From NCBI RefSeq assembly GCF_026768455.1, contig NZ_JAPPVQ010000005.1:62001-126000 (forward strand): DNA of 64,000 bases. Direction: 5' to 3'. Below the pieces are notes generated by a model. The model did no database searches. It worked only from the letters and a program-made list of their open reading frames with translations, and was not told the DNA's origin. The translations under genes and the position numbers were made by a program. Positions 1 through 64,000 of this stretch are shown piece by piece. The stretch comes from Candidatus Nitrosotenuis cloacae (GTDB taxonomy: Archaea > Thermoproteota > Nitrososphaeria > Nitrososphaerales > Nitrosopumilaceae). The number at the start of each line of letters is the position of its first letter. Within the stretch, counting starts at the first letter, position 1.

Positions 1-1
1 G

Positions 2-385
2 CCAATAGTCAAGATAAAGTCGCTTCCACCGTCTCTTAGGCAGCAACTGCAGGACGAGCACAAGAACCGGTACGAACTAATCGAGCTTGAGGACCTGGCG
101 AGCCTAGCAAAGATAAGCTATGGCTACGAGGAGGCGCCGTTCCCGCTGTTTGCATTTCCACGCGACAGCAAGTGGCTCGTGGGCGTCTTTATGAACTTCA
201 ACGAGGACGGCCCGTCGTACTTTTGTCACGTCACGCTTGACTCAGAGCCGGACCAGCCGTTTCTCAAGTATGCGATGAACAACGGCAACGCACCCGTGTT
301 CTCTGCGAACCTCAACGAGCATGGATATTCCTACATCAAGATAATAAAGCTCAAAGAGACCCACCCTCTCATCAATTATGACTAG
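2..385 (+). CDS. hypothetical protein, 5' end outside window
   Basis: An open frame runs from base 2 without a stop to the TAG at 383-385, so the gene starts upstream of the window and only its C-terminal 127 residues are seen. The fragment begins PIVKIKSLPPSLRQQLQDE and has no membrane segment and no motif I recognise. Its stop overlaps the pyrF start by 8 bases, so the two are co-transcribed and probably translationally coupled. Function unknown; I do not assign it to pyrimidine synthesis on position alone. Confidence 0.8.
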   Translation, partial: PIVKIKSLPPSLRQQLQDEHKNRYELIELEDLASLAKISYGYEEAPFPLFAFPRDSKWLVGVFMNFNEDGPSYFCHVTLDSEPDQPFLKYAMNNGNAPVFSANLNEHGYSYIKIIKLKETHPLINYD

Positions 386-1112
386 CTACAAGCAGCGGAT
401 AAAAAAGATCGCCTCCGAAAAAAGCCCACTTATCTTGGCAAACGACTACGATGACAGGCGCCAGGACCTGGAATCAAGGACTATCAAGAACATCCGGGAA
501 CTACACAAGTACCTATGTGCAATAAAGCTCAACTTTCATGTATTGTTGCCACTGGGGCAAAAGCAGATTCAGAAAATAACTCGGCTTGCGCACGACTCCG
601 GACTGCAGACGATAGCTGACATCAAGCTAAACGACATAGGCAACACCAACAATGTCACCGTGGAGACTCTGTGGGACCTGGGATTTGATGCAGTAATAGT
701 AAACCCGATGATGGGGCCTGAAAACCTGGGAAATCTGATCAAACTCTCGCACAAAAACGAAAAAGGAGTGATATCACTGTGCCACATGAGCTCCCCTGAG
801 GCAAAGGTCACGTACGAGCTGCAGGTTGGCGCAAAAAAGTCGCCCCTCTACCACATGTTCCTGGAATGGGCAACAAAGATGCACTCAGACGGGATAATCG
901 TGGGGGCTACGTTTCCTGATATTGTGGCATTCTGCAAGAAAAAGAGCGGCGGGTCGCTTAACATCTACTCGCCTGGAATCGGCACGCAGGGTGGGGACAT
1001 ACAAAAGACAATCTCTGCAGGATCTGACTATCTGATTGTGGGCAGGTCGATTCTCACAGCAAAGGATCCTGTGAGTGCAGCAAGGTCGCTCTACGAGTTA
1101 TGCAAAAACTAA
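378..1112 (+). CDS. pyrF: orotidine 5'-phosphate decarboxylase
   Basis: Decarboxylates OMP to UMP, the last step of de novo pyrimidine synthesis. The 244-residue protein is the right size for one TIM-barrel OMPDC. The diagnostic catalytic D-x-K-x-x-D signature is present as DIKLNDIGNT near residue 82, and a phosphate-binding segment (PGIGTQGGD) precedes a C-terminal GRSI motif. The ATG at 378 lies inside the end of the preceding gene. It converges with the Nudix gene, the 3' ends overlapping by 15 bases. pyrD and a pyrK-like gene lie 22 kb away, so the pathway is dispersed. Confidence 0.93.
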   Translation: MTSYKQRIKKIASEKSPLILANDYDDRRQDLESRTIKNIRELHKYLCAIKLNFHVLLPLGQKQIQKITRLAHDSGLQTIADIKLNDIGNTNNVTVETLWDLGFDAVIVNPMMGPENLGNLIKLSHKNEKGVISLCHMSSPEAKVTYELQVGAKKSPLYHMFLEWATKMHSDGIIVGATFPDIVAFCKKKSGGSLNIYSPGIGTQGGDIQKTISAGSDYLIVGRSILTAKDPVSAARSLYELCKN

Positions 1113-1511
1113 TTTCTTTGATTTTGCCAAAAGGCTTCTTGCATTCTGGTATGTTATTTTTTTGAGTGCGTCGTCAAACTCTAACCATGTAAAGTTGAGG
1201 TGCTCGTCTGACAGCGTGATGGACGACGTGCAGGTCTTTGCCAAAAAAAAGATTACCTCCTTTCGCACCGCTCTTCCGTCATACTGGTAGCTGTACTGTA
1301 TTCGCTCCTCGTATCCGTCGACGAACTGTATGTCCGTGATGCCTGTCTCCTCTCTTGCCTCCCTGAGCGCAGCCTCCTTTGGCTGCTCGTCTTTTTCGAT
1401 TCGGCCCTTTACAAAATCCCAGTGCCCAGATGGATAGTGCAAAAGCAAAAACATCTTTTTTCCCGCATCGTCCCTGTACAGCACCATTCCTGCGGATCTC
1501 TCGTCAACCAT
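1098..1511 (-). CDS. Nudix hydrolase (Ap4A hydrolase-like)
   Basis: A 137-residue single-domain Nudix protein. The Nudix box is complete: G-x5-E-x7-R-E-x2-E-E-x-G appears as GRIEKDEQPKEAALREAREE followed by TGI. The N-terminal SAGMVLYRD strand and short length resemble the diadenosine tetraphosphate/NTP house-cleaning branch, but substrate cannot be read from sequence. It lies 6 bases downstream of the prenyltransferase gene on the same strand, so the two probably form one transcript. Confidence 0.88.
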   Translation of the reverse strand: MVDERSAGMVLYRDDAGKKMFLLLHYPSGHWDFVKGRIEKDEQPKEAALREAREETGITDIQFVDGYEERIQYSYQYDGRAVRKEVIFFLAKTCTSSITLSDEHLNFTWLEFDDALKKITYQNARSLLAKSKKLVFA

Positions 1512-1517
1512 TCAGAG

Positions 1518-2309
1518 TCACTTGCCTATTCTCCTATTTCTCTTTTGAAATGTACGTATCGCCCTTAGAAGATCTATCTTTCGAAATTCGGGCCACAGTA
1601 TGTCCATGAAGATGAGCTCGCTGTATGCGCCCTGCCAGAGCAAAAACCCGCTCATTCTCTGCTCGCCGGACGTCCTCAAAATCAGATCCGGCGCAGACTG
1701 CGGCAGGTGCGCGGTGTACAGATTTGATTCTATTGTCTCCTTGTTTATGCTGTCCACGTCAAGCGTGCCGTCTTTTATCTTGGCTCCGATCTTCTTTACT
1801 GCATCAACCAGCTCATTCTGGCCGCCGTATGCTATTGCTATGTTCAGGTAGTGACGGTTGTAATCCTTTGTGGCGTCGTCAAGCCTCTTTAGGACGTCGT
1901 TTATGAAGTCTGGCAGGAGCTCCGTTCTGCCTATTGCCTTGACGCGCATCATGTTTTTGTGGATTCTCGGGTCCCTGTAGAGCTTTTCAAGTCTTTCGTG
2001 GATTAGGTGGAACAGATAATCCAGCTCCTTGTCGGCGCGGTCCAGATTCTCAGTTGAAAGGACGTACAGCGTGATTATCTTGATGTCCAATTCCTCGCAC
2101 CAGTCTAGGAGGTTTTCGACTGCGTCTGCTCCTATGTGGTGGCCCCTCTCGTTTGCGGCAAGCGCCTTTTTTGCCCATCTCCTGTTGCCGTCAAGGATGA
2201 CTGCGATGTGGTTTGGGATGGTCCCGTTTCTTATCTCGCGCTCCAGCTTTCTTGTGTATATCTTGTAAAATCCTGAAAGATAATGGGCAGTCTGCCTTAT
2301 CCCGTTCAT
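1518..2309 (-). CDS. uppS: cis-prenyltransferase (UPP synthase family)
   Basis: Condenses isopentenyl diphosphate onto an allylic primer with Z stereochemistry to make the long polyprenyl carrier lipid used for glycosylation. The 263-residue protein has the family hallmarks: the substrate-binding P-loop ILDGNRRWAK (D40), and the C-terminal RTSGEQRMSGFLLWQ segment with the conserved Arg/Ser pair and a following acidic E. In archaea the product is dolichyl-type phosphate, so the UPP name describes the family, not the exact product. First gene of a two-gene unit with the Nudix hydrolase. Confidence 0.92.
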   Translation of the reverse strand: MNGIRQTAHYLSGFYKIYTRKLEREIRNGTIPNHIAVILDGNRRWAKKALAANERGHHIGADAVENLLDWCEELDIKIITLYVLSTENLDRADKELDYLFHLIHERLEKLYRDPRIHKNMMRVKAIGRTELLPDFINDVLKRLDDATKDYNRHYLNIAIAYGGQNELVDAVKKIGAKIKDGTLDVDSINKETIESNLYTAHLPQSAPDLILRTSGEQRMSGFLLWQGAYSELIFMDILWPEFRKIDLLRAIRTFQKRNRRIGK

Positions 2310-2381
2310 ACTTGATGTTTTTAATTGATCATTAATTAATGCTATAATAAATTCCGGCAGAAGGTTGGGTGCGTCCTGGTG

Positions 2382-3536
2382 TTATTCTGTTAGGACTTCG
2401 CCGCCCTTCTTCTTTCGGTATTTGCGGAACAGTACCGTGGCGGAGATCAGCGTCACTATGAGGCCTATTAGAAACGGCGGAATCAGGGTAAATGAGCTCT
2501 CGTCGTATATGAGCAGGTTTGTAAACTGGTACACCGTCGGGTATAACGACCCAAGCACGATAAGTCTCAGCACATCGGTGATTCTCCTGAGGCTTCCCTT
2601 TAGCCAGTGGCTGAGCAGGATTCCTGCAAATACTGAGCCCATTCCCATCCACAGAAACGGCAGTGCGCCTGCGATGAACTGGCCGAGCGTTACCTTGTCT
2701 GCAAATATGTTTGGAATGCCTGCGCCGAAGATCTGAGGGTCTAGTATGTTTGTGTGGATTGCTGAAAATCCTGACAGAATTGACGCTAGTCCGATGATGA
2801 CTCCTGTTACAAGTGTGAATGCCCTGATCAGTCCTGCGGGAGTGGGCTTTGACCAACTTGACAGCGCCCTGTCTACGTCAAATGCACGAATCAGAAACGC
2901 TCCGCCAAGGATGCTTACTAGCACCGCAAAGATCTCCTGCGTGTATCCTGAAATGGTTCCAATTCCTCCAATCAAAAGCAGGATTCCCGGCACTCCCAAA
3001 AAGAACTTTGAATATTTTGAATCGTACGCAATCATCTTTAGATATTTTCCAAAGACTGCGTAGGAGTATTCGACGCTGCGACTTACCTTCATCACGCATC
3101 GCTGCACTGATACAATTGGAACTACGTTCTGAATAATTGGAATTACTGACTCGTCATCTTCTCCGTCTGACACTATGACTGCGCCGTTTGCAGAAAAGCT
3201 GCTCAGGACTGACTTTACCTCGCGAACTATTTTCTCGTCTGCCTGCACGCCCCTGTCACCCACCCCTGCAACCACTATCACCTCTGCCTGGTATCCCTTG
3301 CTTACCAAGTCCTCATACGTCTTGATTGCAAAGAAGATGGAGTTTGCGTCCGCATCCTCTGGATCCTCAAGTGCCAGCTTTTGTGCTGCCTCTATGCACG
3401 AGTTTCTCCCGACGACCGGTGTGACCACTCCTGCCTTGTCCCCCACATCGTTGTCCCTGTCCACGCATATCACAAGCAGCCTGCTTGTTATTGGGGCCTC
3501 GACGGCCTTTTCCATCTTGGAATCTCTAAGGGACAA
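2382..3536 (-). CDS. DUF373 family membrane protein
   Basis: A 384-residue protein with a soluble N-terminal half and a hydrophobic C-terminal half. The first ~150 residues hold a Rossmann-like pattern (LLVICVDRDNDVG, EVIVVAGVGDRG, GAVIVSDGEDDE) typical of DUF373. From about residue 165 there are six or so membrane segments, starting with FLGVPGILLLIGGIGTISG. The C-terminus is basic (FRKYRKKKGG) and presumably cytoplasmic. DUF373 proteins are widespread in archaea and have no proven function. Confidence 0.85.
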   Translation of the reverse strand: MSLRDSKMEKAVEAPITSRLLVICVDRDNDVGDKAGVVTPVVGRNSCIEAAQKLALEDPEDADANSIFFAIKTYEDLVSKGYQAEVIVVAGVGDRGVQADEKIVREVKSVLSSFSANGAVIVSDGEDDESVIPIIQNVVPIVSVQRCVMKVSRSVEYSYAVFGKYLKMIAYDSKYSKFFLGVPGILLLIGGIGTISGYTQEIFAVLVSILGGAFLIRAFDVDRALSSWSKPTPAGLIRAFTLVTGVIIGLASILSGFSAIHTNILDPQIFGAGIPNIFADKVTLGQFIAGALPFLWMGMGSVFAGILLSHWLKGSLRRITDVLRLIVLGSLYPTVYQFTNLLIYDESSFTLIPPFLIGLIVTLISATVLFRKYRKKKGGEVLTE

Positions 3537-3614
3537 CGCTAGTGTGTATTACGAAATTACCTATTAACACTTTCCAACTATTGAAAATATTAGACATAGG
3601 AATTCAGGCGTGGC

Positions 3615-4112
3615 TTACTGCGGTCTTGCAGAGTTTGAAGCTGCCAGATATTCGTCTGCTTGCTTGAGGTACTGCCCCATCTTGGATTCCTCACCGGTTA
3701 TGTCTGCCTGTGCGTTGCCCTTTAGCTTCTCTGCTACTACCACAGTCTCTGCCAGGTATGAGTTGTATGCTCGCAGCGAGTCTGCAAACGCGCCGTAGCT
3801 GTCTGCCCACTCTGAGGGGACCTGCGTGTCTACTATCTTGATTATGAACGAGTTTACTTGGGAGTGGGTAGTCTCTGCTATGGCAATATAGCTGTCCGGC
3901 GTTGTCTGGCCTGCTAGCATCCTGTCATACTCATCCGATGTGGAGCTTGCCACCACACTATGCTGCTCGATTAGCGCGTCCAAGTCCTCACTTGCATTTG
4001 AAACTATGAATCGCGTCGGGGTGTTTTGCGGGACCATCCAGACTGCAAAGCTTGCAGCAGTGATTGCTGCAAGTACTATTCCTGTGATGGCGACTCCCCT
4101 CTTTGATTTCAA
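3615..4112 (-). CDS. small membrane-anchored extracytoplasmic protein
   Basis: A 165-residue protein starting with TTG. A positively charged MKSKRG precedes one hydrophobic segment (VAITGIVLAAITAASFAVWM), so it is either a signal-anchored or a secreted protein. The rest is soluble, Ala/Ser-rich and probably helical (HSVVASSTSDEYDRML, LRAYNSYLAETVVVAEKL). No family recognised. The gene stands alone with its 3' end facing the DUF373 gene promoter region. Confidence 0.7.
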   Translation of the reverse strand: MKSKRGVAITGIVLAAITAASFAVWMVPQNTPTRFIVSNASEDLDALIEQHSVVASSTSDEYDRMLAGQTTPDSYIAIAETTHSQVNSFIIKIVDTQVPSEWADSYGAFADSLRAYNSYLAETVVVAEKLKGNAQADITGEESKMGQYLKQADEYLAASNSARPQ

Positions 4113-4181
4113 CTAGTTTTGTTACAAAAAACTGCTGTTTATAACGTAACTGGAATCTGGAGTTTTTGCGATCATTTTCCG

Positions 4182-4193
4182 CCGAAATTTCGG
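4182..4193. repeat. 12-bp perfect palindrome in intergenic region
   Basis: CCGAAATTTCGG lies in the 246-bp gap between the divergent genes at 3615-4112 and 4359-4505. It is a perfect palindrome and could be an operator for either gene; no function is shown. The rest of the gap holds AT-rich TATA-like stretches (TTATATAATAAA near 4240) and no other ORF. Confidence 0.35.
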
Positions 4194-4303
4194 ATTTTGC
4201 GTCGACTATAGGATCTGGTGACGGAAAATTGCCGATATGTTATATAATAAATCGAAATTTGGTGCAGTTTTGTCAGATAAACTCAGACTCCTACATACTA
4301 TAG

Positions 4304-4314
4304 TTAAATAATTT
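4304..4314 (+). promoter_or_regulatory. TATA-like promoter element for the 48-aa zinc protein
   Basis: TTAAATAATTT lies 45-55 bases before the ATG at 4359 and is the nearest AT-rich match to an archaeal TATA box on this strand. The assignment rests only on sequence and spacing. Confidence 0.4.
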
Positions 4315-4358
4315 TTACAGCCTCTTGCTAAATACACGCACAACGTAGCCCAATCACA

Positions 4359-4505
4359 ATGACTCAAGCTTACTGTGTAAAATGCAGAGCAAAAAGGGAC
4401 ATCAAAAATCCTAAAGAAGTTAAGCTAAAGAATGGTCGCCCTGCCGTAAAAGGCACTTGCCCAAAATGCGGAACAAACGTTTTCAAAATTGGCAAGATGG
4501 ACTAA
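4359..4505 (+). CDS. DUF5679-like small zinc-ribbon protein
   Basis: A 48-residue basic protein, MTQAYCVKCRAKRDIKN..., with two C-x2-C pairs (YCVKC near the N-terminus and CPKCG near the C-terminus), the pattern of a minimal zinc ribbon. Between them is a K/R-rich linker. This size and layout match the DUF5679 family common in archaea and actinobacteria. It precedes the aIF2-beta gene by 56 bases. A nucleic-acid or ribosome-associated role is plausible but unproven. Confidence 0.8.
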   Translation: MTQAYCVKCRAKRDIKNPKEVKLKNGRPAVKGTCPKCGTNVFKIGKMD

Positions 4506-4561
4506 AGCTAAACTACTCCTTTTCTTTAAACTCATATAGGTAGACTATCCTATTTTTTACA

Positions 4562-4984
4562 TTGGTAAAATCAGACTATGAAAAGCTCCTAAAGCGCATC
4601 CAGGACAAGATATCTGAAAAGAAGACTGATACTGGCGAGAGATTTGAACTGCCGTCGCCTGACGTGATGTGGGAAGGACAGCGCACCATTCTGCGCAACT
4701 TTATGGACTTTCCAAAGGTCCTCCGAAGGGATGCAGACAAGATTCTACAGTATCTGTCAAAAGAGTTTGCAACGCCTGCTGAGAGGAGCGGGGAGAAGGC
4801 CGTCTTTGTTGGACGACGCGAACCGCATGATTTTACACGACTGCTCCAAATTTACGTAAAAGACTACCTAGAGTGTCCTACGTGCAAGAGCCCTGATACC
4901 AAAATTGAGAAGGAGAACAGGATATCGTTTCTTGTATGCGAGGCATGCGGTGCGAAATCGTCACTTAAGGGTAAATATGCGTAA
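4562..4984 (+). CDS. translation initiation factor aIF2 subunit beta
   Basis: The beta subunit of the heterotrimeric aIF2 that carries initiator Met-tRNA to the small ribosomal subunit. The 140-residue protein has the three expected parts: a basic N-terminal helix, the central alpha/beta core (WEGQRTILRNFMDF, DKILQYLSKEFAT, ILQ-type strands with FVGRRE), and a C-terminal zinc ribbon with two C-x2-C pairs (ECPTCKSPDT and CEACG). It uses a TTG start at 4562. It is followed by DUF424 with a one-base TAATG overlap, and aIF1A lies next. Confidence 0.93.
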   Translation: MVKSDYEKLLKRIQDKISEKKTDTGERFELPSPDVMWEGQRTILRNFMDFPKVLRRDADKILQYLSKEFATPAERSGEKAVFVGRREPHDFTRLLQIYVKDYLECPTCKSPDTKIEKENRISFLVCEACGAKSSLKGKYA

Positions 4985-5280
4985 TGCGCTTCTATGTTAG
5001 AACCTCGAGCTACCAAAACAGCAGGATGCTTAACATCTGCGATGAGGACCTGCTGGACCGCGTAGTGAAAAAAGACGACTTGGAGATAAAGATCAGCAAA
5101 AGCTACTACGGCCAGAGGCTGGTGGAAAAGTCAGAAGCTGAGGATCTGATGAGAAACTCGTCGATTATCAACATCGTCGGCAAGGAGACAGTTGAGATGT
5201 CAGTTGAGCTCAATGTCGCCTCTAGGGCGGGAGTCAAAGTGATTGATGGTGTTCCGTTTTTGATTGTTTTCAAAATGTAG
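4984..5280 (+). CDS. DUF424 domain protein
   Basis: A 98-residue protein with the DUF424 pattern (RFYVRTSSYQNSRMLNICDE, KISKSYYGQRLVEKSEAED, NIVGKETVEM). The family is archaeal and almost always sits next to aIF2-beta, as here, where the stop and start codons overlap (TAATG). That linkage suggests a translation-related role, but no activity is established. Confidence 0.88.
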   Translation: MRFYVRTSSYQNSRMLNICDEDLLDRVVKKDDLEIKISKSYYGQRLVEKSEAEDLMRNSSIINIVGKETVEMSVELNVASRAGVKVIDGVPFLIVFKM

Positions 5281-5317
5281 CACCACAATTATATACAAAA
5301 TTTTCTTTATCATACCG

Positions 5318-5629
5318 TTGGGAAAGCGTAAAGTTCTAAACGAAAGTGAGCTAAAAGATATTCAGCTGCCGCAGCAAGGCGAGCTTTTGGGAAGAGTCAT
5401 CAAGTTGTTGGGAAGTGATCAGGTTCTGGTAAAGTGTACTGATGACAAAACACGACGCGGTAGAATCAGAGGCAAGCTAAAGCGAAGAATTTGGATTAGG
5501 GATAACGATGTTGTGATTATAGCTCCGTGGGATTTCAAGCAAGATGACAGGGGGGACATCACGTGGAGATTCACTCTTGCTCAAGTGGAGTGGCTGAAAA
5601 CAAACAATCACCTCCCAAAAGATTTCTAG
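5318..5629 (+). CDS. translation initiation factor aIF1A
   Basis: An OB-fold factor that occupies the A-site region of the small subunit during initiation. TTG at 5318 gives MGKRKVLNESELKDIQLPQQ, matching the family's basic N-terminal tail better than the longer frame upstream, which would overlap the DUF424 stop. The OB strands are visible (GELLGRVIKLLGSDQVLVKC, TRRGRIRGKLKRRIWIRDND, VVIIAPWDF). About 103 residues, typical length. Followed by rio1. Confidence 0.92.
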   Translation: MGKRKVLNESELKDIQLPQQGELLGRVIKLLGSDQVLVKCTDDKTRRGRIRGKLKRRIWIRDNDVVIIAPWDFKQDDRGDITWRFTLAQVEWLKTNNHLPKDF

Positions 5630-5650
5630 CTTGCATGTGTATAGCACGAA

Positions 5651-6466
5651 ATGTCTTCTGACGATTATTTTGACACCAAGGATTATCCGGACATTGACGA
5701 CTTTGCAGATTCTGATCTGGCGTCAAAGTTTGACAACCTGTCAGTAACAAAGAAAAAATCGCTCCAGGACGGATTTAAGAAATTCAAGACGGTAAACCAA
5801 GTGCTTGACAAGTCCACCATGTTTACCATGTATGAGATGATAAATGCAAAGATAATTGCGTACGTCAACGGAATAGTGCGCGCAGGAAAGGAATCGGTGT
5901 TGTTCTGGGCAGTCGACAAGGATGGCGTAGATGTGGCACTAAAGGTATACCTGGTATCTACTACGAGCTTCAAAAAGCGTGCGCAGTACGTGGTGGGGGA
6001 CCCGCGCTTTTCGCGCATAAAGTCCGGCACAAAGAACATGGTGTACCTGTGGGCAAAAAAAGAGTTCAGGAATCTGCAGGTGTGCTACAAAAAGGGCATA
6101 CCTACCGTGCGGCCAATCCACGTGTCAAAGAATGTCCTTGCAATGGAGTTCATCGGCAAAAATGGAGTCCCGGCTCCAACTCTGCATGAGACAAACGTGG
6201 ACGAAAACGACTACATCCAGGCAATGGACATAATGACGCGGCTGTACCGTGACGTGCATCTGGTGCACGGAGATTTCTCAGAATACAATGTCTTCAAGAC
6301 GGAAAATGGACTGATTTTGTTTGACATGGGATCTGCAGTTGATACAATGCACCCAAATGCTCAAAACTTTCTTGAAAGAGACATTAAAAATATGTCATAC
6401 TTCTTTGCAAAAAGAGGCCTAACAGTGCAAAATCCAGCCGATGTGCTAGCGAAAATGATGTCATGA
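5651..6466 (+). CDS. rio1: RIO1-type serine/threonine kinase
   Basis: An atypical protein kinase/ATPase needed for late small-subunit maturation. The 271-residue protein has a glycine-poor ATP loop (IAYVNGIVRAGKESVLFWA), the catalytic lysine in VALKVYLVST, the RIO1 insert SFKKRAQYVVGDPRF, the catalytic loop HGDFSEYN and the metal-binding FDMGSAVD. An acidic N-terminus is also usual for RIO1. The stop overlaps the KH gene start (ATGA-type), a linkage seen in many archaea. Confidence 0.93.
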   Translation: MSSDDYFDTKDYPDIDDFADSDLASKFDNLSVTKKKSLQDGFKKFKTVNQVLDKSTMFTMYEMINAKIIAYVNGIVRAGKESVLFWAVDKDGVDVALKVYLVSTTSFKKRAQYVVGDPRFSRIKSGTKNMVYLWAKKEFRNLQVCYKKGIPTVRPIHVSKNVLAMEFIGKNGVPAPTLHETNVDENDYIQAMDIMTRLYRDVHLVHGDFSEYNVFKTENGLILFDMGSAVDTMHPNAQNFLERDIKNMSYFFAKRGLTVQNPADVLAKMMS

Positions 6467-7029
6467 GCTTTGAGAAGATAATCCGCATTCCAGCTGACCG
6501 CGTAGGTTCGCTTATTGGAAAGGCCGGCAAGGTCAAGTCCCAGATAGAAAAGACCTGCCTTGTCAAGCTGGCAATTGACAGCGAGTCAGGCGAGATCGAA
6601 ATTACAAGCGACGGCCCAATTGATCAGATTGAGCCGTTCAAGGCAGTAGAGATTGTGACTGCAATAGGTCGCGGGTTTTCTCCGGAAAAGGCAATGAAAC
6701 TCATGCAGGAGGAAAATCTGTTGCATGTAATCGATCTTAGAGATTTTGCCGGAAAGTCTCCGCAACAAATTGAAAGGATAAAAGGAAGAATAATTGGAGA
6801 GGGAGGTAGAGCAAGGGTAAACATGGAAAATCTTACTAGGACAAGTATCTGCGTTTATGGAAAGACGGTTTCAATAATTGGCGAGCAAAGTCAGATCAAG
6901 GCGGCAATAAACGCCATCACGTCCATATCGAGCGGAAGCAAGCACGGCTCAGTGTATGGAAAGCTTGAGGCAAATAGAAGGAAGGAAAAGCTAGACAGGT
7001 TACAGTTGTGGGAAAAGCGCGATGTCTAA
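6463..7029 (+). CDS. KH-domain ribosome biogenesis protein (Pno1/Krr1-like)
   Basis: A 188-residue protein with two KH modules. The first holds the GxxG loop in RVGSLIGKAGKVKSQIEK and the second in GRIIGEGGRARVNMENLTR. This is the archaeal counterpart of Pno1/Dim2 and Krr1, small-subunit assembly factors that partner with Rio1 and Dim1. The C-terminus is basic (ANRRKEKLDRLQLWEKR). It overlaps rio1 by 4 bases and top6B by 8, so it is in the middle of one operon. Confidence 0.9.
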   Translation: MSFEKIIRIPADRVGSLIGKAGKVKSQIEKTCLVKLAIDSESGEIEITSDGPIDQIEPFKAVEIVTAIGRGFSPEKAMKLMQEENLLHVIDLRDFAGKSPQQIERIKGRIIGEGGRARVNMENLTRTSICVYGKTVSIIGEQSQIKAAINAITSISSGSKHGSVYGKLEANRRKEKLDRLQLWEKRDV

Positions 7030-8863
7030 GGAAACATTCAATCAGATATCTCCAAGCGAGTTCTTTTACAGGAACCGGGATCTTGCAGGATTTAGCAACC
7101 CGACACGCTCTTTGTATACTGCGGTAAGGGAGTTTGTTGAAAACGGCCTTGACGCATGCGACCAGCAGGGGATACTGCCTGACATTCACCTCTCGATAAA
7201 GGCGCTGGATCCAGAAAAGCCGGACCCAAAGCCGTACGTTCTGACGGTCAAAGACAACGGGCCTGGTATGGAGTCAAAGCACATCCCGCTTGCATTTGGA
7301 ACGGTCCTTTACGGCTCAAAGTTCGGGCTAAAGCAGGCAAGGGGAATGTTCGGACTTGGTGCCACCATGGCAATTTTGTACGGGCAGATAACTACCAACA
7401 AACCGGTCACAGTATCCAGCTCAATTGATGGAAAATCGCTAAACGAATACGAGATGATGCTTGACATACAAAAGAACAAACCTGTTATCATAAAGCACAA
7501 GACGATTCAGACAAACAAGAAGGGACTGTCTGTCAGCATCACGTTAGAGGGTGACTATTCCAAGGCTGGCGCAAAGATAAGGGATTACGTGTATCAGACC
7601 TCGCTTATCACCCCGTATGCAACAATATCATTTGATGATCCAAAGGGGGAAAAGTTCCACTACAAAAGAATCGTCGAGACAATGCCGCCACCGCCCACCA
7701 TCATCAAGCCGCACCCACACGGAGTGGATGTTGAGACAATACGCAGGATGATCGTGGACACGCACTACCAGATACCGACACTTGACAACATCATGATAGA
7801 CAAGGTAAGAAAGGAACTCAACCTCTCAAAGAAGAATCTGAACTTTGAGGGAATAATGGCAAGGGCGGAGAAAAAGTGGTCGTCTCTGTCAAGACCTGTG
7901 AGGGTGATAGTGGCCATCATGTCTTTTCTGCAGATGGACTTTGATAAAATTATGAAGATAAGGCTTGACGACATCGACTTGGCGCACAAGAGACTGACGT
8001 ACTGGGATTTTGGCGAGTCCAAGTCTGTTACAATTGAGATGCCAAAGTCAAACCCGTACTACAAGCAGCTTGCAAACACCGTGCAAGGAGAGTCGGTGGT
8101 CTCTTTTCTGACAAAGAGATTCCAAAGGGTGGGCCCGTCCACTGCGCTCAAGTTCGCCGAGTTTGCGCAGATAAAGCCGGACAAGAGAATCGGCGCGCTC
8201 ACAAACGACGAGCTTGTGCAGCTGAGCGACTCGCTGCAGAAATACGAGGACTTTTTGTCGCCTGACCCAAGCTGCCTTGCGCCGCTTGGCGAGGAGCCTC
8301 TTGCAAAAGGAATGGAGCAGTTCTTCAAGCCGGACTTTTCGGCAGTCATACAGCGAAGCGCGTCTGCGTACTCGGGGTTCCCATTCGTAGTTGAGATGGG
8401 GATTGCGTACGGGGGAGGAATTCCGGCAGGCAAGATGACTGTGTACAGGTTTGCAAACAGGATCCCGCTTCTCTATGACGAGGGCAGCGACGTCGTAATG
8501 CAGGTGGTAAATGAGACCGACTGGTCGCGTTACAAGGTGAAAAACGAGTCACCGCTTGTGATCGTAACTCACATCTGCTCGACCCGTATTCCGTACAAGA
8601 CCGTGGGCAAGGAAAATGTCGCCGACAGGCCTGAGATTGAAAAGGAGCTAAAGCTGGCACTGCAGTTTCTGGCAAGAAAGCTCTCAGCATACATGTCAAA
8701 GAAGGGACTTGCGGAAATTGAAAAGAAGAGATCCAACCTGTACCAAAAATATCTTCCACTCATTGCACAGTTTGCCACGGAGCTTGCAGCAAAACCTAAA
8801 GAGCCCGCATACAAGAAACTAATCAAGGATCTGAACACAAATGTCGAAGTCAAACAAGAGTAA
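7022..8863 (+). CDS. top6B: DNA topoisomerase VI subunit B
   Basis: The ATPase subunit of the type IIB topoisomerase. The 613-residue protein has a GHKL fold: EFVENGLDACDQQ (N-box), VKDNGPGM (G1), KQARGMFGLGATMA (G2). An H2TH-like helical part follows (IMIDKVRKELNLSK), then the transducer domain with the switch lysine region. The start overlaps the KH gene, and the 3' end overlaps top6A by 23 bases, so translation of the two subunits is coupled. Confidence 0.95.
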   Translation: MSKETFNQISPSEFFYRNRDLAGFSNPTRSLYTAVREFVENGLDACDQQGILPDIHLSIKALDPEKPDPKPYVLTVKDNGPGMESKHIPLAFGTVLYGSKFGLKQARGMFGLGATMAILYGQITTNKPVTVSSSIDGKSLNEYEMMLDIQKNKPVIIKHKTIQTNKKGLSVSITLEGDYSKAGAKIRDYVYQTSLITPYATISFDDPKGEKFHYKRIVETMPPPPTIIKPHPHGVDVETIRRMIVDTHYQIPTLDNIMIDKVRKELNLSKKNLNFEGIMARAEKKWSSLSRPVRVIVAIMSFLQMDFDKIMKIRLDDIDLAHKRLTYWDFGESKSVTIEMPKSNPYYKQLANTVQGESVVSFLTKRFQRVGPSTALKFAEFAQIKPDKRIGALTNDELVQLSDSLQKYEDFLSPDPSCLAPLGEEPLAKGMEQFFKPDFSAVIQRSASAYSGFPFVVEMGIAYGGGIPAGKMTVYRFANRIPLLYDEGSDVVMQVVNETDWSRYKVKNESPLVIVTHICSTRIPYKTVGKENVADRPEIEKELKLALQFLARKLSAYMSKKGLAEIEKKRSNLYQKYLPLIAQFATELAAKPKEPAYKKLIKDLNTNVEVKQE

Positions 8864-9947
8864 AGCAGAAAAGATCACGGCGGCAAAGAGGGACTCACTA
8901 ATAGAGTTGCTCAAGATGGAGGGCGCCAAGATCTACAACGACTTGGACAAGGGGCAGTTTCCACAGTTCTCGGTTCCGAGCAGGTCCGTCAGCAATATCG
9001 TTTATGACAAAAAGCTAAAGCAGTACATCCTTGGCAAGGCGGCAAGCCTGAGAAGCTCGCGAAACATGGCGCAACTGCGCTCGTTTACACAGCTCATATG
9101 GCTTGCATTCTTTGCAAACAGGCTCATCCAGGAAAAAAAGTCGTCCACTTTGAGAGATATCTATTACTCGTCGCAGGCATTTGAGATTGACTTTGAGGAC
9201 CAGCCGGAATCGGACAACATCATAGTTGACTTGGAGGCAGTTCTTGCAAGGCCAAGAGAGGACTTTCACATATTTCCAGAGGAGCGAAGCAGCGTCTTTG
9301 GGGATCTTACAATAGAATACACGGTTCCAGGATACGAGGGAAGGAGGACAAACCTGTCTGACCATCCTGATGGTTATCTCATCGGGCCGAGCCTTAGCAG
9401 CGCAGAGCTTGTCGACACAAGCGCCGAACTGGTGATTGCAATCGAAAAAGGTGGTCTCTTCACAAGGTTTGTCGAGGAAAAGGTGGACAAAAAGTTCAAG
9501 GCAATCATAGTTGATACTGCGGGGCAAGCGCCGCGTTCCACAAGGTACCTGCTAAAGAGGCTTCGCGAGCAGATGGGCCTGCCGGTTGTGATACTTACCG
9601 ACGGGGACGTCTACGGGGAACACATTGCAATGGTGATCAAGTCCGGCTCTGCAAACGCAGCACACCTAAGGGACCTTACAGTATCTGATGCAAAGTGGGT
9701 CGGTGTGTGGGCATCAGACATCGAAAAGTACAAGCTGCCGACGATCCCGATGACAGAATCGGACATCAAGAGGATATACGACCTGCAAAAGGATCCCAGA
9801 TACCAGGAGGGAATCTGGAAAAAGGAGCTTGAGGTGTTTCTCAGACTAAAGCGAAAGGCAGAGCTTGAGGCGTTCTCAAAGTATGGGCTGACCAACATTA
9901 CGGACAAGTATCTTCCAGAAAAGCTGGAACTTGCTAAGAGTCTGTAG
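8841..9947 (+). CDS. top6A: DNA topoisomerase VI subunit A (Spo11 homologue)
   Basis: The DNA-cleaving subunit. The 368-residue protein has a winged-helix 5Y-CAP domain whose catalytic tyrosine lies in TLRDIYYSSQAF, and a TOPRIM domain with the acidic motifs AIEKGG and VILTDGDVYGEHI. Partner of the upstream top6B, with which it overlaps. Type length and all key residues are present. Confidence 0.95.
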   Translation: MSKSNKSKAEKITAAKRDSLIELLKMEGAKIYNDLDKGQFPQFSVPSRSVSNIVYDKKLKQYILGKAASLRSSRNMAQLRSFTQLIWLAFFANRLIQEKKSSTLRDIYYSSQAFEIDFEDQPESDNIIVDLEAVLARPREDFHIFPEERSSVFGDLTIEYTVPGYEGRRTNLSDHPDGYLIGPSLSSAELVDTSAELVIAIEKGGLFTRFVEEKVDKKFKAIIVDTAGQAPRSTRYLLKRLREQMGLPVVILTDGDVYGEHIAMVIKSGSANAAHLRDLTVSDAKWVGVWASDIEKYKLPTIPMTESDIKRIYDLQKDPRYQEGIWKKELEVFLRLKRKAELEAFSKYGLTNITDKYLPEKLELAKSL

Positions 9948-10404
9948 GCTTTCTGATTCGCAGGGTAAGCACGCCGTTTCTGTACTTAAAGTCGTGGATC
10001 TGCATGTCTGCTACGCCCTCAATTGGGATCTCTTTTGAAAAGTTACCTGCACCCCTGATATACAGTACGCCCTCGATTAGGCGCACGACTATCTTGTCGT
10101 CAGGTCCTGGGACCTCTGCTACGAACACCATCTCGTCGTTTCCCTTGATCAAGTCGTACACCCAGTTTTTGCTCTCGGTGTCTCGTGCGGTGTACTTTGG
10201 CTTTTCGGTCTTTGTCATCTTTTTGATCACAAAGCCCCAGTAGATCATGGTGGCTGCCGCAATTCCAATCAGTATAAAGCTGACAGAACCGTGGCCTGCG
10301 CGCAATGTCATGATGTAGACTATTCCCAAAAACAAGATTATCATTATCGGGATTATGAAGTTGATTGACTGCTCGTTTGAGTATGTTCTTTTGTAGCTGG
10401 ACAC
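9934..10404 (-). CDS. membrane-anchored Hsp20/alpha-crystallin-like protein
   Basis: A 156-residue protein with two N-terminal membrane segments (INFIIPIMIILFLGIVYIM and FILIGIAAATMIYWGFVI). After them comes a soluble C-terminal domain that reads as an Hsp20-like beta-sandwich (DEMVFVAEVPGPDDKIVVR, GVLYIRGAGNFSKEIPI, FKYRNGVLTLRIRK), including the closing G-V-L-x-L-x-I strand. Most small heat-shock proteins are soluble, so a membrane-tethered version may act on membrane or envelope clients. Its 3' end overlaps top6A. Confidence 0.75.
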   Translation of the reverse strand: MSSYKRTYSNEQSINFIIPIMIILFLGIVYIMTLRAGHGSVSFILIGIAAATMIYWGFVIKKMTKTEKPKYTARDTESKNWVYDLIKGNDEMVFVAEVPGPDDKIVVRLIEGVLYIRGAGNFSKEIPIEGVADMQIHDFKYRNGVLTLRIRKPTDS

Positions 10405-10488
10405 TTTACATAACCACTTGTTACTAAAATATAAAGCATCTACGAATGTCTGCCTAGTTTTGCTGCGGCGGTGAACTGAAGGCGTGCT

Positions 10489-10755
10489 TTGCCGGATTTG
10501 ATTTTTATTGTGGGCTTGGGTCGTATCGGCGTGGATACGGGCAGCCCTGGGGCAAAACCTACCAAAGACATCTTCCTAAAGGGCTCAATAATCGGAGCAG
10601 TGATCACGATTCCGTCGCTGATCGCATTCTTTGTCAGCTGGTTAGTCCTTGGGGACAAGATAACGGCGCTGATTGTCGGAGTCGTGGTGCATTTTATCGG
10701 CATGGGATTTTCCTACAAGCTCTCAAAGAAGCTGTTTAAGGTAAAGACGCCGTAG
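10489..10755 (+). CDS. small two-span membrane protein
   Basis: Up to 88 residues with two membrane segments (GSIIGAVITIPSLIAFFVSW and ITALIVGVVVHFIGMGFSY) and a basic tail (KLSKKLFKVKTP). The start is uncertain: the conserved-looking part begins at about VDTGSPGAKPTKD, so a GTG near 10530 is also possible. No family recognised. Confidence 0.6.
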   Translation: MPDLIFIVGLGRIGVDTGSPGAKPTKDIFLKGSIIGAVITIPSLIAFFVSWLVLGDKITALIVGVVVHFIGMGFSYKLSKKLFKVKTP

Positions 10756-10796
10756 GCTTTGAAACTTAATTATTCAGAAGTAACAAGTAAAACGCG

Positions 10797-11150
10797 TTGA
10801 GTCTTAGCCGAGTTGAAAGCGATCTCATCAGCGAAGTCAAGCTTAGCCCGATTCAGGCAAAGATATTCCTGCTTGTAACGACCAAGGGAAAGATGACCGA
10901 CGAGCAGATTGCTGCAGGCCTTGCGATCAGCCGTGATGAGGCGCTGTCTGGGGCAAAGAGCCTCATAGAGCTTGGCGGGTTCATAGATCTGTCCGATACC
11001 GAGTTTGAGGCGATGCACCCAAGATTCACGGCCGTAAACATGTACCGGAAGATGTGCATAAGGGAGGGCATCGCGTTTAAGAAAAATCTGGTGGTGGACA
11101 ACATAGGGGTCGTCTTGGAGAGGCACTATGACTCTGCAAGAACTAAATAG
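10797..11150 (+). CDS. TrmB-like winged-helix transcription regulator
   Basis: A 117-residue protein with TTG start. The N-terminal half is a winged helix of TrmB type (LSPIQAKIFLLVTTKGKMTD, EQIAAGLAISRDEALSGAKS, LIELGGFIDLSD). The C-terminal half lacks the sugar-binding domain of full TrmB proteins. It overlaps the next gene by 23 bases, so the downstream Cys-containing protein may be functionally tied to it. Confidence 0.7.
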   Translation: MSLSRVESDLISEVKLSPIQAKIFLLVTTKGKMTDEQIAAGLAISRDEALSGAKSLIELGGFIDLSDTEFEAMHPRFTAVNMYRKMCIREGIAFKKNLVVDNIGVVLERHYDSARTK

Positions 11151-11571
11151 TCGATTTTCGTGCCAAAATGCAATGAGTGTGGACACGGAGACATGCAAGC
11201 ACCAGATATCATACTTTGGAGTCACCAACATCAACTACAATGAGAGGACGATTGGCTCAGTGGACATCTGGAGATGCGCAATCTGCAAGAAGAGATTCTG
11301 CGAGGAAAAACAGTTGGGAATCGACTCGATTGTGGATTATGTGGGGATGCCAAAGATAGACCCGGATGAAAAGTGGGGCGTCCTGGTGAGAAAACTCTTC
11401 AAGGGAAAAGAGAGGTGGAAGCTGGTACGACTAAAGCAGAACGGCACACTCAAAGTTGAAAATCCTGATGACAAGATACTGGATCTGCCGATTAAGGACT
11501 TTAAGGTAGATGATCCGAACCACGCCAGCTTTTTAATCGACGACTATGTCAACAAGATAATTGAGATCTAG
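11128..11571 (+). CDS. conserved hypothetical protein with Cys cluster
   Basis: A 147-residue protein. The N-terminal half has spaced Cys/His residues (SCQNAM, ETCKHQ, WRCAICKKRFCEEKQ) that could bind one zinc. The C-terminal half is a basic alpha/beta stretch (GVLVRKLFKGKERWKLVRLK). No family recognised. Overlaps the regulator upstream and is followed after 9 bases by another small gene. Confidence 0.65.
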   Translation: MTLQELNSRFSCQNAMSVDTETCKHQISYFGVTNINYNERTIGSVDIWRCAICKKRFCEEKQLGIDSIVDYVGMPKIDPDEKWGVLVRKLFKGKERWKLVRLKQNGTLKVENPDDKILDLPIKDFKVDDPNHASFLIDDYVNKIIEI

Positions 11572-11580
11572 GTGTTATAG

Positions 11581-11865
11581 TTGAACATTGATGTTCATGT
11601 GAACAATGTAAAAGGATCACAAATGGCAGCAAAGATTACTGGCACATTTACGATTGACAATAATACGTTCAAGTTTTCAGCCATCGCGTTTGGAAGGATC
11701 GGCGGGCATAACATCGGGGCCAAGATATCAAAGGCCACCGAAAAATCGCTTCAGAAGTTGGGGTATGACACCAATGAGGTAATAGACACGCTCCAGAAGA
11801 ATCTGGTTCATGGAAATATCACTCTGCCTGAGGGTCTTACCAAAGAATCCTTTGCAGACGGCTAG
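11581..11865 (+). CDS. small hypothetical protein
   Basis: A 94-residue soluble protein with TTG start ([20 protein letters not shown]). The N-terminal half looks like a beta-hairpin with [20 protein letters not shown], and the C-terminus is helical ([20 protein letters not shown]). No family recognised. Its end overlaps the convergent MTAP gene by 4 bases. Confidence 0.6.
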
Positions 11866-12650
11866 AACTGGGCCTCTTCTAGGGCTTTTTCGCAAAAACA
11901 TCTTCGTTCCTGCGGAATCTCGTCTGGAATGGACGTGAGTAGTCGCTTGGTGTTCTCCACGTTTTTCTTTAGGGTCTCAATCACCTCTTTTGCGGTGACT
12001 GGTTTTTCCGCCCAGACGTCATAGTCTGTGACAGTGCATATTGAGGCGTAGCACATCTGGGCCTCCCTTGCAAGCTGGCACTCTGGTACGAGAGTCATGC
12101 CGATTATATCTGCACCAGTCGATTTGTAGAATTTCGACTCTGCCTTTGTAGAGAACCTTGGGCCCTCTATGCAGACGTATGTGCGGTCAGTGTGTATTGG
12201 TATGTTCTGAGTCTTTGCTGCACGAATTATCGCGGACTGGAGCTCCGGGCAGAACGGGTCTGCAACTGAGATGTGTATGACTTTGCCCTCCTCGGAAAAT
12301 GTCCCCTTGCGTGATTTTGTAAAGTCCAGGAACTGGGTTGGCAGGACAAACGTGCCTGGTGGAAGTTCCTCTTTGAGGCTGCCTACTGCTGATGGGGCGA
12401 TGATTCGCTTTATTCCAAGCTGCTTGAATGCCCAGATGTTTGCTCTAAAGTTTATCATGTGTGGCGGGATGGTGTGTTTTTTTCCGTGCCTTGGCATGAA
12501 TGCTATCTTCTTTCCATTAAAGATTCCAATTGTGATGGAATCTGACGTCTTGCCGTATGGCGTCTCCACTGTGACCTCCTTTGCCTCCTTTAGGAGTCCC
12601 GAGTCGTAAATTCCGGTTCCGCCAAAGATTCCAATGTCTGCATGTTCCAT
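11862..12650 (-). CDS. mtnP: S-methyl-5'-thioadenosine phosphorylase
   Basis: Phosphorolyses methylthioadenosine (from polyamine synthesis) to adenine and methylthioribose-1-phosphate. Motifs of the PNP/MTAP family: [13 protein letters not shown] at the N-terminus, [20 protein letters not shown], and the substrate-specific [20 protein letters not shown]. The start is taken at 12650, where the ATG overlaps the APRT stop as TAATG. Pairing with adenine phosphoribosyltransferase makes sense: the adenine released is converted to AMP by the upstream gene. Confidence 0.92.
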
Positions 12651-13162
12651 TAGTACTTCACCAATGACTCGCACTTGAATTTCTCAATTTTTTTGATTCC
12701 GCCAAGTTCCGTTAGTTCCACTATCACTGCAAAGCCTGCTACCTTGCCTCCAAGCCTTTCTACGAGCTCTGCTGCCGCCTTTGCAGTGCCGCCTGTTGCA
12801 AGCAGGTCGTCACAGATTACCACTCTTTGGTCCTTGCTTACTGCGTTCTTTTGGATCTCCATTACTGCCTTGCCGTATTCTATGCTGTATGATCTCTTTA
12901 CGGTGCTTCCTGGCAGCTTGCCCTGCTTTCTGATCATTATCATTCCCTTGTTGTACCTGAGAGCAAGCGCGCACGCAAGCGGGAACCCCCTTGACTCTAT
13001 GCCTGCAAAGACATCTACGTCATTTGCATGGTATTTCTTTGCAAACTCGTCCACCACGTGTGATAGGGCAGACGGGTTCTTCAGAATCGGGCTTATGTCG
13101 CGAAATAGGATTCCCTTCTTTGGAAAATTAGGATATTCTGTTATGATATTTTTTAGGTTCAC
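12650..13162 (-). CDS. apt: adenine phosphoribosyltransferase
   Basis: Converts adenine plus PRPP to AMP. The 170-residue protein starts with the typical [20 protein letters not shown], carries FRDISPIL, the flexible loop region and the PRPP-binding motif [14 protein letters not shown]. Co-transcribed with and upstream of the MTA phosphorylase; together they recycle the adenine of methylthioadenosine. Confidence 0.93.
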
Positions 13163-13204
13163 AAAAAATACGTCTTGATTGAGTAATAAAAAGGGTTTCT
13201 ACAT

Positions 13205-15349
13205 TCACTGTATGGTAAACGTTGCCTCGGCGACCTCGTTGCCGATTGTCGCTTTTATTTTGTACGTTCCGGATTCAAGTCCTGTCGGCACGATCCACGT
13301 TATCTGGAAGCTTCCAACGTTCGTTGAGAACGTGCTGAGGTCTGTTACCTTGGCGTCCTTTGGATCCATTATGGTTGCAGACGCCGTCTGGGTCTTTCCT
13401 CCGCCGGTTCCGGTTATCTTCATGTAATCGCCTGCGCTGTATGGCGTTGACTTGTCTACTTTGATCACAAATGACTGGTCTATGGTGCCTGCCACGACTA
13501 TCTTTGCCTCGGCATAGTTTGGACCGCTTGAAGCCCTGATTATCCATATTCCCTGTTCTGCGTCGGCTGGCACCCTGAACGTCTCGTCCTTGAACTTGCC
13601 TTCCTTGTCCGTAAAGACGTCTTTGTGCTTGATTATCTTTCCTGCGGGGTCTGACATCTCCAGTGTGAGCAGCACGTTCGGCTTTGAGGATCCAAGTACT
13701 AGAATTCCTTCGCCTAGGAGGTACGTCTGCTTTGTCGCCTGCATCGCTATCTCGCCTGAGCCGCGTTGCAGTCCAACTGCAAATACCACGTTTGTCTCAG
13801 TTCCAAGGTACTGCAGCACCGCAGAGTAGACTCCTGACTTGTAGTCCTTGAGTGAGATGTAGTAGTCTTTTCTTCCGTCGAGCCCCATTGTGATGCTGTC
13901 TGTGAACTTTTCCTTGTCTGACGGGTCGATAATTGACAGTAGGATGGTGGACTTGGCAGGGCCCTGTATTGTGAGGCGTGCCTCGTCAGATGTTGCATAG
14001 TTTAGCTTGTCGAATTTTGCCACAATCTGCTCTATTGGCGCAACGCCGAGTCCTATTCGGAGTATCTCAGTTTCCTGCTCCTGGGTTGCAATTATCACGT
14101 ACGTTCCCTTCGTGGATGACTGCTGTGTGGGGTAGTCGAACGTGACTGTGCCTGACTCGTCAATCTGCAGGATGTCTGAGAATATCTCCTTTCCGATTGG
14201 GTCCTTGATTATCACCTCGACTGGCTTGCCTGCCGCGGCGGTTCCGTTTACCAAGATGGTCTCACCTGGGTTGTACTTTATTGCCGACGGCGTGAGTCGA
14301 ATTGATTTTGTAATTGATATGCTGAGAGTCTTTGTTATCACGTCTTGGCCGTTGCTGAACTCTACCATTCTTGAGCCAAGCGGCGCATCAGGGGGTATGA
14401 CTGTCTCGTGCGACCAGTTGCCCTGTGAATCTACTGGCACTGCGACCTCGTAGATCTTGGTTCCAGACGTGTCTCGCGCAGTGATGGCAACCGTGCTTCC
14501 AGGTTTTGCAGTGCCGCTTACCCTTGCAGTGTCCCCTGGACCGACTATCTCGGTGGCCTGGGTTACGGTGAGGTGGACTACCTTTTCTGCGATGACGCTT
14601 TCAGCGTGCTGGATTCGTATGCTGATCGTCTTTTTGTTTCCCTGCGCGTCTGCCAGAGAGAGGTCGACTCGGTCTGATTCCTTGGTTACTGGTATCTTTG
14701 TTTTTCCAAGTACACCTCCGGAGTTGTCTGACTGAAAGTCTTCCAACTTTTCGTTGTCTATGAAAAAGTCGAGTGTGATATTCGGGGGGAATCCCTCGCC
14801 GATTATGCGTATCTCGTCTCCATTTTTGGGGCTTTCTGGGATTATTCTGAATTTGGCATTCTCAAAGTTTGCCGTCTTTGGCTGTTCTGGAGGTGGGGTT
14901 GGGACCTGCTCTGGCGGCGCCTCCTGGTTTATGGCAGTCTTGCCGGTGGTTATCTCGTTTCCGCTGGTGTCCATGGTCCTCCAGTTTATTCCGGGACTTG
15001 CGACCTCTGTCTTTATTCCAAACTTGACTGATTCGCCTGGCCCTAGCGGCTGGCTTGTCGTGAACACGAGGAGACCCTGCGCAGTCTTTGTGCCAGTCCA
15101 GCCCTTTTCCGTCTTAAACGACTTAAAGTCCCCTGCGTCCTTTCCGAGCCACATTCTTACCGTGTTTATCTCGACTGTGTCGTTGTTTGTGAACTCTATC
15201 AGGGTGGTCTTTTCAAAGCCGGTGCTCTTTGCACCGGTCTGGGCAAGTGCGTCTGGAAAAATAAATACAGTAAAAGCTGCAAACGCGACAAGACTAAAGA
15301 TTAGAAACGTTGCTGGACTCACAATTGATCTATCCTCTCTGATGAACAT
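13205..15349 (-). CDS. secreted multi-domain Ig-like surface protein
   Basis: A 714-residue exported protein. Residues 1-37 form a signal peptide (basic MFIREDR, long hydrophobic core, DALAQTG cleavage region). Residues ~40-150 form one beta domain, and the rest is a chain of about five to six Ig-like beta-sandwich repeats. Recurrent phrases are GETILVNGTAAAGKPVEVII, GEGILVLGSSKPNVLLTLEM and AGDYMKITGTGGGKTQTASA, each opening a repeat. There is no C-terminal anchor or PEFG-CTERM. A cell-surface or S-layer-associated role is likely. Confidence 0.75.
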   Translation of the reverse strand: MFIREDRSIVSPATFLIFSLVAFAAFTVFIFPDALAQTGAKSTGFEKTTLIEFTNNDTVEINTVRMWLGKDAGDFKSFKTEKGWTGTKTAQGLLVFTTSQPLGPGESVKFGIKTEVASPGINWRTMDTSGNEITTGKTAINQEAPPEQVPTPPPEQPKTANFENAKFRIIPESPKNGDEIRIIGEGFPPNITLDFFIDNEKLEDFQSDNSGGVLGKTKIPVTKESDRVDLSLADAQGNKKTISIRIQHAESVIAEKVVHLTVTQATEIVGPGDTARVSGTAKPGSTVAITARDTSGTKIYEVAVPVDSQGNWSHETVIPPDAPLGSRMVEFSNGQDVITKTLSISITKSIRLTPSAIKYNPGETILVNGTAAAGKPVEVIIKDPIGKEIFSDILQIDESGTVTFDYPTQQSSTKGTYVIIATQEQETEILRIGLGVAPIEQIVAKFDKLNYATSDEARLTIQGPAKSTILLSIIDPSDKEKFTDSITMGLDGRKDYYISLKDYKSGVYSAVLQYLGTETNVVFAVGLQRGSGEIAMQATKQTYLLGEGILVLGSSKPNVLLTLEMSDPAGKIIKHKDVFTDKEGKFKDETFRVPADAEQGIWIIRASSGPNYAEAKIVVAGTIDQSFVIKVDKSTPYSAGDYMKITGTGGGKTQTASATIMDPKDAKVTDLSTFSTNVGSFQITWIVPTGLESGTYKIKATIGNEVAEATFTIQ

Positions 15350-15406
15350 TATTTACTTACCCTTTTTGACAATTGAGAACTACTCATGAGTAAAATACTT
15401 TAACAA

Positions 15407-17497
15407 CTATCGGGGCTTGCTGCGCTGATATTTGTTTAGGCCCGTCTGGGACGTCATGTTTTGGTGCTGTCTGATTCGCTCTGCAATGAGCCTGTAGAAT
15501 CCGCGGAATTGGTCCTTTGTCTTGTCTGAGAGGAACTCTGCTTCTCGCAGCGATATTTTTTCACAGATGTATCTTGCAATCTCTTCTATGTCAAAGTCGT
15601 TCCAGCCGTCCTCCCGGTGCTCGTGCCAGATGTCCTTGAGCGACTCGACGATTCCCTTCTTGCCCCTTGCAAGTATCTCCTCCTTTGAGAGGCTCCTAAA
15701 GCCCTCCTTTCTCAGCTTTATCTCGTAGGTCTGGTTTACTGCGTGCAGATAGTCGTCGGCAATTATGAGATCCTCGATCGATTCTATTGATTTTCCTCCC
15801 TGCTCAAGGTATAGGATCTGCATGTCTGTGAACTCGTTTGCCTTTAGGTACTCTGCGATCTTTTTGGACTCTGCAGTGTTATCTAACACGACAAAGACGT
15901 TGTGGCCGTGGTTTCGGTAGAAAATAGCAAGTGGCAAGACAGAGTTTTTGCTGTATGATGCCACCACGTTGAGGGGGTTCATGGATATATTTGGGTCCTC
16001 TAGGAACTTGTCAAATGCGTTGAGGTACATTGCATCGGACATGGTCTCAACTATGATGACCGGCCTTGAGTTTGTGCCAATCTCTCTGTCTACTATGGAC
16101 TCTACTAGTCCCCTTGAGAGGCCGTATAGAATCGGGATGAGCGTGGCGTCGTCGGCGTTCCAGTAGTCATAATGGATTCGGGAGAGGTGTCTTCTCTTGT
16201 CCAGTTCCACGACTAGGAGGTTTCCTGGGGTGTAGTCAAATATCATGAACGGTGAGTGCGTTGCGTACAGCACCTGGTTTGAGCCGGCCAGGTTTCTGAG
16301 CAGGTCGGATATTCCCATCTGCTGCGCTGGGTGTAGGTTCCTTGCAGGCTCGTCAAGAAGAAGGATTGCTTCTTTGAGCTCTGCCTTTTGTGTCTCTGCC
16401 GCAAAGTTTACGATAAACGAAAACGTCCACTTGAATCCCTCTGCACGTCTGCTGAGAAGGCCGGTGTTTGTCACGGTGCCGTCCTTGTGCACGTCGGATA
16501 TCACAACGCTCATGACGTTGCCTGGGTTGTACCTTAGGTCGACATGTATCGGATCTCCCTTCCATGCCGGGTTCAGCCTGTCAGTCAGTCTCCTGCTTGC
16601 GGTGTTTAGGAGTTTGATTAGTTTTGGCGGGCTGTTCTTGTACTCTTCAAGCTTTTCTGTGTCGAGCTCTGCAAGATAGAACAGATTTCTGACAGTCTCC
16701 GCCTTGTCGAACTCTTCTGCGTAGTCAAGTCCTTCTGGTCTTGTGACCTCCTTGATGTATTCATCCAGGTTTATGTTCCCGTAGATTTTCTTATAGTCTG
16801 AAAAATAGACGAATCTTGGATGCAGGTGTTCCATGATAAAGTTCTCAATTGCCGTCTTTTCGGTGGTTCCGACTAGCAGCTCATCGTATGTCTTTTCTGC
16901 ATCCTGGTAAAACTGCGACCACCCTGAGAGGATGTATGGCTCGTCTGCTGCAAGCATGTTCAGGGTATTGTTGAACATGGTCATTTCCTGCATGAACGTG
17001 GTCTTGTCCGTCGGGGCCGGGCCCTCAAAGAACTTGGTATCAAACTGGATTCGGATGTGGTTTGGGATGGTGGATATGAAGTTGAGGACCTTTTCGGTAT
17101 AGTTCTCCCACGAGTTGAGCGCCTTGTTTTTCTCGTCGCTTATCTTGACGCTTCCAAAGTCGTACTGGACCTGCGGGATCTTGTTGGTCCTAAATATTTT
17201 AAGGTGTGTGATTTCTGGCAAATGCGGGAATCGTTCTTTTATTATCTTGGTTTCATTTTTTGACAGTTCAAAGTCTCCCTCTGCCAAGATGACTTCGGAC
17301 TTGAGCTCCTCTGTCATCTCGTCGCAAAGGTCAAGTTCAGATACGCGCTCCTCCTTGTTGAGCAGGGTCAGTGCCTGAAGTATTGTGGTCTTACCTGATT
17401 CGTTTCTTCCAACAAACGCTGCAAGGTCCCCCACTTTGATTTCGCCTGAGTCGTGGATGCATCGGTACGCCCTGACTCTGAACTTTCGTAATCGCAT
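15407..17497 (-). CDS. OLD-type ATPase with TOPRIM-like C-terminus
   Basis: A 696-residue ABC-class ATPase. Walker A is FVGRNESGKTTILQAL near residue 30; Walker B is AILLLDEPARNLHPAQQM, followed by the H-loop VLYATHSPFMI. The C-terminal third fits a TOPRIM fold (PVIIVETMSDAMYLNAF, NVVASYSKNS, HNVFVVLDNTAE). The metal-binding acidics are only partly conserved (DNT instead of DxD). OLD proteins are nucleases of phage defence or repair. This copy sits in the core region, not on the casposon, and has no UvrD-type partner, so it is not a Gabija system. Confidence 0.78.
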   Translation of the reverse strand: MRLRKFRVRAYRCIHDSGEIKVGDLAAFVGRNESGKTTILQALTLLNKEERVSELDLCDEMTEELKSEVILAEGDFELSKNETKIIKERFPHLPEITHLKIFRTNKIPQVQYDFGSVKISDEKNKALNSWENYTEKVLNFISTIPNHIRIQFDTKFFEGPAPTDKTTFMQEMTMFNNTLNMLAADEPYILSGWSQFYQDAEKTYDELLVGTTEKTAIENFIMEHLHPRFVYFSDYKKIYGNINLDEYIKEVTRPEGLDYAEEFDKAETVRNLFYLAELDTEKLEEYKNSPPKLIKLLNTASRRLTDRLNPAWKGDPIHVDLRYNPGNVMSVVISDVHKDGTVTNTGLLSRRAEGFKWTFSFIVNFAAETQKAELKEAILLLDEPARNLHPAQQMGISDLLRNLAGSNQVLYATHSPFMIFDYTPGNLLVVELDKRRHLSRIHYDYWNADDATLIPILYGLSRGLVESIVDREIGTNSRPVIIVETMSDAMYLNAFDKFLEDPNISMNPLNVVASYSKNSVLPLAIFYRNHGHNVFVVLDNTAESKKIAEYLKANEFTDMQILYLEQGGKSIESIEDLIIADDYLHAVNQTYEIKLRKEGFRSLSKEEILARGKKGIVESLKDIWHEHREDGWNDFDIEEIARYICEKISLREAEFLSDKTKDQFRGFYRLIAERIRQHQNMTSQTGLNKYQRSKPR

Positions 17498-17562
17498 CTA
17501 GCGCCTATTTGAATGGCAACGATTTAACTCATTCGTCACAGTTTTACGCGCATGATTTCCAA

Positions 17563-17595
17563 GTGCTGCGCCGTGGCAAGTCGGACCTGCGGCAC
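17563..17595 (+). other. hairpin in intergenic region
   Basis: GTGCTGC (17563-17569) pairs with GCGGCAC (17589-17595), seven base pairs with one G-U, and an inner CCG/CGG pair is possible. It lies in the 161-bp gap between the divergently transcribed OLD-type gene and the secreted protein gene. The motif TTCGTC recurs three times around it. Could be a small RNA or an mRNA leader; nothing else is seen in the gap. Confidence 0.3.
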
Positions 17596-17658
17596 CGTCC
17601 GAATCATTCGTCTCATTTCGTCAAAGTCTATAAAGGTACAAGGGCGACAAAAAATACT

Positions 17659-18111
17659 ATGGGACTTGGAAGAATGTCTGTTGCGGTATTTGTAATTCCG
17701 ATTGTGTTCTCGTTTGTGTATGGTGGAAGCGTTCTGTCTCTTGCCATGAACAATTCTGATGGCACGCCGGTGTTTACTGCTTCCCCATCAAGCAAGTCTA
17801 TTGCAATAATTGATCTGAGCGGCGAGTATGCCGTATCTGATGCGGTAAGTGCCAGAATTTCTGTGAGCGACCAGGCATTTAGCTGCGGCGATTTGTATGT
17901 CACAATTTACGAAATATCTGGCTCTGAAAGAAAGGCGGTGACTCAGGGCGCGTTCTTTGATCAGTGCTATGAGCAAAGCGGCACTCTGCCGATTGGCGAG
18001 ACATTTTCGGAGAGGATTGGAACTGCCGGACAATACCAAATCGAGGTCCAACTTTTTGATAAAAGTGGGGACAAGTTTGTCACTGCAAGTGAAAGATTCA
18101 CAGTCCGATAG
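17659..18111 (+). CDS. small secreted beta-rich protein
   Basis: Start taken at ATG 17659, which directly opens a signal peptide (MGLGRMSVAVFVIPIVFSFV). The longer in-frame extension back to 17509 would put hydrophilic sequence in front of it. The mature part (~125 residues) has alternating hydrophobic strands and two Cys (FSCGDLYVTIYE, FFDQCYEQSG) that may form a disulphide. It ends with strands VEVQL-like and ASERFTVR. No family recognised. Confidence 0.65.
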   Translation: MGLGRMSVAVFVIPIVFSFVYGGSVLSLAMNNSDGTPVFTASPSSKSIAIIDLSGEYAVSDAVSARISVSDQAFSCGDLYVTIYEISGSERKAVTQGAFFDQCYEQSGTLPIGETFSERIGTAGQYQIEVQLFDKSGDKFVTASERFTVR

Positions 18112-18164
18112 ATTCTCAATGCGATATTATATATTGAAACATGGCAGATATTGCTTAATTACAC

Positions 18165-18818
18165 GTGAGTAAAATGGCCAAAAAAGCTGCGGATTCTAAA
18201 GATTTGAAAAAAGACAAAAAGAAAGAGGACAAGAAGCTGCAAAAAGCTGAAAAAAAGGCAGCCAAGGAAGAGAAAAAATCCGCAGTAAAAGAAGAGAAGA
18301 AAAAGAAATCAAAGGATGCAAAAGAGGAAAAGCCAGCAAAGGAAAAGAAAAAAGAGAAAAAGGCCGCAGAAGAATCTGAGCGAACTCCTGAGGAGGAGAT
18401 GGAGGAGCAACTCACTGATGAGGAGATTGAGAATTTTCAGATTGAAAAGGTCGACATGGAAAAGCTCACAAACAAGGTCTGCCTGTTTTTGTCAAATTAT
18501 GATGACGGAATAATCCAGTCCGAGTTGTGGAAGAAATTCAAGCTTACTAGCAGAGACGGCTCCAGGCTTGCACTAAAGCTGGAAAGGATGGGCATCATCA
18601 TGCGTGAGAAGATATTGGAGAACAAGAGGTGGACGTACGTTCTCAAAATCAAAAAGACTCCCGTATCGACAGAGTCGATTGAGAATGCGCCGTGTCTTGT
18701 GTGTCCAGTCGAACAGAAATGCAGCATTGATGGAGAGGTGAGCCCGAAGACGTGCCAGTGGATTGAAGAATGGACCATCGCTGAGCTTGGCAAACCAAAG
18801 AAAAAGAAAGAACAATGA
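18165..18818 (+). CDS. TFE-beta / RPC34-like winged-helix Fe-S protein
   Basis: A 217-residue protein. Residues 1-85 are an extreme Lys/Glu/Ala-rich tail. Residues ~100-165 form a winged helix (KVCLFLSNYDDGIIQSELWK, RDGSRLALKLERMG, IIMREKILENKRWTYVLKI). The C-terminus has four cysteines (CLVCPVEQKC then C in SPKTCQWIEEW), the pattern of the 4Fe-4S site of archaeal hRPC39/TFE-beta. That protein joins TFE-alpha to open promoters. GTG 18165 and ATG 18174 are both possible starts. It overlaps the FtsJ gene by 4 bases. Confidence 0.8.
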   Translation: MSKMAKKAADSKDLKKDKKKEDKKLQKAEKKAAKEEKKSAVKEEKKKKSKDAKEEKPAKEKKKEKKAAEESERTPEEEMEEQLTDEEIENFQIEKVDMEKLTNKVCLFLSNYDDGIIQSELWKKFKLTSRDGSRLALKLERMGIIMREKILENKRWTYVLKIKKTPVSTESIENAPCLVCPVEQKCSIDGEVSPKTCQWIEEWTIAELGKPKKKKEQ

Positions 18819-19408
18819 AGCTACTGGACGCAAAACGTGATCATTACAGAAAGCTGGCAAAAGAGCAGGGATATCGCAGCAGGGCAACTTACAAACTATT
18901 GCAGCTAAACAACTCTTACAGAATAATTGGGCCGGGGTTTTTTGTAGTGGACTTGGGATGTGCACCTGGCGGGTGGACCCAGATTGCAGTCAAGCTGGCA
19001 GGAAACCGCGGAAAGGTGGTAGGAGTCGACACTGCGTACATGGATCCAATAGACGGGGCCCACTTTATTCGCGGCAGCGTTGAGGATGAGACAATAGTGG
19101 ATGACATCCTGGAGTATCTTCAGACAAAGGCAAGCGCGGTGATATGCGACCTCTCGCCGCAGATAACGGGTCACTGGTCGATGGATCATGCAAAGCAGAT
19201 TTCGCTGAACTATTCGTGCTCTAAGATAATGGACAAAATACTGGCAACTAAGGGCAACGCACTGTTCAAGGTGTTTGACGGCGAGTATTCTATGGAGTTC
19301 CGCGACTATCTGAAGAAAAAATTTGCAAAGGTACACCTCCGCAAGCCGAATGCGAGCAGAAAACCGAGCAGCGAGATGTACTTTGTCTGCCTCGGGTATG
19401 GGCTCTAG
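18815..19408 (+). CDS. rlmE: FtsJ/RlmE-family ribose 2'-O-methyltransferase
   Basis: SAM-dependent RNA 2'-O-methyltransferase. The N-terminal RDHYRKLAKEQGYRSRATYK is the family signature; the SAM site is VVDLGCAPGGWTQ; a catalytic K-D-K-E set is consistent with K near residue 27, D in ICDLSPQ, K in LFKVFDGE and E in SSEMYFVC. In bacteria RlmE modifies 23S U2552; in archaea the rRNA target is probable but not proven. It converges with trm1, overlapping by 4 bases. Confidence 0.9.
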   Translation: MKLLDAKRDHYRKLAKEQGYRSRATYKLLQLNNSYRIIGPGFFVVDLGCAPGGWTQIAVKLAGNRGKVVGVDTAYMDPIDGAHFIRGSVEDETIVDDILEYLQTKASAVICDLSPQITGHWSMDHAKQISLNYSCSKIMDKILATKGNALFKVFDGEYSMEFRDYLKKKFAKVHLRKPNASRKPSSEMYFVCLGYGL

Positions 19409-20538
19409 CTGGAAAATATCTCTCTGATTTTGTTTATCGTGGCGTCAGTCCTAAATCCTGTCGGATTGAACGCTGTGGGGCTGGAAAGAAATCCGTCTTC
19501 CTGCAGGCGCTTGAGCACCTGCACCATGGGTATTGGAGATGATCCGTTCATCTCTGCAATCTCGTCTAGCGTATAGTAACATGCAGGCATGTCTGACTCT
19601 GCCAGACACCGCTCGATTATCTTGGCGCATTTCTTATCGGCAGTATCGGTGATTTCGCCCTGCATGCTGGATACGAACTCTTTTTCAAACAGCTTGCCTA
19701 TCCAGAGAGGCCCTGCATGCTCTGTCTTGGAGCCGCAGAGACGACAGTCTGCTGGCTCACTTGAGGCCTCTCTGTGACCACACGTCCTGCAGTGGATGAT
19801 GTATCCTATTGCGTTCTGCGTGTCGGGCCTGTTCAGCACCCTGACATATATTCGGTAATAGTGCATGTTGGTCTCAACGAAGACTGGGGTTATCTCGGCG
19901 TCCAGCCTTGCTGCGACCATGTTGACTAGGCCGAGGACGAGTCTTGTGGAGATCTCGTTGCTGTATGTTGTCTTGATTGGGACTCCGTAGTACTTTTTCC
20001 TGCACGCATCTTTGAATATGCCGTGCAGGACCTGCAGGTCAGTTGCGGTAACTGAGAGCAGCCCCTTGTGGAGTGTTGCGCGGACTCCACAGTCTATGTA
20101 CTTTGAAGGCGAGCCGAACGGGTCTATGTCCACTATGGTGCTACGGCAACCCCTCTTTGAGAACGCGCTTAGAAACTGGCAGACCTCGTTTTCTGACGTT
20201 TCAAAGTTCTTCAATCCGTTGAGGTCTGCGGATCTTCTTGCAAGCTCAAGTGCGCTCGGATTGAGGTCGTTGACGAACACCTTGATGTTTTTGATCTCGT
20301 TTGCGACTCGCAGACCCCGCGCTCCAAGGCTTGCCATTGAGTCAAGAAACGTCTTTGGGCCTTCAAAGTTTTTCAAAAACGCCGAATATGCAATTATGGA
20401 AAGGTCCCTACTGAGCTTTGCCTTTGGGTTGAAGAACGGCATGTCCTGCGGCGGCACCTTGCTTGTAAGTGATTGCTCGTGGACTAGGATCTTGGTGCTA
20501 CCTTCGATTACTGTTTTGATCTGGTCGTTTAGCTGCAA
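19405..20538 (-). CDS. trm1: tRNA (guanine26-N2)-dimethyltransferase
   Basis: Makes m2,2G26 in tRNA. The 377-residue protein has FFNPKAKLSRDLSIIAYSAF at the N-terminus, a SAM-binding Rossmann region (FLDSMASLGARGLRVANEI, VFVNDLNPSALELARR) and the catalytic loop DIDPFGSP. A C-terminal zinc site (CRTCGHR and CRLCGSK) and a winged-helix-like end (LDEIAEMNGSSPIPMVQVLK) follow. Size and motifs match archaeal Trm1. Confidence 0.95.
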   Translation of the reverse strand: MQLNDQIKTVIEGSTKILVHEQSLTSKVPPQDMPFFNPKAKLSRDLSIIAYSAFLKNFEGPKTFLDSMASLGARGLRVANEIKNIKVFVNDLNPSALELARRSADLNGLKNFETSENEVCQFLSAFSKRGCRSTIVDIDPFGSPSKYIDCGVRATLHKGLLSVTATDLQVLHGIFKDACRKKYYGVPIKTTYSNEISTRLVLGLVNMVAARLDAEITPVFVETNMHYYRIYVRVLNRPDTQNAIGYIIHCRTCGHREASSEPADCRLCGSKTEHAGPLWIGKLFEKEFVSSMQGEITDTADKKCAKIIERCLAESDMPACYYTLDEIAEMNGSSPIPMVQVLKRLQEDGFLSSPTAFNPTGFRTDATINKIREIFSS

Positions 20539-20600
20539 GTATGATCGTCAGACTTTTTCCCACTAATAGTTTAATACGTTAAGCTGGCTGAGGAACAGGC

Positions 20601-21227
20601 GTGATTGTCTGCGGAGTGGATGAGGCGGGAAGGGGCTCTATGCTCGGACCGTTGGTAGTCGCAGGAATCACAGTGGAGCAGTCGAGGATAAAAGAACTTG
20701 GGAGGCTTGGAGTGAGGGACTCAAAAAAGCTCAGCCCGTCATCCAGAGAAAGACTGTACAAGGAGATTCTGCATATTGCAGATGATTATGTTGTGTCAAA
20801 GGTGAGCCCAAAGGTAATAGATGCACATGTGTACAGACACCAGCTGAATCATCTTGAGGCGCAGCACATGGCAAAGATAATCAAAAAGCTAGAGCCGGGA
20901 GTTTCGTACGTTGACTCTTGCGACGTGAATGCGACACGGTTTGGAAAAGAGTTGGAGAGGCTAAGCAGCGTCGGCAACATCAAGGCGTCGCATCATGCGG
21001 ATGCCAAGTTCTTGGTAGTGTCTGCTGCATCAATTGTGGCAAAGGTGACGCGTGATAGGGCAATTGCCAGGCTAAGCAAGGAAGGACGCGTAGGCAGCGG
21101 GTATCCGTCTGACCCAAAGACCGTCGGGTTTGTCCGGGATTGTTTTGCAAGGACCGGACAGGTGCCGAGTTTTGTTCGCAAGAGCTGGGCGCCGGTCAGA
21201 AAGATTACTCAGAGTCAGCTTGCGTGA
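20601..21227 (+). CDS. rnhB: ribonuclease HII
   Basis: Cleaves RNA in RNA-DNA hybrids and single ribonucleotides in DNA. The 208-residue protein starts GTG (MIVCGVDEAGRGSMLGPLVV) and has the metal-binding D7, E8, the third Asp in YVDSCDVN, and the fourth in HHADAKF. Archaeal RNase HII of normal length, transcribed divergently from trm1 and overlapping the fibrillarin gene 3' end. Confidence 0.94.
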   Translation: MIVCGVDEAGRGSMLGPLVVAGITVEQSRIKELGRLGVRDSKKLSPSSRERLYKEILHIADDYVVSKVSPKVIDAHVYRHQLNHLEAQHMAKIIKKLEPGVSYVDSCDVNATRFGKELERLSSVGNIKASHHADAKFLVVSAASIVAKVTRDRAIARLSKEGRVGSGYPSDPKTVGFVRDCFARTGQVPSFVRKSWAPVRKITQSQLA

Positions 21228-21892
21228 TATTTTGCGACCACCATCGCGTGGTCCTTGTCGTATGGCTGCAGGTCCATGTTCTGTATGACAGTAAAGTTTG
21301 GCTCGAGTTTTCTTACCTCGTTTTCTATTATCTTCTTTGGGGACTGGGTGACATCGATGCTTCGCGTCTTGATTGTCATGAACAGATAGCCGCCATCCTT
21401 TAGGTACATCTTGCAATTTGCTATGGCAATTTCCGTCTGGTCAGGCTGGGCAATGTCGGAGTACACGACATCAACTTTGCCGTACACCGAAAAGTACTGG
21501 TCTGGGTGACGTGCATCTTGCAAAATGGGGAATATGTTTTTGCGATATGCTGCGACTCTGTCAAGAAAGTCGCGCGCAACCCTGCTTGCATGTTCTACTG
21601 CAAAAATTATCCCGTTGTAGTCGACTATGTCTGAGATGTGGCTTACCGTGGTACCGGTGGATGCTCCAAGGTATAGCACCTTTGTCCCTTTTTTTATTGG
21701 AAATACCTCCAGTCCTATCATAAGTGACGCTGCAAGCTTGCTTCTGAATGGATCCCACATTCTGTACTCGACTCCGCCTTTTTTGTGCAGCTTTTCGCCG
21801 TAAACTTGGTTTCCCTCTACGTAGTTTATTGTTGCAAGTTTTCTTTGCCCATCTATTGAAAACCAGAAGATGGGGCTATCGTCGTTTTCCAA
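21215..21892 (-). CDS. flpA: fibrillarin-like rRNA/tRNA 2'-O-methyltransferase
   Basis: Catalytic subunit of the C/D-box sRNP that guides 2'-O-methylation. The 225-residue protein has YRMWDPFRSKLAASLMIG, the SAM-binding VLYLGASTGTTVSHISDIV, AVEHASRVARD and YSDIAQPDQTEI. It lacks the Gly/Arg-rich tail of eukaryotic fibrillarin. Its partner nop5 lies immediately upstream, overlapping by 17 bases, so both are made from one mRNA. Confidence 0.95.
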   Translation of the reverse strand: MENDDSPIFWFSIDGQRKLATINYVEGNQVYGEKLHKKGGVEYRMWDPFRSKLAASLMIGLEVFPIKKGTKVLYLGASTGTTVSHISDIVDYNGIIFAVEHASRVARDFLDRVAAYRKNIFPILQDARHPDQYFSVYGKVDVVYSDIAQPDQTEIAIANCKMYLKDGGYLFMTIKTRSIDVTQSPKKIIENEVRKLEPNFTVIQNMDLQPYDKDHAMVVAKYHAS

Positions 21893-23219
21893 ACTTTTTT
21901 CGCTTTTTTATATCCGATTTAAAATCGCTGCGTGAATCTCTTTCGCCAAATCTTCCACGCGGCTTGTCATCGCCAAATCTTCCACGTGGTTTATCATCAA
22001 ATCGTCCTCTCGGCTTGTCACCGAATCTCTCCCTTGGTCTGTCGCCAAATCTTCCACGAGGGTTTTCCTTCTCGCGCCTCTCCACTTTTTGTGGTGGCCT
22101 TTCTACCGGATCCTTGTATTTTTCTCCAATCTCTGCTACTCTGACGTTTAGTTTGTCAAGTAATGACTGGTTTATTCCCTGACCGTAAACATCTACGCGC
22201 GAGGCAATTGCCGCCTTTGCTGCAATGGCTCGTGCCATCTTTCCTCTCTGCCATCTTGGGGCAGCGTGAACTATTGCATGCTGAAACAAGATGCCGTGCT
22301 TTGGAGGCTGCGTTCCGGTTTTCAGTGCTCTGAACAGGGCTTTCTCCGCACCTAGTACCTGGATTGTGCTTGCAGGCATTGTAGCAAGTTTCTTGAGACT
22401 TCCTGCCTTTGCAAGTATTCTGGCACCTACTGCGGTTCCAAGAATTGCAGCCAAGTTGGGGGCTATGTTTTTCATCTCGGACTCTATGTGATTTTCGATT
22501 GCCTTTCGCGTCTCGGCCATGGACAGGATCTGCTTTGCCAGCGACTGTACCATCACCAAGTTTTCCTTTGTAATGTCTCCGCCCTTGCTCTTTTCCTGAA
22601 TTACTGATAGCATCTCTACTTTGGACTCTGGAAATCCAGCATCCTCGTAGATTGTCTTTGAAAGGTCCTGGCGCTTTCCTGCCATGACGATTTGCGAATA
22701 TCCGTTTATGTTGTCTATTAGGTTGTCAAGTTCTGGAAAGTGCAATCCGTACCACTCCCTCAGTCTTGAGGAGAGTCCGTTGACCATCACGTCTATTTCG
22801 TCTAGCGCGTTTATTGCCTGAATTATGTGAAGATCCGGGCTTTGAGATATCTCGGTGACCTTTGATGACGACAGCGACAGGGCAAAATCCCTCAGCTTTG
22901 TCATTGCGTCTGCCTGGTTTTTTGCAAAGCCTGCGTCAATTAGGATCTGCGGCTTTGTCGCCTGTATCTCCTCAAGCTGCTTTGCATCCATGATCTGGAC
23001 GTCAAGCGCCTCTTTTTTGAAGACCTTGAGGAGCGCGTCGTCGTTTACGAAAATTCCTGCCTCTATCTTTGATAGAAAATCGACTACCGGCTGCAGGTTG
23101 TACTCGCCCGCCTTGACTTTTACAAAGTCTGCCGCAGGCTTTGAGAATGGAAATGACTCGATGTGTCTGCTGTCCTGCGATACTGAAATACCAAGCTCAG
23201 TTAGGACAACAAAATACAT
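21876..23219 (-). CDS. nop5: C/D-box sRNP core protein Nop5 (Nop56/58)
   Basis: Scaffold that joins fibrillarin to the L7Ae-bound guide RNA. Start taken at ATG 23219 (MYFVVLTELGISVSQDSRHI); the frame continues 16 residues upstream, but Nop5 proteins normally begin at this strand. The N-terminal fibrillarin-binding domain, a central coiled coil and the Nop domain (APNLAAILGTAVGARILAKA, MPASTIQVLGAEKALFRALK, KHGILFQHAIVHAAPRWQRG) are all present. The C-terminal tail carries about five RGRF(G/D)DKP units. Operonic with flpA. Confidence 0.94.
   Translation of the reverse strand: MYFVVLTELGISVSQDSRHIESFPFSKPAADFVKVKAGEYNLQPVVDFLSKIEAGIFVNDDALLKVFKKEALDVQIMDAKQLEEIQATKPQILIDAGFAKNQADAMTKLRDFALSLSSSKVTEISQSPDLHIIQAINALDEIDVMVNGLSSRLREWYGLHFPELDNLIDNINGYSQIVMAGKRQDLSKTIYEDAGFPESKVEMLSVIQEKSKGGDITKENLVMVQSLAKQILSMAETRKAIENHIESEMKNIAPNLAAILGTAVGARILAKAGSLKKLATMPASTIQVLGAEKALFRALKTGTQPPKHGILFQHAIVHAAPRWQRGKMARAIAAKAAIASRVDVYGQGINQSLLDKLNVRVAEIGEKYKDPVERPPQKVERREKENPRGRFGDRPRERFGDKPRGRFDDKPRGRFGDDKPRGRFGERDSRSDFKSDIKKRKKFGKRR
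21936..22060 (-). repeat. in-frame tandem repeat coding the RGRF tail of Nop5
   Basis: About five tandem 24-27 bp units encode RGRFGDRP, RERFGDKP, RGRFDDKP, RGRFGDDKP and RGRFGERD. Units are similar but not identical at the DNA level, so the repeat is maintained as protein rather than being a fresh expansion. It makes an Arg/Gly/Phe-rich, RNA-binding-type tail. Confidence 0.8.
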
Positions 23220-23306
23220 AGAGCAATGTTTTATCTTCTCATTAAAAAAGGTACCAATGTCAGGCACAAATCAAACGTTATATGACTACAAAATCAACTC
23301 AAACAA

Positions 23307-24215
23307 GTGAATCCTGACCTATCAGTATCCATAGGACCAATTTCACTTCCAAGGCCTGCAATGCTGGCTTCCGGAATACTTGGAATATCGCTTGAGGTTT
23401 TTGGCAGGATTTACCGCAGCGGTGCAGGTGCAGTCGTCTCAAAGTCACTCAGCAAGGAGCCGTGGGAGGGATATCCAAATCCAACAATAGTTGGAATAAA
23501 GGGCGGATACCTTAACGCAGTCGGGCTGTCAAATCCGGGCGCTCCATACTTTGCAAAAATGATCTCGCAGAACACTGAGGTGCCAATCATTGTGAGCCTG
23601 GTTGGCTCAATTGAGGACGACTTTGAATTTATGGTAAAACAGTTTGAGAACTCCAAGGTCACTGCGTATGAGCTAAATCTGTCGTGTCCGCACGTGGAAA
23701 AGGTGGGACTCGAAGTGGGAGATGATCCAAACCTTGTCACAAAGATTGTGAGGCGCGTCAAGTCTGTGACCAATGTTCCCGTGATCGCAAAGGTCGGACT
23801 TGGGACGACAAACTATCTTGATACGGTAAGGGCGTCAATTGAGGGCGGCGCAGACGCAATAACTGCAATCAACACAATTCGAGCAATGGGAATCGACGTG
23901 GAGACTCAGAGGCCGCTGCTAAGCCACAAAATCGGCGGCCTGTCTGGAACGTCCATCCGGCCTGTCGCAGTAAGATGCGTCTACGAGATTGCCTCAAAGT
24001 ACGACATACCGGTGATTGGGTGCGGCGGCATATCTACATGGGATGACGCACTGGAATTCATTCTCGCTGGGGCGTCCGCAGTTCAGGTGGGCAGTGCTGT
24101 CGGTGATGGATGGATTGACGTATTTTCTGAAATTAATGACGGAATTGCAAATTATATGAAGCGAAAGGGATACTCAAAGATCTCGGAGATGGTGGGACTT
24201 GCAAGGCGTTACTAA
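23307..24215 (+). CDS. pyrD: dihydroorotate dehydrogenase, class 1B-like catalytic subunit
   Basis: Oxidises dihydroorotate to orotate with FMN. The 302-residue TIM barrel has LPRPAMLASGILGISLEVFG, SLSKEPWEGYPNPTIVGIKG, NAVGLSNPG, the active-site loop ELNLSCPHVEKVG with the class 1 catalytic Cys, AKVGLGTT, and the FMN-phosphate GCGGIST and GASAVQVGSAV. GTG start. It overlaps by 17 bases an electron-transfer subunit of PyrK type, which supports class 1B (NAD-linked). Confidence 0.92.
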   Translation: MNPDLSVSIGPISLPRPAMLASGILGISLEVFGRIYRSGAGAVVSKSLSKEPWEGYPNPTIVGIKGGYLNAVGLSNPGAPYFAKMISQNTEVPIIVSLVGSIEDDFEFMVKQFENSKVTAYELNLSCPHVEKVGLEVGDDPNLVTKIVRRVKSVTNVPVIAKVGLGTTNYLDTVRASIEGGADAITAINTIRAMGIDVETQRPLLSHKIGGLSGTSIRPVAVRCVYEIASKYDIPVIGCGGISTWDDALEFILAGASAVQVGSAVGDGWIDVFSEINDGIANYMKRKGYSKISEMVGLARRY

Positions 24216-25011
24216 GAGACCACAGGTAAGGATAATTGAGAATATAATAGACGAGACCCCGACGGTGCGCACCATCGTGATATCTGATGAGCACATGGCA
24301 AACGTCTTGCCGGGCCAGTTTGCGATGGTCTGGATTCCCGGCGTAAATGAGCTCCCGATGAGTGTGATGGTCACCGAGAATTCAGGCAAGGCGGCATTTA
24401 CCGTAAGACGGCGCGGCGAGTCGTCAACCGCACTGTACAACCTCAAAGTCGGCCAGCAAATAGGAGTCCGAGGACCATATGGAAACGCGTTTGATATCAA
24501 GGCTGGCAAAATAATACTGGTCGGAGGAGGAACCGGACTCGTGCCGCTCATGCGACTAGCAAAATATGCGGGACCTGCAAACGATGTGACCGTCCTGATG
24601 GGCTCAAAGACAAAAGAGGAGGTGTTCTTCGAGGATACCGCAAACAAAATTCTGGCGGGCCGCAAGCACCGCGTGATTGTGGCAACGGAGGATGGCACTT
24701 ATGGACAAAAGGGATTTGTCACTGACATTTTGGCAAAGTTGTTGCAGGACGAAAAGTTTGATGCGGTGTACACGTGCGGCCCGGAGATAATGATGTACAA
24801 GGTGGTGCAGATGGCAAACGAAAAGAACATCTTTGTTCAGGCAAGCCTTGAGAGGATGATGAAGTGTGGAATCGGCATATGCGGGAGCTGCTGCATGGAC
24901 GATGTGCTTGTCTGTCATGACGGGACCGTCTTTGATGGTGCGTTTTTGAGCAAAAGCAAGGAGTTTGGCCACACCCATAGAAGCAAGGCAGGAATACTGG
25001 AAAGTTACTAA
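24199..25011 (+). CDS. pyrK: dihydroorotate dehydrogenase electron-transfer subunit
   Basis: Passes electrons from dihydroorotate to NAD+. The 270-residue protein (TTG start) has a ferredoxin-reductase-like FAD domain (PGQFAMVWIPGVNELPMSV, the RRRGESSTALYNL loop), an NAD domain (IILVGGGTGLVPLM) and a 2Fe-2S Cys cluster (MKCGIGICGSCCMDD and VCHDG). The 17-base overlap with pyrD points to one heteromeric enzyme. Confidence 0.92.
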   Translation: MQGVTKRPQVRIIENIIDETPTVRTIVISDEHMANVLPGQFAMVWIPGVNELPMSVMVTENSGKAAFTVRRRGESSTALYNLKVGQQIGVRGPYGNAFDIKAGKIILVGGGTGLVPLMRLAKYAGPANDVTVLMGSKTKEEVFFEDTANKILAGRKHRVIVATEDGTYGQKGFVTDILAKLLQDEKFDAVYTCGPEIMMYKVVQMANEKNIFVQASLERMMKCGIGICGSCCMDDVLVCHDGTVFDGAFLSKSKEFGHTHRSKAGILESY

Positions 25012-25084
25012 ACCTGCCGTTCTGATGCTGGTTTGTACCTAAAGGTTTAAAATAAATAAAAAAAGACACGCGTACTAGAGGAAA

Positions 25085-26812
25085 ATGCCACACCCAAAGA
25101 TCGTACTTACCGCAGATCGTACATTGATGTCAAATTACCGCGGAATCTCGCTTGCAACGTTCTTTGGCTGCGCACCGGCACTTGATCCTCATAGGGACCC
25201 GAAGAGCTTTTGGTACAAGATTCTCAAAAACCAGGTGACCCCGAAGATTCTGTTTGACTTTATTTGTAATCCTATACCGCACAACAACGGCGTGGCAGCA
25301 TATGCCCCGTACGGCCTAAGAAAGGTGGAGGCAGGATTGCTCCGCGACGGATTCAAACGAGAGGATGTAGTGGTGGCGCATCCTGATCACATTGAAAAGT
25401 TCATCGGACCTGAAACACAGGTGGTGGGAACATACGAGATGGACCCACTCGGAATGGGCCCGGTAACTATGACCTTTACCTATGGAAGAAAGCAAATGTC
25501 CTATGACGAATACTATAACGCTGATCTGCACAGGAGAATCCTTGCTGCCAAAAAGAAAAACGGCAGCAACGCAAAGGTGATTGCCGGAGCATCGGGGACA
25601 TGGCAGTACAACTACGACCCAGAAAAAATAGAAGAGTATGGACTGTATGCTGTTCTGGAAGGGGAGCTTGGCGGAATTGCACCTGAAATCGACGGACATG
25701 CTGGCAGGTTCTTCAACTATCTGATTGACGGCGAATTTGAAAACATGAATCCGTTCAGAAAGAGAAGCGACTTTAAAGTTGACATTAAGGAATTTCAAAG
25801 AAACGGAAGATGCGTACATGGAAGGTTTGTGAACTTTTGGGACAGGCCGGAAATTGACGAAATTCCAGACATCGTAGAGCCGTCAATGCACGGAATGATT
25901 GAGGTGATGCGAGGATGCGGACGCGGATGCAAGTTCTGCGACGTCACACTTAGGGCCCTGAGATACTATCCGCCGGAGAAGGTCAAAAAGGAGATTGAGG
26001 TAAACATCAAAAAAGGCGGACTCAAAAACGCCTGGATTCACAGCGACGACATCTTCGTGTACGGAATGGATCCAAGAACAAGCAAGCAGATGGAGCCAAA
26101 CCGAGAGGCACTAGAGGAGCTGTTCACCGCAATCATGTCAACTGGAATCCAGCACACCAACCCGACACACGGAACGCTGGCCGGCGCAATCGCAGACGAG
26201 AAGCTGATTCCAAATATATCTAAAATAATAAAGTCTGGGCCTTCAAACCTGATCGGCATCCAGTGCGGATTTGAGACTGGCAGCCTTAGACTGATTGGCA
26301 AGTATGCAGACAGAAAGCTTGCACCATTCATGCCTGAGGAATGGCACTGGGTCGTAAAGGAGGGAGTAAAGACACTAAACGAACACTACTGGGTGCCGGC
26401 ATTCACGCTGATCATGGGACTGGACAACGACGAGACTCCTGAGGACTCGTGGGAGACGATCCAGCTTATCAGCGAACTGGAGCGAGAGCAGCCAGACTGC
26501 ATGTTTACAACAACTCCTTTGACATTCGTACCAATCGGACTGCTTGAGAAATCAGAGTTCTTCAATATCGGAAACGAGATGGACCCAGCGCAGCTTGGCG
26601 TAATGTACAAGACATGGCAGCACAACTTCAAGTACGGAATTCAAAAGTTCATGACCAAGACCGGAAGCCATGGCTCTGCCCAAAAACAGTTCTTCAACAT
26701 GATTGCACGCTCCCTTGGAGGCGTGCCTCTTGGGGCAATGGAGCGATTCGCAAGACGAAAGAGCCGAGAGCACGAGCGGGTAATTGAGACAATCAAGGCA
26801 AAGTACTGGTAA
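25085..26812 (+). CDS. B12-binding-type radical SAM protein
   Basis: A 575-residue radical SAM enzyme. The Cx3Cx2C cluster motif is GCGRGCKFCDV (C278, C282, C285). The ~270 residues before it look like a cobalamin-binding-type Rossmann domain (VLTADRTLMSNYRGISLATF, APYGLRKVEAGLLRDGF, VVVAHPDHIEKFIG). After it are SAM-barrel elements (WIHSDDIFVYG, IQCGFETGS, TLIMGLDNDETPEDSWETIQ). The architecture matches enzymes that act at unactivated carbons, including the GDGT ring synthases of archaeal lipids; that specific role is a guess. Monocistronic, with TTTAAAATAAAT upstream. Confidence 0.75.
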   Translation: MPHPKIVLTADRTLMSNYRGISLATFFGCAPALDPHRDPKSFWYKILKNQVTPKILFDFICNPIPHNNGVAAYAPYGLRKVEAGLLRDGFKREDVVVAHPDHIEKFIGPETQVVGTYEMDPLGMGPVTMTFTYGRKQMSYDEYYNADLHRRILAAKKKNGSNAKVIAGASGTWQYNYDPEKIEEYGLYAVLEGELGGIAPEIDGHAGRFFNYLIDGEFENMNPFRKRSDFKVDIKEFQRNGRCVHGRFVNFWDRPEIDEIPDIVEPSMHGMIEVMRGCGRGCKFCDVTLRALRYYPPEKVKKEIEVNIKKGGLKNAWIHSDDIFVYGMDPRTSKQMEPNREALEELFTAIMSTGIQHTNPTHGTLAGAIADEKLIPNISKIIKSGPSNLIGIQCGFETGSLRLIGKYADRKLAPFMPEEWHWVVKEGVKTLNEHYWVPAFTLIMGLDNDETPEDSWETIQLISELEREQPDCMFTTTPLTFVPIGLLEKSEFFNIGNEMDPAQLGVMYKTWQHNFKYGIQKFMTKTGSHGSAQKQFFNMIARSLGGVPLGAMERFARRKSREHERVIETIKAKYW

Positions 26813-26853
26813 GCACCCAAATACATAAATCAGAATCATATTCAGCGTAATCT

Positions 26854-27036
26854 ATGGCAACTCACGGATCGATTACAAAGGCAGGAAAAGTAAAGGGCCA
26901 GACACCAAAGGTAGAGGGCCGAAAACGCGTAGGAACTATCTCGATTCTTAGAAACAAGAGCAATTTTAAGAAAAGATTTGCGCTTCACAGAACTCCTGGC
27001 CAGAACAAGCCTGGACAAAGAAAGAGACGACGTTAG
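26854..27036 (+). CDS. rps30e: small ribosomal subunit protein eS30
   Basis: A 60-residue, very basic protein (MATHGSITKAGKVKGQTPKV...GQNKPGQRKRRR). The N-terminal HGSITKAGKVKGQTPKVE and the poly-basic end identify eS30, found in Thermoproteota/Nitrososphaerota and eukaryotes but missing from most Euryarchaeota. A TATA-like AAATACATAAAT lies about 30 bases before the ATG. Confidence 0.94.
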   Translation: MATHGSITKAGKVKGQTPKVEGRKRVGTISILRNKSNFKKRFALHRTPGQNKPGQRKRRR

Positions 27037-27082
27037 GAATTTTCCAACAAAATCAATTTTGCATCAACATTAATCTAGACGT

Positions 27083-27169
27083 CGTGCCGAATTTCTGTAA
27101 CGCAGAATTGGCAACGTCGTAAGCCTACGGCAACGAACAAGAGCATGGGTCGATCCCGTGCTTTTGTTC
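27083..27169 (+). other. tandem hairpins downstream of eS30, possible ncRNA or terminator
   Basis: Two hairpins in a 209-bp gap. The first (27086-27112) pairs GCC/GGC, AATT/AATT and CTG/CAG with single bulges. The second (27135-27169) is a 15-bp uninterrupted stem with two G-U pairs and a TCGAT loop, followed by a T-rich run. The 7-mer GGCAACG flanks the segment between them. It is too regular for chance, but does not fold as a tRNA. Either a processed small RNA or a strong 3' end for eS30. Confidence 0.45.
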
Positions 27170-27245
27170 TCTTTGACAAGATCTGGCTTGATATTTGGGA
27201 CAACCCTTATTTGCATATGGTATGAGGATAATATTGATAGGGTAA

Positions 27246-27407
27246 TTGAAGAGATGCATTGTGTGCGACAAGGAATTTGACGGGGTGTCCCGGGACGTGT
27301 GCTCGTGGAAATGTGATGAAAACCGCCGTGCCGTGTTGAGAAAAAAACTGGATGATGCGGTAAAAAACGACAAGAGCCACACAAAGAAGATGGCCAAAAG
27401 CGACTGA
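27246..27407 (+). CDS. small two-Cys-pair zinc-finger-like protein
   Basis: A 53-residue protein opening MKRCIVCDKEFDGVSRDVCS and continuing WKCDENRR: two C-x2/3-C pairs spaced like a treble-clef or MYND-type zinc site. After them comes a Lys-rich helix. It starts with TTG right after an in-frame TAA. Too short for most gene callers. The gene after it encodes another small zinc-finger protein. Confidence 0.65.
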   Translation: MKRCIVCDKEFDGVSRDVCSWKCDENRRAVLRKKLDDAVKNDKSHTKKMAKSD

Positions 27408-27456
27408 GCCAAACCTTGGGAACTTTTTATAGTTGAACTGCACATCTTATGCGGGT

Positions 27457-27666
27457 TTGGGTCTATTTGGTCGCAGCAAGAATGTTTGTGAATACTGCAA
27501 AGAAAAACTTGACAGCTATTCCGACCTGATGAGCCACGCAAGGCGCGTACACCACAAGACGATTCTAAAGTGCACGGGCTGCGGAAAAGAATTCCTACAC
27601 GAAAAGGACCGACTGCACCACGCAAGGGAAGAGCACGAAAACAAGGTAAAAGACAGATACAGGTAA
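27457..27666 (+). CDS. small C2H2 zinc-finger protein
   Basis: Start taken at TTG 27457 (MGLFGRSKNVCEYCKEKLDS), because a TATA-like CTTTTTATAG at 27423-27432 would put transcription start just before it. The 69 residues hold two C2H2-type units: C-x2-C...H-x4-H in VCEYC...SHARRVHH, and LKCTGCGKEF...HHAREEH. Basic C-terminus. Likely nucleic-acid binding; no target known. Confidence 0.75.
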   Translation: MGLFGRSKNVCEYCKEKLDSYSDLMSHARRVHHKTILKCTGCGKEFLHEKDRLHHAREEHENKVKDRYR

Positions 27667-27780
27667 AGGATAAAAAACATCATCTCCTTGGTAATGGTAG
27701 GCTATGACATTAGCCGTGGCGTAAGGCCAGAACCGCATTATACGATGCTGATAATGTCTACCAATGGAAAAGTAGACAAA

Positions 27781-28170
27781 ATGAAGGGAATAGAGATATT
27801 GCTTTTGGCACTTGGCGGAGTTATCGGCACATTTCTACGGTATCTGATAACTGAGTCACCAGCGGTGTTTGGGGGATTGCAGGTAAACGTGATAATAGTG
27901 AACATGGTTGGCAGCTTTGTTCTCGGCGTGTTTTTCATACTCACGCAGCAGTGGCACCTTGATGGCAAGTATGCGCTTCTTGTGGCAGTGGGGTTCTGCG
28001 GCTCGCTTACTACAATGTCTGCATTTGCATTCCAGTCTGCCGCCCTAATTGACAACAAGCAGTTTGGGCTTCTTGCAATCGACATACTTGCAAACGTGGG
28101 CCTGTCAATTGGTGCAATATTTGCAGGACGGTCCATTGCGGACCTGGTAATTGGTGCGCGAATCACCTGA
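27781..28170 (+). CDS. crcB: fluoride ion channel FluC/CrcB
   Basis: Exports fluoride as an antiparallel dimer. The 129-residue protein (ATG 27781) has four membrane segments and the family signatures GGVIGTFLRYLIT, NMVGSFVLGVFF (channel-lining Asn) and GFCGSLTTMSAFAFQS (phenylalanine box). The upstream frame extension to 27688 is hydrophilic and not part of the family. No clear fluoride riboswitch is seen upstream. Confidence 0.92.
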   Translation: MKGIEILLLALGGVIGTFLRYLITESPAVFGGLQVNVIIVNMVGSFVLGVFFILTQQWHLDGKYALLVAVGFCGSLTTMSAFAFQSAALIDNKQFGLLAIDILANVGLSIGAIFAGRSIADLVIGARIT

Positions 28171-28273
28171 TTTGTCGCCTGGGTTTGGCTGCGGCTCTGG
28201 GAATTTCTGCGAAAATGTTTTATTTTTCAGCGTCAAAACCTACTCATACCTTTGTCGGTATCTTTGATATCAC

Positions 28274-28299
28274 GACTTGGGATCGTCTGATCCCAAGTT
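28274..28299. other. perfect intergenic hairpin between crcB and radA
   Basis: ACTTGGGATC (28275-28284) and GATCCCAAGT (28289-28298) form a perfect 10-bp stem with a GTCT loop, extendable by a G-T pair. It lies about 105 bases after the crcB stop and about 97 bases before radA. Not followed by a T-run. It could be a palindromic operator or an RNA element. The rest of the 224-bp gap has no ORF. Confidence 0.45.
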
Positions 28300-28364
28300 T
28301 GAATTTGAATGTTCGTGTCGCTTGCGCACGATAATCTGATCTGTGGTGGTTTTTGACCAGTAGG

Positions 28365-28373
28365 CTTATAAAG
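28365..28373 (+). promoter_or_regulatory. TATA box of radA
   Basis: CTTATAAAG lies with its centre about 26 bases before the radA ATG at 28395. That is the usual TATA-to-start distance, so the radA mRNA is probably leaderless or nearly so. This also supports 28395 over the upstream in-frame codon at 28353. Confidence 0.65.
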
Positions 28374-28394
28374 TACAGTACGGTACGATACGGT

Positions 28395-29393
28395 ATGGAT
28401 GAATTTAGATTAGATAGCCTTGAAGGCGTAGGTCCTGTAACTACAAAAAAACTAACTGATGCAGGAATACACGGTATCATGGATCTGCTTGTCAGGGGTC
28501 CAGTTGACGTATCTGAAGTAACTGGCATGGACAGGGAGACTGCTGAAAAGATTGTTACTAAAGCAAGACATCTTTTGATGGAGCAGGGTCTGATAACAAA
28601 AGACTTTGTCACCGCAACAGAGCTCTACAAGAGGCGTCAGGATATTGGCAAGATTTCAACTGGAACAAACTGCCTAGACCAACTGCTTGACGGCGGAATT
28701 GAAACCCAGGCGCTGACCGAAGTTTACGGCGAGTTCGGCTCTGGAAAGACACAATTCTGCCATACTGCATGCGTGATGGTGCAAAAGAGCAAGGAGGAAG
28801 GCGGACTAGGTGGCGGCGTACTGTATATCGACACAGAAAACACCTTCAGACCGGAAAGGGTCGTCTCTATTGCAAAGGCAAAGGGTCTTGATCCAGAAAA
28901 GGTGCTCGATAACATACTGGTGGCAAGGGCGTACAACTCTGCACACCAAACACTGATTCTAGAGGAGGCAGGCAAGATCATCGAGGAGCACAACATAAAA
29001 CTCATAGTTGCAGACTCTGCAGTGGGACTGTTTAGGTCCGAATACCTTGGACGTGGAACACTATCTGACAGGCAGCAAAGGCTGAACAGATTCGTGCACC
29101 TTCTTGTGAGAACTGCTGAAACATACAACTGTGCAGCAATTGCAACAAACCAGGTAATGGCGTCCCCAGATGTGTTCTTTGGCGACCCGACAAAGCCTAT
29201 AGGAGGAAACGTCGTCGCACACACAAGCACGTACAGGATCTACTTCAAAAAGTCAGGCAAAAAGAGAATTGCCAGAATGGTCGACAGTCCTCACCACCCA
29301 GAAGAGGAGGTAATCTTTACGGTTACAGAGGGTGGCGTTTCTGACCCAGAGGACGAAACCAAAAAGAAAAAGAAATCAGAAGACATGGAGTAG
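28395..29393 (+). CDS. radA: DNA repair and recombination protein RadA
   Basis: Archaeal RecA/Rad51 recombinase. The 332-residue protein has an N-terminal helix-hairpin-helix domain (LEGVGPVTTKKLTDAGIHGI), the polymerisation-motif linker (KDFVTATELYKRR), Walker A GEFGSGKTQ, the GGVLYIDTENTFRPERV strand, Walker B KLIVADSAVG, and the L2 region with ATNQVMASPDVFFGDPTKPI. Acidic/lysine-rich C-terminus. Single gene with its own promoter. Confidence 0.96.
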   Translation: MDEFRLDSLEGVGPVTTKKLTDAGIHGIMDLLVRGPVDVSEVTGMDRETAEKIVTKARHLLMEQGLITKDFVTATELYKRRQDIGKISTGTNCLDQLLDGGIETQALTEVYGEFGSGKTQFCHTACVMVQKSKEEGGLGGGVLYIDTENTFRPERVVSIAKAKGLDPEKVLDNILVARAYNSAHQTLILEEAGKIIEEHNIKLIVADSAVGLFRSEYLGRGTLSDRQQRLNRFVHLLVRTAETYNCAAIATNQVMASPDVFFGDPTKPIGGNVVAHTSTYRIYFKKSGKKRIARMVDSPHHPEEEVIFTVTEGGVSDPEDETKKKKKSEDME

Positions 29394-29399
29394 TTCGGT

Positions 29400-29437
29400 G
29401 TTATCGCCCGTGCGATAAACCAACTTTATTATTTTTC
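29400..29437 (+). terminator. hairpin plus T-rich tract after radA
   Basis: GTTATCGC (29400-29407) pairs with GCGATAAAC (29412-29420) around a CCGT loop with one bulged A, then a T-rich stretch (TTTATTATTTTT) follows. It begins 6 bases after the radA stop. The layout suits a transcript end; archaea often need only the T-tract. Confidence 0.5.
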
Positions 29438-29550
29438 AATAATCACCAATTCCAGAGACCTGCGGATCCTACTATTCTTGGAAAAATCGGAGCAAAAGAT
29501 CATCACATGTTCGGTATTCATTAAAATAAGGGTCTCAAGCCCTCGTTTTT

Positions 29551-29853
29551 ATGACTACTAAGAAGCCATCTGGCCACTCTCACGGTTTTAGACACAAGTC
29601 TAGATCCGCACTTACAAAGGACGCACCGCGAGGCGTGGCGTTTCTGATGAGGGAGTATCACGTCGGAGAACAGGCGCTGGTAATCATTGATCCAAGACAG
29701 CACAAATCGCTGCCGCACAGAAGATACCATGGAAAGGTAGGTACCATAACTGCGGTGGGCAGAAGGGCAGTCACGATGGATGTAAAACTGGGCAATAAGA
29801 CGAAAACCTTAATCACTAGGTTGGACCATATCAAACCGTTCGGTGTAAAGTAA
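29551..29853 (+). CDS. rpl21e: large ribosomal subunit protein eL21
   Basis: A 100-residue basic protein with GHSHGFRHKSRSALTKD, the family's HRRYHGKVGTITAVGRRAV and a TRLDHIKPF end. eL21 precedes rpoF (Rpb4) and a DUF655 gene in most archaea, as here. It ends one base before the rpoF ATG. Confidence 0.95.
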   Translation: MTTKKPSGHSHGFRHKSRSALTKDAPRGVAFLMREYHVGEQALVIIDPRQHKSLPHRRYHGKVGTITAVGRRAVTMDVKLGNKTKTLITRLDHIKPFGVK

Positions 29854-30180
29854 ATGGAACAGGTAAAGAAAAGTCAGCCAATCTCGCTGGCAGAGGTAAA
29901 AGAGATTCTGGAAAAAGAGGATGCTGAAAAGATGGATCAGATTCAGCGTTGGACTTATGATTATGTCACCAAGTTTGCCAAAGTTGATTCCAAGTCTGCA
30001 AAAAAGATCAAGCAAGAGCTCAAAAAAGAATGCGGATTAACAGAGGAAGAGGCAGTAGAAATTGTGAACATAATGCCGACCTCACTTGCTGAGCTTCGCG
30101 CATTCACATTCGGATGGAAGAAACTGATTCTGGCCGAAACACTGGAAAAAATCCTGCAAATTATCAAGGGGAACTCTTAG
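29854..30180 (+). CDS. rpoF: RNA polymerase subunit Rpo4 (F)
   Basis: Archaeal Rpb4 homologue; with Rpo7 it forms the RNA polymerase stalk. The 108-residue protein is helical and has the HRDC-like C-terminal part (GLTEEEAVEIVNIMPTSLAE, RAFTFGWKKLILAETLEKIL). Immediate downstream neighbour of eL21, with no gap. Confidence 0.93.
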   Translation: MEQVKKSQPISLAEVKEILEKEDAEKMDQIQRWTYDYVTKFAKVDSKSAKKIKQELKKECGLTEEEAVEIVNIMPTSLAELRAFTFGWKKLILAETLEKILQIIKGNS

Positions 30181-30188
30181 AATAACAA

Positions 30189-30764
30189 GTGGTATTTTTG
30201 GAAAGAAGTGCTAGTCCACCACGTAAGTATGAAGAATATGCATATGTTCTTGATTATGTTACGCGTGGAAAATCAAACACAGTTCGAGGACGAGAGGGTA
30301 TCATAATTACTGCAATAGGAGAGGACCGACTTACCCTGCTTGAGGTGTTGGGAATGCCAAACACAGCCTTTGAGATTGGCGAGAGAATTTACATCGGAAA
30401 GGAGGGAAGAACCAAGATACTCTCAGTACTTGGAAAACTAGAGTTTAACAAAATATCTGCTGCAGCCCAGTCTGAGCTACAGAATGTGGTCAACACCATA
30501 GTGAGGAGCAATGAGAAGCGATTCGTCGACTACATCAACCATGCACAGCCGCTGACTCCGAGAATTCACGCGCTGGAGCTGATTCCTGGGATCGGAAAGA
30601 CGTACATGAAGTCCATTCTGGATGAGCGAGAAAAGCAGCCGTTTGTTGACTTCAACGACTTGCAGAACCGCGTGGGACTCAAGGAGCCAATCAAGCAGAT
30701 AACTGACAGGATAATGGATGAGATCACAGGCGAAGTAAAGGTAACGCTCTTTGTCAAAAAGTAA
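30189..30764 (+). CDS. DUF655 family nucleic-acid-binding protein
   Basis: A 191-residue protein (GTG start). An N-terminal OB-like part (YAYVLDYVTRG, GIIITAIGEDRLTLLEVLG) precedes a helix-hairpin-helix region (ALELIPGIGKTYMKSILDER) near residues 130-150. DUF655 is archaea-specific, lies between rpoF and ksgA and is presumed to bind RNA or DNA. The end overlaps ksgA by 14 bases. Confidence 0.9.
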   Translation: MVFLERSASPPRKYEEYAYVLDYVTRGKSNTVRGREGIIITAIGEDRLTLLEVLGMPNTAFEIGERIYIGKEGRTKILSVLGKLEFNKISAAAQSELQNVVNTIVRSNEKRFVDYINHAQPLTPRIHALELIPGIGKTYMKSILDEREKQPFVDFNDLQNRVGLKEPIKQITDRIMDEITGEVKVTLFVKK

Positions 30765-31458
30765 GCGGCAACGACTCGGACAACACTTTCTCAAATCACA
30801 AAACATTGCAAAATTCATCGTAGAGTCTGCTGGCATAACAAAGAAGGACACGGTGCTTGAGGTGGGTACGGGGCCGGGGATTCTAGTTCCTCTTCTATGC
30901 GAGAGGGCAAAGTCGGTAGTGTCAGTGGAGGCGGACTTGGGTCTGTATTCTGAGGCAGAAACCAAGTTTTCCAGGCTAACTAATCTGACACTGCTCCACG
31001 GGGACGGCTTTGACTCAAGCGTAGAGTTTTCAGTGTTTGTGTCAAATCTGCCCTATTCTGAGAGCAGGAACGCGCTGGAATGGCTTGCTCAAAAAAAGTT
31101 TTCTCGGGCAGTAATAATGGTGCAAAAAGAGTTTGCTGACAAGCTTCTTTCCATGGAGGACAAGGCAATGCGCGCGATATCCGTGATTGCAAACCATGCC
31201 TTTGAGATTGAGCGCCTAATGTCTGTGGGCAGGAACAACTTTGCGCCCCCACCGCGCGTCGACTCGGCAATCTTGCGGCTGGAGCAGAAAAACGTCTTTT
31301 CTGCAGAACTTGTACGGTCAGTCAACTGTCTCTTCTCGTACAGGAGGAAGACGGTAGGCAACATAGCAAAGAAATTTGGAAAGGAGATACGATCCGATAA
31401 AAGGCTCGAGGAGCTGAGTGGAGGCGAGATAATTGAGCTTGCAAAAAAATTCATCTGA
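30751..31458 (+). CDS. ksgA: 16S rRNA dimethyladenosine transferase (KsgA/Dim1)
   Basis: Dimethylates the two adenosines in the 3'-terminal helix of 16S rRNA. TTG start at 30751 gives RQRLGQHFLKSQNIAKFIVE, the exact family N-terminus. The SAM site is VLEVGTGPGILVPLL and the catalytic motif IV is VSNLPYSESRNAL. A shortened C-terminal domain (about 235 residues in total) is usual in Thaumarchaeota. Overlaps the next methyltransferase by 26 bases. Confidence 0.94.
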   Translation: MSKSKRQRLGQHFLKSQNIAKFIVESAGITKKDTVLEVGTGPGILVPLLCERAKSVVSVEADLGLYSEAETKFSRLTNLTLLHGDGFDSSVEFSVFVSNLPYSESRNALEWLAQKKFSRAVIMVQKEFADKLLSMEDKAMRAISVIANHAFEIERLMSVGRNNFAPPPRVDSAILRLEQKNVFSAELVRSVNCLFSYRRKTVGNIAKKFGKEIRSDKRLEELSGGEIIELAKKFI

Positions 31459-31963
31459 TGCGTATGTTCCTGCGGAAGACACGTTCTTCTTTGAGGATCA
31501 CATAATACGGGAGACTGGTCATTCCGCGCTTGAGATAGGGACCGGGTCTGGCTACCTTGCAAGGGTTCTTGAGAAGAACTTTGAGATTGTGGTTGCAACC
31601 GACATTAACTATGCCTCGCTAAAGGACGCTCACATGGGCAACGCGGTGTGCTGTGACGGTGCAAGCGCGCTTGGGTGCAAGTTTGACCTGGTGATATGCA
31701 ATCTACCGTATCTTCCGTCAGATGAAATTGCGGACAGGACGACTGACGGTGGGCCGGAGGGGCTCTTGGTTCCAATGAGGATAGTTGCATCCGCAATGCC
31801 GCATGTAAAGCAAGGCGGCAAGATGCTCTTGCTTACCTCGTCTCTTGCAAACTATGAAAAACTGATAGTTGAGATGGAGATGAACGGGTTCTCAGTCAAA
31901 ATACTGGCAAAAAAGAACCTGTTCTTTGAGGATCTTGTTCTGCTGAGTGCGACATTGCTTTAG
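31433..31963 (+). CDS. HemK/PrmC-like methyltransferase (Mtq2-type)
   Basis: A 176-residue SAM methyltransferase without the N-terminal helical domain of bacterial PrmC, as in the archaeal/eukaryotic Mtq2 branch that methylates the GGQ glutamine of release factor aRF1. The SAM loop is ALEIGTGSGYLARVL. The catalytic tetrapeptide is NLPY (VICNLPYLPSDEI), where most family members have NPPY; NLPY occurs in related rRNA adenine enzymes. TTG start inside ksgA. Confidence 0.85.
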   Translation: MSLQKNSSDAYVPAEDTFFFEDHIIRETGHSALEIGTGSGYLARVLEKNFEIVVATDINYASLKDAHMGNAVCCDGASALGCKFDLVICNLPYLPSDEIADRTTDGGPEGLLVPMRIVASAMPHVKQGGKMLLLTSSLANYEKLIVEMEMNGFSVKILAKKNLFFEDLVLLSATLL

Positions 31964-31993
31964 GCTGCCAAAAATGTATTGATGGCTATCCAT

Positions 31994-33028
31994 CTATCTT
32001 CGCAGTTTTGTTTTTGCCACGGAAATTATGGCGTCCGTCATTTGCGTGGTAGTAGAGTTTCCGCCGATGTCAAATGTGACATACTTTCCCTCGTTGATTA
32101 CCTGCTCTGTTGCTGCAAACACTGCGTCCTTGATGTGCGACTCTCCAAGGTACTCTGCCATCCATGCGCCTGAGAGTACTGCTGCAGTCGGGTTTACCTT
32201 GTTCTGGCCCTTAAACGACGGGGCGCTTCCGTGCGCTGCCTCAAACATTGCATAGTTGTCTCCCATGTTTGAAGAGTACACCAGCCCAATTGAGCCGATT
32301 ATTCCCGATGCCAGTTCTGACACTATATCCATGAACAGGTTGGTGCTTGCAAGGACGGATCCGTTGAACTGGGACGGGTTTACCACCAGTTGCTGCATCA
32401 TGTTGTCAATGTATAGTTCCTGGACCTCAAGGCCTGGCACCTTTTGCGCTGCAGTCTGGATCTCGTCTAGGAATATTCCGTCTGTTACCTTGAGTATGTT
32501 TCGCTTTGTTATGGCTACAAATTTTTTCATGTTGTACTTTCTTGCCCATTCTACCGCAGAGTTTGCAAACCTTCTGCACCCGTGCCTTGTTATCTTGCGT
32601 ATTGCAATTGCCGCATCTTCTGTGAGCTGCACCTCGATTCCTGTGTAGAGGCCCTCTGTTGCCTCCCTGAAGCAGACAAAGTCCAAGTCGTGGTTTGGCG
32701 TGACCCGCTTGTACGTCTTGATTGGTCTTATGTTAGAGTATAATTCGAATTTCTGGCGCAATGTGACTGCCACGCTTCTTGGAGCGCCAGGCTTTGGTAT
32801 GGTGGTAGTCGGGCCCTTAAAGCACGCATCGGTGGTCTCTAGCAGCTTCATCGTGGCTTCCGGAATGTAAGTTGGGTCTTTTTCCCCGTTTCTCTGCCAC
32901 TGCTCAGATCCTGCGTCAGACAAAATGAGTTCTGTCTGCGTGTTGCATTCTTTTAGGACTCTGATCATCGAGTCAACTACCTCGGGACCTATGCCGTCTC
33001 CCATGATGATGGTTGCCTTTTTGCCCAA
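31994..33028 (-). CDS. icd: isocitrate dehydrogenase (IDH/IMDH family)
   Basis: Oxidative decarboxylation of isocitrate to 2-oxoglutarate. The 344-residue protein has GDGIGPEVV at the N-terminus, RPIKTYKRVTPNHDLDFVCF, the REATEGLYTGIE substrate loop (RENTEDxYxGxE-like, favouring isocitrate over isopropylmalate), ITKRNILKVTDGIF, DNMMQQLVVNP and the cofactor loop AAHGSAPSFKG. Which of NAD or NADP is used cannot be decided by eye. Confidence 0.88.
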   Translation of the reverse strand: MGKKATIIMGDGIGPEVVDSMIRVLKECNTQTELILSDAGSEQWQRNGEKDPTYIPEATMKLLETTDACFKGPTTTIPKPGAPRSVAVTLRQKFELYSNIRPIKTYKRVTPNHDLDFVCFREATEGLYTGIEVQLTEDAAIAIRKITRHGCRRFANSAVEWARKYNMKKFVAITKRNILKVTDGIFLDEIQTAAQKVPGLEVQELYIDNMMQQLVVNPSQFNGSVLASTNLFMDIVSELASGIIGSIGLVYSSNMGDNYAMFEAAHGSAPSFKGQNKVNPTAAVLSGAWMAEYLGESHIKDAVFAATEQVINEGKYVTFDIGGNSTTTQMTDAIISVAKTKLRR

Positions 33029-33118
33029 TTCTACTGTCTGAATTGAAATTGCTTATTTAACTCTAAGTTCTGTCTTTTTGCAGAAAGCTAATTTACCGTA
33101 TTCTGGTAAACAGACCTG

Positions 33119-33862
33119 ATGATAATAGTGCAGCTCTCAGACATTCATGTGGGCTCGCAGTTCCAAGAGTCTGTCTTTGAGAAGGTGATCTCCGAGGTAA
33201 ACGCGCTAAAGCCGGACGCAGTCATAGTTACGGGCGACCTCACAAACGAGGGCCTTGCCAAGGAGTACGAGAAGGCAAAGCATCTTCTCTCGCGGCTGGA
33301 GACAAAGAAGATAATTGCAATGTCTGGCAATCACGATTACAGAAACACCGGCTACCTGCTGTTCAAAAAACACTTTCCATTTGAGGCAGTAAACGAGCTT
33401 GGAAACGACGTAGTGGTAGTCACAATTGGCACTGCAAGGCCGGACAGGGACGAAGGCGAGGTGGGATACAGGCAGAATCTGTGGCTTGAGAGGACCATGA
33501 AAAAATATGCAAACAAGATAAAGATTCTGGCAATGCACCACCATCTGATTGGTATTCCAGATACTGGCTCTGCCAGAGTCGAGGTAATAGACGCAGGCGA
33601 CGTTCTAAGAACAATACTTGCGACAAAGGTGAACCTTGTGCTGTGCGGCCACAAGCACAGGCCGTGGATCTGGAACTTTAAGGACCTCTCAGTTGTCAAC
33701 GCAGGAACTGCTTCGTCTGAACGGGTCAGAGGACTGTTTGAGAACACCTACAACATCATTACAATCAAGAATCGAAAAATCGCAGTCGACCTAAAGATTG
33801 TGGGTGGCAAGAGAATGCGCCTTGAAAGCATAGTTGAAAATTACGCAAGATCCGAAGAGTGA
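33119..33862 (+). CDS. metallophosphoesterase (calcineurin-like)
   Basis: A 247-residue phosphoesterase with all metal-binding motifs: QLSDIHVGS (D-x-H), VIVTGDLTNEG (G-D-x-x), MSGNHDYR (G-N-H-D), AMHHHLIG (H), and LCGHKHRPW (G-H-x-H). Layout resembles CpdA/Icc-type cyclic nucleotide phosphodiesterases and YfcE-like enzymes; the substrate is unknown. It is the last chromosomal gene before tRNA-Ser and the casposon. Confidence 0.9.
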   Translation: MIIVQLSDIHVGSQFQESVFEKVISEVNALKPDAVIVTGDLTNEGLAKEYEKAKHLLSRLETKKIIAMSGNHDYRNTGYLLFKKHFPFEAVNELGNDVVVVTIGTARPDRDEGEVGYRQNLWLERTMKKYANKIKILAMHHHLIGIPDTGSARVEVIDAGDVLRTILATKVNLVLCGHKHRPWIWNFKDLSVVNAGTASSERVRGLFENTYNIITIKNRKIAVDLKIVGGKRMRLESIVENYARSEE

Positions 33863-33895
33863 ATTTATTTACACAACACATCCTAGCACCCTTGA

Positions 33896-33979
33896 GCGGG
33901 GGTCGCCTAGCCTGGTAGGGCGTGGGATTGCTAATCCCATGTCCGCAAGGACCCGTGGGTTCAAATCCCATCCCCCGCG
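33896..33979 (+). tRNA. tRNA-Ser (anticodon GCT)
   Basis: An 84-nt tRNA. The acceptor stem GCGGGGG (33896-33902) pairs with CCCCCGC (33972-33978), followed by discriminator G. The anticodon loop TTGCTAA carries GCT, which reads AGC/AGU serine codons. A long variable arm (TGTCCGCAAGGAC) confirms a class II serine tRNA, and the T arm GTGGGTTCAAATCCCAT is normal. The 3' CCA is not encoded. No intron. Its last 7 nt are inside the target-site duplication of the casposon, so the gene stays intact. Confidence 0.95.
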
Positions 33980-33992
33980 CCTTTCTTTTGGG
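33973..33992 (+). repeat. casposon target-site duplication, left copy
   Basis: The sequence ccccgcgcctttcttttggg occurs here and, identically, at 47901-47920. It covers the last seven nucleotides of tRNA-Ser plus 13 nt of its downstream flank, and the terminal inverted repeat starts at the next base. The border is uncertain by one base because the flank also has a C. Confidence 0.93.
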
Positions 33993-34024
33993 GTAAAGAC
34001 AGAGAGTACTCATTTGACCTTTTT
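33993..34024 (+). repeat. casposon terminal inverted repeat, left
   Basis: Begins GTAAAGACAGAGAG and ends CATTTGACCTTTTT. Against the reverse complement of the right end it matches at 26 of 32 positions: the first 10 and last 12 bases are identical and the six mismatches lie in the middle. The outer block and the inner CATTTGACC block are the likely casposase contacts. Confidence 0.93.
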
Positions 34025-34136
34025 AGGGGGATTTTGATGAAAAGTCTAATCAACAACATTACGTATCAGAATCAGTTTGAAAAAGCACAATCTGTCATAT
34101 TACATACGAAAAAAGTTCCAAAACCAATTCGTACAG

Positions 34137-35720
34137 ATGGAATTAATGGATCCAGATCGATTTATCAGGTTTTTAGAAGAGTATGGAATACGCATAAGAA
34201 AAGAACGCTTAGAATCGCTTGAAGAAGAAGGGCTTTTACAACCCATCGTTCGTTTTGTGGTTCCAAAACAAGTAAGACGAAAAGGTGGAGGAATGATGAC
34301 TGGAACCGATGTTATGCAATGGTACTACAAGCATACCAAATTTATCGAATTTCCTAAGAAAGGTGATTATCAGCCTTGGAAAAAATTTGCTAGTAATTAC
34401 AAAAAAGGTGATCATTATGAGAAGAAAATATTCTACTATCACCCATTCCAATTGTTACAAGTTGAAAATATTCTAAAATATCAAAAATTCTATTTTTACT
34501 ACAAGGAATCATATACAGATAAACACCTTCAACGAATTCTACAAAATATCAAACTAGATAAAAAACATAGAAAAAAAACATTTCACATATCTCCTCTTAG
34601 TCAACCGGATAAGATTGGTTTCTTGATGTTACTTGAAGAAGCATATCGATTCCAAGCATTTGGAGGAATGTCCATACCAATGAATATGGACGGTAAAAGA
34701 AATTCGTTTGAAAAATGGATAAAATGGAGAAAAACGAAGTTCTCTGCCCAAAAATTGCTTGAGCAAAGCAGGCTCACTATCGACGAAGTCAAATGGTTGT
34801 ATGACTGGTTTGCTAGATCTTCCATCATGATGGATCCGTTAGAAAGATGGTATGATCTAACTCGAATCATGAAGACATCTGTTCTACAAAAACTGAAAGG
34901 TGATGCCTTGAAAGCCCAACTATACTACGACATTGTCAGAATGATTGCAATGTTTTTGTTTGATTTGGGACATAAAGTGGAAGAACCAGATCTACAATTT
35001 GATGAAATGAAAGGGAAATGGAAAAATGAGATCTATGGAGTTCCTGAATTTAACTATTCGTCAAAACAGACACAAAGAGGAATAATAAGATATTTTACTC
35101 GAAAAACTAATACTGTCGCATTTGTCCTAGTGGAAGGTAACACTGAAGTAAAAATCATAGAGAAGATTTTTGAAAAACTGGATATAGATCCAGTGGATGA
35201 TGGATACAATATTATTAATTATGATGGTCTTGCAAATCTCACTCCAATTAAACTACGCTCAATAATACAGATGTCTAACGCAGATAACATTCCGATTTTC
35301 ATAATTGCAGATAATGAATGTAATGCCAAGGATAAAATACAAAAAATCAAAAATTCAGTTGTATCAAAGTTTGATTATGAGATATGGAATAAAAGCTTTG
35401 AAGAGGATAATTTCGGTATTGATAAGGTTTTGAAATTGATTAACAAATATTTAGAAAAACATAAGGAGAGAATATCAAAAAATGATATCAAAACTAAGAT
35501 TAAGACTAATTCGCTAATTCGTGCCGTCGAATTGGCATATCGCGAAAAATATTATGGTGATATCTTTGTCAAAATACCCTCTAAACCCGATTTAGCGTTG
35601 GAATTGATTAGGAATAGATTAAGAAAAATATCACGTGGTAAAAAAATTGGCAAAGAATTACCAATAGAGCAATCGCTTCATAGGATGTTCAGATTTGTTG
35701 CAACGTATGAACCAGCCTAA
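34137..35720 (+). CDS. winged-helix/TOPRIM-domain protein, casposon cargo
   Basis: About 527 residues from ATG 34137 (MELMDPDRFIRFLEEYGIRI); an in-frame TTG at 34077 would add 20. The N-terminus looks like a DNA-binding helix pair of MerR type (KERLESLEEEGLLQPIVRF). A TOPRIM-like domain lies at ~330-400: FVLVEGNTEVKIIEKIF (Glu ~333), INYDGLANLTP and IFIIADNECNAKD (DNE where DxD is usual). There is no Walker A ATPase, unlike OLD proteins. First gene after the left terminal repeat. Probably a nuclease of unknown target, perhaps defence. Confidence 0.65.
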   Translation: MELMDPDRFIRFLEEYGIRIRKERLESLEEEGLLQPIVRFVVPKQVRRKGGGMMTGTDVMQWYYKHTKFIEFPKKGDYQPWKKFASNYKKGDHYEKKIFYYHPFQLLQVENILKYQKFYFYYKESYTDKHLQRILQNIKLDKKHRKKTFHISPLSQPDKIGFLMLLEEAYRFQAFGGMSIPMNMDGKRNSFEKWIKWRKTKFSAQKLLEQSRLTIDEVKWLYDWFARSSIMMDPLERWYDLTRIMKTSVLQKLKGDALKAQLYYDIVRMIAMFLFDLGHKVEEPDLQFDEMKGKWKNEIYGVPEFNYSSKQTQRGIIRYFTRKTNTVAFVLVEGNTEVKIIEKIFEKLDIDPVDDGYNIINYDGLANLTPIKLRSIIQMSNADNIPIFIIADNECNAKDKIQKIKNSVVSKFDYEIWNKSFEEDNFGIDKVLKLINKYLEKHKERISKNDIKTKIKTNSLIRAVELAYREKYYGDIFVKIPSKPDLALELIRNRLRKISRGKKIGKELPIEQSLHRMFRFVATYEPA

Positions 35721-35774
35721 TATTACAAACCGTGTATGATTAATGGTGTATCGTACAAATTAACTGAAAGAATT

Positions 35775-36989
35775 TTAATTTTGTAAATACTTTTCATGTA
35801 CGTCGATAAAAATGGGCTTTGTTTTTTCCCATAGAATACTTGTAATTTTTTCAATCAAAAGACTTGTTTCTACAGACTTATCGCCAAATTGATGCTTCAT
35901 CGTGTTTCGGAGTTGCTTACGTCTTTCATGTGGTGGGGGGTGATCTCCAACAGCACCATCTTTTTGCCCGCCCTTCCAATACCAATCCTCTTTTCCAGTT
36001 CTCAGAATGCATTCAGCTCTTTGAATTATTTCATCGCAACTAAACAATAATTCTGCGCCACTATAGCTAATTGGATCATTATGTCTATCTCTTAGTCGTG
36101 GTGCCAAAAGCATTAACGGTAGGCCTAGTGCGTCCGCTTCATATTCCTGAGGCCATTCAAACATTATGTTATATGCATCACCGATGTCAAGTAGTGTTTT
36201 TTGTGACTTCTCGCTATCTACATGTCGTAAAAGAATGTGCGAATATTCATGTCCCATTATGAAAACTTCCATAGCATATCTCAAATGTGATGCAAGATAA
36301 GAAAATGGTGCTTCCAGATAATATTGTGGTGCAGCTCTAACTTGACCGCGAATCAAATAAGCTAGAAACATTTGTTGAAATCTGTTCAAAATACTTGTCT
36401 CATTATTTGTTCTATCTAAAACCTGTTTTTCGTCAAAAATGAATTCGGCGTGATTGTCTTCTTTTGTATATGGAAAACATTGCGCGATGATCTTACTCAA
36501 TAGATTGCAACAATGAAATGTTTCAGTGCCGAAGACAATCAAATATTCATTATTTTTAAAGCCACCATAGCTAGCTGCATTTAGAGTTCTTATCGGAACA
36601 GTACCAAATGTTGGTCTTACTATATTCATGTTTAAATCTTGTAATGTATAATTAATTCCAGTCTGTTTATTCAGATATCCAAACGAAGATATGGTATTTT
36701 CAATGTCTTCAGCAAAATCCAGCAACATACTGTAATCACTTCGATTTTCATATTTACTAGGTAATTGCAACTTCTTCACTTTTTCGATATTTTCTTTCAT
36801 GTGTTTTCTCATTTCAGATATTTCTTCTGGACTTGAAAATTCTTTTTCAGTATTAAGTACGTCTTCTATCCAATTTTCCGCTTTTTTTTCATATAGATCT
36901 AATGTTTTTAGATATTGTTTGGGATCAATATTCGATTGTCGTAATGTCTGCTCTTGAAGATATTCTAAAAATTCATTAACAGTAGTCAC
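35775..36989 (-). CDS. HExxH metallopeptidase-like protein, casposon cargo
   Basis: A 404-residue soluble protein. A zinc-peptidase site is clear: GHEYSHILLRH (H247, E248, H251), then EYEADALGL (E282-D286), the third-ligand Glu pattern of gluzincin-type enzymes. The N-terminal 120 residues are helical and charged (EISEMRKHMKENIEKVKKLQ). No signal peptide or membrane segment, so it acts in the cytoplasm. Not recognised as ImmA/IrrE, whose HTH partner is absent. Faces the TOPRIM gene tail to tail. Confidence 0.6.
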   Translation of the reverse strand: MTTVNEFLEYLQEQTLRQSNIDPKQYLKTLDLYEKKAENWIEDVLNTEKEFSSPEEISEMRKHMKENIEKVKKLQLPSKYENRSDYSMLLDFAEDIENTISSFGYLNKQTGINYTLQDLNMNIVRPTFGTVPIRTLNAASYGGFKNNEYLIVFGTETFHCCNLLSKIIAQCFPYTKEDNHAEFIFDEKQVLDRTNNETSILNRFQQMFLAYLIRGQVRAAPQYYLEAPFSYLASHLRYAMEVFIMGHEYSHILLRHVDSEKSQKTLLDIGDAYNIMFEWPQEYEADALGLPLMLLAPRLRDRHNDPISYSGAELLFSCDEIIQRAECILRTGKEDWYWKGGQKDGAVGDHPPPHERRKQLRNTMKHQFGDKSVETSLLIEKITSILWEKTKPIFIDVHEKYLQN

Positions 36990-37021
36990 AATTAACTGAT
37001 TTCTGTAATAGTATATTGATT

Positions 37022-39700
37022 TTATTGTACCATGAAAAATAATAATTTTAATTTTATATTTTTTGAAATTTTATTACAGTTGTGAGTTTGAATGTTATTT
37101 TTACAATTCCATAATGTCTGTTTTGAAATTCCCACTTTCTTCACATCCTTAGGCTTCAAATCCAGTATTTTATCGCTAATTCTTCTAAACTTTTCATCCA
37201 AATCTTCCAAATTCTCATACACTTCATAACTCCCAGAACCAACTCCCACAATCTCAGACTCGTCCAGATTGTTGCTCTCTTTCCCAATATGGACAATCCC
37301 AGACACAGAAACATGCCTTCTCTGCAAAACTCCCACATCTCCTTCCAGTTTTGACTCGGAATGGTTCAGGTACTCCAAAAACACGTCCCAGAACGGCTTC
37401 CAGTATTCCTTTCCTTGGAATTTGTGCCTAGACTTGGAATTATAATCCACAAATTGCCCATAAACTGCATATCTTGCAGGCTTGACAAACGGAGCCAAAG
37501 GCTTGATCAGCTCTCCTGTCTCTGGATTGATGTGATTTGAGAATCCCAGTATGCAGAAATTAAAAGGCTTGAATTGGTTTCTGTAGTCTTCGTTTTTGTT
37601 AAATTCTGACAGTCTACCAAGCAGTCTTGGATTTGTTGCCACAAATTTTGATATTGCATACTTGTTTTCGTATTTGAAATACAGTTTTTCCAGCGTTGTT
37701 TTTCCATAGTATAGATTCAAAATATCATGCCAGATTTCCTTGTTCCAATCAAAATTCTCATTTTCATTTGAGAATGGATTCAACAAATGACCCAACCCAT
37801 GAGCAGAATAATCATTATCATCTATTGTGATTTCATTATTCTCAATTGAGTAAAGACAATATCTCTTTGCAGATATTCCATAAAACAATACATTATCTCT
37901 CTCTATCTTGAAAATATCTGAATCAAAATTGTAAGGATTTAATCCCTGAAAGAACTCTTGAATTTCCTTTGTGTGTTCTGGCGGAATCATCATGGAATCA
38001 GTATCACAGTATGCATGAGTTTTTCCATGTTTAGATAATAGAATCTCAGTTGTAGCTAGTAACAATCTGGATGCTGATGTAATCGATATGGCAATAATAG
38101 GATTAAACATGAATCCTAACTTTTCTATCTTGGTCTTGTTTTGTTTGAAATGTTCAATACCGTAAACGTCAACTGGAATTTTCTTTGATTCATCCTGTGT
38201 TGTAATTTCCACAAAGATTCCATAGCTGATTGCATTAACTATTATTTTGATGATTTGCTGTCTTGGGTCTTTTTTCTGTTTTAGTTCCTGTCTGTATTCG
38301 ACTAGTTTTTTGAACAGATCATCCTTGTATGGATTGATTTGGATTCCCTGAATGTTGATGGATTTCAGTCCTTTTTGCATCCCATCTGGGAAGAACTTGT
38401 ACGCATGAATGATTTTTGGAGTCTTGCCAGTGTAGAGTTTTGAGGTTAGGACATCAGCAATGCTGTACCATAACGGAGCCTTTGAGGCAAGATGGTTGAC
38501 TCCTATATTCCAGACGTGCTTGTTTCCGTATCTTGCACGTACAGGCAAGACATCAGACTCAGGCTCGATTTGTACAATTCCCTGCAATCTAGTCCAGATT
38601 TCCGGCTTTTGCACGTCCTGTATGGTGAATTTGTCAATGAATTGAGTAATTTCATGCGTAGCCTCACGATACTCGATTCTCTCTGCGATTACAAACTTCC
38701 AGAGGTTTTGCAGGGTGCAGACAGTTGGATACATTGAGAGAAAGTCAAGGACATCTACCCGTGTTGGAGTTTTCCGAATCTTGCACTCTGTCCTTCCGCC
38801 AAAATAACATGACATTACATGACCTAGAACATCTGGTGAGAATTTCAGGTTCTTGTTCAGAAACGAATCGACTCCGATCATTTTGAGAAATTCCTTCCCA
38901 ATTGATGCAGGAGTGTATGCTTTTGTAATTGGAATTTTCAATCCATAGGAATCAAACTCTTTTTTGGCATTTTGATACAATGAGTATGTGGAATCTACAT
39001 CATTGATGCAGTACCGGATGTATTGTGGTGTAATCTTGCCGTGTTCTTTGACTGACTGCTTTTTGTATTCCGTCTTGAATGTCTCACATGCCGATTCCAG
39101 CGAATGCTTTCTGTCTGTCAGTGCATGACATAGTGTACGCAGGTCGAGCAAGTTTCCCCGAAAGTTATTGTTCTTGTTCTTTGTACTGCCAAACTCGATA
39201 AATGACATTGTACTTGTGATGTGGGTAACATGCAATCTAGGATAGTCGAGATTCTTTGATAGTACCAATGAGAATCCGCCTTTTCTTCTGAATCTGGCGT
39301 TTGTTGACTTTATTGCGATTCTGGACAAATCAAATGGAAGATTGAATCCGACACACAATGATTCCAAATCATAGACTTCATGAAGAAAGATTTGCCTGAA
39401 TTGTTCTAGTGTGTACAGAGTGATTTTGTTTCTCTTGGAAAATTGCTTTAGGATTCCAAGTTCCTTGTTTTTTACTATTTGTGAGTCGTAGAATAATGCA
39501 TGGTGATCCAGTTTTCCATGCTGGAATATTTTGAAATATCCAAACTTTAGGTTCTGGAACAAATCTGTCGTGGTTTCAGTGTCAAAGACTAGAATCCTGT
39601 CAAATTTGGTCTGCATCTCAGGCTTGGATGCGGGTAATTTCGTACCTAGTTTGAGCCTAGGTTTTGTGTAGGCACGGATTGCAATTGGTTCAGGATTCAT
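37022..39700 (-). CDS. polB: family B DNA polymerase of casposon
   Basis: An 892-residue polymerase presumed to replicate or repair the element. The exonuclease is intact: Exo I FDTET (D40, E42), Exo II FNLPFD (N120, D124), Exo III YCINDVD (Y230, D234). The polymerase is intact: motif A DFLSMYP (D319), motif B KIIVNAISYG (K485), motif C CDTDS (D566, D568), and KRY at 612. Thaumarchaeal casposon polymerases are classed with protein-primed PolB; I cannot confirm TPR inserts by eye. Residues 845-886 form an HTH-like tail that matches the Cas1 C-terminus. Last gene of an HTH-HNH-polB operon. Confidence 0.93.
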   Translation of the reverse strand: MNPEPIAIRAYTKPRLKLGTKLPASKPEMQTKFDRILVFDTETTTDLFQNLKFGYFKIFQHGKLDHHALFYDSQIVKNKELGILKQFSKRNKITLYTLEQFRQIFLHEVYDLESLCVGFNLPFDLSRIAIKSTNARFRRKGGFSLVLSKNLDYPRLHVTHITSTMSFIEFGSTKNKNNNFRGNLLDLRTLCHALTDRKHSLESACETFKTEYKKQSVKEHGKITPQYIRYCINDVDSTYSLYQNAKKEFDSYGLKIPITKAYTPASIGKEFLKMIGVDSFLNKNLKFSPDVLGHVMSCYFGGRTECKIRKTPTRVDVLDFLSMYPTVCTLQNLWKFVIAERIEYREATHEITQFIDKFTIQDVQKPEIWTRLQGIVQIEPESDVLPVRARYGNKHVWNIGVNHLASKAPLWYSIADVLTSKLYTGKTPKIIHAYKFFPDGMQKGLKSINIQGIQINPYKDDLFKKLVEYRQELKQKKDPRQQIIKIIVNAISYGIFVEITTQDESKKIPVDVYGIEHFKQNKTKIEKLGFMFNPIIAISITSASRLLLATTEILLSKHGKTHAYCDTDSMMIPPEHTKEIQEFFQGLNPYNFDSDIFKIERDNVLFYGISAKRYCLYSIENNEITIDDNDYSAHGLGHLLNPFSNENENFDWNKEIWHDILNLYYGKTTLEKLYFKYENKYAISKFVATNPRLLGRLSEFNKNEDYRNQFKPFNFCILGFSNHINPETGELIKPLAPFVKPARYAVYGQFVDYNSKSRHKFQGKEYWKPFWDVFLEYLNHSESKLEGDVGVLQRRHVSVSGIVHIGKESNNLDESEIVGVGSGSYEVYENLEDLDEKFRRISDKILDLKPKDVKKVGISKQTLWNCKNNIQTHNCNKISKNIKLKLLFFMVQ

Positions 39701-40025
39701 GGTACGTGTTTTCCCCTATCTCCCGAACTAGGTCAGCTAATCCGATTAGAAGACATGCGGTTTTCTTTTTCTTTCTCTTGTTTTTCTTTGACCAGTCTTT
39801 AGGCCAGTTGTACTGTTTTCTTGAAAGTCTGCCATGACAGATTCTACACAATGCAATTACAAAATCGCTGTTGCTTTTTCCACCAACATGATGATATTCC
39901 AAATCAAAAGGATCAACATGCCCACAAATCACACAAGACCCTTGGGCATCAAAGAATTGCTTTAGCCATTTGTTTTCCTTGATCAATTGCTCAATAGAAT
40001 CAAAATAATCACCCAAATCAGTCAC
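39690..40025 (-). CDS. HNH endonuclease-like protein of casposon
   Basis: A 111-residue protein with an HNH-type zinc/active site: SCVICGHVDPFDLEYHHVGG (C-x2-C, then HH), followed by ALCRICHGRLSRKQY (C-x2-C-H). The C-terminus is very basic (SKKNKRKKKK). HNH genes next to polB are a standing part of casposons. It overlaps the HTH gene upstream by 4 bases and polB downstream by 11, so the three are translated from one mRNA. Confidence 0.85.
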   Translation of the reverse strand: MTDLGDYFDSIEQLIKENKWLKQFFDAQGSCVICGHVDPFDLEYHHVGGKSNSDFVIALCRICHGRLSRKQYNWPKDWSKKNKRKKKKTACLLIGLADLVREIGENTYHES

Positions 40026-40525
40026 CTAGAATAAATTGAGAAAAACTCGGCATCCTCTCGTCTTTCCAGTATCGCAAAAATCTTTACAGTGTTGGTTTCA
40101 AGAGTGTGAATTTTGCCGTAAATGTCCGTGATTCTTGTTTTCTTGAATGGTAACAATGCGGATCTGTCATGCGGCAATCTGCCTATTGCGGAATGATATT
40201 GTCCGATTGTTGTTGCACGTCGATTACCTCTGACTGTGATGTAAATCTCTATTCCGTCTTTGTAACTGCGAACCCTTCTTAGAAGATTGTCTGATTTTTT
40301 TGCAACCAGCCTGCGATTCTTTTTGTATAGTGCAGAACCAACATATTTTTTGACCGTAGATGGAGAAATTCCGTATTGTTTGGATGCAGTTTTGATTGAT
40401 TTGCCGTCACGCATTTCATCTAAAACATGAAGTGAGTCTTCGTATTTTGCAAGTTGTTTAGGCGATAGTGAATCTAGATTAGTTGTCCAAGGTTTTGTTT
40501 TCCTTGGACGTCTTTTTGAATTCAT
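40022..40525 (-). CDS. helix-turn-helix protein of casposon
   Basis: A 167-residue basic protein. Residues ~30-65 hold a Hin/homeodomain-like HTH (LDEMRDGKSIKTASKQYGIS, PSTVKKYVGSALYK). The C-terminal half has beta character (GIEIYITVRGNRRATTIGQY, RITDIYGKIHTLETNTVKIF). First gene of the polB operon, facing the divergent winged-helix/cas1 operon over a 94-bp promoter gap, so it may regulate both or bind the element's ends. Confidence 0.75.
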   Translation of the reverse strand: MNSKRRPRKTKPWTTNLDSLSPKQLAKYEDSLHVLDEMRDGKSIKTASKQYGISPSTVKKYVGSALYKKNRRLVAKKSDNLLRRVRSYKDGIEIYITVRGNRRATTIGQYHSAIGRLPHDRSALLPFKKTRITDIYGKIHTLETNTVKIFAILERREDAEFFSIYSR

Positions 40526-40567
40526 TTACAATGCCAGAAAAAACCCATCTAATAGGATGGAAAATGA

Positions 40568-40655
40568 CAAAGTGTACTACCCTTAAATCGTGCGTAGTTC
40601 TTTCTAATCTAGGCACAAAATGGGCAAGAAATTAGATTTCAAAGTGTACTACCCT
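40568..40655 (+). repeat. pair of 16-bp direct repeats at divergent casposon promoter
   Basis: CAAAGTGTACTACCCT occurs at 40568-40583 and, without a mismatch, at 40640-40655, 72 bases apart. The first copy is in the gap between the divergent HTH and winged-helix genes; the second is inside the first codons of the winged-helix gene. The layout suits a pair of operators for autoregulation. Confidence 0.6.
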
Positions 40656-41276
40656 CATAGAGACTATCTGCTAGCCATGAAGGTTCTCACGGTACTAGCA
40701 ACCCGCTCCGAAATATCCAGCAATGTGATATCCCGTCTTTTGGCAGATACAAGACATGATTCCTATCCTCACAGTAGAGTCAAGAACACCTTGATTCGGC
40801 TTGCAGATTCCGGATATGTCAGACAAAAGCAAATTGAGCAAAAGAAACAGATACAGAACAACTGGACTATTACGCCATCTGGAATTCTAACATACATGTT
40901 ATTTACAGACGACAAAAACTATAGAGAGTTAATTGATAGTAACTCTGAGAGGACGTTTTTTAGGACTATATTGATTTTAGATAAAAGTGAAAAAAGAGGA
41001 TATGTTGACAATCTCATCGAATTACTCAAAAAGTCCAGTAATAATCCTCTTGAAATGGAGAAGATTGCACTTTCATGGTATTCAGATATCCGAAAACGTA
41101 TCAAAGACCTCAAAATAAATTCTGAAAAATATCCAGAATTGTACAAGCTCAGAAAAGAAATTAAAAATGATGACATGATGTTGCCTGTATTTTTGTCCAA
41201 ACCCCATAATGCCTCCAAGCCACGTTCTACATTTGGTACCACATTTGTTGACTCTATCTTTCAGAGATACTCTTAA
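40620..41276 (+). CDS. winged-helix regulator of casposon
   Basis: A 218-residue protein whose first ~90 residues are a winged helix (HRDYLLAMKVLTVLATRSEI, SSNVISRLLADTRHDSYPHS, RVKNTLIRLADSGYVRQKQI). The remainder is helical and charged. It lies 10 bases upstream of cas1 on the same strand. Likely a transcription regulator of the cas1 operon; it could also assist the casposase. No recognised family beyond the fold. Confidence 0.7.
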   Translation: MGKKLDFKVYYPHRDYLLAMKVLTVLATRSEISSNVISRLLADTRHDSYPHSRVKNTLIRLADSGYVRQKQIEQKKQIQNNWTITPSGILTYMLFTDDKNYRELIDSNSERTFFRTILILDKSEKRGYVDNLIELLKKSSNNPLEMEKIALSWYSDIRKRIKDLKINSEKYPELYKLRKEIKNDDMMLPVFLSKPHNASKPRSTFGTTFVDSIFQRYS

Positions 41277-41286
41277 GATCTAGTGA

Positions 41287-42519
41287 ATGATTCAAGAATT
41301 ATTGAATCCGTTACTGATTTCAGGATTTGGAACCTCGATCAATGTTGAAAAAAGAAAACTGGTAATCCAGAACAAACTAAAAAATGAAATTCATGAATTC
41401 TATCCTCACAGAATCGAACACGATTCCATAATAGTTGACGGTCACACAGGACACATTACATTCGAGTCAATGAGGTGGCTCACAAAGCACAATGTCTCAT
41501 TGTCGCTTTTGAACTGGGACGGGAACCTTCTCTCAGTCACGCTTCCAGACTCGCCAATATCAGGCAAACTGCGCATAAAGCAGTATCAAAAGTACCTTGA
41601 TGCCAAAACTAGGCACAAAATAGCCACGGAATTTGTCAAATCCAAGATAGGTTCCTCGCTTAATCTGCTCAAAGAACTATCAAAATTCCACGACTTTGAT
41701 TTTGAGAAAGCAAAACAAGGGTTTGATTCTGAGACAAGATTCTTTTTGGGAAAACCAGTCCACAGCATCCAAGACATTTTAGGATATGAGGGAAGAATAG
41801 CACGATTCTACTTTGATGCGTTACAAAAAATATTTGAAAAAATTGCACCCCAGTTCCACTTTACCAGCAGGTCAAACTATGACCACAAAAGAGCCGACCA
41901 TGCATCTGATGAAATCAATGCACTGTTCAATTATGGATATGCAATACTGGTCTCAGAGACAAGAAAGGCAATCAACTCTGTAGGTCTTGATGCAGAGATT
42001 GGCTTTTTGCACGAGATCTTATCAAGCAGGACTCCATTAGTTTATGACTTGCAGGAATTGTTCAGATGGATAATCGACTATTCAATCATACAATTACTGG
42101 AAGACCACAAACTCAAAAAGTCTGACTTTGTCGTTACTGAAAACTATCACATCAGATTGAGGGAAAACACCGCAAAACTGTTGATTGAAAAGATTCGATT
42201 CAACTTTAATCATAAAATGCCTTACAGGAAAAAGAATTTCACATACCAAAACATACTGTACGACCAGATACAACAGATTGCCAATTTTATTTCAGACAAA
42301 AGAAAAGACATCGAGTTTGTCGTCCCACATTGGGTGATTAACCGCGATGATAACAGTATGTTGAGGAATCGAATTCTATCTTTAACACCGGATCAAAGAA
42401 GAAAACTAGGAATCAACAAATCCACTTTGTGGTATATGAAACGGAATCTAAATGACGGCAAGACCGTCAAGATATACGGCAAGATTCTGTCCAAACTTGA
42501 TGAAATAGACAGAAGTTAG
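41287..42519 (+). CDS. cas1: Cas1 family casposase (integrase)
   Basis: A 410-residue Cas1 that inserts the casposon by its terminal repeats. The N-terminal beta domain has the Cas1 pattern TFESMRWLTKHNVSLSLLNW. The catalytic triad is intact: E168 in ILGYEGRIARFYF, H242 in GLDAEIGFLHEIL, D254 in TPLVYDLQELFR, with the DEINALFNYGYAIL helix between. Residues 363-404 form a C-terminal HTH extension (RRKLGINKSTLWYMKRNL), which known casposases use to bind DNA. Neighbours are PolB and HNH rather than cas2, which separates it from CRISPR Cas1. Confidence 0.95.
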   Translation: MIQELLNPLLISGFGTSINVEKRKLVIQNKLKNEIHEFYPHRIEHDSIIVDGHTGHITFESMRWLTKHNVSLSLLNWDGNLLSVTLPDSPISGKLRIKQYQKYLDAKTRHKIATEFVKSKIGSSLNLLKELSKFHDFDFEKAKQGFDSETRFFLGKPVHSIQDILGYEGRIARFYFDALQKIFEKIAPQFHFTSRSNYDHKRADHASDEINALFNYGYAILVSETRKAINSVGLDAEIGFLHEILSSRTPLVYDLQELFRWIIDYSIIQLLEDHKLKKSDFVVTENYHIRLRENTAKLLIEKIRFNFNHKMPYRKKNFTYQNILYDQIQQIANFISDKRKDIEFVVPHWVINRDDNSMLRNRILSLTPDQRRKLGINKSTLWYMKRNLNDGKTVKIYGKILSKLDEIDRS

Positions 42520-42520
42520 A

Positions 42521-42681
42521 ATCTTGACGGAATCTAAATGGAATATCGATAAAAATCGTCTAAACAGGCACGATTTAGCTCCATCAAGACTTTTTGTTTA
42601 GATAAACAGGTGTGACGTTTAGACTGCTTTTGCATCTAGATGGAACCTAAACAGGCACGGAATTTAGACTGGATTTAGTCT
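42521..42681. repeat. iteron-like repeat cluster behind cas1
   Basis: The 202-bp gap between the convergent cas1 and PIN-like genes is full of short repeats. TAAACAGG occurs at 42561, 42603 and 42648 (spacings 42 and 45). GA(C/T)GGA(A)(T/C)CTAAA occurs at ~42527, ~42640 and inverted at ~42572-42586. TTTAGACT occurs twice and AGACT/AGTCT form an inverted pair at ~42666-42681. It resembles an iteron origin or protein-binding array and is not a CRISPR. Confidence 0.6.
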
Positions 42682-42721
42682 GTATGGGTGTTCTGTATAG
42701 ATCACTCATCCATGCACTGAA

Positions 42722-43168
42722 TTATCTAATTTCTGATGGATGCATTATTCTCAATCCATACGTTCTTGTCAAGCCGCTTTCATCAAGTCTTGTTTTCAAT
42801 CGTCCATCAGCTGACACCAATATTGCATTTGTTGATACTGCCAATCTAATCAGATACACATCATCTGGAGGAATACTTTGTTCGTTTTGTAATGTTGCAG
42901 GAGTATTATCGGCAATCTTGAGCTTGCCACCATACATTATCATCTCAAGTAATTTTGCAGTAGCTGAGGCGGATCTAACCGTGCTTTCTAATCGCTTTAG
43001 CATGGATCTGTACTTTTCTAATAATTCTACAGTACAATGGACATAATCACATCTTCTAAGTATGTCATTTAACAATCCCAAGCATGTGGGGTCGCCATCA
43101 CCAGTTTCATTTTCAACTCTGGCAGAAAATTCCATAATGTTTTCATCTAGAATAAGTTCCAGCGTCAT
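42722..43168 (-). CDS. PIN-like nuclease partner of AAA ATPase
   Basis: A 148-residue protein with PIN-domain character: early Asp in ELILDENIME (D8), acidic helix residues near E48/E51, then PDDVYLIRLAVSTNAILVSA (D102, D103) and DGRLKTRL (D121). The order and spacing fit the PIN acidic cluster, although the central part is short. It overlaps the ATPase gene by 4 bases and is encoded after it. PIN proteins are usually RNases of toxin type. The coupled ATPase suggests a sensor-effector pair. Confidence 0.68.
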   Translation of the reverse strand: MTLELILDENIMEFSARVENETGDGDPTCLGLLNDILRRCDYVHCTVELLEKYRSMLKRLESTVRSASATAKLLEMIMYGGKLKIADNTPATLQNEQSIPPDDVYLIRLAVSTNAILVSADGRLKTRLDESGLTRTYGLRIMHPSEIR

Positions 43169-44415
43169 TTTTTCTTCAAATTTTCAATGAATTTGTCTAT
43201 ATGTCCGATATTTACTTCAAAAAATCCTTTCATTCCACCTTTTACCTCGCCCCTTTCAGTCACTTCTAGTTTTGAAGTCTTGGTAGTACCATCAATTTTG
43301 TCAAAATAATACACTGTAAGATCCTCAGGCAGAATTTTACCATCCATTACTCCTTCCAACAGCCCAATCAGAATGTGTTCGCTATGAGTAGTAATTATGA
43401 ATTGATGATTTTCTTTGGTTGAATCATCTATCAAAACTCTAGAGAGGCTTGTTTGTGATGCAGGGTGAAGAGAGATTTCAGGCTCATCGATGAAGATAGT
43501 CGCATTAGGTTGTGCCATGGCAAGCTGCATAAATAAAAAGATTGACTGATTCAAACCAAATCCTTCGTTTGTAATCCCATATTCTCCGTATTTGTCCTTG
43601 TTAACTATTCTTGCACGTTTTTGCGGTAAGTTTCTCACATGAATGCTGACATCCGGAATAACCTGACGAGCAAACTCGGTGATCTTTTCTTGTATGTCAT
43701 ATTGGTGCGCCATTGTAGTAACTGACATTTCCGCCTGTCGTGTTACACCCTTACTAGTCTGAATTTTTGCAACTTCATCTAATAACTGATATGATGATTG
43801 ATCAAATCCCCGTGTGGCAGGAATTAGATAACATAGTTCTAATTGGTTTGTGAAGGTATTCAGAAAATTGTTTAATGCATCATGTACTCTGTCGTATAAT
43901 TCTCCATCATTTGATGAACCACCGCCAATCATTATGAAATTTTTTAAGCTCAGATTTTTTCTAAAATGAAATTGTCCTCCTTCAAAATCCAATCGTTGTT
44001 CTTGCGGGGTCACATTTCGTTTTAACGATTCTGCAAACCTATATTTTGTACTTCCATCAATCTCGTAGTCTATTCTGTTTAACCCGCGTTCGTTGAATTC
44101 AAATTGAAATTTGTATGAAATATTTTCAACATCTAATTGAGTAGCTATATCTTTAGTGGGAATCATATTTCCCTTGATCATAATTTTGATTGTATCATCT
44201 TGTGATTGTCTTGATTTTACTGTCTGAAAATCATCCAGATTAATCAAATCCCCATTCCATTGGATTTGAGTATCGGATTGTTTTAGTAATGCAATGGCTT
44301 GTGATAAACTTGATTTTCCAGAGCCATTTTTTCCAATAAAAACGCTAATTTTGCCTAATTTTAGGCTCGTATCCAGATGGCTTTTGAAATTATGAATGTA
44401 AAGGTGGCTAAGCAT
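43165..44415 (-). CDS. AAA15/AAA21-type ATPase, casposon cargo
   Basis: A 416-residue ABC-class ATPase of the RecF/SMC-like kind used in defence systems. Walker A is GKNGSGKSS (28-36), the D-loop region is in FGLNQSIFLFMQLAMAQP, Walker B is ATIFIDEPEISLHPAS, then FIITTHSEHILIGL. It has no TOPRIM or other nuclease at the C-terminus; the nuclease seems to be the separate PIN-like protein downstream. This is like the two-gene ATPase/effector layout of Septu or PARIS, but the effector differs. Confidence 0.82.
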   Translation of the reverse strand: MLSHLYIHNFKSHLDTSLKLGKISVFIGKNGSGKSSLSQAIALLKQSDTQIQWNGDLINLDDFQTVKSRQSQDDTIKIMIKGNMIPTKDIATQLDVENISYKFQFEFNERGLNRIDYEIDGSTKYRFAESLKRNVTPQEQRLDFEGGQFHFRKNLSLKNFIMIGGGSSNDGELYDRVHDALNNFLNTFTNQLELCYLIPATRGFDQSSYQLLDEVAKIQTSKGVTRQAEMSVTTMAHQYDIQEKITEFARQVIPDVSIHVRNLPQKRARIVNKDKYGEYGITNEGFGLNQSIFLFMQLAMAQPNATIFIDEPEISLHPASQTSLSRVLIDDSTKENHQFIITTHSEHILIGLLEGVMDGKILPEDLTVYYFDKIDGTTKTSKLEVTERGEVKGGMKGFFEVNIGHIDKFIENLKKK

Positions 44416-44470
44416 GAATTAATGAATGATTTAATGAATTATAATTTTGTTGTATCATGCACCTTGGGTC

Positions 44471-44890
44471 TTAATTAACTGGGGCTCCACCATTTTGTAA
44501 TTTCAGAATCTTTTTACACTTTTCAAATGCTTCATTGTTTTTGTTGGTAAATGCTAGGTCTATGCTATTCAGGAGATCTTGTTTAATCAGAATATCAAAA
44601 CTATCTACATACGTTCGATATATCATGACTAGTTTTTTTAATTCTATCACTTTTTTGTTTGTTCTTCCAGCCAATCTTGGTATGGCCATCAAAGCAAGCA
44701 CCATCAGTATCATGATAATCGTGACAGTTATTTCTTGATTAATGACATTTGGATATTTTATAAAATTTGTTAGTCCTATTAATGCTGCAAATATTGCCAC
44801 TACGATGTAAACAACATTAAGCAATTCTGTCGGTTTTGCATAATACAAATTTAAAAAATCGATTACCTGTTCAGAGAAAGATGTTGTCAT
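44471..44890 (-). CDS. small two-span membrane protein, casposon cargo
   Basis: A 139-residue protein with two membrane segments (LLNVVYIVVAIFAALIGLTN and EITVTIIMILMVLALMAIPR) and a soluble C-terminal helix region of about 60 residues. It lies 55 bases upstream of the AAA ATPase on the same strand and may share its transcript, which would add a membrane component to the ATPase/PIN pair. No family recognised. Confidence 0.62.
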   Translation of the reverse strand: MTTSFSEQVIDFLNLYYAKPTELLNVVYIVVAIFAALIGLTNFIKYPNVINQEITVTIIMILMVLALMAIPRLAGRTNKKVIELKKLVMIYRTYVDSFDILIKQDLLNSIDLAFTNKNNEAFEKCKKILKLQNGGAPVN

Positions 44891-44956
44891 TCTATTACCA
44901 CATGTTTCAAAATTATTAACATTTCTAATTTTCTAATAATTATGTAAATATCAATA

Positions 44957-45901
44957 ATGCAATCATTTCTTCTCAAAACAAAAACCAAAAAATCATTCCT
45001 AGAAAGATTATCGTCATTAAAATATTCCACAAGAGAAAACTATCAGGCGTCATTACACAGATTTGAGCAGTTTTGTAATTCCAATTATCAGGGAAGAACA
45101 AGTGAAAACATCATACATGAGCTAAAATCCATCAAACCAGAAGAGCGAGATGATGCGTATTTTGGACTATTGCAGGACTTTGTGAACTGGCTTGTCTCGC
45201 TTGGTCTTTCCCATGCCACAGTCAACATGTACTTTCAGGTTGTAACATATTATTTTTCATACCATGGCATAAGGGTTCATCATATTGACATCAGGCAGAA
45301 TGTCAAAAGACCAAAAAAGATCAAGGAAAAACTCCACGTCCTAACCAAAGAGGAAATACAAAGAATATTCGAATTTGCACCTCAAAAACGAAAGATGCTG
45401 TATCTGACATTGATTGGTTCCGGCATGAGGATACGGGAATGCGTTGCACTGCGAAGAAAAGACTTTGATCTTAGTTTCCCAAAGCGCATTAAAATCGAAA
45501 TTCCAGCACAGTTTACAAAGGCACAGACTGCCCATTCCACATTTGTATCAAAGGAGGCTGCCAGATATCTAAAGCCACATTTGGAATCATTACAATACAA
45601 TGATTTGGTATTTGCCACAAACCACACTCCATATCATGCATCTATGACAGAAATCGAGGCGTTTACCCGATATCGTAGCAGGGCAGGACTGACTGGACAA
45701 TACGAGTCAACAGGCAGGCATCATATCTCCTTGCACTCGTTTAGGTCGTATTTTTTCACAAGAGCCAGACGTGTTCATGATACTGACATTGCCCATGCGA
45801 TGGTGGGACATACTACCTATCTTGATATGTATGACAGGAAGGATGATGAGGAAAAGTTAGAGTTGTATCTTACGGTAGAATCCGAATTACGAATTAACTA
45901 A
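44957..45901 (+). CDS. tyrosine recombinase on casposon
   Basis: A 314-residue site-specific recombinase. The N-terminal SAM-like DNA-binding domain covers ~10-105 (RENYQASLHRFEQFCNSNYQ). Catalytic residues are R158 (GSGMRIRE), K188 (QFTKAQ), H260/R263 (SLHSFRSYF), H285 (MVGHTTYL) and Tyr292 (DMYDRK). Full length and uninterrupted, so not the split type. The ends of this element are casposon ends, so the gene is either cargo, a resolvase for element dimers, or a remnant of another integration system. Confidence 0.87.
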   Translation: MQSFLLKTKTKKSFLERLSSLKYSTRENYQASLHRFEQFCNSNYQGRTSENIIHELKSIKPEERDDAYFGLLQDFVNWLVSLGLSHATVNMYFQVVTYYFSYHGIRVHHIDIRQNVKRPKKIKEKLHVLTKEEIQRIFEFAPQKRKMLYLTLIGSGMRIRECVALRRKDFDLSFPKRIKIEIPAQFTKAQTAHSTFVSKEAARYLKPHLESLQYNDLVFATNHTPYHASMTEIEAFTRYRSRAGLTGQYESTGRHHISLHSFRSYFFTRARRVHDTDIAHAMVGHTTYLDMYDRKDDEEKLELYLTVESELRIN

Positions 45902-45966
45902 AGCAATTGCACAAAATAGAATGATTTTATTTCAATTATGATGGGCAAAGTTAATCTGTAATCTCA

Positions 45967-46839
45967 ATGAAACTTTCCAATATGGATGTACAACTTCCAA
46001 AAGAACCAATTATAGATCAAATCGTTAAGGTAAAGACGGGGCTTAAAGGAGAGAATGTAATTTACATTAAACATGAAATTCAAAACAATCAAAAACTAGA
46101 TCACAAAATTTATGGAGAGTATGCTGTCAAACAATTGTCTCGGCAACTTCGTAATGCAACTATAAAATTCCACATTCTTACAGATGTACAATTCATTAAA
46201 TGGCAATCTGAGACCTCGTATTTGCATAAACCGACATTTTCAGATTATTCTAAGAACAGCATAACGGATCCTGAAGAATATCTATATTCTTCTAAAGACG
46301 CAGTAACCAAAGGAAATTTTGCAATTTCAGTGAATAATGTAAATGGCGTGTTTTTTGTTCTCGATAATACTCATTCTGTCATCACATCAAAGGATGTTGA
46401 ATTGAAAGTTTGGGAGACATGGAAGGAACCCATTCCACCATCAGAACTCATTATAAAAAGGAAGAAATTTGTTTCCGCTAAAGAAGAATTGGAGAAAGCA
46501 GAAAAAAATTTAGAGCGAAATCCTGAGGACGTGTTCAACTATTTAAGAACCGCAATAGATCTATCGATTCAGGGACAATTCGGATTTCAGAAGATCAAAA
46601 ATATGCCAGAGTTTGTTGCCGATGCAGAAAAATACAATTTTCCACTACCATCGTACAGTTTGATTAGTGCAATTTTTTCGGAAGGTAACAAGAGATTACA
46701 CGTTGGTAAAGTCGCAACCAAATTTGATGCTAAAAATTCCATTCAGATAGTCAGAGATTTTGTCGAAGATCTAGCCAAGATAGACATTTCTCAGGAACAA
46801 ATTAAAGATTTCAAGAATAAATCAAAGTCAGTGGCGTGA
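45967..46839 (+). CDS. hypothetical protein, casposon cargo
   Basis: A 290-residue soluble protein. The first ~140 residues are beta-rich with TYR/LYS-rich loops (GENVIYIKHEIQNNQKLDHK, GNFAISVNNVNGVFFVLDN). The last ~120 are helical (AKEELEKAEKNLERNPEDVF, NYLRTAIDLSIQGQFGFQKI, IFSEGNKRLHVGKVATK), a pattern that recalls DUF4145/HEPN-like helical domains, but the HEPN R-x4-6-H motif is not clear. Function unknown. The following membrane protein gene is 51 bases downstream on the same strand. Confidence 0.6.
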   Translation: MKLSNMDVQLPKEPIIDQIVKVKTGLKGENVIYIKHEIQNNQKLDHKIYGEYAVKQLSRQLRNATIKFHILTDVQFIKWQSETSYLHKPTFSDYSKNSITDPEEYLYSSKDAVTKGNFAISVNNVNGVFFVLDNTHSVITSKDVELKVWETWKEPIPPSELIIKRKKFVSAKEELEKAEKNLERNPEDVFNYLRTAIDLSIQGQFGFQKIKNMPEFVADAEKYNFPLPSYSLISAIFSEGNKRLHVGKVATKFDAKNSIQIVRDFVEDLAKIDISQEQIKDFKNKSKSVA

Positions 46840-46890
46840 TGAAATTAAAGGACAAGACATTGATATATTGGTGACTACATTCATGTTTGT

Positions 46891-47640
46891 TTGTACGATC
46901 CATCTGAGTTAGGTCTTGCCTCCGTAATTACTGCGGTACTTACGGCCATAGGTCTGATAATTGCAATAATAATCAACACGGTTCAATTGAGAGGACAAAA
47001 AAATCAGTTGTTTATTTCTAATTTTTCAGAAATAACAGATCATGTGGGTGACGATGTTACAAAAGAATATAGAAGGTGGTTATTCTACGACGAAGAAAAA
47101 AAGACATTATTTGAGAAATTCAAAAAAGAATATGGTTTAGAATATGTTAAAAAATCGAACGAGGAAAAATCACAATACAAAGAAATTGAAAAGGCAGTTT
47201 GGCATTTAGCGTCACGTTATGATAGATTTGGGTTTATTTTAGATCAGGATAAAGAAATGAGGAAAAAAATATCAGATTATCACGGTCAAGTTATCAGTAA
47301 GTTATGGTTAGCATTGGAACCTCTTATTGACATGAGAGAAGACATAGAGCGAGATGGAGCCTACAAATATTTCAGAAAGATAGGTAGGAAAGCAATTAGT
47401 GCAAACTACTCTTCAAAAGAATCAGGCATAATTGATAAAAAACATCTACGACTCACAGCAATCGCAATAGTGGCAGGTGCATTTATCACAATATTCTATA
47501 ATTTGTTTGACATTTGGTTGACCCCCATTCTTCAGGCTCCGGAACAAGCAACTCTCAAAACTTCAGTATCAGGAGTATTAGCAATTATCGCAGGTTTAAT
47601 TATTTACAAGTATTACACCAAATCTCTAAAGCTAAGTTAG
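46891..47640 (+). CDS. DUF4760-like membrane protein, casposon cargo
   Basis: A 249-residue protein (TTG start). One N-terminal membrane segment (VITAVLTAIGLIIAIIINTV) is followed by a cytoplasmic helical domain with basic/acidic helices (KEYRRWLFYDEEKKTLFEKF, WHLASRYDRFGFILDQDKEM). Two C-terminal membrane segments follow (IAIVAGAFITIFYNLFDIWL and SGVLAIIAGLIIYKYY). The N-terminal TM plus helical domain resembles DUF4760 proteins. It is the last gene before the right terminal repeat. Confidence 0.62.
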   Translation: MYDPSELGLASVITAVLTAIGLIIAIIINTVQLRGQKNQLFISNFSEITDHVGDDVTKEYRRWLFYDEEKKTLFEKFKKEYGLEYVKKSNEEKSQYKEIEKAVWHLASRYDRFGFILDQDKEMRKKISDYHGQVISKLWLALEPLIDMREDIERDGAYKYFRKIGRKAISANYSSKESGIIDKKHLRLTAIAIVAGAFITIFYNLFDIWLTPILQAPEQATLKTSVSGVLAIIAGLIIYKYYTKSLKLS

Positions 47641-47815
47641 ATATTTTACGATAAATCCACCCTTTCATAATTAGTCTTAACAAAGAGCAAGATCCCTCAA
47701 ACCTAAACCTTTGATGTTTTTTGATCATATGTCATCAGCACGCTATCGTTTTGTTATCATGTGATGAAAGATTGTCCAAGTCAAATTTTTGATCAGATTT
47801 AACATCTGAGTCATC

Positions 47816-47842
47816 AAAAAGGTCAAATGAACCGTCTCTGTC
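47816..47842 (-). repeat. second, subterminal copy of the casposon terminal repeat
   Basis: Read on the minus strand this segment is GACAGAGA, four variable bases, then TCATTTGACCTTTTT. Both blocks and the spacing equal the left terminal repeat exactly, and it lies 27 bases inside the right terminal repeat. The 175 bases before it (47641-47815) hold no ORF, only AT-rich sequence with GATCA/TCATC-type short repeats. Confidence 0.8.
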
Positions 47843-47868
47843 TGTGTTAATTTCTCAGATTTCGATAA

Positions 47869-47900
47869 AAAAAGGTCAAATGGCACATCCCTGTCTTTAC
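47869..47900 (-). repeat. casposon terminal inverted repeat, right
   Basis: Read on the minus strand it begins GTAAAGACAGGGAT and ends CCATTTGACCTTTTT, matching the left repeat at 26 of 32 positions. The target-site duplication follows directly at 47901. Confidence 0.93.
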
Positions 47901-47920
47901 CCCCGCGCCTTTCTTTTGGG
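47901..47920 (+). repeat. casposon target-site duplication, right copy
   Basis: Identical to 33973-33992 over 20 bases. It is the second copy of the tRNA-Ser 3' end generated on insertion; the rest of the tRNA gene is absent here. Confidence 0.93.
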
Positions 47921-47986
47921 AATATAGTTAGGAAGTCAGATTTTGCACTTTTTCGGACTAAAATGAGGGAGGGTTTTTGATTAGGG

Positions 47987-48271
47987 ATGTTCTATCAGTA
48001 TGTAATGTCTAATGTCGTGAAAGGGTATCTCCTACTTCTATCGTTATTCATTATTTCACCTTTAGGTTATGGCCTAGCATTTGGTCATGGTGTTAGTAGC
48101 GGAGTTCTTGGCTGCCCTGTTAACGCTTGTGGAATAACTGATTGGAGTAAACTGGAATTTGCCAAAGACGTCACATTCCAATTTTCTCTGATTATCTATG
48201 GCTTTATCTTGAGTATCTGTCTGGTTTCAATATCTCGTGTTCATAGAGCAAAGATTAGGGAAAATCAGTAG
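47987..48271 (+). CDS. small two-span membrane protein
   Basis: A 94-residue protein with two membrane segments (GYLLLLSLFIISPLGYGLAF and FSLIIYGFILSICLVSI), two cysteines between them (GCPVNACG) and a basic tail. First gene outside the casposon. No family recognised. Confidence 0.5.
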   Translation: MFYQYVMSNVVKGYLLLLSLFIISPLGYGLAFGHGVSSGVLGCPVNACGITDWSKLEFAKDVTFQFSLIIYGFILSICLVSISRVHRAKIRENQ

Positions 48272-48310
48272 CACAATTTAAGAATCGCATCTCAAAAGGC
48301 AAGGTATTCC

Positions 48311-50083
48311 ATGAGGATTTTCCTATTTCTTTTGTTTGTAACGATGTCTGTTTCGCTGGTCTCAGTATCATACGCACAAGAAGGCAACATCCATTTTCAT
48401 GGAGAAGCTGATCCAAAAACAGACTTTGTTCATCGTGGCGACACCTTGACATTTTATGGCTGGTCAAACGCGTATCAATCTTGGAAACCCGGGATCATTC
48501 CGACTCCATTTTCTAGTTTTGATGTAAAAATTTACGATCCTGACAATAATGTTGTCTTTGAACAAAATCTAAATTCGGATGAAAATGGAAAGGTAGAATT
48601 CTCAATTCCAATCACTGCTGATTTTAAACAGGGCAAATACATCGCGAAGATCACGATAACAAATGGAGGCTATGCGCCATTTTATGATGAAGGATACTTT
48701 TACGTGATCCTACAGGAAAGCGACGTATTATCAGATTCCAAGTATGTTCTTTCTCTGTCAGCAGAACAGTCAGCCAAATTTGGTACATATCCAAAGTTTT
48801 TTGCAACAATGTGCCCCCTTCCATTTGATGTAATGAGTGATGAAGCATTTCTAGACCCTGAGACTCGTACATACATGGAAAATTCACAAATTCTTGTAAA
48901 CGCATACATTACAAAACCAGACGGCACCAAATCAATTGAACCGTTTGCATACATCGGCAAGCCTTTTGATTGCTCAGATAAAGCGGAAAACCAATTCTAT
49001 ACAGATGTGGAAGGCACGTGGACGATATACGTGGTGGCAAAGTGGATGAATAACGGAACAATTTACAAGACACAAAGCAACACCATCGAGGTTTTTGTTC
49101 CGGCACCAATGTTCCGAGGTAACCAAATCGAAATGCTTGACGTTGGGATATCTAGTCCGAGTGGTAATTTTGGAGCTCTGGACTGGAGCTCCGACGGTAG
49201 ATATCTCCTTTTGACATACCAAATGTTGGAAAATGAGACATACTACGACAAATTTGCGATCTTTGATTTAGAATCCAAAACCCTGAAGAATCTCATGGTG
49301 TTAGATAGGTTTTACAGCGAAGATCAACGTATCACCGATGCCAAATTTTCTCCAGATGGTGATGGCGTGTACTTTGCGTATGACAAAAAAATTCACCTCT
49401 ATGATACTACGCAGGAAACTACCACAGAAACAGACACAAACGAGGTATCAAATTTTGATGTAGATCAAAATAACAACATATTCTATACCAAAGAGCCACA
49501 AAATATTGGGGAAAGCAACCCGGAGATTCATCTCTACAAACTTGATGCAAACTCTGGCAAAACAGAAGAAATTACAAAACACAAGGACTTTTGGGAATTT
49601 GATGTCAATGATGAAGGAACGGAGATTCTCTACAGAAAAACCATTGATGCTGGATATGGTTGGGCAGACAGGAAACTTGCTATATATGACATCCAATCAA
49701 AAACTCACAAGACCATACCAAAAATAGATGACGCTGATTGCGGGAGACTGCCTATATTTGCACCAAACGACGACCTGATCATATACCAGATCACAGATTG
49801 TTGGAGGGGTTGGCCCGGTGGAGTTCTTTTAATAACTGACATCAATGGCAATTCCGAGGTTTTGATTCCTTCATCAAATTACAGGCCTGAGAATCCAGTA
49901 ATCAGTCCAGATGGTCAGTACCTAGTCTATACATACCCAGCAGATAGTAACGGAACCATCGGATTGTTTAGGATGACTCTGGCAAAGCCGGTTCCAGAGT
50001 TTGGAACAATTGCAATTTTGGTTCTGATTGTATCAATATTGTCAATTGTAATATTTACCAAATTTTCAAGATTAAACCTGTAG
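48311..50083 (+). CDS. PEFG-CTERM surface protein with beta-propeller-like repeats
   Basis: A 590-residue exported protein. Residues 1-22 form a signal peptide (MRIFLFLLFVTMSVSLVSVS, YAQ). Residues ~25-270 contain Ig-like beta domains (FDVKIYDPDNNVVFEQNLNS, GKYIAKITITNGG). Residues ~280-555 have TolB/WD40-like repeats (LDWSSDGRYLLLTYQ, AKFSPDGDGVYFAYD, VISPDGQYLVYTYP). The end is the sorting signal VPEFGTIAILVLIVS plus a basic tail. PEFG-CTERM is the thaumarchaeal signal processed by an archaeosortase, so the protein is probably anchored at the cell surface. Confidence 0.85.
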   Translation: MRIFLFLLFVTMSVSLVSVSYAQEGNIHFHGEADPKTDFVHRGDTLTFYGWSNAYQSWKPGIIPTPFSSFDVKIYDPDNNVVFEQNLNSDENGKVEFSIPITADFKQGKYIAKITITNGGYAPFYDEGYFYVILQESDVLSDSKYVLSLSAEQSAKFGTYPKFFATMCPLPFDVMSDEAFLDPETRTYMENSQILVNAYITKPDGTKSIEPFAYIGKPFDCSDKAENQFYTDVEGTWTIYVVAKWMNNGTIYKTQSNTIEVFVPAPMFRGNQIEMLDVGISSPSGNFGALDWSSDGRYLLLTYQMLENETYYDKFAIFDLESKTLKNLMVLDRFYSEDQRITDAKFSPDGDGVYFAYDKKIHLYDTTQETTTETDTNEVSNFDVDQNNNIFYTKEPQNIGESNPEIHLYKLDANSGKTEEITKHKDFWEFDVNDEGTEILYRKTIDAGYGWADRKLAIYDIQSKTHKTIPKIDDADCGRLPIFAPNDDLIIYQITDCWRGWPGGVLLITDINGNSEVLIPSSNYRPENPVISPDGQYLVYTYPADSNGTIGLFRMTLAKPVPEFGTIAILVLIVSILSIVIFTKFSRLNL

Positions 50084-50323
50084 TGCCCATTTACTCTTAA
50101 TGCAAAAAGTAGTCCAAAAAAACAGCATACGCGTTAAGAATCATTTGTGCACTTTGATAAGCCAGTTTGGCAATCTTTTATGGTGCATCAGACAGCGAAA
50201 GGCCAGCTACTAGACAAATACTCTAAATTCGTCAAAAAAATCGAGGACATTCCGCGAGTGTACCAAGAACTAGAATCCAAAGTCGAAGTAAAAGATGAAG
50301 GGAATTTGGCAGTTTAGCACGAA

Positions 50324-50859
50324 ATGGGTCAACAAAAGAAGATTCAACAGTTTCCGCAAAATCATAAAGATCCATTCTATGCAGGCGCAAAAGGGGAAAA
50401 CAAAGTCATTGAACAATTATCGGCATTAAATAATGACTATCACGTCTTTTGCGGCTTGCAAGTGTGACTTCCGTACGCAGTAAGGTACAATGGATTTAAG
50501 AATCTTAGATCAGCCCAGATGGACTTTGTCATAGTATCAAAAAAGGGAGTCTTTGTAATTGAGGTCAAGAACTGGAGCAACGATTATGTCAGAAATTATG
50601 AGGGGTTCTACCCACATAAACAAGTTGACAGGGCTGGGCGTGTCCTATGGATTACTTTACAGCATCACAACATAGATGTTCGAGTTACAAACGTATTGTT
50701 ATCTATTCAAGACAATATGCGATATGATCAGAATTACAGGATGGTTTTGTGTCTAGTTTAGAAAGAATTAACAGATTTTTAGAGAATAGGCAAGATATTT
50801 TGTCTGAAGGTGAAGTGGAAAAAGTTGTTGAAAGTTTGAAGTGTTATGTAATAGAATAA
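50324..50859 (+). pseudogene. broken NERD-domain nuclease-like gene
   Basis: ATG 50324 opens MGQQKKIQQFPQNHKDPFYA and then AGAKGENKVIEQLSALNN, a NERD N-terminus. An in-frame TGA at 50465 interrupts it. The frame continues with the NERD catalytic strands (QMDFVIVSKKGVFVIEVKNW) to a stop at 50759. A frameshift near 50740 moves the C-terminal part (SSLERINRFLENRQDILSEG) into another frame that ends at 50859. A further small frame at 50180-50317 (MVHQTAKGQLLDKYS...) lies upstream with its own stop. NERD proteins are nuclease-related; this copy is dead. Confidence 0.8.
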
Positions 50860-50929
50860 TGTGTTACTATGAAATTTGGCTTTATTCGTCCACAAAAAAG
50901 ATATTTTGGGCTTTTTTAGAAGCAATGCA

Positions 50930-51367
50930 ATGTTAGATTATGCGACAATACCAATTGAAGCAATAATTCCAACCGCAATTTCAATAACTGCCCTTGTGAT
51001 ATCAATATACTCAACATCAAAAAACGCACAGATTCTAATCTATTCTTCAATTGACAAAATGTATACTGAACTAATGAAAGTGGGAGTAGACAATCCTGAT
51101 TTTAGAGATCTGAAAAGAACCACAGATTATAAAAATTCCTTTAACGGTGATAGATTATTTGCGTATGAATCCTATGCATTCATGTCAATTAACATGATAG
51201 CTACAGTATATGACAAGTATAAGAAAATACCACGCACATGGCTCAACATAATTACACTTGAGGCAAATCTGCATAAATCTTGGCTAAATGATAATCATTC
51301 CAAATTCAGAAGTGAGTTCATAGACTTTATCGAGCATAACACCGTAAATAATGAACAAGAAGTCTAG
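50930..51367 (+). CDS. DUF4760-like membrane protein
   Basis: 145 residues from ATG 50930; an in-frame TTG at 50876 would add 18. One N-terminal membrane segment (IEAIIPTAISITALVISIYS) is followed by a cytoplasmic helical domain (KMYTELMKVGVDNPDFRDLK, YDKYKKIPRTWLNIITLEAN). The layout is like that of the casposon protein at 46891-47640, without the C-terminal membrane pair. Function unknown. Confidence 0.6.
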   Translation: MLDYATIPIEAIIPTAISITALVISIYSTSKNAQILIYSSIDKMYTELMKVGVDNPDFRDLKRTTDYKNSFNGDRLFAYESYAFMSINMIATVYDKYKKIPRTWLNIITLEANLHKSWLNDNHSKFRSEFIDFIEHNTVNNEQEV

Positions 51368-51544
51368 TTATACACATTAGAATTCATCTAAATTTAATTA
51401 TGTTAGCCTGATTTTCATCCAAAAGATTTATCAAATTATTGTAAAATAACGCAAGTTTTGTTGATTCGAACACACAAAATCCAAGCGTCGCATTCTGCCT
51501 CAAAATGTGGTAATTCTGTTTTAATCGCAACAAGGGGGTGCTGC

Positions 51545-51694
51545 ATGACAAACAGATTAAACAAAGCAGGTCTACACCAAATAATGATGCCCTGCAAAAA
51601 ATGCCCATGCCAATGCGGCTGCTCAAGAATGATCCAAAATCAATACTATCAGCTTTGCATTCATTGCACACTTGGCACTCATGAGGGAAAGTAA
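51545..51694 (+). CDS. Cys-rich mini-protein
   Basis: 49 residues from ATG 51545. The core MPCKKCPCQCGCSRMIQNQY and CIHCTLGTHEGK has seven cysteines and a His in a tight C-x2-C-x-C-x-C-x-C ... C-x2-C-x3-H spacing, which is unlikely by chance in an AT-rich region and suits one or two zinc ions. Similar-looking small proteins occur widely in Thaumarchaeota as far as I recall. The remaining ~420-bp gap holds nothing else I can support. Confidence 0.5.
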   Translation: MTNRLNKAGLHQIMMPCKKCPCQCGCSRMIQNQYYQLCIHCTLGTHEGK

Positions 51695-51787
51695 TACTAT
51701 TCATGCGTGTTTGATAGTATGATTTTCTAAAATGTGCGTTCTGTTGTACTACATCATGCTTATCTAAAATTCCAACTATTGTCATCT

Positions 51788-52366
51788 GTGAAGGCAAAAC
51801 CTCTGGCACTGATCGGTACAGGAGTGATCATACTGCTGATATCCGTGATCTATTCCGGCTCAATGGGCAATCTTGGGATGGAGGTTCCAGATGTGAAAAT
51901 TCCAGTTGTAAAGATTCCAGATGCAGCAATTCCAATGGTGGAAGATGCCCCTATGCCAGAATCGGCAGTTGATGTGTCTGACAATTCAAAGACACCTGTT
52001 GTGTGCGTTGGCAGTGCTTTGTGTACAACTGATACAATTACGAGGATTGTCGACGGAGACACGTTGTACACACAAAACCACCACATCCGGCTGGCACTGA
52101 CTGACACTCCTGAAAAGCAAGAGTCGGGATTTTCCGACGCAACATCGTTTACAAGTACACTGTGCCCTGTCGGCTCCACAATCACAATCGACCAAGATGA
52201 CAAGCAAAAGACGGATGTGTATGGGAGGATGATTGCTAAAATCACGTGCTCTGGTAAAGTGCTCAACGCAGAACTGCTGGAATCAGGACACGCTGTAATC
52301 TCACAGCAATACTGCAAGAAAAGCGAGTTTGCATTGGAGTCATGGGCGACAAAGTTCGGATGCTAG
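51788..52366 (+). CDS. secreted/anchored staphylococcal-type thermonuclease
   Basis: About 192 residues from GTG 51788 (TTG 51779 also possible). One N-terminal membrane segment (ALIGTGVIILLISVIYSGSM) precedes a Pro/Val linker (VPDVKIPVVKIPDAAIPMVE) and an SNase domain from ~80. Catalytic residues are seen: RIVDGDTLY, IRLALTDTPE (Arg, Asp, Glu) and DVYGRMIA (second Arg). An extracellular Ca-dependent nuclease, perhaps for DNA scavenging or defence. Confidence 0.85.
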   Translation: MKAKPLALIGTGVIILLISVIYSGSMGNLGMEVPDVKIPVVKIPDAAIPMVEDAPMPESAVDVSDNSKTPVVCVGSALCTTDTITRIVDGDTLYTQNHHIRLALTDTPEKQESGFSDATSFTSTLCPVGSTITIDQDDKQKTDVYGRMIAKITCSGKVLNAELLESGHAVISQQYCKKSEFALESWATKFGC

Positions 52367-52425
52367 TCGTTTTTTGAATTGAAAGTGTGCGAACGTGTTT
52401 TATCTGATGAGTGCGTAGTGAAACC

Positions 52426-52614
52426 ATGGTTGTTGTCTGGATTGGACTAGGCGTGGGAATTCTTGTGGCGGCAATACTGCTAAAGAAGATAGTCACTGCA
52501 TCCCCAAAAGATGCGCTCAAGGTAAGCGTCAACTGCAAAAAGTGCGGCTACCGCACAAACGGCCTAAAGTGCCCTCGGTGCGAAAACGCATCCGATCCGC
52601 AAAGATGGAGATAG
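52426..52614 (+). CDS. small membrane-anchored zinc-ribbon protein
   Basis: 62 residues from ATG 52426 (GTG 52411 possible). One N-terminal membrane segment (VVVWIGLGVGILVAAILL) and a C-terminal zinc ribbon (NCKKCGYRTNGLKCPRCE). The end abuts the convergent ABC permease gene. Function unknown. Confidence 0.7.
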   Translation: MVVVWIGLGVGILVAAILLKKIVTASPKDALKVSVNCKKCGYRTNGLKCPRCENASDPQRWR

Positions 52615-53373
52615 CTAACTGTGGACCAGCTTTTTCCTAAGCTTCGTACTTGCGTAATCCATTCCTAACGTTACTGCAAGTATTGCAAGTATGAACGGCG
52701 CAGCCTTGCCGTAGTTGAGGCTCTCAAGGTGGTGTATTATGTAAAATCCGATTCCGCCTGCGCCTACTAACCCAAGAATTGACGACTCCCTCACGCTGTA
52801 TGACAGCAAAAACAGGTACTGGTTTCCCATGTGCGGCAACGCCTCTGGGATTGTGACGAACTTGGCAATCTGCATCCTTGTTGCACCAAGTACGTGCATT
52901 GCGTCGTACGCAGACGCGTTCTGCGACTCGTATATCTCGTAGAGGTACTTGCCGCTCAGCCCCATTATGTAAAGTGATATTGCAAATATTCCAGCAGTTG
53001 GACCAAGCCCTACTACCACCACAAGCAGAATTGCCCACAGCAGGGGCGGCATGGACCACAGTATTCCAAGCAGGCTTCTGAAAATTACACTCACATATGA
53101 CGGCGAGATATTCCTTGCGGCAAGCAGTGCTGCGGGAATGGAGAGTGCAAATCCAATGCTGGAGCCAATCAGCGCCATCTCAAGCGTCTCAATTAGCGAC
53201 CAGAGCACCTTGTCCCACACGGTAAAGTCAAACTCTAATAGCTCGCCCACTATGACTGCGGAATTGTCTGCATCGTCAATGATTGACAAAGGATTGAATC
53301 CGAGGTGTACTGAGCTTCCAATTATTATCAAGAGTATGGCAATCCAGGTGTACTGGAACCTACTGGGGTTCAT
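52615..53373 (-). CDS. phnE: phosphonate-type ABC transporter permease PhnE
   Basis: A 252-residue inner-membrane permease with about six membrane segments. The EAA loop is typical: SQNASAYDAMHVLGATRMQI, AKFVTIPEALPHMGNQYLF. PhnE-type motifs ALIGSSIGFALSIPAALLAA and GLVGAGGIGFYI are present. It forms an importer with the ATPase and binding protein encoded upstream, its start overlapping the ATPase end by 14 bases. Confidence 0.9.
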   Translation of the reverse strand: MNPSRFQYTWIAILLIIIGSSVHLGFNPLSIIDDADNSAVIVGELLEFDFTVWDKVLWSLIETLEMALIGSSIGFALSIPAALLAARNISPSYVSVIFRSLLGILWSMPPLLWAILLVVVVGLGPTAGIFAISLYIMGLSGKYLYEIYESQNASAYDAMHVLGATRMQIAKFVTIPEALPHMGNQYLFLLSYSVRESSILGLVGAGGIGFYIIHHLESLNYGKAAPFILAILAVTLGMDYASTKLRKKLVHS

Positions 53374-54082
53374 AGAGCCCTCCTATGGTGTCCTGTGTGA
53401 TCTCTTTTGCGGGGATGTTCTTTTCAATCCTGCCGTTTATCATGATTAGTACGTTGTCACTGTACATTTTTGCGATGTCTGGGTTATGGTGGGTCATCAG
53501 TATGGTGATCTTTTTCTTCTTCCTTACGTCCGCAAAAATGTCCATCACAGTTACTGCTGCTTTGAAATCAAGGCTTGCAGTCATCTCGTCTGCCAGAATT
53601 ATCGAAGGTCTTTGAATAAGCGTCCTTGCTATTGCAACTCGCTGTTTTTCACCGCCGCTCAGCTTCTTTACCTTTACGTCCTTGAGGTGTGATACCTTGA
53701 GGTCGTACATCAAAGAGTATGCTTCGTCTAGCATGTCCTTTGTGTACATGCCGGTAATTGAGCGCCAGCGTGGCATCCTCCTTAGGGCACCCATCATCAC
53801 GTTGGTAAACACACTAAGTTCATTGACTAGACCGAGATTCTGCGGTATGTATCCTAACATCTTCTGACTTTCATTGTCCAAGCCCTTTTTTCCAAAAAAA
53901 TACATCTCGCCTGAGGTCGGCTTCAAAAGACCAAGTGCGACCTTTAGCAGAGTAGTCTTTCCTGCCCCGTTTGGACCCATTATGGTGACCGCACTGCCTT
54001 CCGGTACGTTCATGGACAAATTGTTGAGTATCTTTCTGTTGTTTACAGTCAGCTGAACTGCGTTCATGCTGAGTGCATCCAT
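53360..54082 (-). CDS. phnC: phosphonate-type ABC transporter ATPase PhnC
   Basis: A 240-residue ABC ATPase. Walker A is GPNGAGKTT, the Q-loop is YIPQNLGL, the signature is KLSGGEKQRVAIARTLIQRP, Walker B is IILADEMTASLD and the H-loop is ILMTHHNPD. Energises the PhnE permease. Ten bases separate it from the binding-protein gene. Confidence 0.92.
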   Translation of the reverse strand: MDALSMNAVQLTVNNRKILNNLSMNVPEGSAVTIMGPNGAGKTTLLKVALGLLKPTSGEMYFFGKKGLDNESQKMLGYIPQNLGLVNELSVFTNVMMGALRRMPRWRSITGMYTKDMLDEAYSLMYDLKVSHLKDVKVKKLSGGEKQRVAIARTLIQRPSIILADEMTASLDFKAAVTVMDIFADVRKKKKITILMTHHNPDIAKMYSDNVLIMINGRIEKNIPAKEITQDTIGGLYEPQ

Positions 54083-54092
54083 GGGTATTTGG

Positions 54093-55070
54093 CTAGACCT
54101 TCTCTGTATATTTCAAGCCGGTTATCTTGAGCGCACTCTGCAGGTTTCCAAGATGCTCGTCCGCAGTAGTCTCCTCAAAGCCGACAAATATGGCAGACAC
54201 CAGTTTTCGCATTATCTGCTTTGTGCCGTCGTCACTTCCTAATTCCAGCAGTGCTGCCTTTACCTTGGCCTTTGCGTCCGAGTCCATGTCTTTACTGAAC
54301 ACCACGCCGTGTGACGGAATTGGGCCCTGCTCGTGTACTACCTTTGTGTTGTCTATTACCTCTCGGTACAGTTTCTCATTTACATCTCCTGCAATTATGC
54401 TGACGTCGACTCGGCCGTTCTTTAGTGCCTCCCATGCCTGACCGTAGCCACCTGCAAACACCACGTCTGCAAAGTATGCCTTTGGATCTATCTCCTTTCC
54501 TTCCTCGACAGTCACAAGTCCTTCTTCAACTAGTGACTTCATTGGGGTGACGTATCCTGAGGTGGACAGCGGACTTGGAAATGCCGCAGTGGTGCCCCTG
54601 AGATCCTCAAGCGTGTTGTACGGTGAATCTTTTGGTACCACCCAGTATGAGTAATAATATGTCTCTGCAGTAAGGGTATCTCCTATGACGACCTCTCTTA
54701 CCTCTGCAAGCTCAAGTGTTGCGCCTGCCTTTTGTACTGCAAGATATGATGGCCAGGCGCTCATGAATGCCATGTCTGCCTTGCCAAATCGTAATGCCTC
54801 CACAACACCTGCGTATGATGTTGGGACGTAAATCTGAACGTCGTAACCTGTTTTCTGCTCTAGGAACTGCTCCAATTCTTTTGCCTGGGACTCGATGTCG
54901 CTTGCCTGCGCGGTGGGCTGGATTGCCAGCGTTATCACCTTTGCCTCCTGCACCTCTGGAACAGTGCTGTCTGATGCGATAAAGATGCCATACCCTATCC
55001 CTATCCCAGCTACTAGAATTATCGGGATTATGGCATAGAGTTTGTTCATGGTTCGCATCTTTTTTATCAT
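54093..55070 (-). CDS. phnD: phosphonate/phosphite-type substrate-binding protein PhnD
   Basis: A 325-residue periplasmic-type binding protein, anchored by one N-terminal membrane segment (LYAIIPIILVAGIGIGYGIF) without a lipobox cysteine. PhnD family signatures: TLAIQPTAQASDIESQAKEL, YVPTSYAGVVEALRFGKADM, AFMSAWPSYLAVQKAG and the FPSPLSTSGYVTPMK ligand loop. First gene of phnDCE. Start could be 55070 or 55049. A TTAAATAATG-type AT stretch overlaps the start and may be part of the promoter. Confidence 0.9.
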   Translation of the reverse strand: MIKKMRTMNKLYAIIPIILVAGIGIGYGIFIASDSTVPEVQEAKVITLAIQPTAQASDIESQAKELEQFLEQKTGYDVQIYVPTSYAGVVEALRFGKADMAFMSAWPSYLAVQKAGATLELAEVREVVIGDTLTAETYYYSYWVVPKDSPYNTLEDLRGTTAAFPSPLSTSGYVTPMKSLVEEGLVTVEEGKEIDPKAYFADVVFAGGYGQAWEALKNGRVDVSIIAGDVNEKLYREVIDNTKVVHEQGPIPSHGVVFSKDMDSDAKAKVKAALLELGSDDGTKQIMRKLVSAIFVGFEETTADEHLGNLQSALKITGLKYTEKV

Positions 55071-55223
55071 TATTTAAGTCCGGCAGAACGTTCCATACTT
55101 GTAGACTATGGCTGAAAAACACCCTTTATTTTTGTAGAATGGTTCCTATTTTATTATGTTATGAGGTTATGAGATTTTACCCCAATCACACACATGGTGA
55201 TAAATTCCATTTTCCGCGCCTCT

Positions 55224-55595
55224 ATGTTGGACTCCACTACTGCAATAGTAATTGACGACGACAAGGAGACGGTGTCAGTGTTCTGCGAGTACATGCGAGG
55301 CATGGGCATCGACGTTCGGGGGTTTGGCTACAACGGAAAGCAGGCAGTGGAACTGTATGAACGGCTCCGACCGGATGTGGTGTTCTTGGATCTGATCATG
55401 CCTGAATACGACGGATTTTATGCACTTGACAGGCTGCGTCAAATTGATCCTGACTCCAAGGTGATAGTCATTACTGCAAACCACCTCACAGAGGCAGACG
55501 GGGCGCGCCTTGAAAATCTGAATCCGACCCGCGTAGTGACAAAGCCGTTTGACGTCAACGACATCCTAAGGTTCGTTGGCGAGCTTGGAAAGTAG
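55224..55595 (+). CDS. CheY-like response regulator
   Basis: A single receiver domain of about 123 residues (ATG 55224; ATG 55194 would add 10). Motifs are complete: IVIDDDKETV (acidic pocket), VVFLDLIMPEYDG (phospho-acceptor Asp), VIVITANHLTE (Thr) and TKPFDVNDIL (Lys). No output domain. Followed after 18 bases by its likely kinase. Confidence 0.9.
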   Translation: MLDSTTAIVIDDDKETVSVFCEYMRGMGIDVRGFGYNGKQAVELYERLRPDVVFLDLIMPEYDGFYALDRLRQIDPDSKVIVITANHLTEADGARLENLNPTRVVTKPFDVNDILRFVGELGK

Positions 55596-55613
55596 TCACG
55601 TGGTGGGAAACGT

Positions 55614-56774
55614 ATGTATGGAATAGATCACACCACACAGCAAATGCCTGTCAAGTTCGGATTGTATCACGTGCAGCTTATGAGGTATTATGATGAGGTC
55701 CTGGCCCAGTCTGCAAGAAACTATGCGTTCACTGCGGACAAAAAATGGGTGATGAGGTACAGGACAATCGAGCCGCTGTCTGACAAACTACTCAAGGATG
55801 CAATAAAGGCAGCAGACGACTCTACTCGTCCGTTTTTTGTGACTCTGGACAAGGCAAATGCTGCGCTTGTAGCGATGGAGCACCGCTCAATTAGACTTGT
55901 GCGCCGTGGCAAGAAGGAAGAGGCGCTTGGGCTGCTTGATGGAATGGAGTATGAGAAACAAAGGAAGATTCTTGCGGGAGGACTTGCTGACTTTGTGGCA
56001 AAGATGGAGGGAGCAAAGACAAAGCACGAGATTGCTGCAAACATTGCAATTCCATCAGTTCAGGATGTGATGGACCTTGAGCGCAAGCTTGCAGTAATAG
56101 AGGAGAGCGTCAAAAAAGAGCGGCTTGTGGCAATAGGCGAGCTTGCGGCAAGATTTGCTCATGACATCCGCAATCCGCTTGCGGTTATTCGCAACTCAAT
56201 AGACCTTCTAACATCACAGAATCCCGACCCAAAAACAATCGACCACTACCAGAGGATACAGCGCGCTGTGACTAGGATCACATACCAGATAGACGACGTC
56301 CTCAATTTTGTAAAGCCTAGAATCCTGATACCAAAACAGATCACATTGTTTGAGATACTAAACTCCACTGTCAGCAAGGTAAAGATTCCTGACACCGTCC
56401 GGCTTGAGATGCCAAAAAAGGACATCGTGTTTGTCGCAGATCCGATAAACTTGGAGATAGTATTCGTCAATTTAATAACAAACGCGATTCAGGCGATGAA
56501 CAACTCTGGCAAGATACGCATCGGCTACAAGGTAGAAAAGAAAAACATCGTGATATCTTTGAGCGACAGCGGTCCTGGCATTCCAAAGAAATACCTCTCA
56601 AAGATATTCGAGCCATTGTTTACTACAAAGCAGACAGGCACCGGACTTGGGCTGGTCAGCTGCAAGACAATAGTGGAACAGCACGGCGGCAAGATATCTG
56701 TACAAAGTCGGACAGGGAGTGGGACTACGTTTTTTATCAACCTGCCAAAGAAGCGCATGCCGGCACGCAGATAA
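55614..56774 (+). CDS. soluble sensor histidine kinase
   Basis: A 386-residue kinase with no membrane segment. The N-terminal ~150 residues are helical (MRYYDEVLAQSARNYAFTAD, LDKANAALVAMEHRSIRLVR) and resemble a DUF- or HAMP-like input. The HisKA box is LAARFAHDIRNPLAVIRNSI. The ATPase part has NLITNAIQAMNNSGKI (N), LSDSGPGIPKKYLSKIFEPL (G1/F) and GTGLGLVSCK (G2). Forms a two-component pair with the regulator upstream. Confidence 0.9.
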   Translation: MYGIDHTTQQMPVKFGLYHVQLMRYYDEVLAQSARNYAFTADKKWVMRYRTIEPLSDKLLKDAIKAADDSTRPFFVTLDKANAALVAMEHRSIRLVRRGKKEEALGLLDGMEYEKQRKILAGGLADFVAKMEGAKTKHEIAANIAIPSVQDVMDLERKLAVIEESVKKERLVAIGELAARFAHDIRNPLAVIRNSIDLLTSQNPDPKTIDHYQRIQRAVTRITYQIDDVLNFVKPRILIPKQITLFEILNSTVSKVKIPDTVRLEMPKKDIVFVADPINLEIVFVNLITNAIQAMNNSGKIRIGYKVEKKNIVISLSDSGPGIPKKYLSKIFEPLFTTKQTGTGLGLVSCKTIVEQHGGKISVQSRTGSGTTFFINLPKKRMPARR

Positions 56775-56801
56775 TCTGCCTGAATTCCTGCTGATTCTGA
56801 C

Positions 56802-56813
56802 GCTTAAATTTAA
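56802..56813 (+). promoter_or_regulatory. TATA-like promoter element for 53-aa zinc protein
   Basis: CTTAAATTTAAT lies 26-37 bases before ATG 56839, the usual position for an archaeal TATA box with a leaderless transcript. It sits just after the histidine kinase stop, so the small gene has its own promoter. Confidence 0.5.
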
Positions 56814-56838
56814 TAGACGACCCGTGGTTTCACATGCA

Positions 56839-57000
56839 ATGGGACGACGAAAAACACAGAAAATCATCAAATCCGCTCCAAAGAATGTAACTACCGGACT
56901 GTGTCCAAAATGTCAAACCGTGGGACGTATCTTCCTAATTGGCCAAGTGGGCGCCGAGCACGCAAAATGCGCCTCCTGCAACCAAGAGTTTGATTTGTAG
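56839..57000 (+). CDS. small zinc-ribbon protein
   Basis: A 53-residue basic protein (MGRRKTQKIIKSAPKNVTTG) with a zinc ribbon formed by LCPKCQ and CASCNQEF. Start taken at 56839, because the longer frame reads into the kinase gene. A nucleic-acid or ribosome role is possible. No family recognised with confidence. Confidence 0.75.
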   Translation: MGRRKTQKIIKSAPKNVTTGLCPKCQTVGRIFLIGQVGAEHAKCASCNQEFDL

Positions 57001-57062
57001 CGAGTCTAATCAAAAAAATTCACCCATAAATTTTTAAGCTCTTTTCCTAATTGTACATCAGA

Positions 57063-57236
57063 ATGGCTTCAACCGAAGGCGAGACAATCTATGAGCGCGT
57101 GGCAAAGCTGGAAGACGAAATTGCGGCACTGCGCAACGAAGTAGACGTACTCAAAAAGGCTTTGCGAAACAAGCTAGCAAGGCACGAAATATCTCAAATC
57201 AAGAAAGGGCGCGACGTCACGTCAATTATTGATTAA
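57063..57236 (+). CDS. small coiled-coil protein
   Basis: 57 residues from ATG 57063. Residues ~5-40 form a heptad coiled coil (YERVAKLEDEIAALRNEVDV, LKKALRNKLARHEI), and the end is basic. A TATA-like AAATTTTTAAG lies about 30 bases upstream. Function unknown. Its 3' end overlaps the convergent transglutaminase-like gene by 11 bases. Confidence 0.7.
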   Translation: MASTEGETIYERVAKLEDEIAALRNEVDVLKKALRNKLARHEISQIKKGRDVTSIID

Positions 57237-58050
57237 TCTTTTCTCTAATATCTCGTATTAGTTCCAGAACAAAGTCCACGTCCGGGGCTTCGGGGGCGAT
57301 CTCAAGGTATCTGTTGAGGTACTTGAGGGCCTCCTCGTAGTGGAGCAACCTGTCTTCTAGGATGCCCTTGTCGCGTATCTCGTCTGGCGACTCCGGCTCC
57401 ACTGCAAGTATCATGTTGGTGCACCGCATTGCCTTTTCGTACGCGTACGACTGGGAATACGAGTTCTTCAGGTTCCGCATTATTCTGACTAGCACCTTGT
57501 CCTCTGGAAGCTCGTCCAAAAACTCCGGGGAAAACTCGACGTCCTCGCCAAAATTCCTAAACAGGATCTCTTCGAGATCCTCTACGTTGAGTAGCCTGCC
57601 GCCCTCAAATGGGTCCAGTATCATCTCTTCGTTGTATTTTACGACCACGTGACTTGGGAAGCCACAGATTCGCAGGTCCAACCCTATCTGTCTTGCAACC
57701 TCGACGTAAATAATTGACAGGGTTATGGGGATTCCACTTTTCTTGTCTAACACCTCGTTTAGAAAGTTGTTCTTTGGGTCGTAATAATCCTCAGTGTCTC
57801 CGACAAAGCCGAGTGTCTGAAAGAGGTGCTCATTGAGCATCGATATGAGATATGTCGGGTTTTTCACATCGGAGAGCATCACCTTGAGGGACTTTGCAAT
57901 GTCGTTTATCTTTGCAATCTCGTCTTGGATTTTCAGGTCGGGATACTCTAGGATCTGGCCAAGCTTTAGGCATTTTTCCACCAAGTTGTACCTTTTGTCT
58001 GTGGAGTATGCCAGCCATTCTGCCACAAAGGGGTCGAATTTCTCGCTCAA
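57226..58050 (-). CDS. SirB1-like transglutaminase-fold protein
   Basis: A 274-residue protein with the SirB1/DUF1338-like N-terminal part (LNEHLFQTLGFVGDTEDYYD, NFLNEVLDKKSGIPITLSII, YVEVARQIGLDLRICGFPSH) and the E-M-I-L-D-P-F-E-G-G segment. C-terminal TPR-like helices follow (YEKAMRCTNMILAVEPESPD, EEALKYLNRYLEIAPEAPDV). In bacteria such proteins sit near prmC; the activity is unknown. It starts at the base before the upstream gene's stop codon, so the two genes are one unit. Confidence 0.82.
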   Translation of the reverse strand: MSEKFDPFVAEWLAYSTDKRYNLVEKCLKLGQILEYPDLKIQDEIAKINDIAKSLKVMLSDVKNPTYLISMLNEHLFQTLGFVGDTEDYYDPKNNFLNEVLDKKSGIPITLSIIYVEVARQIGLDLRICGFPSHVVVKYNEEMILDPFEGGRLLNVEDLEEILFRNFGEDVEFSPEFLDELPEDKVLVRIMRNLKNSYSQSYAYEKAMRCTNMILAVEPESPDEIRDKGILEDRLLHYEEALKYLNRYLEIAPEAPDVDFVLELIRDIREKINQ

Positions 58051-59244
58051 CTATGAGATCCTGCTCACGTATTTCTGCGGGTCCTTCAACTCGCGTGTAG
58101 TTGGGGGATTGCCAATCAGCGTGCCAAATCCACCCTTGCCGAATTTTGCAAACACTGCTGATACTAGGTCCTTTCCCATGTGCTTTCTTACGGTGTATGC
58201 AGAGATGTCAGTTCCCATGAACATGGTCAGGTACTGGTGAAAGTCACGGTCGTCCTTTAGGATGTTCTGCACGCAGAACTCTGCCATTCCCTCCATGGTG
58301 GAAAATGCCGCATGGTGCCTCTGGATTGGTCCAAGCCACCTCTGGTATATTCCCAAAAGCTCAGGCACCATCTGGGATATTGTAGGGTCTATCTCCACTT
58401 TGGTAAATGTCATGACGTCAGGACCCAGGACGTTTACAATAAAGTTGTCCGGATTTAGCATAAAGAACAGATTTGCGCGCTTGGCAATGGGGAACTCGTC
58501 TGGGACTGTAGGAATCTGCATATGCTCTGACAGCCTTGCCACTGTTGGGTCGTCCAGGTTCAGGATTATCTTTGCAAGCTCCTCGTTTATCCTGTTTACC
58601 TCGATTACTGCCTTTTTGTTTTCCTCGTACAAGTGTGTCTGGATGGAGTGAACCATCTCTTCAAGTGTGGTCATCTTTAAGGCGCCGATATACCCTGACT
58701 TGACGGTCTCGTATCTTGCATCGTAAGGCTGCCCCTGCTTGTGCAGGATTATCTGCGGATAGCTTGACAGCACAAAGCTATTCAGGTATATGGTGGAATC
58801 AAGATAGTCTCCATATGTGGTTGATATCTTTGAGATGTATGCCTTGGCATAAGTGGAATATACGAGAAACTTGACTGGGTCCTCCTTTATCACGCTGACT
58901 ATTGCCTGTCTGTCCTGCTTTGCAAGCGCCGCAAACAGTCTGTCTATGAATTTCCGCGCGTCATCTGATGCAAACACCTTCCGTCCCTTGATTTTTTTGA
59001 GGTCCTCAAGTCCTGGGAATTCTATTTTTACGTCCGGTGAAACTGCAATTCCTGTAAATTCCTCCACTCTTTGCTTCAGACCGGGCGCAAACTCGCTTAC
59101 CGTCTGCTGTGGGGAGTCGAATTTTGCGGTAAAATCTGGGTCTTCTGATATCTTTGAGGAGAGTTTCGCAATCACTTCCTCCTCGTTTATCTCAACTGAG
59201 ATCTGATCAAGGAGTGCGTCTGCAAATTCCTCAAGCTCAGTCAT
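58051..59244 (-). CDS. conserved hypothetical protein
   Basis: A 397-residue soluble, mostly helical protein with an acidic N-terminus (MTELEEFADALLDQISVEIN). Possible metal-binding helices are TLEEMVHSIQTHLYEENKKA and HHAAFSTMEGMAEFCVQNIL (Glu/His-rich), which could make a gluzincin-like site, but no HExxH is present. Co-transcribed with the SirB1-like gene. No family recognised. Confidence 0.7.
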   Translation of the reverse strand: MTELEEFADALLDQISVEINEEEVIAKLSSKISEDPDFTAKFDSPQQTVSEFAPGLKQRVEEFTGIAVSPDVKIEFPGLEDLKKIKGRKVFASDDARKFIDRLFAALAKQDRQAIVSVIKEDPVKFLVYSTYAKAYISKISTTYGDYLDSTIYLNSFVLSSYPQIILHKQGQPYDARYETVKSGYIGALKMTTLEEMVHSIQTHLYEENKKAVIEVNRINEELAKIILNLDDPTVARLSEHMQIPTVPDEFPIAKRANLFFMLNPDNFIVNVLGPDVMTFTKVEIDPTISQMVPELLGIYQRWLGPIQRHHAAFSTMEGMAEFCVQNILKDDRDFHQYLTMFMGTDISAYTVRKHMGKDLVSAVFAKFGKGGFGTLIGNPPTTRELKDPQKYVSRIS

Positions 59245-59336
59245 TAATGGCTTGCCACTTTTGTACTAATTTAACATTAACTGGGCGTTCTACATGAAAT
59301 AGGTATTAATGCAAAACGTGACACCGTAAATTCACT

Positions 59337-60212
59337 TTGCAAGAGTTCAGCCTAGAGTATCTGCGGTGCATCAAGTGTGGCGGAAAGCTGGAACTTCAGA
59401 CGCTTCGACGCGGATCTGAGATTGAGGAGGGATTTTTATTTTGCAAAAAATGCGTGCTGCATTTTCCGGTAATCGGTAAAGTGGCAATACTCCGTGACTT
59501 TGCAGAGTATGTCTCAAACAGGCCCCGGCTGGGCGGGGACTTGCTTCTCTCATCAAATACTATGCAGATGAGGTCGTTTGTGAAAAAAGCGCTCTCAAAA
59601 GCAGGCAAGTCTTTTGAGGACGTATCATTGATTGAAAAAAGATGGTCTGGAATATACGGCAACAATCGGCGCTCACCGTTTTACTCTGTGATGAAAAAAT
59701 CGCTGGATTCCATGCCTGGCGGGATGGCACTGGAGCACGGGTGCTCTATTGGGATTATCACAGAACATCTGGCAAAAAACCACCCTATTGCATTTGGGAT
59801 TGACAGGTCGTATTATGCGGTACTGGAGGCAAAAAAGCGCACGCGAAAAAATCTGGATTACTTTGTGGCAGATTCACTTGAGCAGCCGTTTGGCAAGGTA
59901 CAGTTTGAATTGGTTGCAGGACTGAACCTATTTGAGCTGATTGAGCCAAAAGTCTTGCTAAAGTCGCTTGCACGTCAGGTGAAAAAGGGCGGCTCTCTCA
60001 TGCTGTCTGACCCATACGACTATGATCGAGGGACAAAGTCCGTCCGCGAGCCGCTATTTGCGGATTCGGTGCGCGACGAACTAATTCAGTTGGGATTTTC
60101 AATATCTGGCAAGACACGACTGCCAAGCAGAATAAATTGGAATCTACGGCTATATGACAGGGCAGTACTTCGGTATGATGTTGACTTGGTAATTGGAAAA
60201 AAACTGGGCTAG
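59337..60212 (+). CDS. SAM methyltransferase with Trm112-like N-terminus
   Basis: A 291-residue protein (TTG start). Residues 1-55 resemble a Trm112-type zinc module (YLRCIKCGGKLELQTLRRGS, FLFCKKCVLHFPVIGKVAIL). The rest is a class I methyltransferase: ALEHGCSIGIITEHL (motif I), AFGIDRSYYAVLEAKKR, FVADSLEQPF, FELVAGLNLFELI and LMLSDPYDYDRGTKS. Trm112 fused to its methyltransferase is unusual; the substrate is unknown. Confidence 0.78.
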   Translation: MQEFSLEYLRCIKCGGKLELQTLRRGSEIEEGFLFCKKCVLHFPVIGKVAILRDFAEYVSNRPRLGGDLLLSSNTMQMRSFVKKALSKAGKSFEDVSLIEKRWSGIYGNNRRSPFYSVMKKSLDSMPGGMALEHGCSIGIITEHLAKNHPIAFGIDRSYYAVLEAKKRTRKNLDYFVADSLEQPFGKVQFELVAGLNLFELIEPKVLLKSLARQVKKGGSLMLSDPYDYDRGTKSVREPLFADSVRDELIQLGFSISGKTRLPSRINWNLRLYDRAVLRYDVDLVIGKKLG

Positions 60213-60370
60213 AGGAGAACGATGTGCTAGCGGTGTTTTACAATACCTTGCGGCACGGTTTCAATCGTATTTTTTGTGTTTGCGTCTGCCCATCTAATTG
60301 TTAAGTAGACGAATTCCTACTGAAAACGCGTCTTGAATTAGAAACTAGAATGGGTGTATTTCCTATTGAC

Positions 60371-60898
60371 TCAGACTTTTTTCAATATTAGTGCAACCGA
60401 GTTGTCTGTTACCTCTGACTGTGTTTTTATTTCCTTTATTGTATGAAACATCTCTTCAAAACATCTTGCGATAAAAAACGACCATTTCTTGCCCATGTCA
60501 AATTGCATGATTAGTTTGTACGATGAATTTGCAGTCTCGTATCTGTATGGAAATCCTGACACCTTAAGCCAGCTCTTTGCGAGGCTTACTGCACTCTCAA
60601 AGTTGAACTCTCCGTTCAAAAGCAGTACGATGTCATGTATTTTGGCAGTAATGATCTTTTTAGCTAGTTTCTCTAGTTCTGGAAATGTCATGTTGTCAAA
60701 TAACAGAACTGGAAGATCGCGTAGCACTGAGATCATGCCTGCCTGCGGGGCATAGCTGTGCCACGAGGTATATGAATCAAATATCTGGTTTATCAGGACG
60801 TTGGTTGACAGGCTTTTTTCTTGGGCCTCCTGTCTGAGCTTTTCTAAATTCTTGGCATCTATTCTGAGTGTTATGTGGGATTTTTTGACTTTCGACAT
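60371..60898 (-). CDS. ribbon-helix-helix protein
   Basis: 175 residues from ATG 60898 (the frame continues upstream but the RHH starts here). The N-terminal RHH motif is KKSHITLRIDAKNLEKLRQE, AQEKSLSTNVLINQIF. The C-terminal ~120 residues (GMISVLRDLPVLLFDNMTFP, AKIHDIVLLLNGEFNFESAV) are alpha/beta and hold no family I recognise. Possibly a regulator that senses a ligand. The 158-bp gap after 60212 shows no other gene. Confidence 0.75.
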   Translation of the reverse strand: MSKVKKSHITLRIDAKNLEKLRQEAQEKSLSTNVLINQIFDSYTSWHSYAPQAGMISVLRDLPVLLFDNMTFPELEKLAKKIITAKIHDIVLLLNGEFNFESAVSLAKSWLKVSGFPYRYETANSSYKLIMQFDMGKKWSFFIARCFEEMFHTIKEIKTQSEVTDNSVALILKKV

Positions 60899-61054
60899 TG
60901 AACCAACTCCATCAAAAAAATAAATTAATAAATAATTTGTTATAATGCCTGGAATTTGGGCACAGTGTAGCACTTTCTATACGGATGTGTGCGAATTTCT
61001 TAAATTCCTACATGTCCAACTATGGTAAATGCGTGGTTACACGGTGTCGGAACA

Positions 61055-61420
61055 ATGAATATTCTCATCATCGATGATAACTGCGAAATAACCACAATGC
61101 TCTCAAAATACTTTACACTAAAAGGACACACGTGTTATGTCTCCAACGATGGTAAAAACGGCCTACTCATGATGGAAAATTCTCAGTTTCATGTTGTATT
61201 GCTTGATCTTGCAATGCCTGATTTTTCGGGACGCGATCTAATCAACCATCTGCATGATCATGGAAAGATGCGCAATCATACTGTGATTACACTCACCGCA
61301 TCATCATTATCTGATATTGACGCAACTTACCTGATGGAAAAAGGAGTTCACTCTGTTCTAAAAAAGCCGATTGATCCTGACACCCTGTTGGAATATTTGA
61401 TGAAGGTGACGGCAAAATAA
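61055..61420 (+). CDS. CheY-like response regulator
   Basis: A 121-residue lone receiver domain (ATG 61055). Key residues: ILIIDDNCEI (acidic pair), VVLLDLAMPDFSG (phospho-Asp), VITLTASSLS (Thr) and LKKPIDPDTLL (Lys). It is a paralogue of the regulator at 63351-63710, sharing VVLLDLAMP and GVHSVL(K/R)KPIDPD. Precedes a membrane sensor kinase by 157 bases. Confidence 0.9.
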   Translation: MNILIIDDNCEITTMLSKYFTLKGHTCYVSNDGKNGLLMMENSQFHVVLLDLAMPDFSGRDLINHLHDHGKMRNHTVITLTASSLSDIDATYLMEKGVHSVLKKPIDPDTLLEYLMKVTAK

Positions 61421-61577
61421 AATCACATAATGATCAATCAATTTATTTGCATTGTGTGCAAAGTGTAAAGTTTTATGCTGATTTTCAACCTCAATACAAA
61501 ATTGACGTTATTACCTGGTCGGTTGTAATTCATCAATACATAATACTTGGTCGTGCTTTTGAATTTGTGACTGATTC

Positions 61578-63305
61578 TTGAACAGAGAGATTACAGTAAC
61601 CCTGATGGTCTTAGTTACAACCACTGCGTCCATTGTGGGAATTTTGTGTTTTTACACAAATAATGAAATTCAGAGATTGAATAATGATACCGTTGAGACA
61701 AAAATACATGAAGTTACTGCGATGTCCTCTCGCTTTGCATTACGACTGCAATATGTAACTGGAATGATGGAAGTGATAAGTCATAATACTACCATGGCAG
61801 ATCCTCCAACATATTCGAATTTGATCTCAGATCAGCTAAAGGGCATACCTGAAGATGCGGATTCTGAGAAAAGAAATATCGCAAAAATATTGCTTTACAA
61901 AAAATTTGATCTAGATTACGTCTTTTATGTTGTACCAAATGGTGACATCTATTTTGTTGAGCCATTTAGTTCACAGCTCAATGTCTTACAACTGAATTTG
62001 TCTTTTAGGGACTGGTACCGCGGTGCAGTGGATACCGGGACTACGTATGTGAGCGAAGTCTATACATCTAGTAACAAGCAGCACAATGTCATATCTGTTG
62101 TAGTTCCAATATATGATGACGAGAAGTCCTTAAATGGTATATTTGGAGGCACGCTTAATCTTGGAGCAGTTCAACGGGCATTTTCTATGCTGGATCTGAG
62201 GCCAAACGAGTACATGCTCATAACGGATCACAATCACAACGTTGTGGTTGACTCTAGACAGCCGGAATCGGGTGTGGAAATTAGAAGATTCCAACTAACT
62301 GTACCTGACTCGTCGTCTAAAACTGATACCAACGTCATGACTACTGTGATCGATGGCAAAGAGGTACTGGTAATATCTAGAGAAATGCATGTCGGCACTC
62401 ATACTTGGTCATTTCTGTCTATTCAGCCAATTGCCGATGCGTATGCATCATCTAATGCGTTGAAAAATGAGGCAATTCTACTGATTGTGGCAATGACGAT
62501 AATAAGCAGCACAAGCGGATTTATCGTGATCCGAAAAATGTATGCAAATGTGGTGCTCACTCAAATGTTAAAGAAAATCAACTTGGAACTGGAGAAAAAA
62601 ACAGAGGAGATCGAGCAGGCTGACATTAAAAAAGAAGAGTTTGCTGCCATGATAACTCATGAACTAAAGACCCCCCTGATGCCAATTATGGGCTACTGTA
62701 AGATGTTAAAGACCAAAATGCTTGGGGAACTGACCGGCGAGCAGTTGGAATCTGTTGTCACAATAGAAAACAACGCAAAACGACTGGTTTCACTAATCGA
62801 TGACATCTTGGATGCAAGAAAACTGGACCTGAACAAGATGCGGTTCAAAATGGAAGATGTTTCAATCGACGAGCTATTTGAAGAGATACACTCTAGCTAC
62901 AAGGTACTAAAAGAAAAAGGTAAAGAATTCGTTATTGATATGCAGGTGCACGGATCTACAATAAGAACTGACAAGATGCGACTGCGCCAAGTATTTGACA
63001 ATCTGATTTCAAACGCAATAAAATTCACTCCAGATGAGGATGCAAAAATTGAGGTGGGTGCAAAGTATGCTGATAATAAAATAAGATTCTATGTAAAAGA
63101 TAATGGCTTTGGAATTCCTCCCGAAAAACAAGTTAATCTCTTCAAAAAGTTTTACCAAATTGATACATCTGAGAGGAGGAAGGCGGGAGGTACTGGACTT
63201 GGACTTGCAATCAGCAAGGGTATAGTGGAGAATCTAAATGGAAAAATTTGGGTTAAAAGTGATGGAAAGTCAGGCTCAACATTTTATTTTGAGCTTCCAC
63301 AGTGA
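61578..63305 (+). CDS. membrane sensor histidine kinase with CACHE-like domain
   Basis: A 575-residue kinase (TTG start). TM1 at ~8-27 and TM2 at ~297-320 (ILLIVAMTIISSTSGFIVI) flank an extracytoplasmic sensor of about 265 residues that reads as a double CACHE (FDLDYVFYVVPNGDIYFVEP, LNLSFRDWYRGAVDTGTTYV, MLITDHNHNVVVDSRQPESG). A helix with heptads follows, then HisKA FAAMITHELKTPLMPIMGYC and the ATPase boxes NLISNAIKFTPDED, VKDNGFGIPPEKQ and GGTGLGLAISKG. Likely phosphorylates the flanking lone receivers. Confidence 0.92.
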   Translation: MNREITVTLMVLVTTTASIVGILCFYTNNEIQRLNNDTVETKIHEVTAMSSRFALRLQYVTGMMEVISHNTTMADPPTYSNLISDQLKGIPEDADSEKRNIAKILLYKKFDLDYVFYVVPNGDIYFVEPFSSQLNVLQLNLSFRDWYRGAVDTGTTYVSEVYTSSNKQHNVISVVVPIYDDEKSLNGIFGGTLNLGAVQRAFSMLDLRPNEYMLITDHNHNVVVDSRQPESGVEIRRFQLTVPDSSSKTDTNVMTTVIDGKEVLVISREMHVGTHTWSFLSIQPIADAYASSNALKNEAILLIVAMTIISSTSGFIVIRKMYANVVLTQMLKKINLELEKKTEEIEQADIKKEEFAAMITHELKTPLMPIMGYCKMLKTKMLGELTGEQLESVVTIENNAKRLVSLIDDILDARKLDLNKMRFKMEDVSIDELFEEIHSSYKVLKEKGKEFVIDMQVHGSTIRTDKMRLRQVFDNLISNAIKFTPDEDAKIEVGAKYADNKIRFYVKDNGFGIPPEKQVNLFKKFYQIDTSERRKAGGTGLGLAISKGIVENLNGKIWVKSDGKSGSTFYFELPQ

Positions 63306-63350
63306 TTGTCGATACGCAATATTTTTAATTTACAAAGTAGGTGATATGGT

Positions 63351-63710
63351 GTGAAAATATTACATATTGACGATAATTCCGACATCACCAAAATGTTCTC
63401 AAAATATTTCAAACTGAAAGGCATTGACGTATCAATCGCAAATGACGGCCAAAACGGCTTACAAATGATCACAAACGAAAGATTTGATGTTGTTTTGCTT
63501 GACTTGGCAATGCCTAATTTTTCAGGGCGTGACATAGTTGATCATCTCCACCGCAACGGAATTCGTAACCAATGCAAAATTATCGCACTCACGGCGTCAT
63601 CCATATCTGTTGATGATGAGCTGAGTCTGAGAGGTAAGGGAGTTCACTCTGTACTGAGAAAACCAATTGATCCTGACGAATTACTGAATTATCTGCAGGC
63701 AGTCAAATAG
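63351..63710 (+). CDS. CheY-like response regulator (paralogue)
   Basis: A 119-residue lone receiver (GTG start, MKILHIDDNSDITKMFSKYF). Phospho-Asp lies in VVLLDLAMPNFSG, Thr in IIALTASSIS, Lys in LRKPIDPDELL. Closely similar to the 61055-61420 protein, so the two arose by duplication around the kinase gene. The start of another kinase gene follows 7 bases later. Confidence 0.9.
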   Translation: MKILHIDDNSDITKMFSKYFKLKGIDVSIANDGQNGLQMITNERFDVVLLDLAMPNFSGRDIVDHLHRNGIRNQCKIIALTASSISVDDELSLRGKGVHSVLRKPIDPDELLNYLQAVK

Positions 63711-63717
63711 CAACTTT

Positions 63718-64000
63718 ATGGAACAAGACAAGTTCGTCGACGAAATTCGCAAAATACGGCGGATTCAAAAAAGTTTGGACGGCATACTGGGCAGTAATGC
63801 GCCGAAAACCGAACAAATTCATCACATATTGGATAATCTTGATTCCACACGTCACGTAACGACAAATGTGGTAGATGCTCTCTCTTCAAATAAGATCAAA
63901 ATAACGGATGATCTGGCAAGCAAACTAAGTCACGAGTTGCGAACGCCGCTTGTTCCAATACGTGCATATGCCGACATGTTGCTGCGTGGCGACTTTGGCT
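63718..64000 (+). CDS. sensor histidine kinase, 3' end outside window
   Basis: The frame opens at ATG 63718 with a charged helical region (MEQDKFVDEIRKIRRIQKSL) and reaches the HisKA box LASKLSHELRTPLVPIRAYA before the window ends. The phospho-accepting His is in SHELRTP. No membrane segment is seen so far, so it may be a soluble kinase paired with the receiver just upstream. Truncated by the window, not by mutation as far as visible. Confidence 0.88.
   Translation, partial: MEQDKFVDEIRKIRRIQKSLDGILGSNAPKTEQIHHILDNLDSTRHVTTNVVDALSSNKIKITDDLASKLSHELRTPLVPIRAYADMLLRGDFG

Follow-up and report, generated by a model that had tools for sequence, protein, structure and literature searches.

Why should the polymerase and the integrase of a single mobile element end in the same small domain? 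The question is raised by a casposon of Candidatus Nitrosotenuis cloacae, an archaeon of the ammonia-oxidising type, and its answer bears on the copying of casposons and their release from the chromosome. The stretch analysed, called here the window, comprises 64,000 nucleotides (contig NZ_JAPPVQ010000005.1, positions 62,001–126,000), and all positions below are those of the window. The element extends over ~13.9 kb from TIR to TIR (33990–47903, no strand assigned) and is delimited by inverted TIRs and a direct repeat. Its 35-nt left TIR (33990–34024, + strand; GGGGTAAAGACAGAGAGTACTCATTTGACCTTTTT) contains an inner block at 34011–34024 (+ strand; CATTTGACCTTTTT), and its 35-nt right TIR (47869–47903, − strand; GGGGTAAAGACAGGGATGTGCCATTTGACCTTTTT) has the corresponding block at 47869–47882. 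A pattern search of the entire host genome returned exactly two occurrences of the TIR, which are the two casposon ends. The 18-nt target-site duplication CCCCCGCGCCTTTCTTTT lies at 33972–33989 (+ strand) on the left, where it overlaps the 3′ end of the target gene, tRNA-Ser(GCT) (33896–33981, + strand, predicted with ARAGORN), and at 47900–47917 (+ strand) on the right, where its first 4 nt fall within the TIR; the perfect direct repeat is 21 nt long (33972–33992 and 47900–47920). Ends close to cas1 or to the iterons were also considered, and none were found there, the true TIRs being 13.9 kb apart.

The open reading frames and motifs of the element are intact. PolB (37022–39700, − strand; 892 aa) carries Exo I (FDTETT, residue 39), motif A (DFLSMYPT, 319), motif B (485) and motif C (YCDTDS, 564), while the casposase Cas1 (41287–42519, + strand; 410 aa) matches Pfam PF01867 (4.8e-58), carries the motifs YEGR (167), FLHE (240) and DLQE (254), and is homologous over its full length, tail included, to the Methanosarcina mazei casposase 6OPM (E = 2.3e-74). 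Three genes sit between polB and cas1. The first two, an HNH-type nuclease gene (39690–40025, − strand; weak Pfam DUF968/HNH match) and a gene for a protein that we call HTH1 (40022–40525, − strand; weak Pfam HTH matches), are co-inherited with polB in relatives. The third, HTH2 (40620–41276, + strand), is winged-HTH-like by eye and specific to this element, with no Pfam match and no relative found among related elements. Downstream of cas1 lie three TAAACAGG iterons (42561–42655, + strand; starts at 42561, 42603 and 42648), and the casposon also carries a tyrosine integrase gene.

The element is a family 2-type casposon, comparable to MetMaz-C1 and AciBoo-C1 (PMC4046053) and to the thaumarchaeal NitNCS1-C1 (PMC6563490). 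As in that family, Cas1 has a C-terminal HTH and PolB a similar one, HNH and HTH genes lie between them, and a tRNA target, TIRs and a target-site duplication are present; the outer TIR block, GGG-ATATAG, is like that of the M. mazei element. Besides Cas1 and PolB, the family 2 core comprises HNH and a pair of HTH proteins, of which one has HEAT repeats; in the window Cas1, PolB and HTH1 are present, the HNH match is weak, and Pfam finds no HEAT domain in the genes between polB and cas1. Elements of the window type differ from known family 2 members in their Nitrosopumilaceae hosts, their own inner TIR blocks and their ~900-aa PolB, and the window element itself differs further in its element-specific HTH2, the HEAT domain not found, and its tyrosine integrase gene.

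Thaumarchaeal casposons of family 1 (NitAR1-C1; L166–L169 and L171) share the host family and the combination of a Cas1 integrase with PolB, but we rejected membership in that family because those of the same hosts have PolBs of ~600 aa and show no tail match on Cas1 or PolB (n = 5). Their PolBs match PF03175 strongly and their Cas1 proteins are of ~360 aa, against 892 and 410 aa in the window, both tailed; the window element does not fit the family 1 pattern of a protein-primed PolB with a compact Cas1 that lacks an added domain, and it has inserted at tRNA-Ser, where family 1 elements target a protein gene, such as that for EF-2, in its 3′ part. In a tree containing one named family 2 reference, the window Cas1 groups with 6OPM, and family 1 Cas1 forms a separate clade (100/100). 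Family 2 polymerases are expected to be RNA-primed (PolB3-like). The low-confidence model of the window PolB resembles Pol alpha, E9 and Pol II, and its 50 best matches include no phi29-type entry; the protein has the CDTDS motif, as does the Aciduliprofundum boonei group (PMC7544198), yet PF03175 also scores 47 bits.

The similarity between the two proteins is confined to their ends. PolB residues 845–886 and Cas1 residues 363–404 align without gaps and are identical at 18 of 42 positions, as a preliminary description of this DNA had correctly stated, with a BLOSUM62 score of 75. When PolB was compared with 60 shuffled Cas1 sequences, the best 42-residue diagonal scored 29.5 ± 4.9 (maximum 39), and the real pair minus its tails reached 30. 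Pairwise BLASTP of PolB against Cas1 aligned the tails only (E = 2e-5). A profile built from eight Cas1 tails, run over six frames of the whole host genome, matched two places, Cas1 (4e-31) and PolB (1.5e-8); a PolB-tail profile found the same two genes only (8.9e-26 and 3.1e-11). Profile–profile comparison with hhalign aligned Cas1 tails to PolB tails over 48 columns (probability 98.1, E = 7.5e-14). Among PDB sequences, both profiles match 6OPM, the M. mazei casposase, best (4.2e-7 and 0.0033). The PolB and Cas1 tails are one real shared domain.

AlphaFold2 predicts four helices for each tail. In PolB (tail residues 834–891; 37028–37201, − strand; delimited by AlphaFold2 and alignment) these are 834–845, 850–856, 860–871 and 880–891, with pLDDT block means of about 60–86; in Cas1 (tail residues 353–409; 42343–42513, + strand; run on the tail alone) they are 353–364, 368–374, 378–390 and 394–409. 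At the alignment offset of 482 the registers agree, the middle two helices coinciding and the outer two overlapping, at moderate model confidence. The tails matched no Pfam family significantly, HTH families included, and a Foldseek search with the Cas1 tail returned nothing significant; with models of moderate confidence, the label ‘HTH’ therefore rests on the helix pattern and the literature. We know of no structure of a PolB tail. What both tails conserve are the residues of the putative recognition helix, and the proposal that the polymerase shares the HTH-like tail of the transposase is borne out by profiles and predicted structures alike. A candidate PIP box at the end of PolB was discarded, the terminal FF not being conserved in relatives.

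That the two proteins share a tail has been known for years. A C-terminal HTH on family 2 Cas1, and a similar HTH on PolB, were reported by Krupovic et al. 2014 (PMC4046053), and the statement recurs in PMC9939771, so the core of the finding was already known, contrary to the preliminary description, which knew of no account of such a tail in PolB. The accessible literature assigns the PolB tail no function.

We found the tail, within the same archaeal family and order, on every related PolB of the window type with an intact C-terminus and on every window-type casposase with an intact end, so that the conditions which the preliminary description named as refuting a shared tail do not apply. 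Four free-standing host PolBs (genomes G316 and G332) are without it, and relatives of the window PolB were found in no phages, plasmids or viral contigs. Two genomes, G437 and G332, encode tail-bearing casposases and no such PolB anywhere, which shows that the Cas1 tail needs no PolB partner. The homologous tails, with their predicted four-helix fold, are an old trait common to family 2. A general HTH of many proteins was rejected as an explanation: in two 300-genome scans, the matches below about 1e-6 whose frames were checked were all casposon Cas1, PolB or remnants of these. Weaker matches to the tail profile include HTHs that by eye are MerR/IS607-like, for example L200. Four open reading frames consisting of a stand-alone tail (L067, L068, L069 and L194) were considered as a separate gene, but the longer ones keep PolB fragments, and we take all four to be polB remnants.

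What the polymerase might do with such a tail is suggested by the TIRs. The A. boonei casposase requires only five terminal TIR nucleotides, and the authors of that study raised the question of why so long a TIR should be conserved, suggesting that the remainder serves excision or replication (PMC6614799). In relatives of the window element, TIRs confirmed by duplications are bipartite: an outer block, GGGG-N-A(A/T)AG, is common to all, and the inner block depends on the class. The inner blocks fall into four classes, to which some loci contribute one TIR end only: TTTGAC(C) in class A (twelve loci including the window), GARATGTCACAA in class B (L153), ACCCACG in class C (tandem arrays of G394 and G437) and GATTTTGCACTATTT in class D (L060, L066 and L152). 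As sequences, the four are mutually unrelated. The M. mazei TIR, GGGATATAGGTAACTCAAAAAAACGCAACGC (PMC10359463), shares its outer block with those of Nitrosopumilaceae and has an inner block of a fifth kind. The putative recognition helix of Cas1 reads GINKSTLWY/H in all Nitrosopumilaceae TIR classes, whereas that of PolB changes with class (A, QTLWNxK; B, RREFYRLK; C, SRSNLIAIQK; D, PRRTYYDWK). The expectation that both tails are recruited to one sequence is unlikely to hold, the Cas1 tail being invariant over the four inner-block classes and the PolB tail varying with them.

The histories of cas1 and polB point in the same direction. Comparison of L056 (TIR and PolB of class A) with L060 (TIR and PolB of class D) gives 77% identity for Cas1, 36% for PolB and 31% for HTH1. 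The cas1 and polB trees conflict: the Cas1 proteins of the window and L056 fall together with class D casposases into a starred clade, and their PolBs lie in the class A clade, which is a single supported clade on the PolB tree (100/100). AU tests on Cas1 rejected class A monophyly (p = 2.7e-8; class D separately, p = 4e-40). HTH1 and HNH split by class as PolB does, with 42–65% identity within class A and 27–39% to B, C and D. From the L056/L060 mosaic, the conflicting trees and the AU tests, we infer that the inner block follows the polB–HNH–HTH1 module and not cas1. The match between inner block and module is a correlation drawn from four classes of TIR and a single clear mosaic whose TIRs are known, and by parsimony the TIR classes require just three changes on the Cas1 tree, which is the minimum. 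A further locus, L160, combines a class A PolB with a Cas1 from the class C clade; its TIR was not found on a contig that stops at cas1.

These comparisons are best read as recognition of the inner TIR by the PolB tail or by HTH1, which is inherited with it. We favour, at slightly short of an even chance, a model in which the tails are homologous and their targets divergent, the PolB tail reading the inner TIR so that replication and integration would be coupled through neighbouring TIR blocks. The targets of the two tails would since have diverged: as its recognition helix is nearly fixed, the Cas1 tail most likely serves a constant integration task, such as target or outer-end binding, and the PolB tail most likely recognises the class-specific inner block. 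PolB, and hence replication of the element, would then be brought by its tail to the very ends that Cas1 joins. At the tRNA target, Cas1 would join the outer ends, with a tail that acts in target or complex formation, and the neighbouring blocks of one TIR could link the two processes with no competition of two proteins for one site. Such coupling at the ends is possible, and a bipartite TIR whose inner block matches the polB module is a candidate answer to the puzzle of long-TIR conservation posed in PMC6614799.

A more specific version, which we consider plausible but clearly below an even chance, is that the PolB tail is a copy of the integrase tail that was retargeted to the inner TIR. The PolB of a self-synthesizing transposon would then have its own end-recognition domain, and ends and replication module would be swapped jointly while the integrase stays. 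Because the integrase is left behind in such exchanges, the casposon TIR would be a double site, used by Cas1 at its outer part and by PolB at its inner part.

Since HNH and HTH1 are co-inherited with polB, either could instead be the reader of the inner block, the PolB tail being a passenger or binding elsewhere, for example at the iterons. HTH1 is a protein of DNA-binding type, judged by its weak Pfam matches, and both proteins show the class split of PolB. However, the helix region of HTH1 is near-identical across B, C and D despite their differing inner blocks, while the PolB tail is distinct in each. The PolB tail thus tracks the inner block more closely than HTH1, and over four classes and one clear mosaic we favour the tail as the reader and regard the HTH1 or HNH alternative as rather improbable.

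The tails might also be protein–protein or non-specific DNA-binding modules, for example a link between polymerase and casposase, in which case the match to TIR class would be a lineage signal of the polB module. The small number of independent events and the lack of a significant Pfam HTH match are consistent with this, as are reports that the isolated M. mazei HTH domain shows no detectable DNA binding and that the casposase tail is disordered and unresolved in the 6OPM crystal (PMC6977970). Yet both tails conserve the putative recognition-helix residues, and deletion of the tail from M. mazei Cas1 abolishes integration (PMC6977970), and we consider such a role rather improbable.

That both tails bind one and the same TIR or iteron sequence is very improbable: although the homology of the tails speaks for it, as does a TLW..K core that their putative recognition helices have in common in the class of the window, the Cas1 helix stays constant while TIR inner blocks vary by class, the PolB helix departs from it in classes B, C and D, and the A. 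boonei casposase requires no more than five terminal TIR nucleotides (PMC6614799). The iterons near cas1 differ between elements as well and are not common to relatives, the three copies of the window repeat being replaced by a 22-bp × 6.3 array in L053 and by a 21-bp × 5.5 array behind polB in L158.

Adjoining the right target duplication of the window casposon on its outer side, a class D terminal inverted repeat (TIR; GGGAATATAGTTAGGAAGTCAGATTTTGCACTTTTT) occupies window positions 47918–47960 and points right. A whole-genome search showed this to be the sole end of its kind, and it is a solo end left by a tandem neighbour that has since been lost. A partial second TIR copy (window 47815–47845) lies ~60 bp inward of the right end, and single inner blocks are likewise repeated close to the ends at the related loci L053, L065, L067 and L069.

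Casposons of ~19–25 kb stand in tandem arrays in the related genomes G394 (loci L157, L158, L159 and L174–L176) and G437 (L155, L179 and L180), with 14–16 nt duplications in common. Just one intact polB was found in G394, and none in G437. At L069, a 4.35 kb derivative (7818–12165), bounded by TIR and target duplication, retains only the tail of PolB, as an open frame of 88 residues. The casposon at L160 (159–6493) combines a class A polB with a casposase from the class C clade; its TIRs were sought and not found, the contig stopping at cas1.

Iterons lie beside cas1 in the window (42561–42655, an 8-bp motif three times) and at L053 (7909–8047, 22 bp × 6.3), and behind polB at L158 (15531–15645, 21 bp × 5.5). 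These arrays are each element-specific, and are possible replication or control sites. Within the window casposon are a tyrosine integrase gene (44957–45901) and cargo that resembles defence genes: one for an OLD-like TOPRIM protein (34077–35720), and one for an AAA_15 ATPase adjoining a PIN-like gene of weak match (42722–44415).

Follow-up and report, generated by a model that had tools for sequence, protein, structure and literature searches.

Family 2 casposons such as MetMaz-C1, AciBoo-C1 and NitNCS1-C1 encode a casposase in which Cas1 is fused to a helix-turn-helix (HTH) domain, a family B DNA polymerase (PolB) which is described in passages of PMC4046053 as carrying a similar HTH at its C-terminus, a separate HTH protein and a probable HNH nuclease, and they are characterized by a GGG(G)TATAG-like terminus, a 14-bp target site duplication (TSD) and a target at the 3' end of a tRNA gene. 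For the casposase of A. boonei, passages of PMC6614799 report that only the five terminal residues of the terminal inverted repeat (TIR) are needed in vitro, and its authors infer a role in excision or replication for the remainder of the TIR; for that of M. mazei, passages of PMC6977970 report a tetramer on the target and a requirement for the HTH. The need for the terminal residues, taken together with the need for the HTH, fits a TIR composed of a tip for Cas1 and an inner block for another protein.

The casposon analyzed here, which lies complete within a 64-kb stretch of DNA (the window), is like the family 2 elements in the features listed above, its HNH nuclease being a putative one. 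It is unlike them, as far as the passages describing them extend, in having a subterminal direct copy of its TIR and an XerC-like gene; such a gene is also reported for NitNF5-C1 (a passage of PMC6563490). No description of a nested or subterminal TIR copy in a casposon was found in the titles, abstracts and passages that were searched.

The element and the inner copy at its right end

The casposon (33990-47903; 13,914 bp, with blunt GGGG...CCCC ends) is inserted at a tRNA-Ser (GCT) gene identified by ARAGORN (33896-33981, + strand). It is flanked by two copies of the 14-bp TSD CGCGCCTTTCTTTT (33976-33989 and 47904-47917, both +), which agree at 14 of 14 positions, and the left copy covers the final 6 nt of the tRNA gene. 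The TIRs start with GGGGTAAAGACAG; the left TIR, GGGGTAAAGACAGAGAGTACTCATTTGACCTTTTT (33990-34024, +), and the outer right TIR, GGGGTAAAGACAGGGATGTGCCATTTGACCTTTTT (47869-47903, -), match at 29 of 35 positions, and both of these true ends carry the terminus GGGGTAAA. Because the perfect 14-bp TSD pairs the outer right end with the left end, the insertion was made by the outer right end and not by the inner copy described below.

The casposase gene (41287-42519, +) encodes Cas1 with a C-terminal HTH; the protein matches the Pfam Cas_Cas1 profile (E = 4.8e-58), and its best solved relative, the M. mazei casposase 6OPM, aligns with it over the full length, including the HTH (residues 5-405, E = 2.3e-74). 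PolB (37022-39700, -), for which profile matches were weak, has a C-terminal HTH resembling that of Cas1 (Cas1 359-404 against PolB 841-886, 39% identity, E = 2e-5). Two smaller genes track PolB: one encodes a small protein judged to be a putative HNH nuclease from its residues and position (39690-40025, -; its Pfam match, to DUF968, is weak), and the other, which adjoins it, encodes the HTH protein HTH1 (40022-40525, -), whose HTH assignment was supported by profile search. With a Cas1-HTH fusion, a PolB that has a similar C-terminal HTH, TIRs with a TSD in the 14-15-bp range, and insertion at a tRNA 3' end, the element is a family 2 casposon. The XerC/XerA-like tyrosine recombinase gene lies within it at 44957-45901. 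Directly outside the right TSD the window contains a type-II casposon end, GGGAATATAGTTAGGAAGTCAGATTTTGCACTTTTT (47918-47953), and similar ends are present in five further genomes of the genus; no partner for it was found in the window, so that it appears to be what is left of an earlier casposon inserted here.

Inward of the outer right TIR lies a copy of the TIR core, GACAGAGACGGTTCATTTGACCTTTTT (47816-47842, -), which is preceded by TTAACACA where the true ends have GGGGTAAA, and which has the block AGAAATT (47849-47855, -) just before it. The motif GACAGAGA-N4-TCATTTGACCTTTTT occurs at three places in the window, namely the left TIR (33998-34024, +), the inner right copy (47816-47842, -, with 0 mismatches) and the outer right TIR (47869-47895, -, with 2 mismatches), where none is expected by chance and 0 of 100 shuffles gave any; the block CATTTGACCTTTTT is confined to the same three places across the whole 1.68-Mb assembly. 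The second right-hand copy noticed in an earlier sequence-only reading of this DNA is thus real, and so is the equality of spacer length that was claimed for it, which is 4 bases in the left, inner and outer copies alike. The two right copies have the same orientation and a period of 53 bp, with 26 bases between them. The left TIR has no second copy on its inner side. Since the inner copy is without the terminal GGGG and a search for a TSD copy beside it found none, it is not an integration end.

Nested ends in related genomes

Related ends were collected by scanning 250 genomes of the family with the pattern GGGTAWAGAY-N8..18-TTTGAC, which matched at 64 places in 44 of the genomes; 59 of the 64 matches were available as distinct ends, 58 were long enough for self-comparison, and 8 of the 59, which are without GGGG, were left out of one comparison of related ends. 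A strong direct copy lying 50-63 bp inside, measured from block to block, was found in 5 of the 58 ends: the right end in the window, an end in G098, both ends of one element in G047, and an end in G230. Two decayed nested pairs in G219, a genome from the genus of the window, were found separately from the self-comparison. The block-to-block spacings are 53 in the window, 53 in G098, 51 and 50 in G047, 63 in G230, and 52 and 63 in G219. The subterminal copies that the sequence-only reading had proposed to look for in related casposons are therefore present in four other Nitrosopumilaceae genomes. A dedicated scan for the nested pattern is by itself weak, because its 9 matches in 8 of the 250 genomes (6 of them judged on reading to be nested TIRs) compare with 6 matches in the reversed control. 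The nested ends may share ancestry, so that the counts are not independent.

Most related casposons are without an inner copy, and it is therefore an optional elaboration: among the 11 delimited casposons, 1 of 22 ends, the right end in the window, has a strong copy, and G037, the nearest casposon with the TIR type of the window element, has none at either end. A weak internal match of 13 nt in G181 was not counted as nested. An intact 14-bp TSD flanks the G047 element, both of whose ends are double, which indicates that elements of this kind move by their outer ends. This element (4.35 kb; L127 8320-12667, corresponding to G047:C26, about 156319-160666) has no casposase gene and encodes a 594-aa protein judged from its sequence to be putatively SIR2-like, and another end begins directly after its TSD. 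Viral contigs yielded no Cas1 relatives, and the nested layout was not found in the 4 inspected of 14 viral stretches, all 4 of which are repetitive collagen-like coding sequence; a wider scan of genome contigs gave 31 stretches, of which the 5 inspected comprise two casposon ends (L169, L181) and three simple or coding repeats.

The seven nested pairs show which parts of the TIR are retained in the inner copies. GGGG is absent from all seven, an AGAAATT-like block precedes each of them, and the block CATTTGACCTTTTT is kept; in G098 the full 27-nt inner core is the same as the outer one. Over 15 pairs, with the left end in G047 excluded, the positions beside the inner TTTGAC that had not been part of the search pattern are 0.83 and 0.94 identical among nested ends (0.76 and 0.73 when that end is included), whereas identity is lower elsewhere, at 0.41 in the spacer, 0.32 in the linker and 0.29 in the DNA beyond the inner copy; the inner A block, at 0.45, is no better conserved than the spacer. 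The spacings of the nested ends, which may share ancestry, fall close to whole numbers of helical turns, 5 or 6 (R = 0.82, p = 0.006, or p = 0.005 when the G047 element contributes a single value), with spacings of 50-51 about a fifth of a turn out of phase. Inside six casposons of the TTTGAC type there are 5 extra TTTGACCTTT sites, compared with 0.76 expected; two of the five, from G181 and G201 respectively, share a mid-element position and may be conserved coding sequence. Four other casposons have no internal TTTGACCTTT site.

TIR type, polymerase cluster and target type

The TIRs of these elements fall into type I (GGGGTAWAGAYA...TTTGACC), type II (GGGGAATATAG...ATTTTGCACT, with type IIb in G138) and type III (GGGGATATAGTTAG...GACCCACGTGG). 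The TIR and the PolB are of the same type in all 14 elements for which both were seen, a count that leaves aside G158 and G035, whose TIRs were not found and whose type labels were taken from PolB; the HNH and HTH1 genes also track the TIR types, together with PolB. In the PolB tree type I forms a single clade (support 100/100). In the Cas1 tree a single type-I clade is rejected (AU test, p = 9.5e-5, with nine type-I rows that include G158 by its PolB label), and when G158 is excluded from the TIR labelling this tree still requires three changes. The independent switches of TIR type on the Cas1 tree are accompanied in 3 of 3 cases by a change of PolB and in none by a change of target (TSD) type, although three switches are too few for significance (sign test, p = 0.25). 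Two elements combine a casposase close to one type with a PolB of another: the G037 casposase is 75-82% identical to the type-II casposases of G035, G050 and G119, while its PolB and TIR are of type I, and the G159 casposase is about 70% identical to type-III casposases, while its PolB is of type I and its TIR is type-I-like with GTGTAACC.

Target type changes little over the Cas1 tree. It is CGCGC in G000, G037, G050 and G119, CCCAT in G181, G201 and G180, and AGCA in the remainder, with the type read at one end only in G119, G027, G098, G174, G155, G118a, G118b, G150, G175a and G175c; G027, which likewise has AGCAC in its left flank, is outside the count of switches. The HTH core of Cas1, LGINKSTLW, is nearly invariant over elements with quite different TIR blocks. 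TIR type thus follows the PolB-HNH-HTH cluster and not the casposase, while target type follows Cas1. Because HNH and HTH1 travel with PolB, this association does not single out one reader protein; a search upstream of HTH1 for an operator shared with the TIR block gave no consistent site. The genomes G150, G156, G175 and G118 each have many type-III ends, often back to back and separated by a TSD (the counts include double matches for GGGG), which gives the impression that casposons multiplied and piled up at shared sites.

A proposed compound end and the alternatives to it

These comparisons suggest that the recognition signal in the TIR belongs to the DNA-copying genes of the element rather than to its inserting enzyme. 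The TIR would then have at least two parts, a tip and an inner block: the outermost GGGG(TA) would be the reacting end which the casposase joins to the target, and CATTTGACCTTTTT, about 23 bp inward of the tip, would be a putative recognition block for a protein encoded by the element, for which the most likely candidate is the polymerase module, acting through the C-terminal HTH of PolB or through the neighbouring HTH1. At the right end CATTTGACCTTTTT and the remains of the whole TIR core are repeated 53 bp in with the orientation kept; the second site would bring a second protein to the end for recognition, synapsis or the start of replication, and would not be another place of integration. 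An inner copy in which the block is kept and the tip is dropped fits a second site for a protein other than Cas1, and not a spare integration end. From sequence comparison we infer the binding of the block by a protein, the identity of that protein and the contribution of the second site. We give about an even chance to the proposal which treats the inner copy as a duplicated recognition site of a compound end, with its block most likely read by the polymerase module. Somewhat short of even is the chance we give to the fuller proposal in which PolB or its HTH partner would read the TIRs and Cas1 the target, the two modules would be swapped separately, and the nested copy would be an extra site for polymerase loading or replication start in register with the end.

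The sequence-only reading had offered two accounts of the inner copy, a second casposase-binding site that makes the ends asymmetric, or the scar of a smaller element or one-ended event in which the inner copy is an older end. The asymmetric second site is favoured by its recurrence in four more genomes, with conserved blocks within diverged linkers; its assignment to the casposase is doubtful, since the TIR type to which the conserved block belongs goes with the PolB gene cluster and not with Cas1. Binding of the TIR core by the Cas1 HTH, with an extra dimer loaded at the inner copy in the manner of multi-site transposon ends, is unlikely: the full inner core retained in G098 would suit such a site, as would the essential casposase HTH, whose role is left open in the passages seen of PMC6977970, but Cas1 does not predict TIR type, its HTH core hardly varies as the TIR blocks differ, and the published passages describe one short end per dimer for the M. 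mazei casposase and sufficiency of five terminal nucleotides for that of A. boonei. The other account, in which the inner copy is a former right end to which the outer end was added later, is very improbable, because a perfect 14-bp TSD and GGGGTAAA are common to the left end and the outer right end while the inner copy has neither, and because both ends of the G047 element are double inside a single TSD-flanked unit. The greater similarity of the inner copy to the left TIR, which the sequence-only reading had noted and which speaks for this account, holds only in the 27-nt core (23 of 27 positions for the inner copy, 21 for the outer) and is reversed over the full 35-nt TIR with GGGGTAAA (25 of 35 for the inner copy, 29 for the outer). 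An older end, a solo-TIR and a one-ended insertion were all rejected as candidates, since a perfect TSD flanks the outer end and the inner copy has neither a TSD nor GGGG.

A neutral relic, that is, a duplicated or tandem-inserted end which is now functionless and decaying, has a real but minor chance of being the correct explanation. Tandem casposon arrays at a single site are known (a passage of PMC6563490), ends lie back to back in G047 and G175, the type-II end stands immediately past the right TSD in the window, the nested pairs of G219 are decayed, and the inner copy is missing from most relatives; however, neither a TSD nor a left end lies between the inner and outer copies, the linker is no copy of the DNA on the inner side of the inner copy, conservation of the B block extends past the searched positions but not into its flanks, and about the same spacing recurs in five genomes. 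A 53-bp tandem duplication through slippage was also rejected on the mismatch between the linker and the DNA inside the inner copy, which implies that any such duplication is old.

If the TIR does belong to the polymerase module, then its length of tens of bases, when the integrase needs about five, becomes a question of binding, and the replication of casposons and their exit from the chromosome likewise become open to direct binding experiments. The enzyme from which that of CRISPR adaptation descends would in that case have chosen no more than the target, with a different protein marking the DNA for transfer.

The inner copy is like the solo-TIRs of M. mazei, as described in passages of PMC6977970, in being an extra TIR-like copy that is not paired as the end of an element; it is unlike those solo-TIRs, which have a specific length of 19 or 31 bp, in that it sits within an element and has no adjacent TSD of its own. 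A TIR in another genome (L121 / G098:C28:10327) has a T-tract that continues inward into ACCCCCCC; it may be a solo TIR with a copy of the target on either side.

Tn7, Mu and Sleeping Beauty (IR/DR) have more than one direct copy of an end-recognition sequence at an end, their two ends are unlike one another, and these sites are bound by the transposase. The casposon resembles these elements in that its right end, and that end alone, has direct copies of the end sequence, so that its ends differ; it is unlike them in that its block tracks the polymerase module, in its spacing and protein family, and in that only one of its ends is double.
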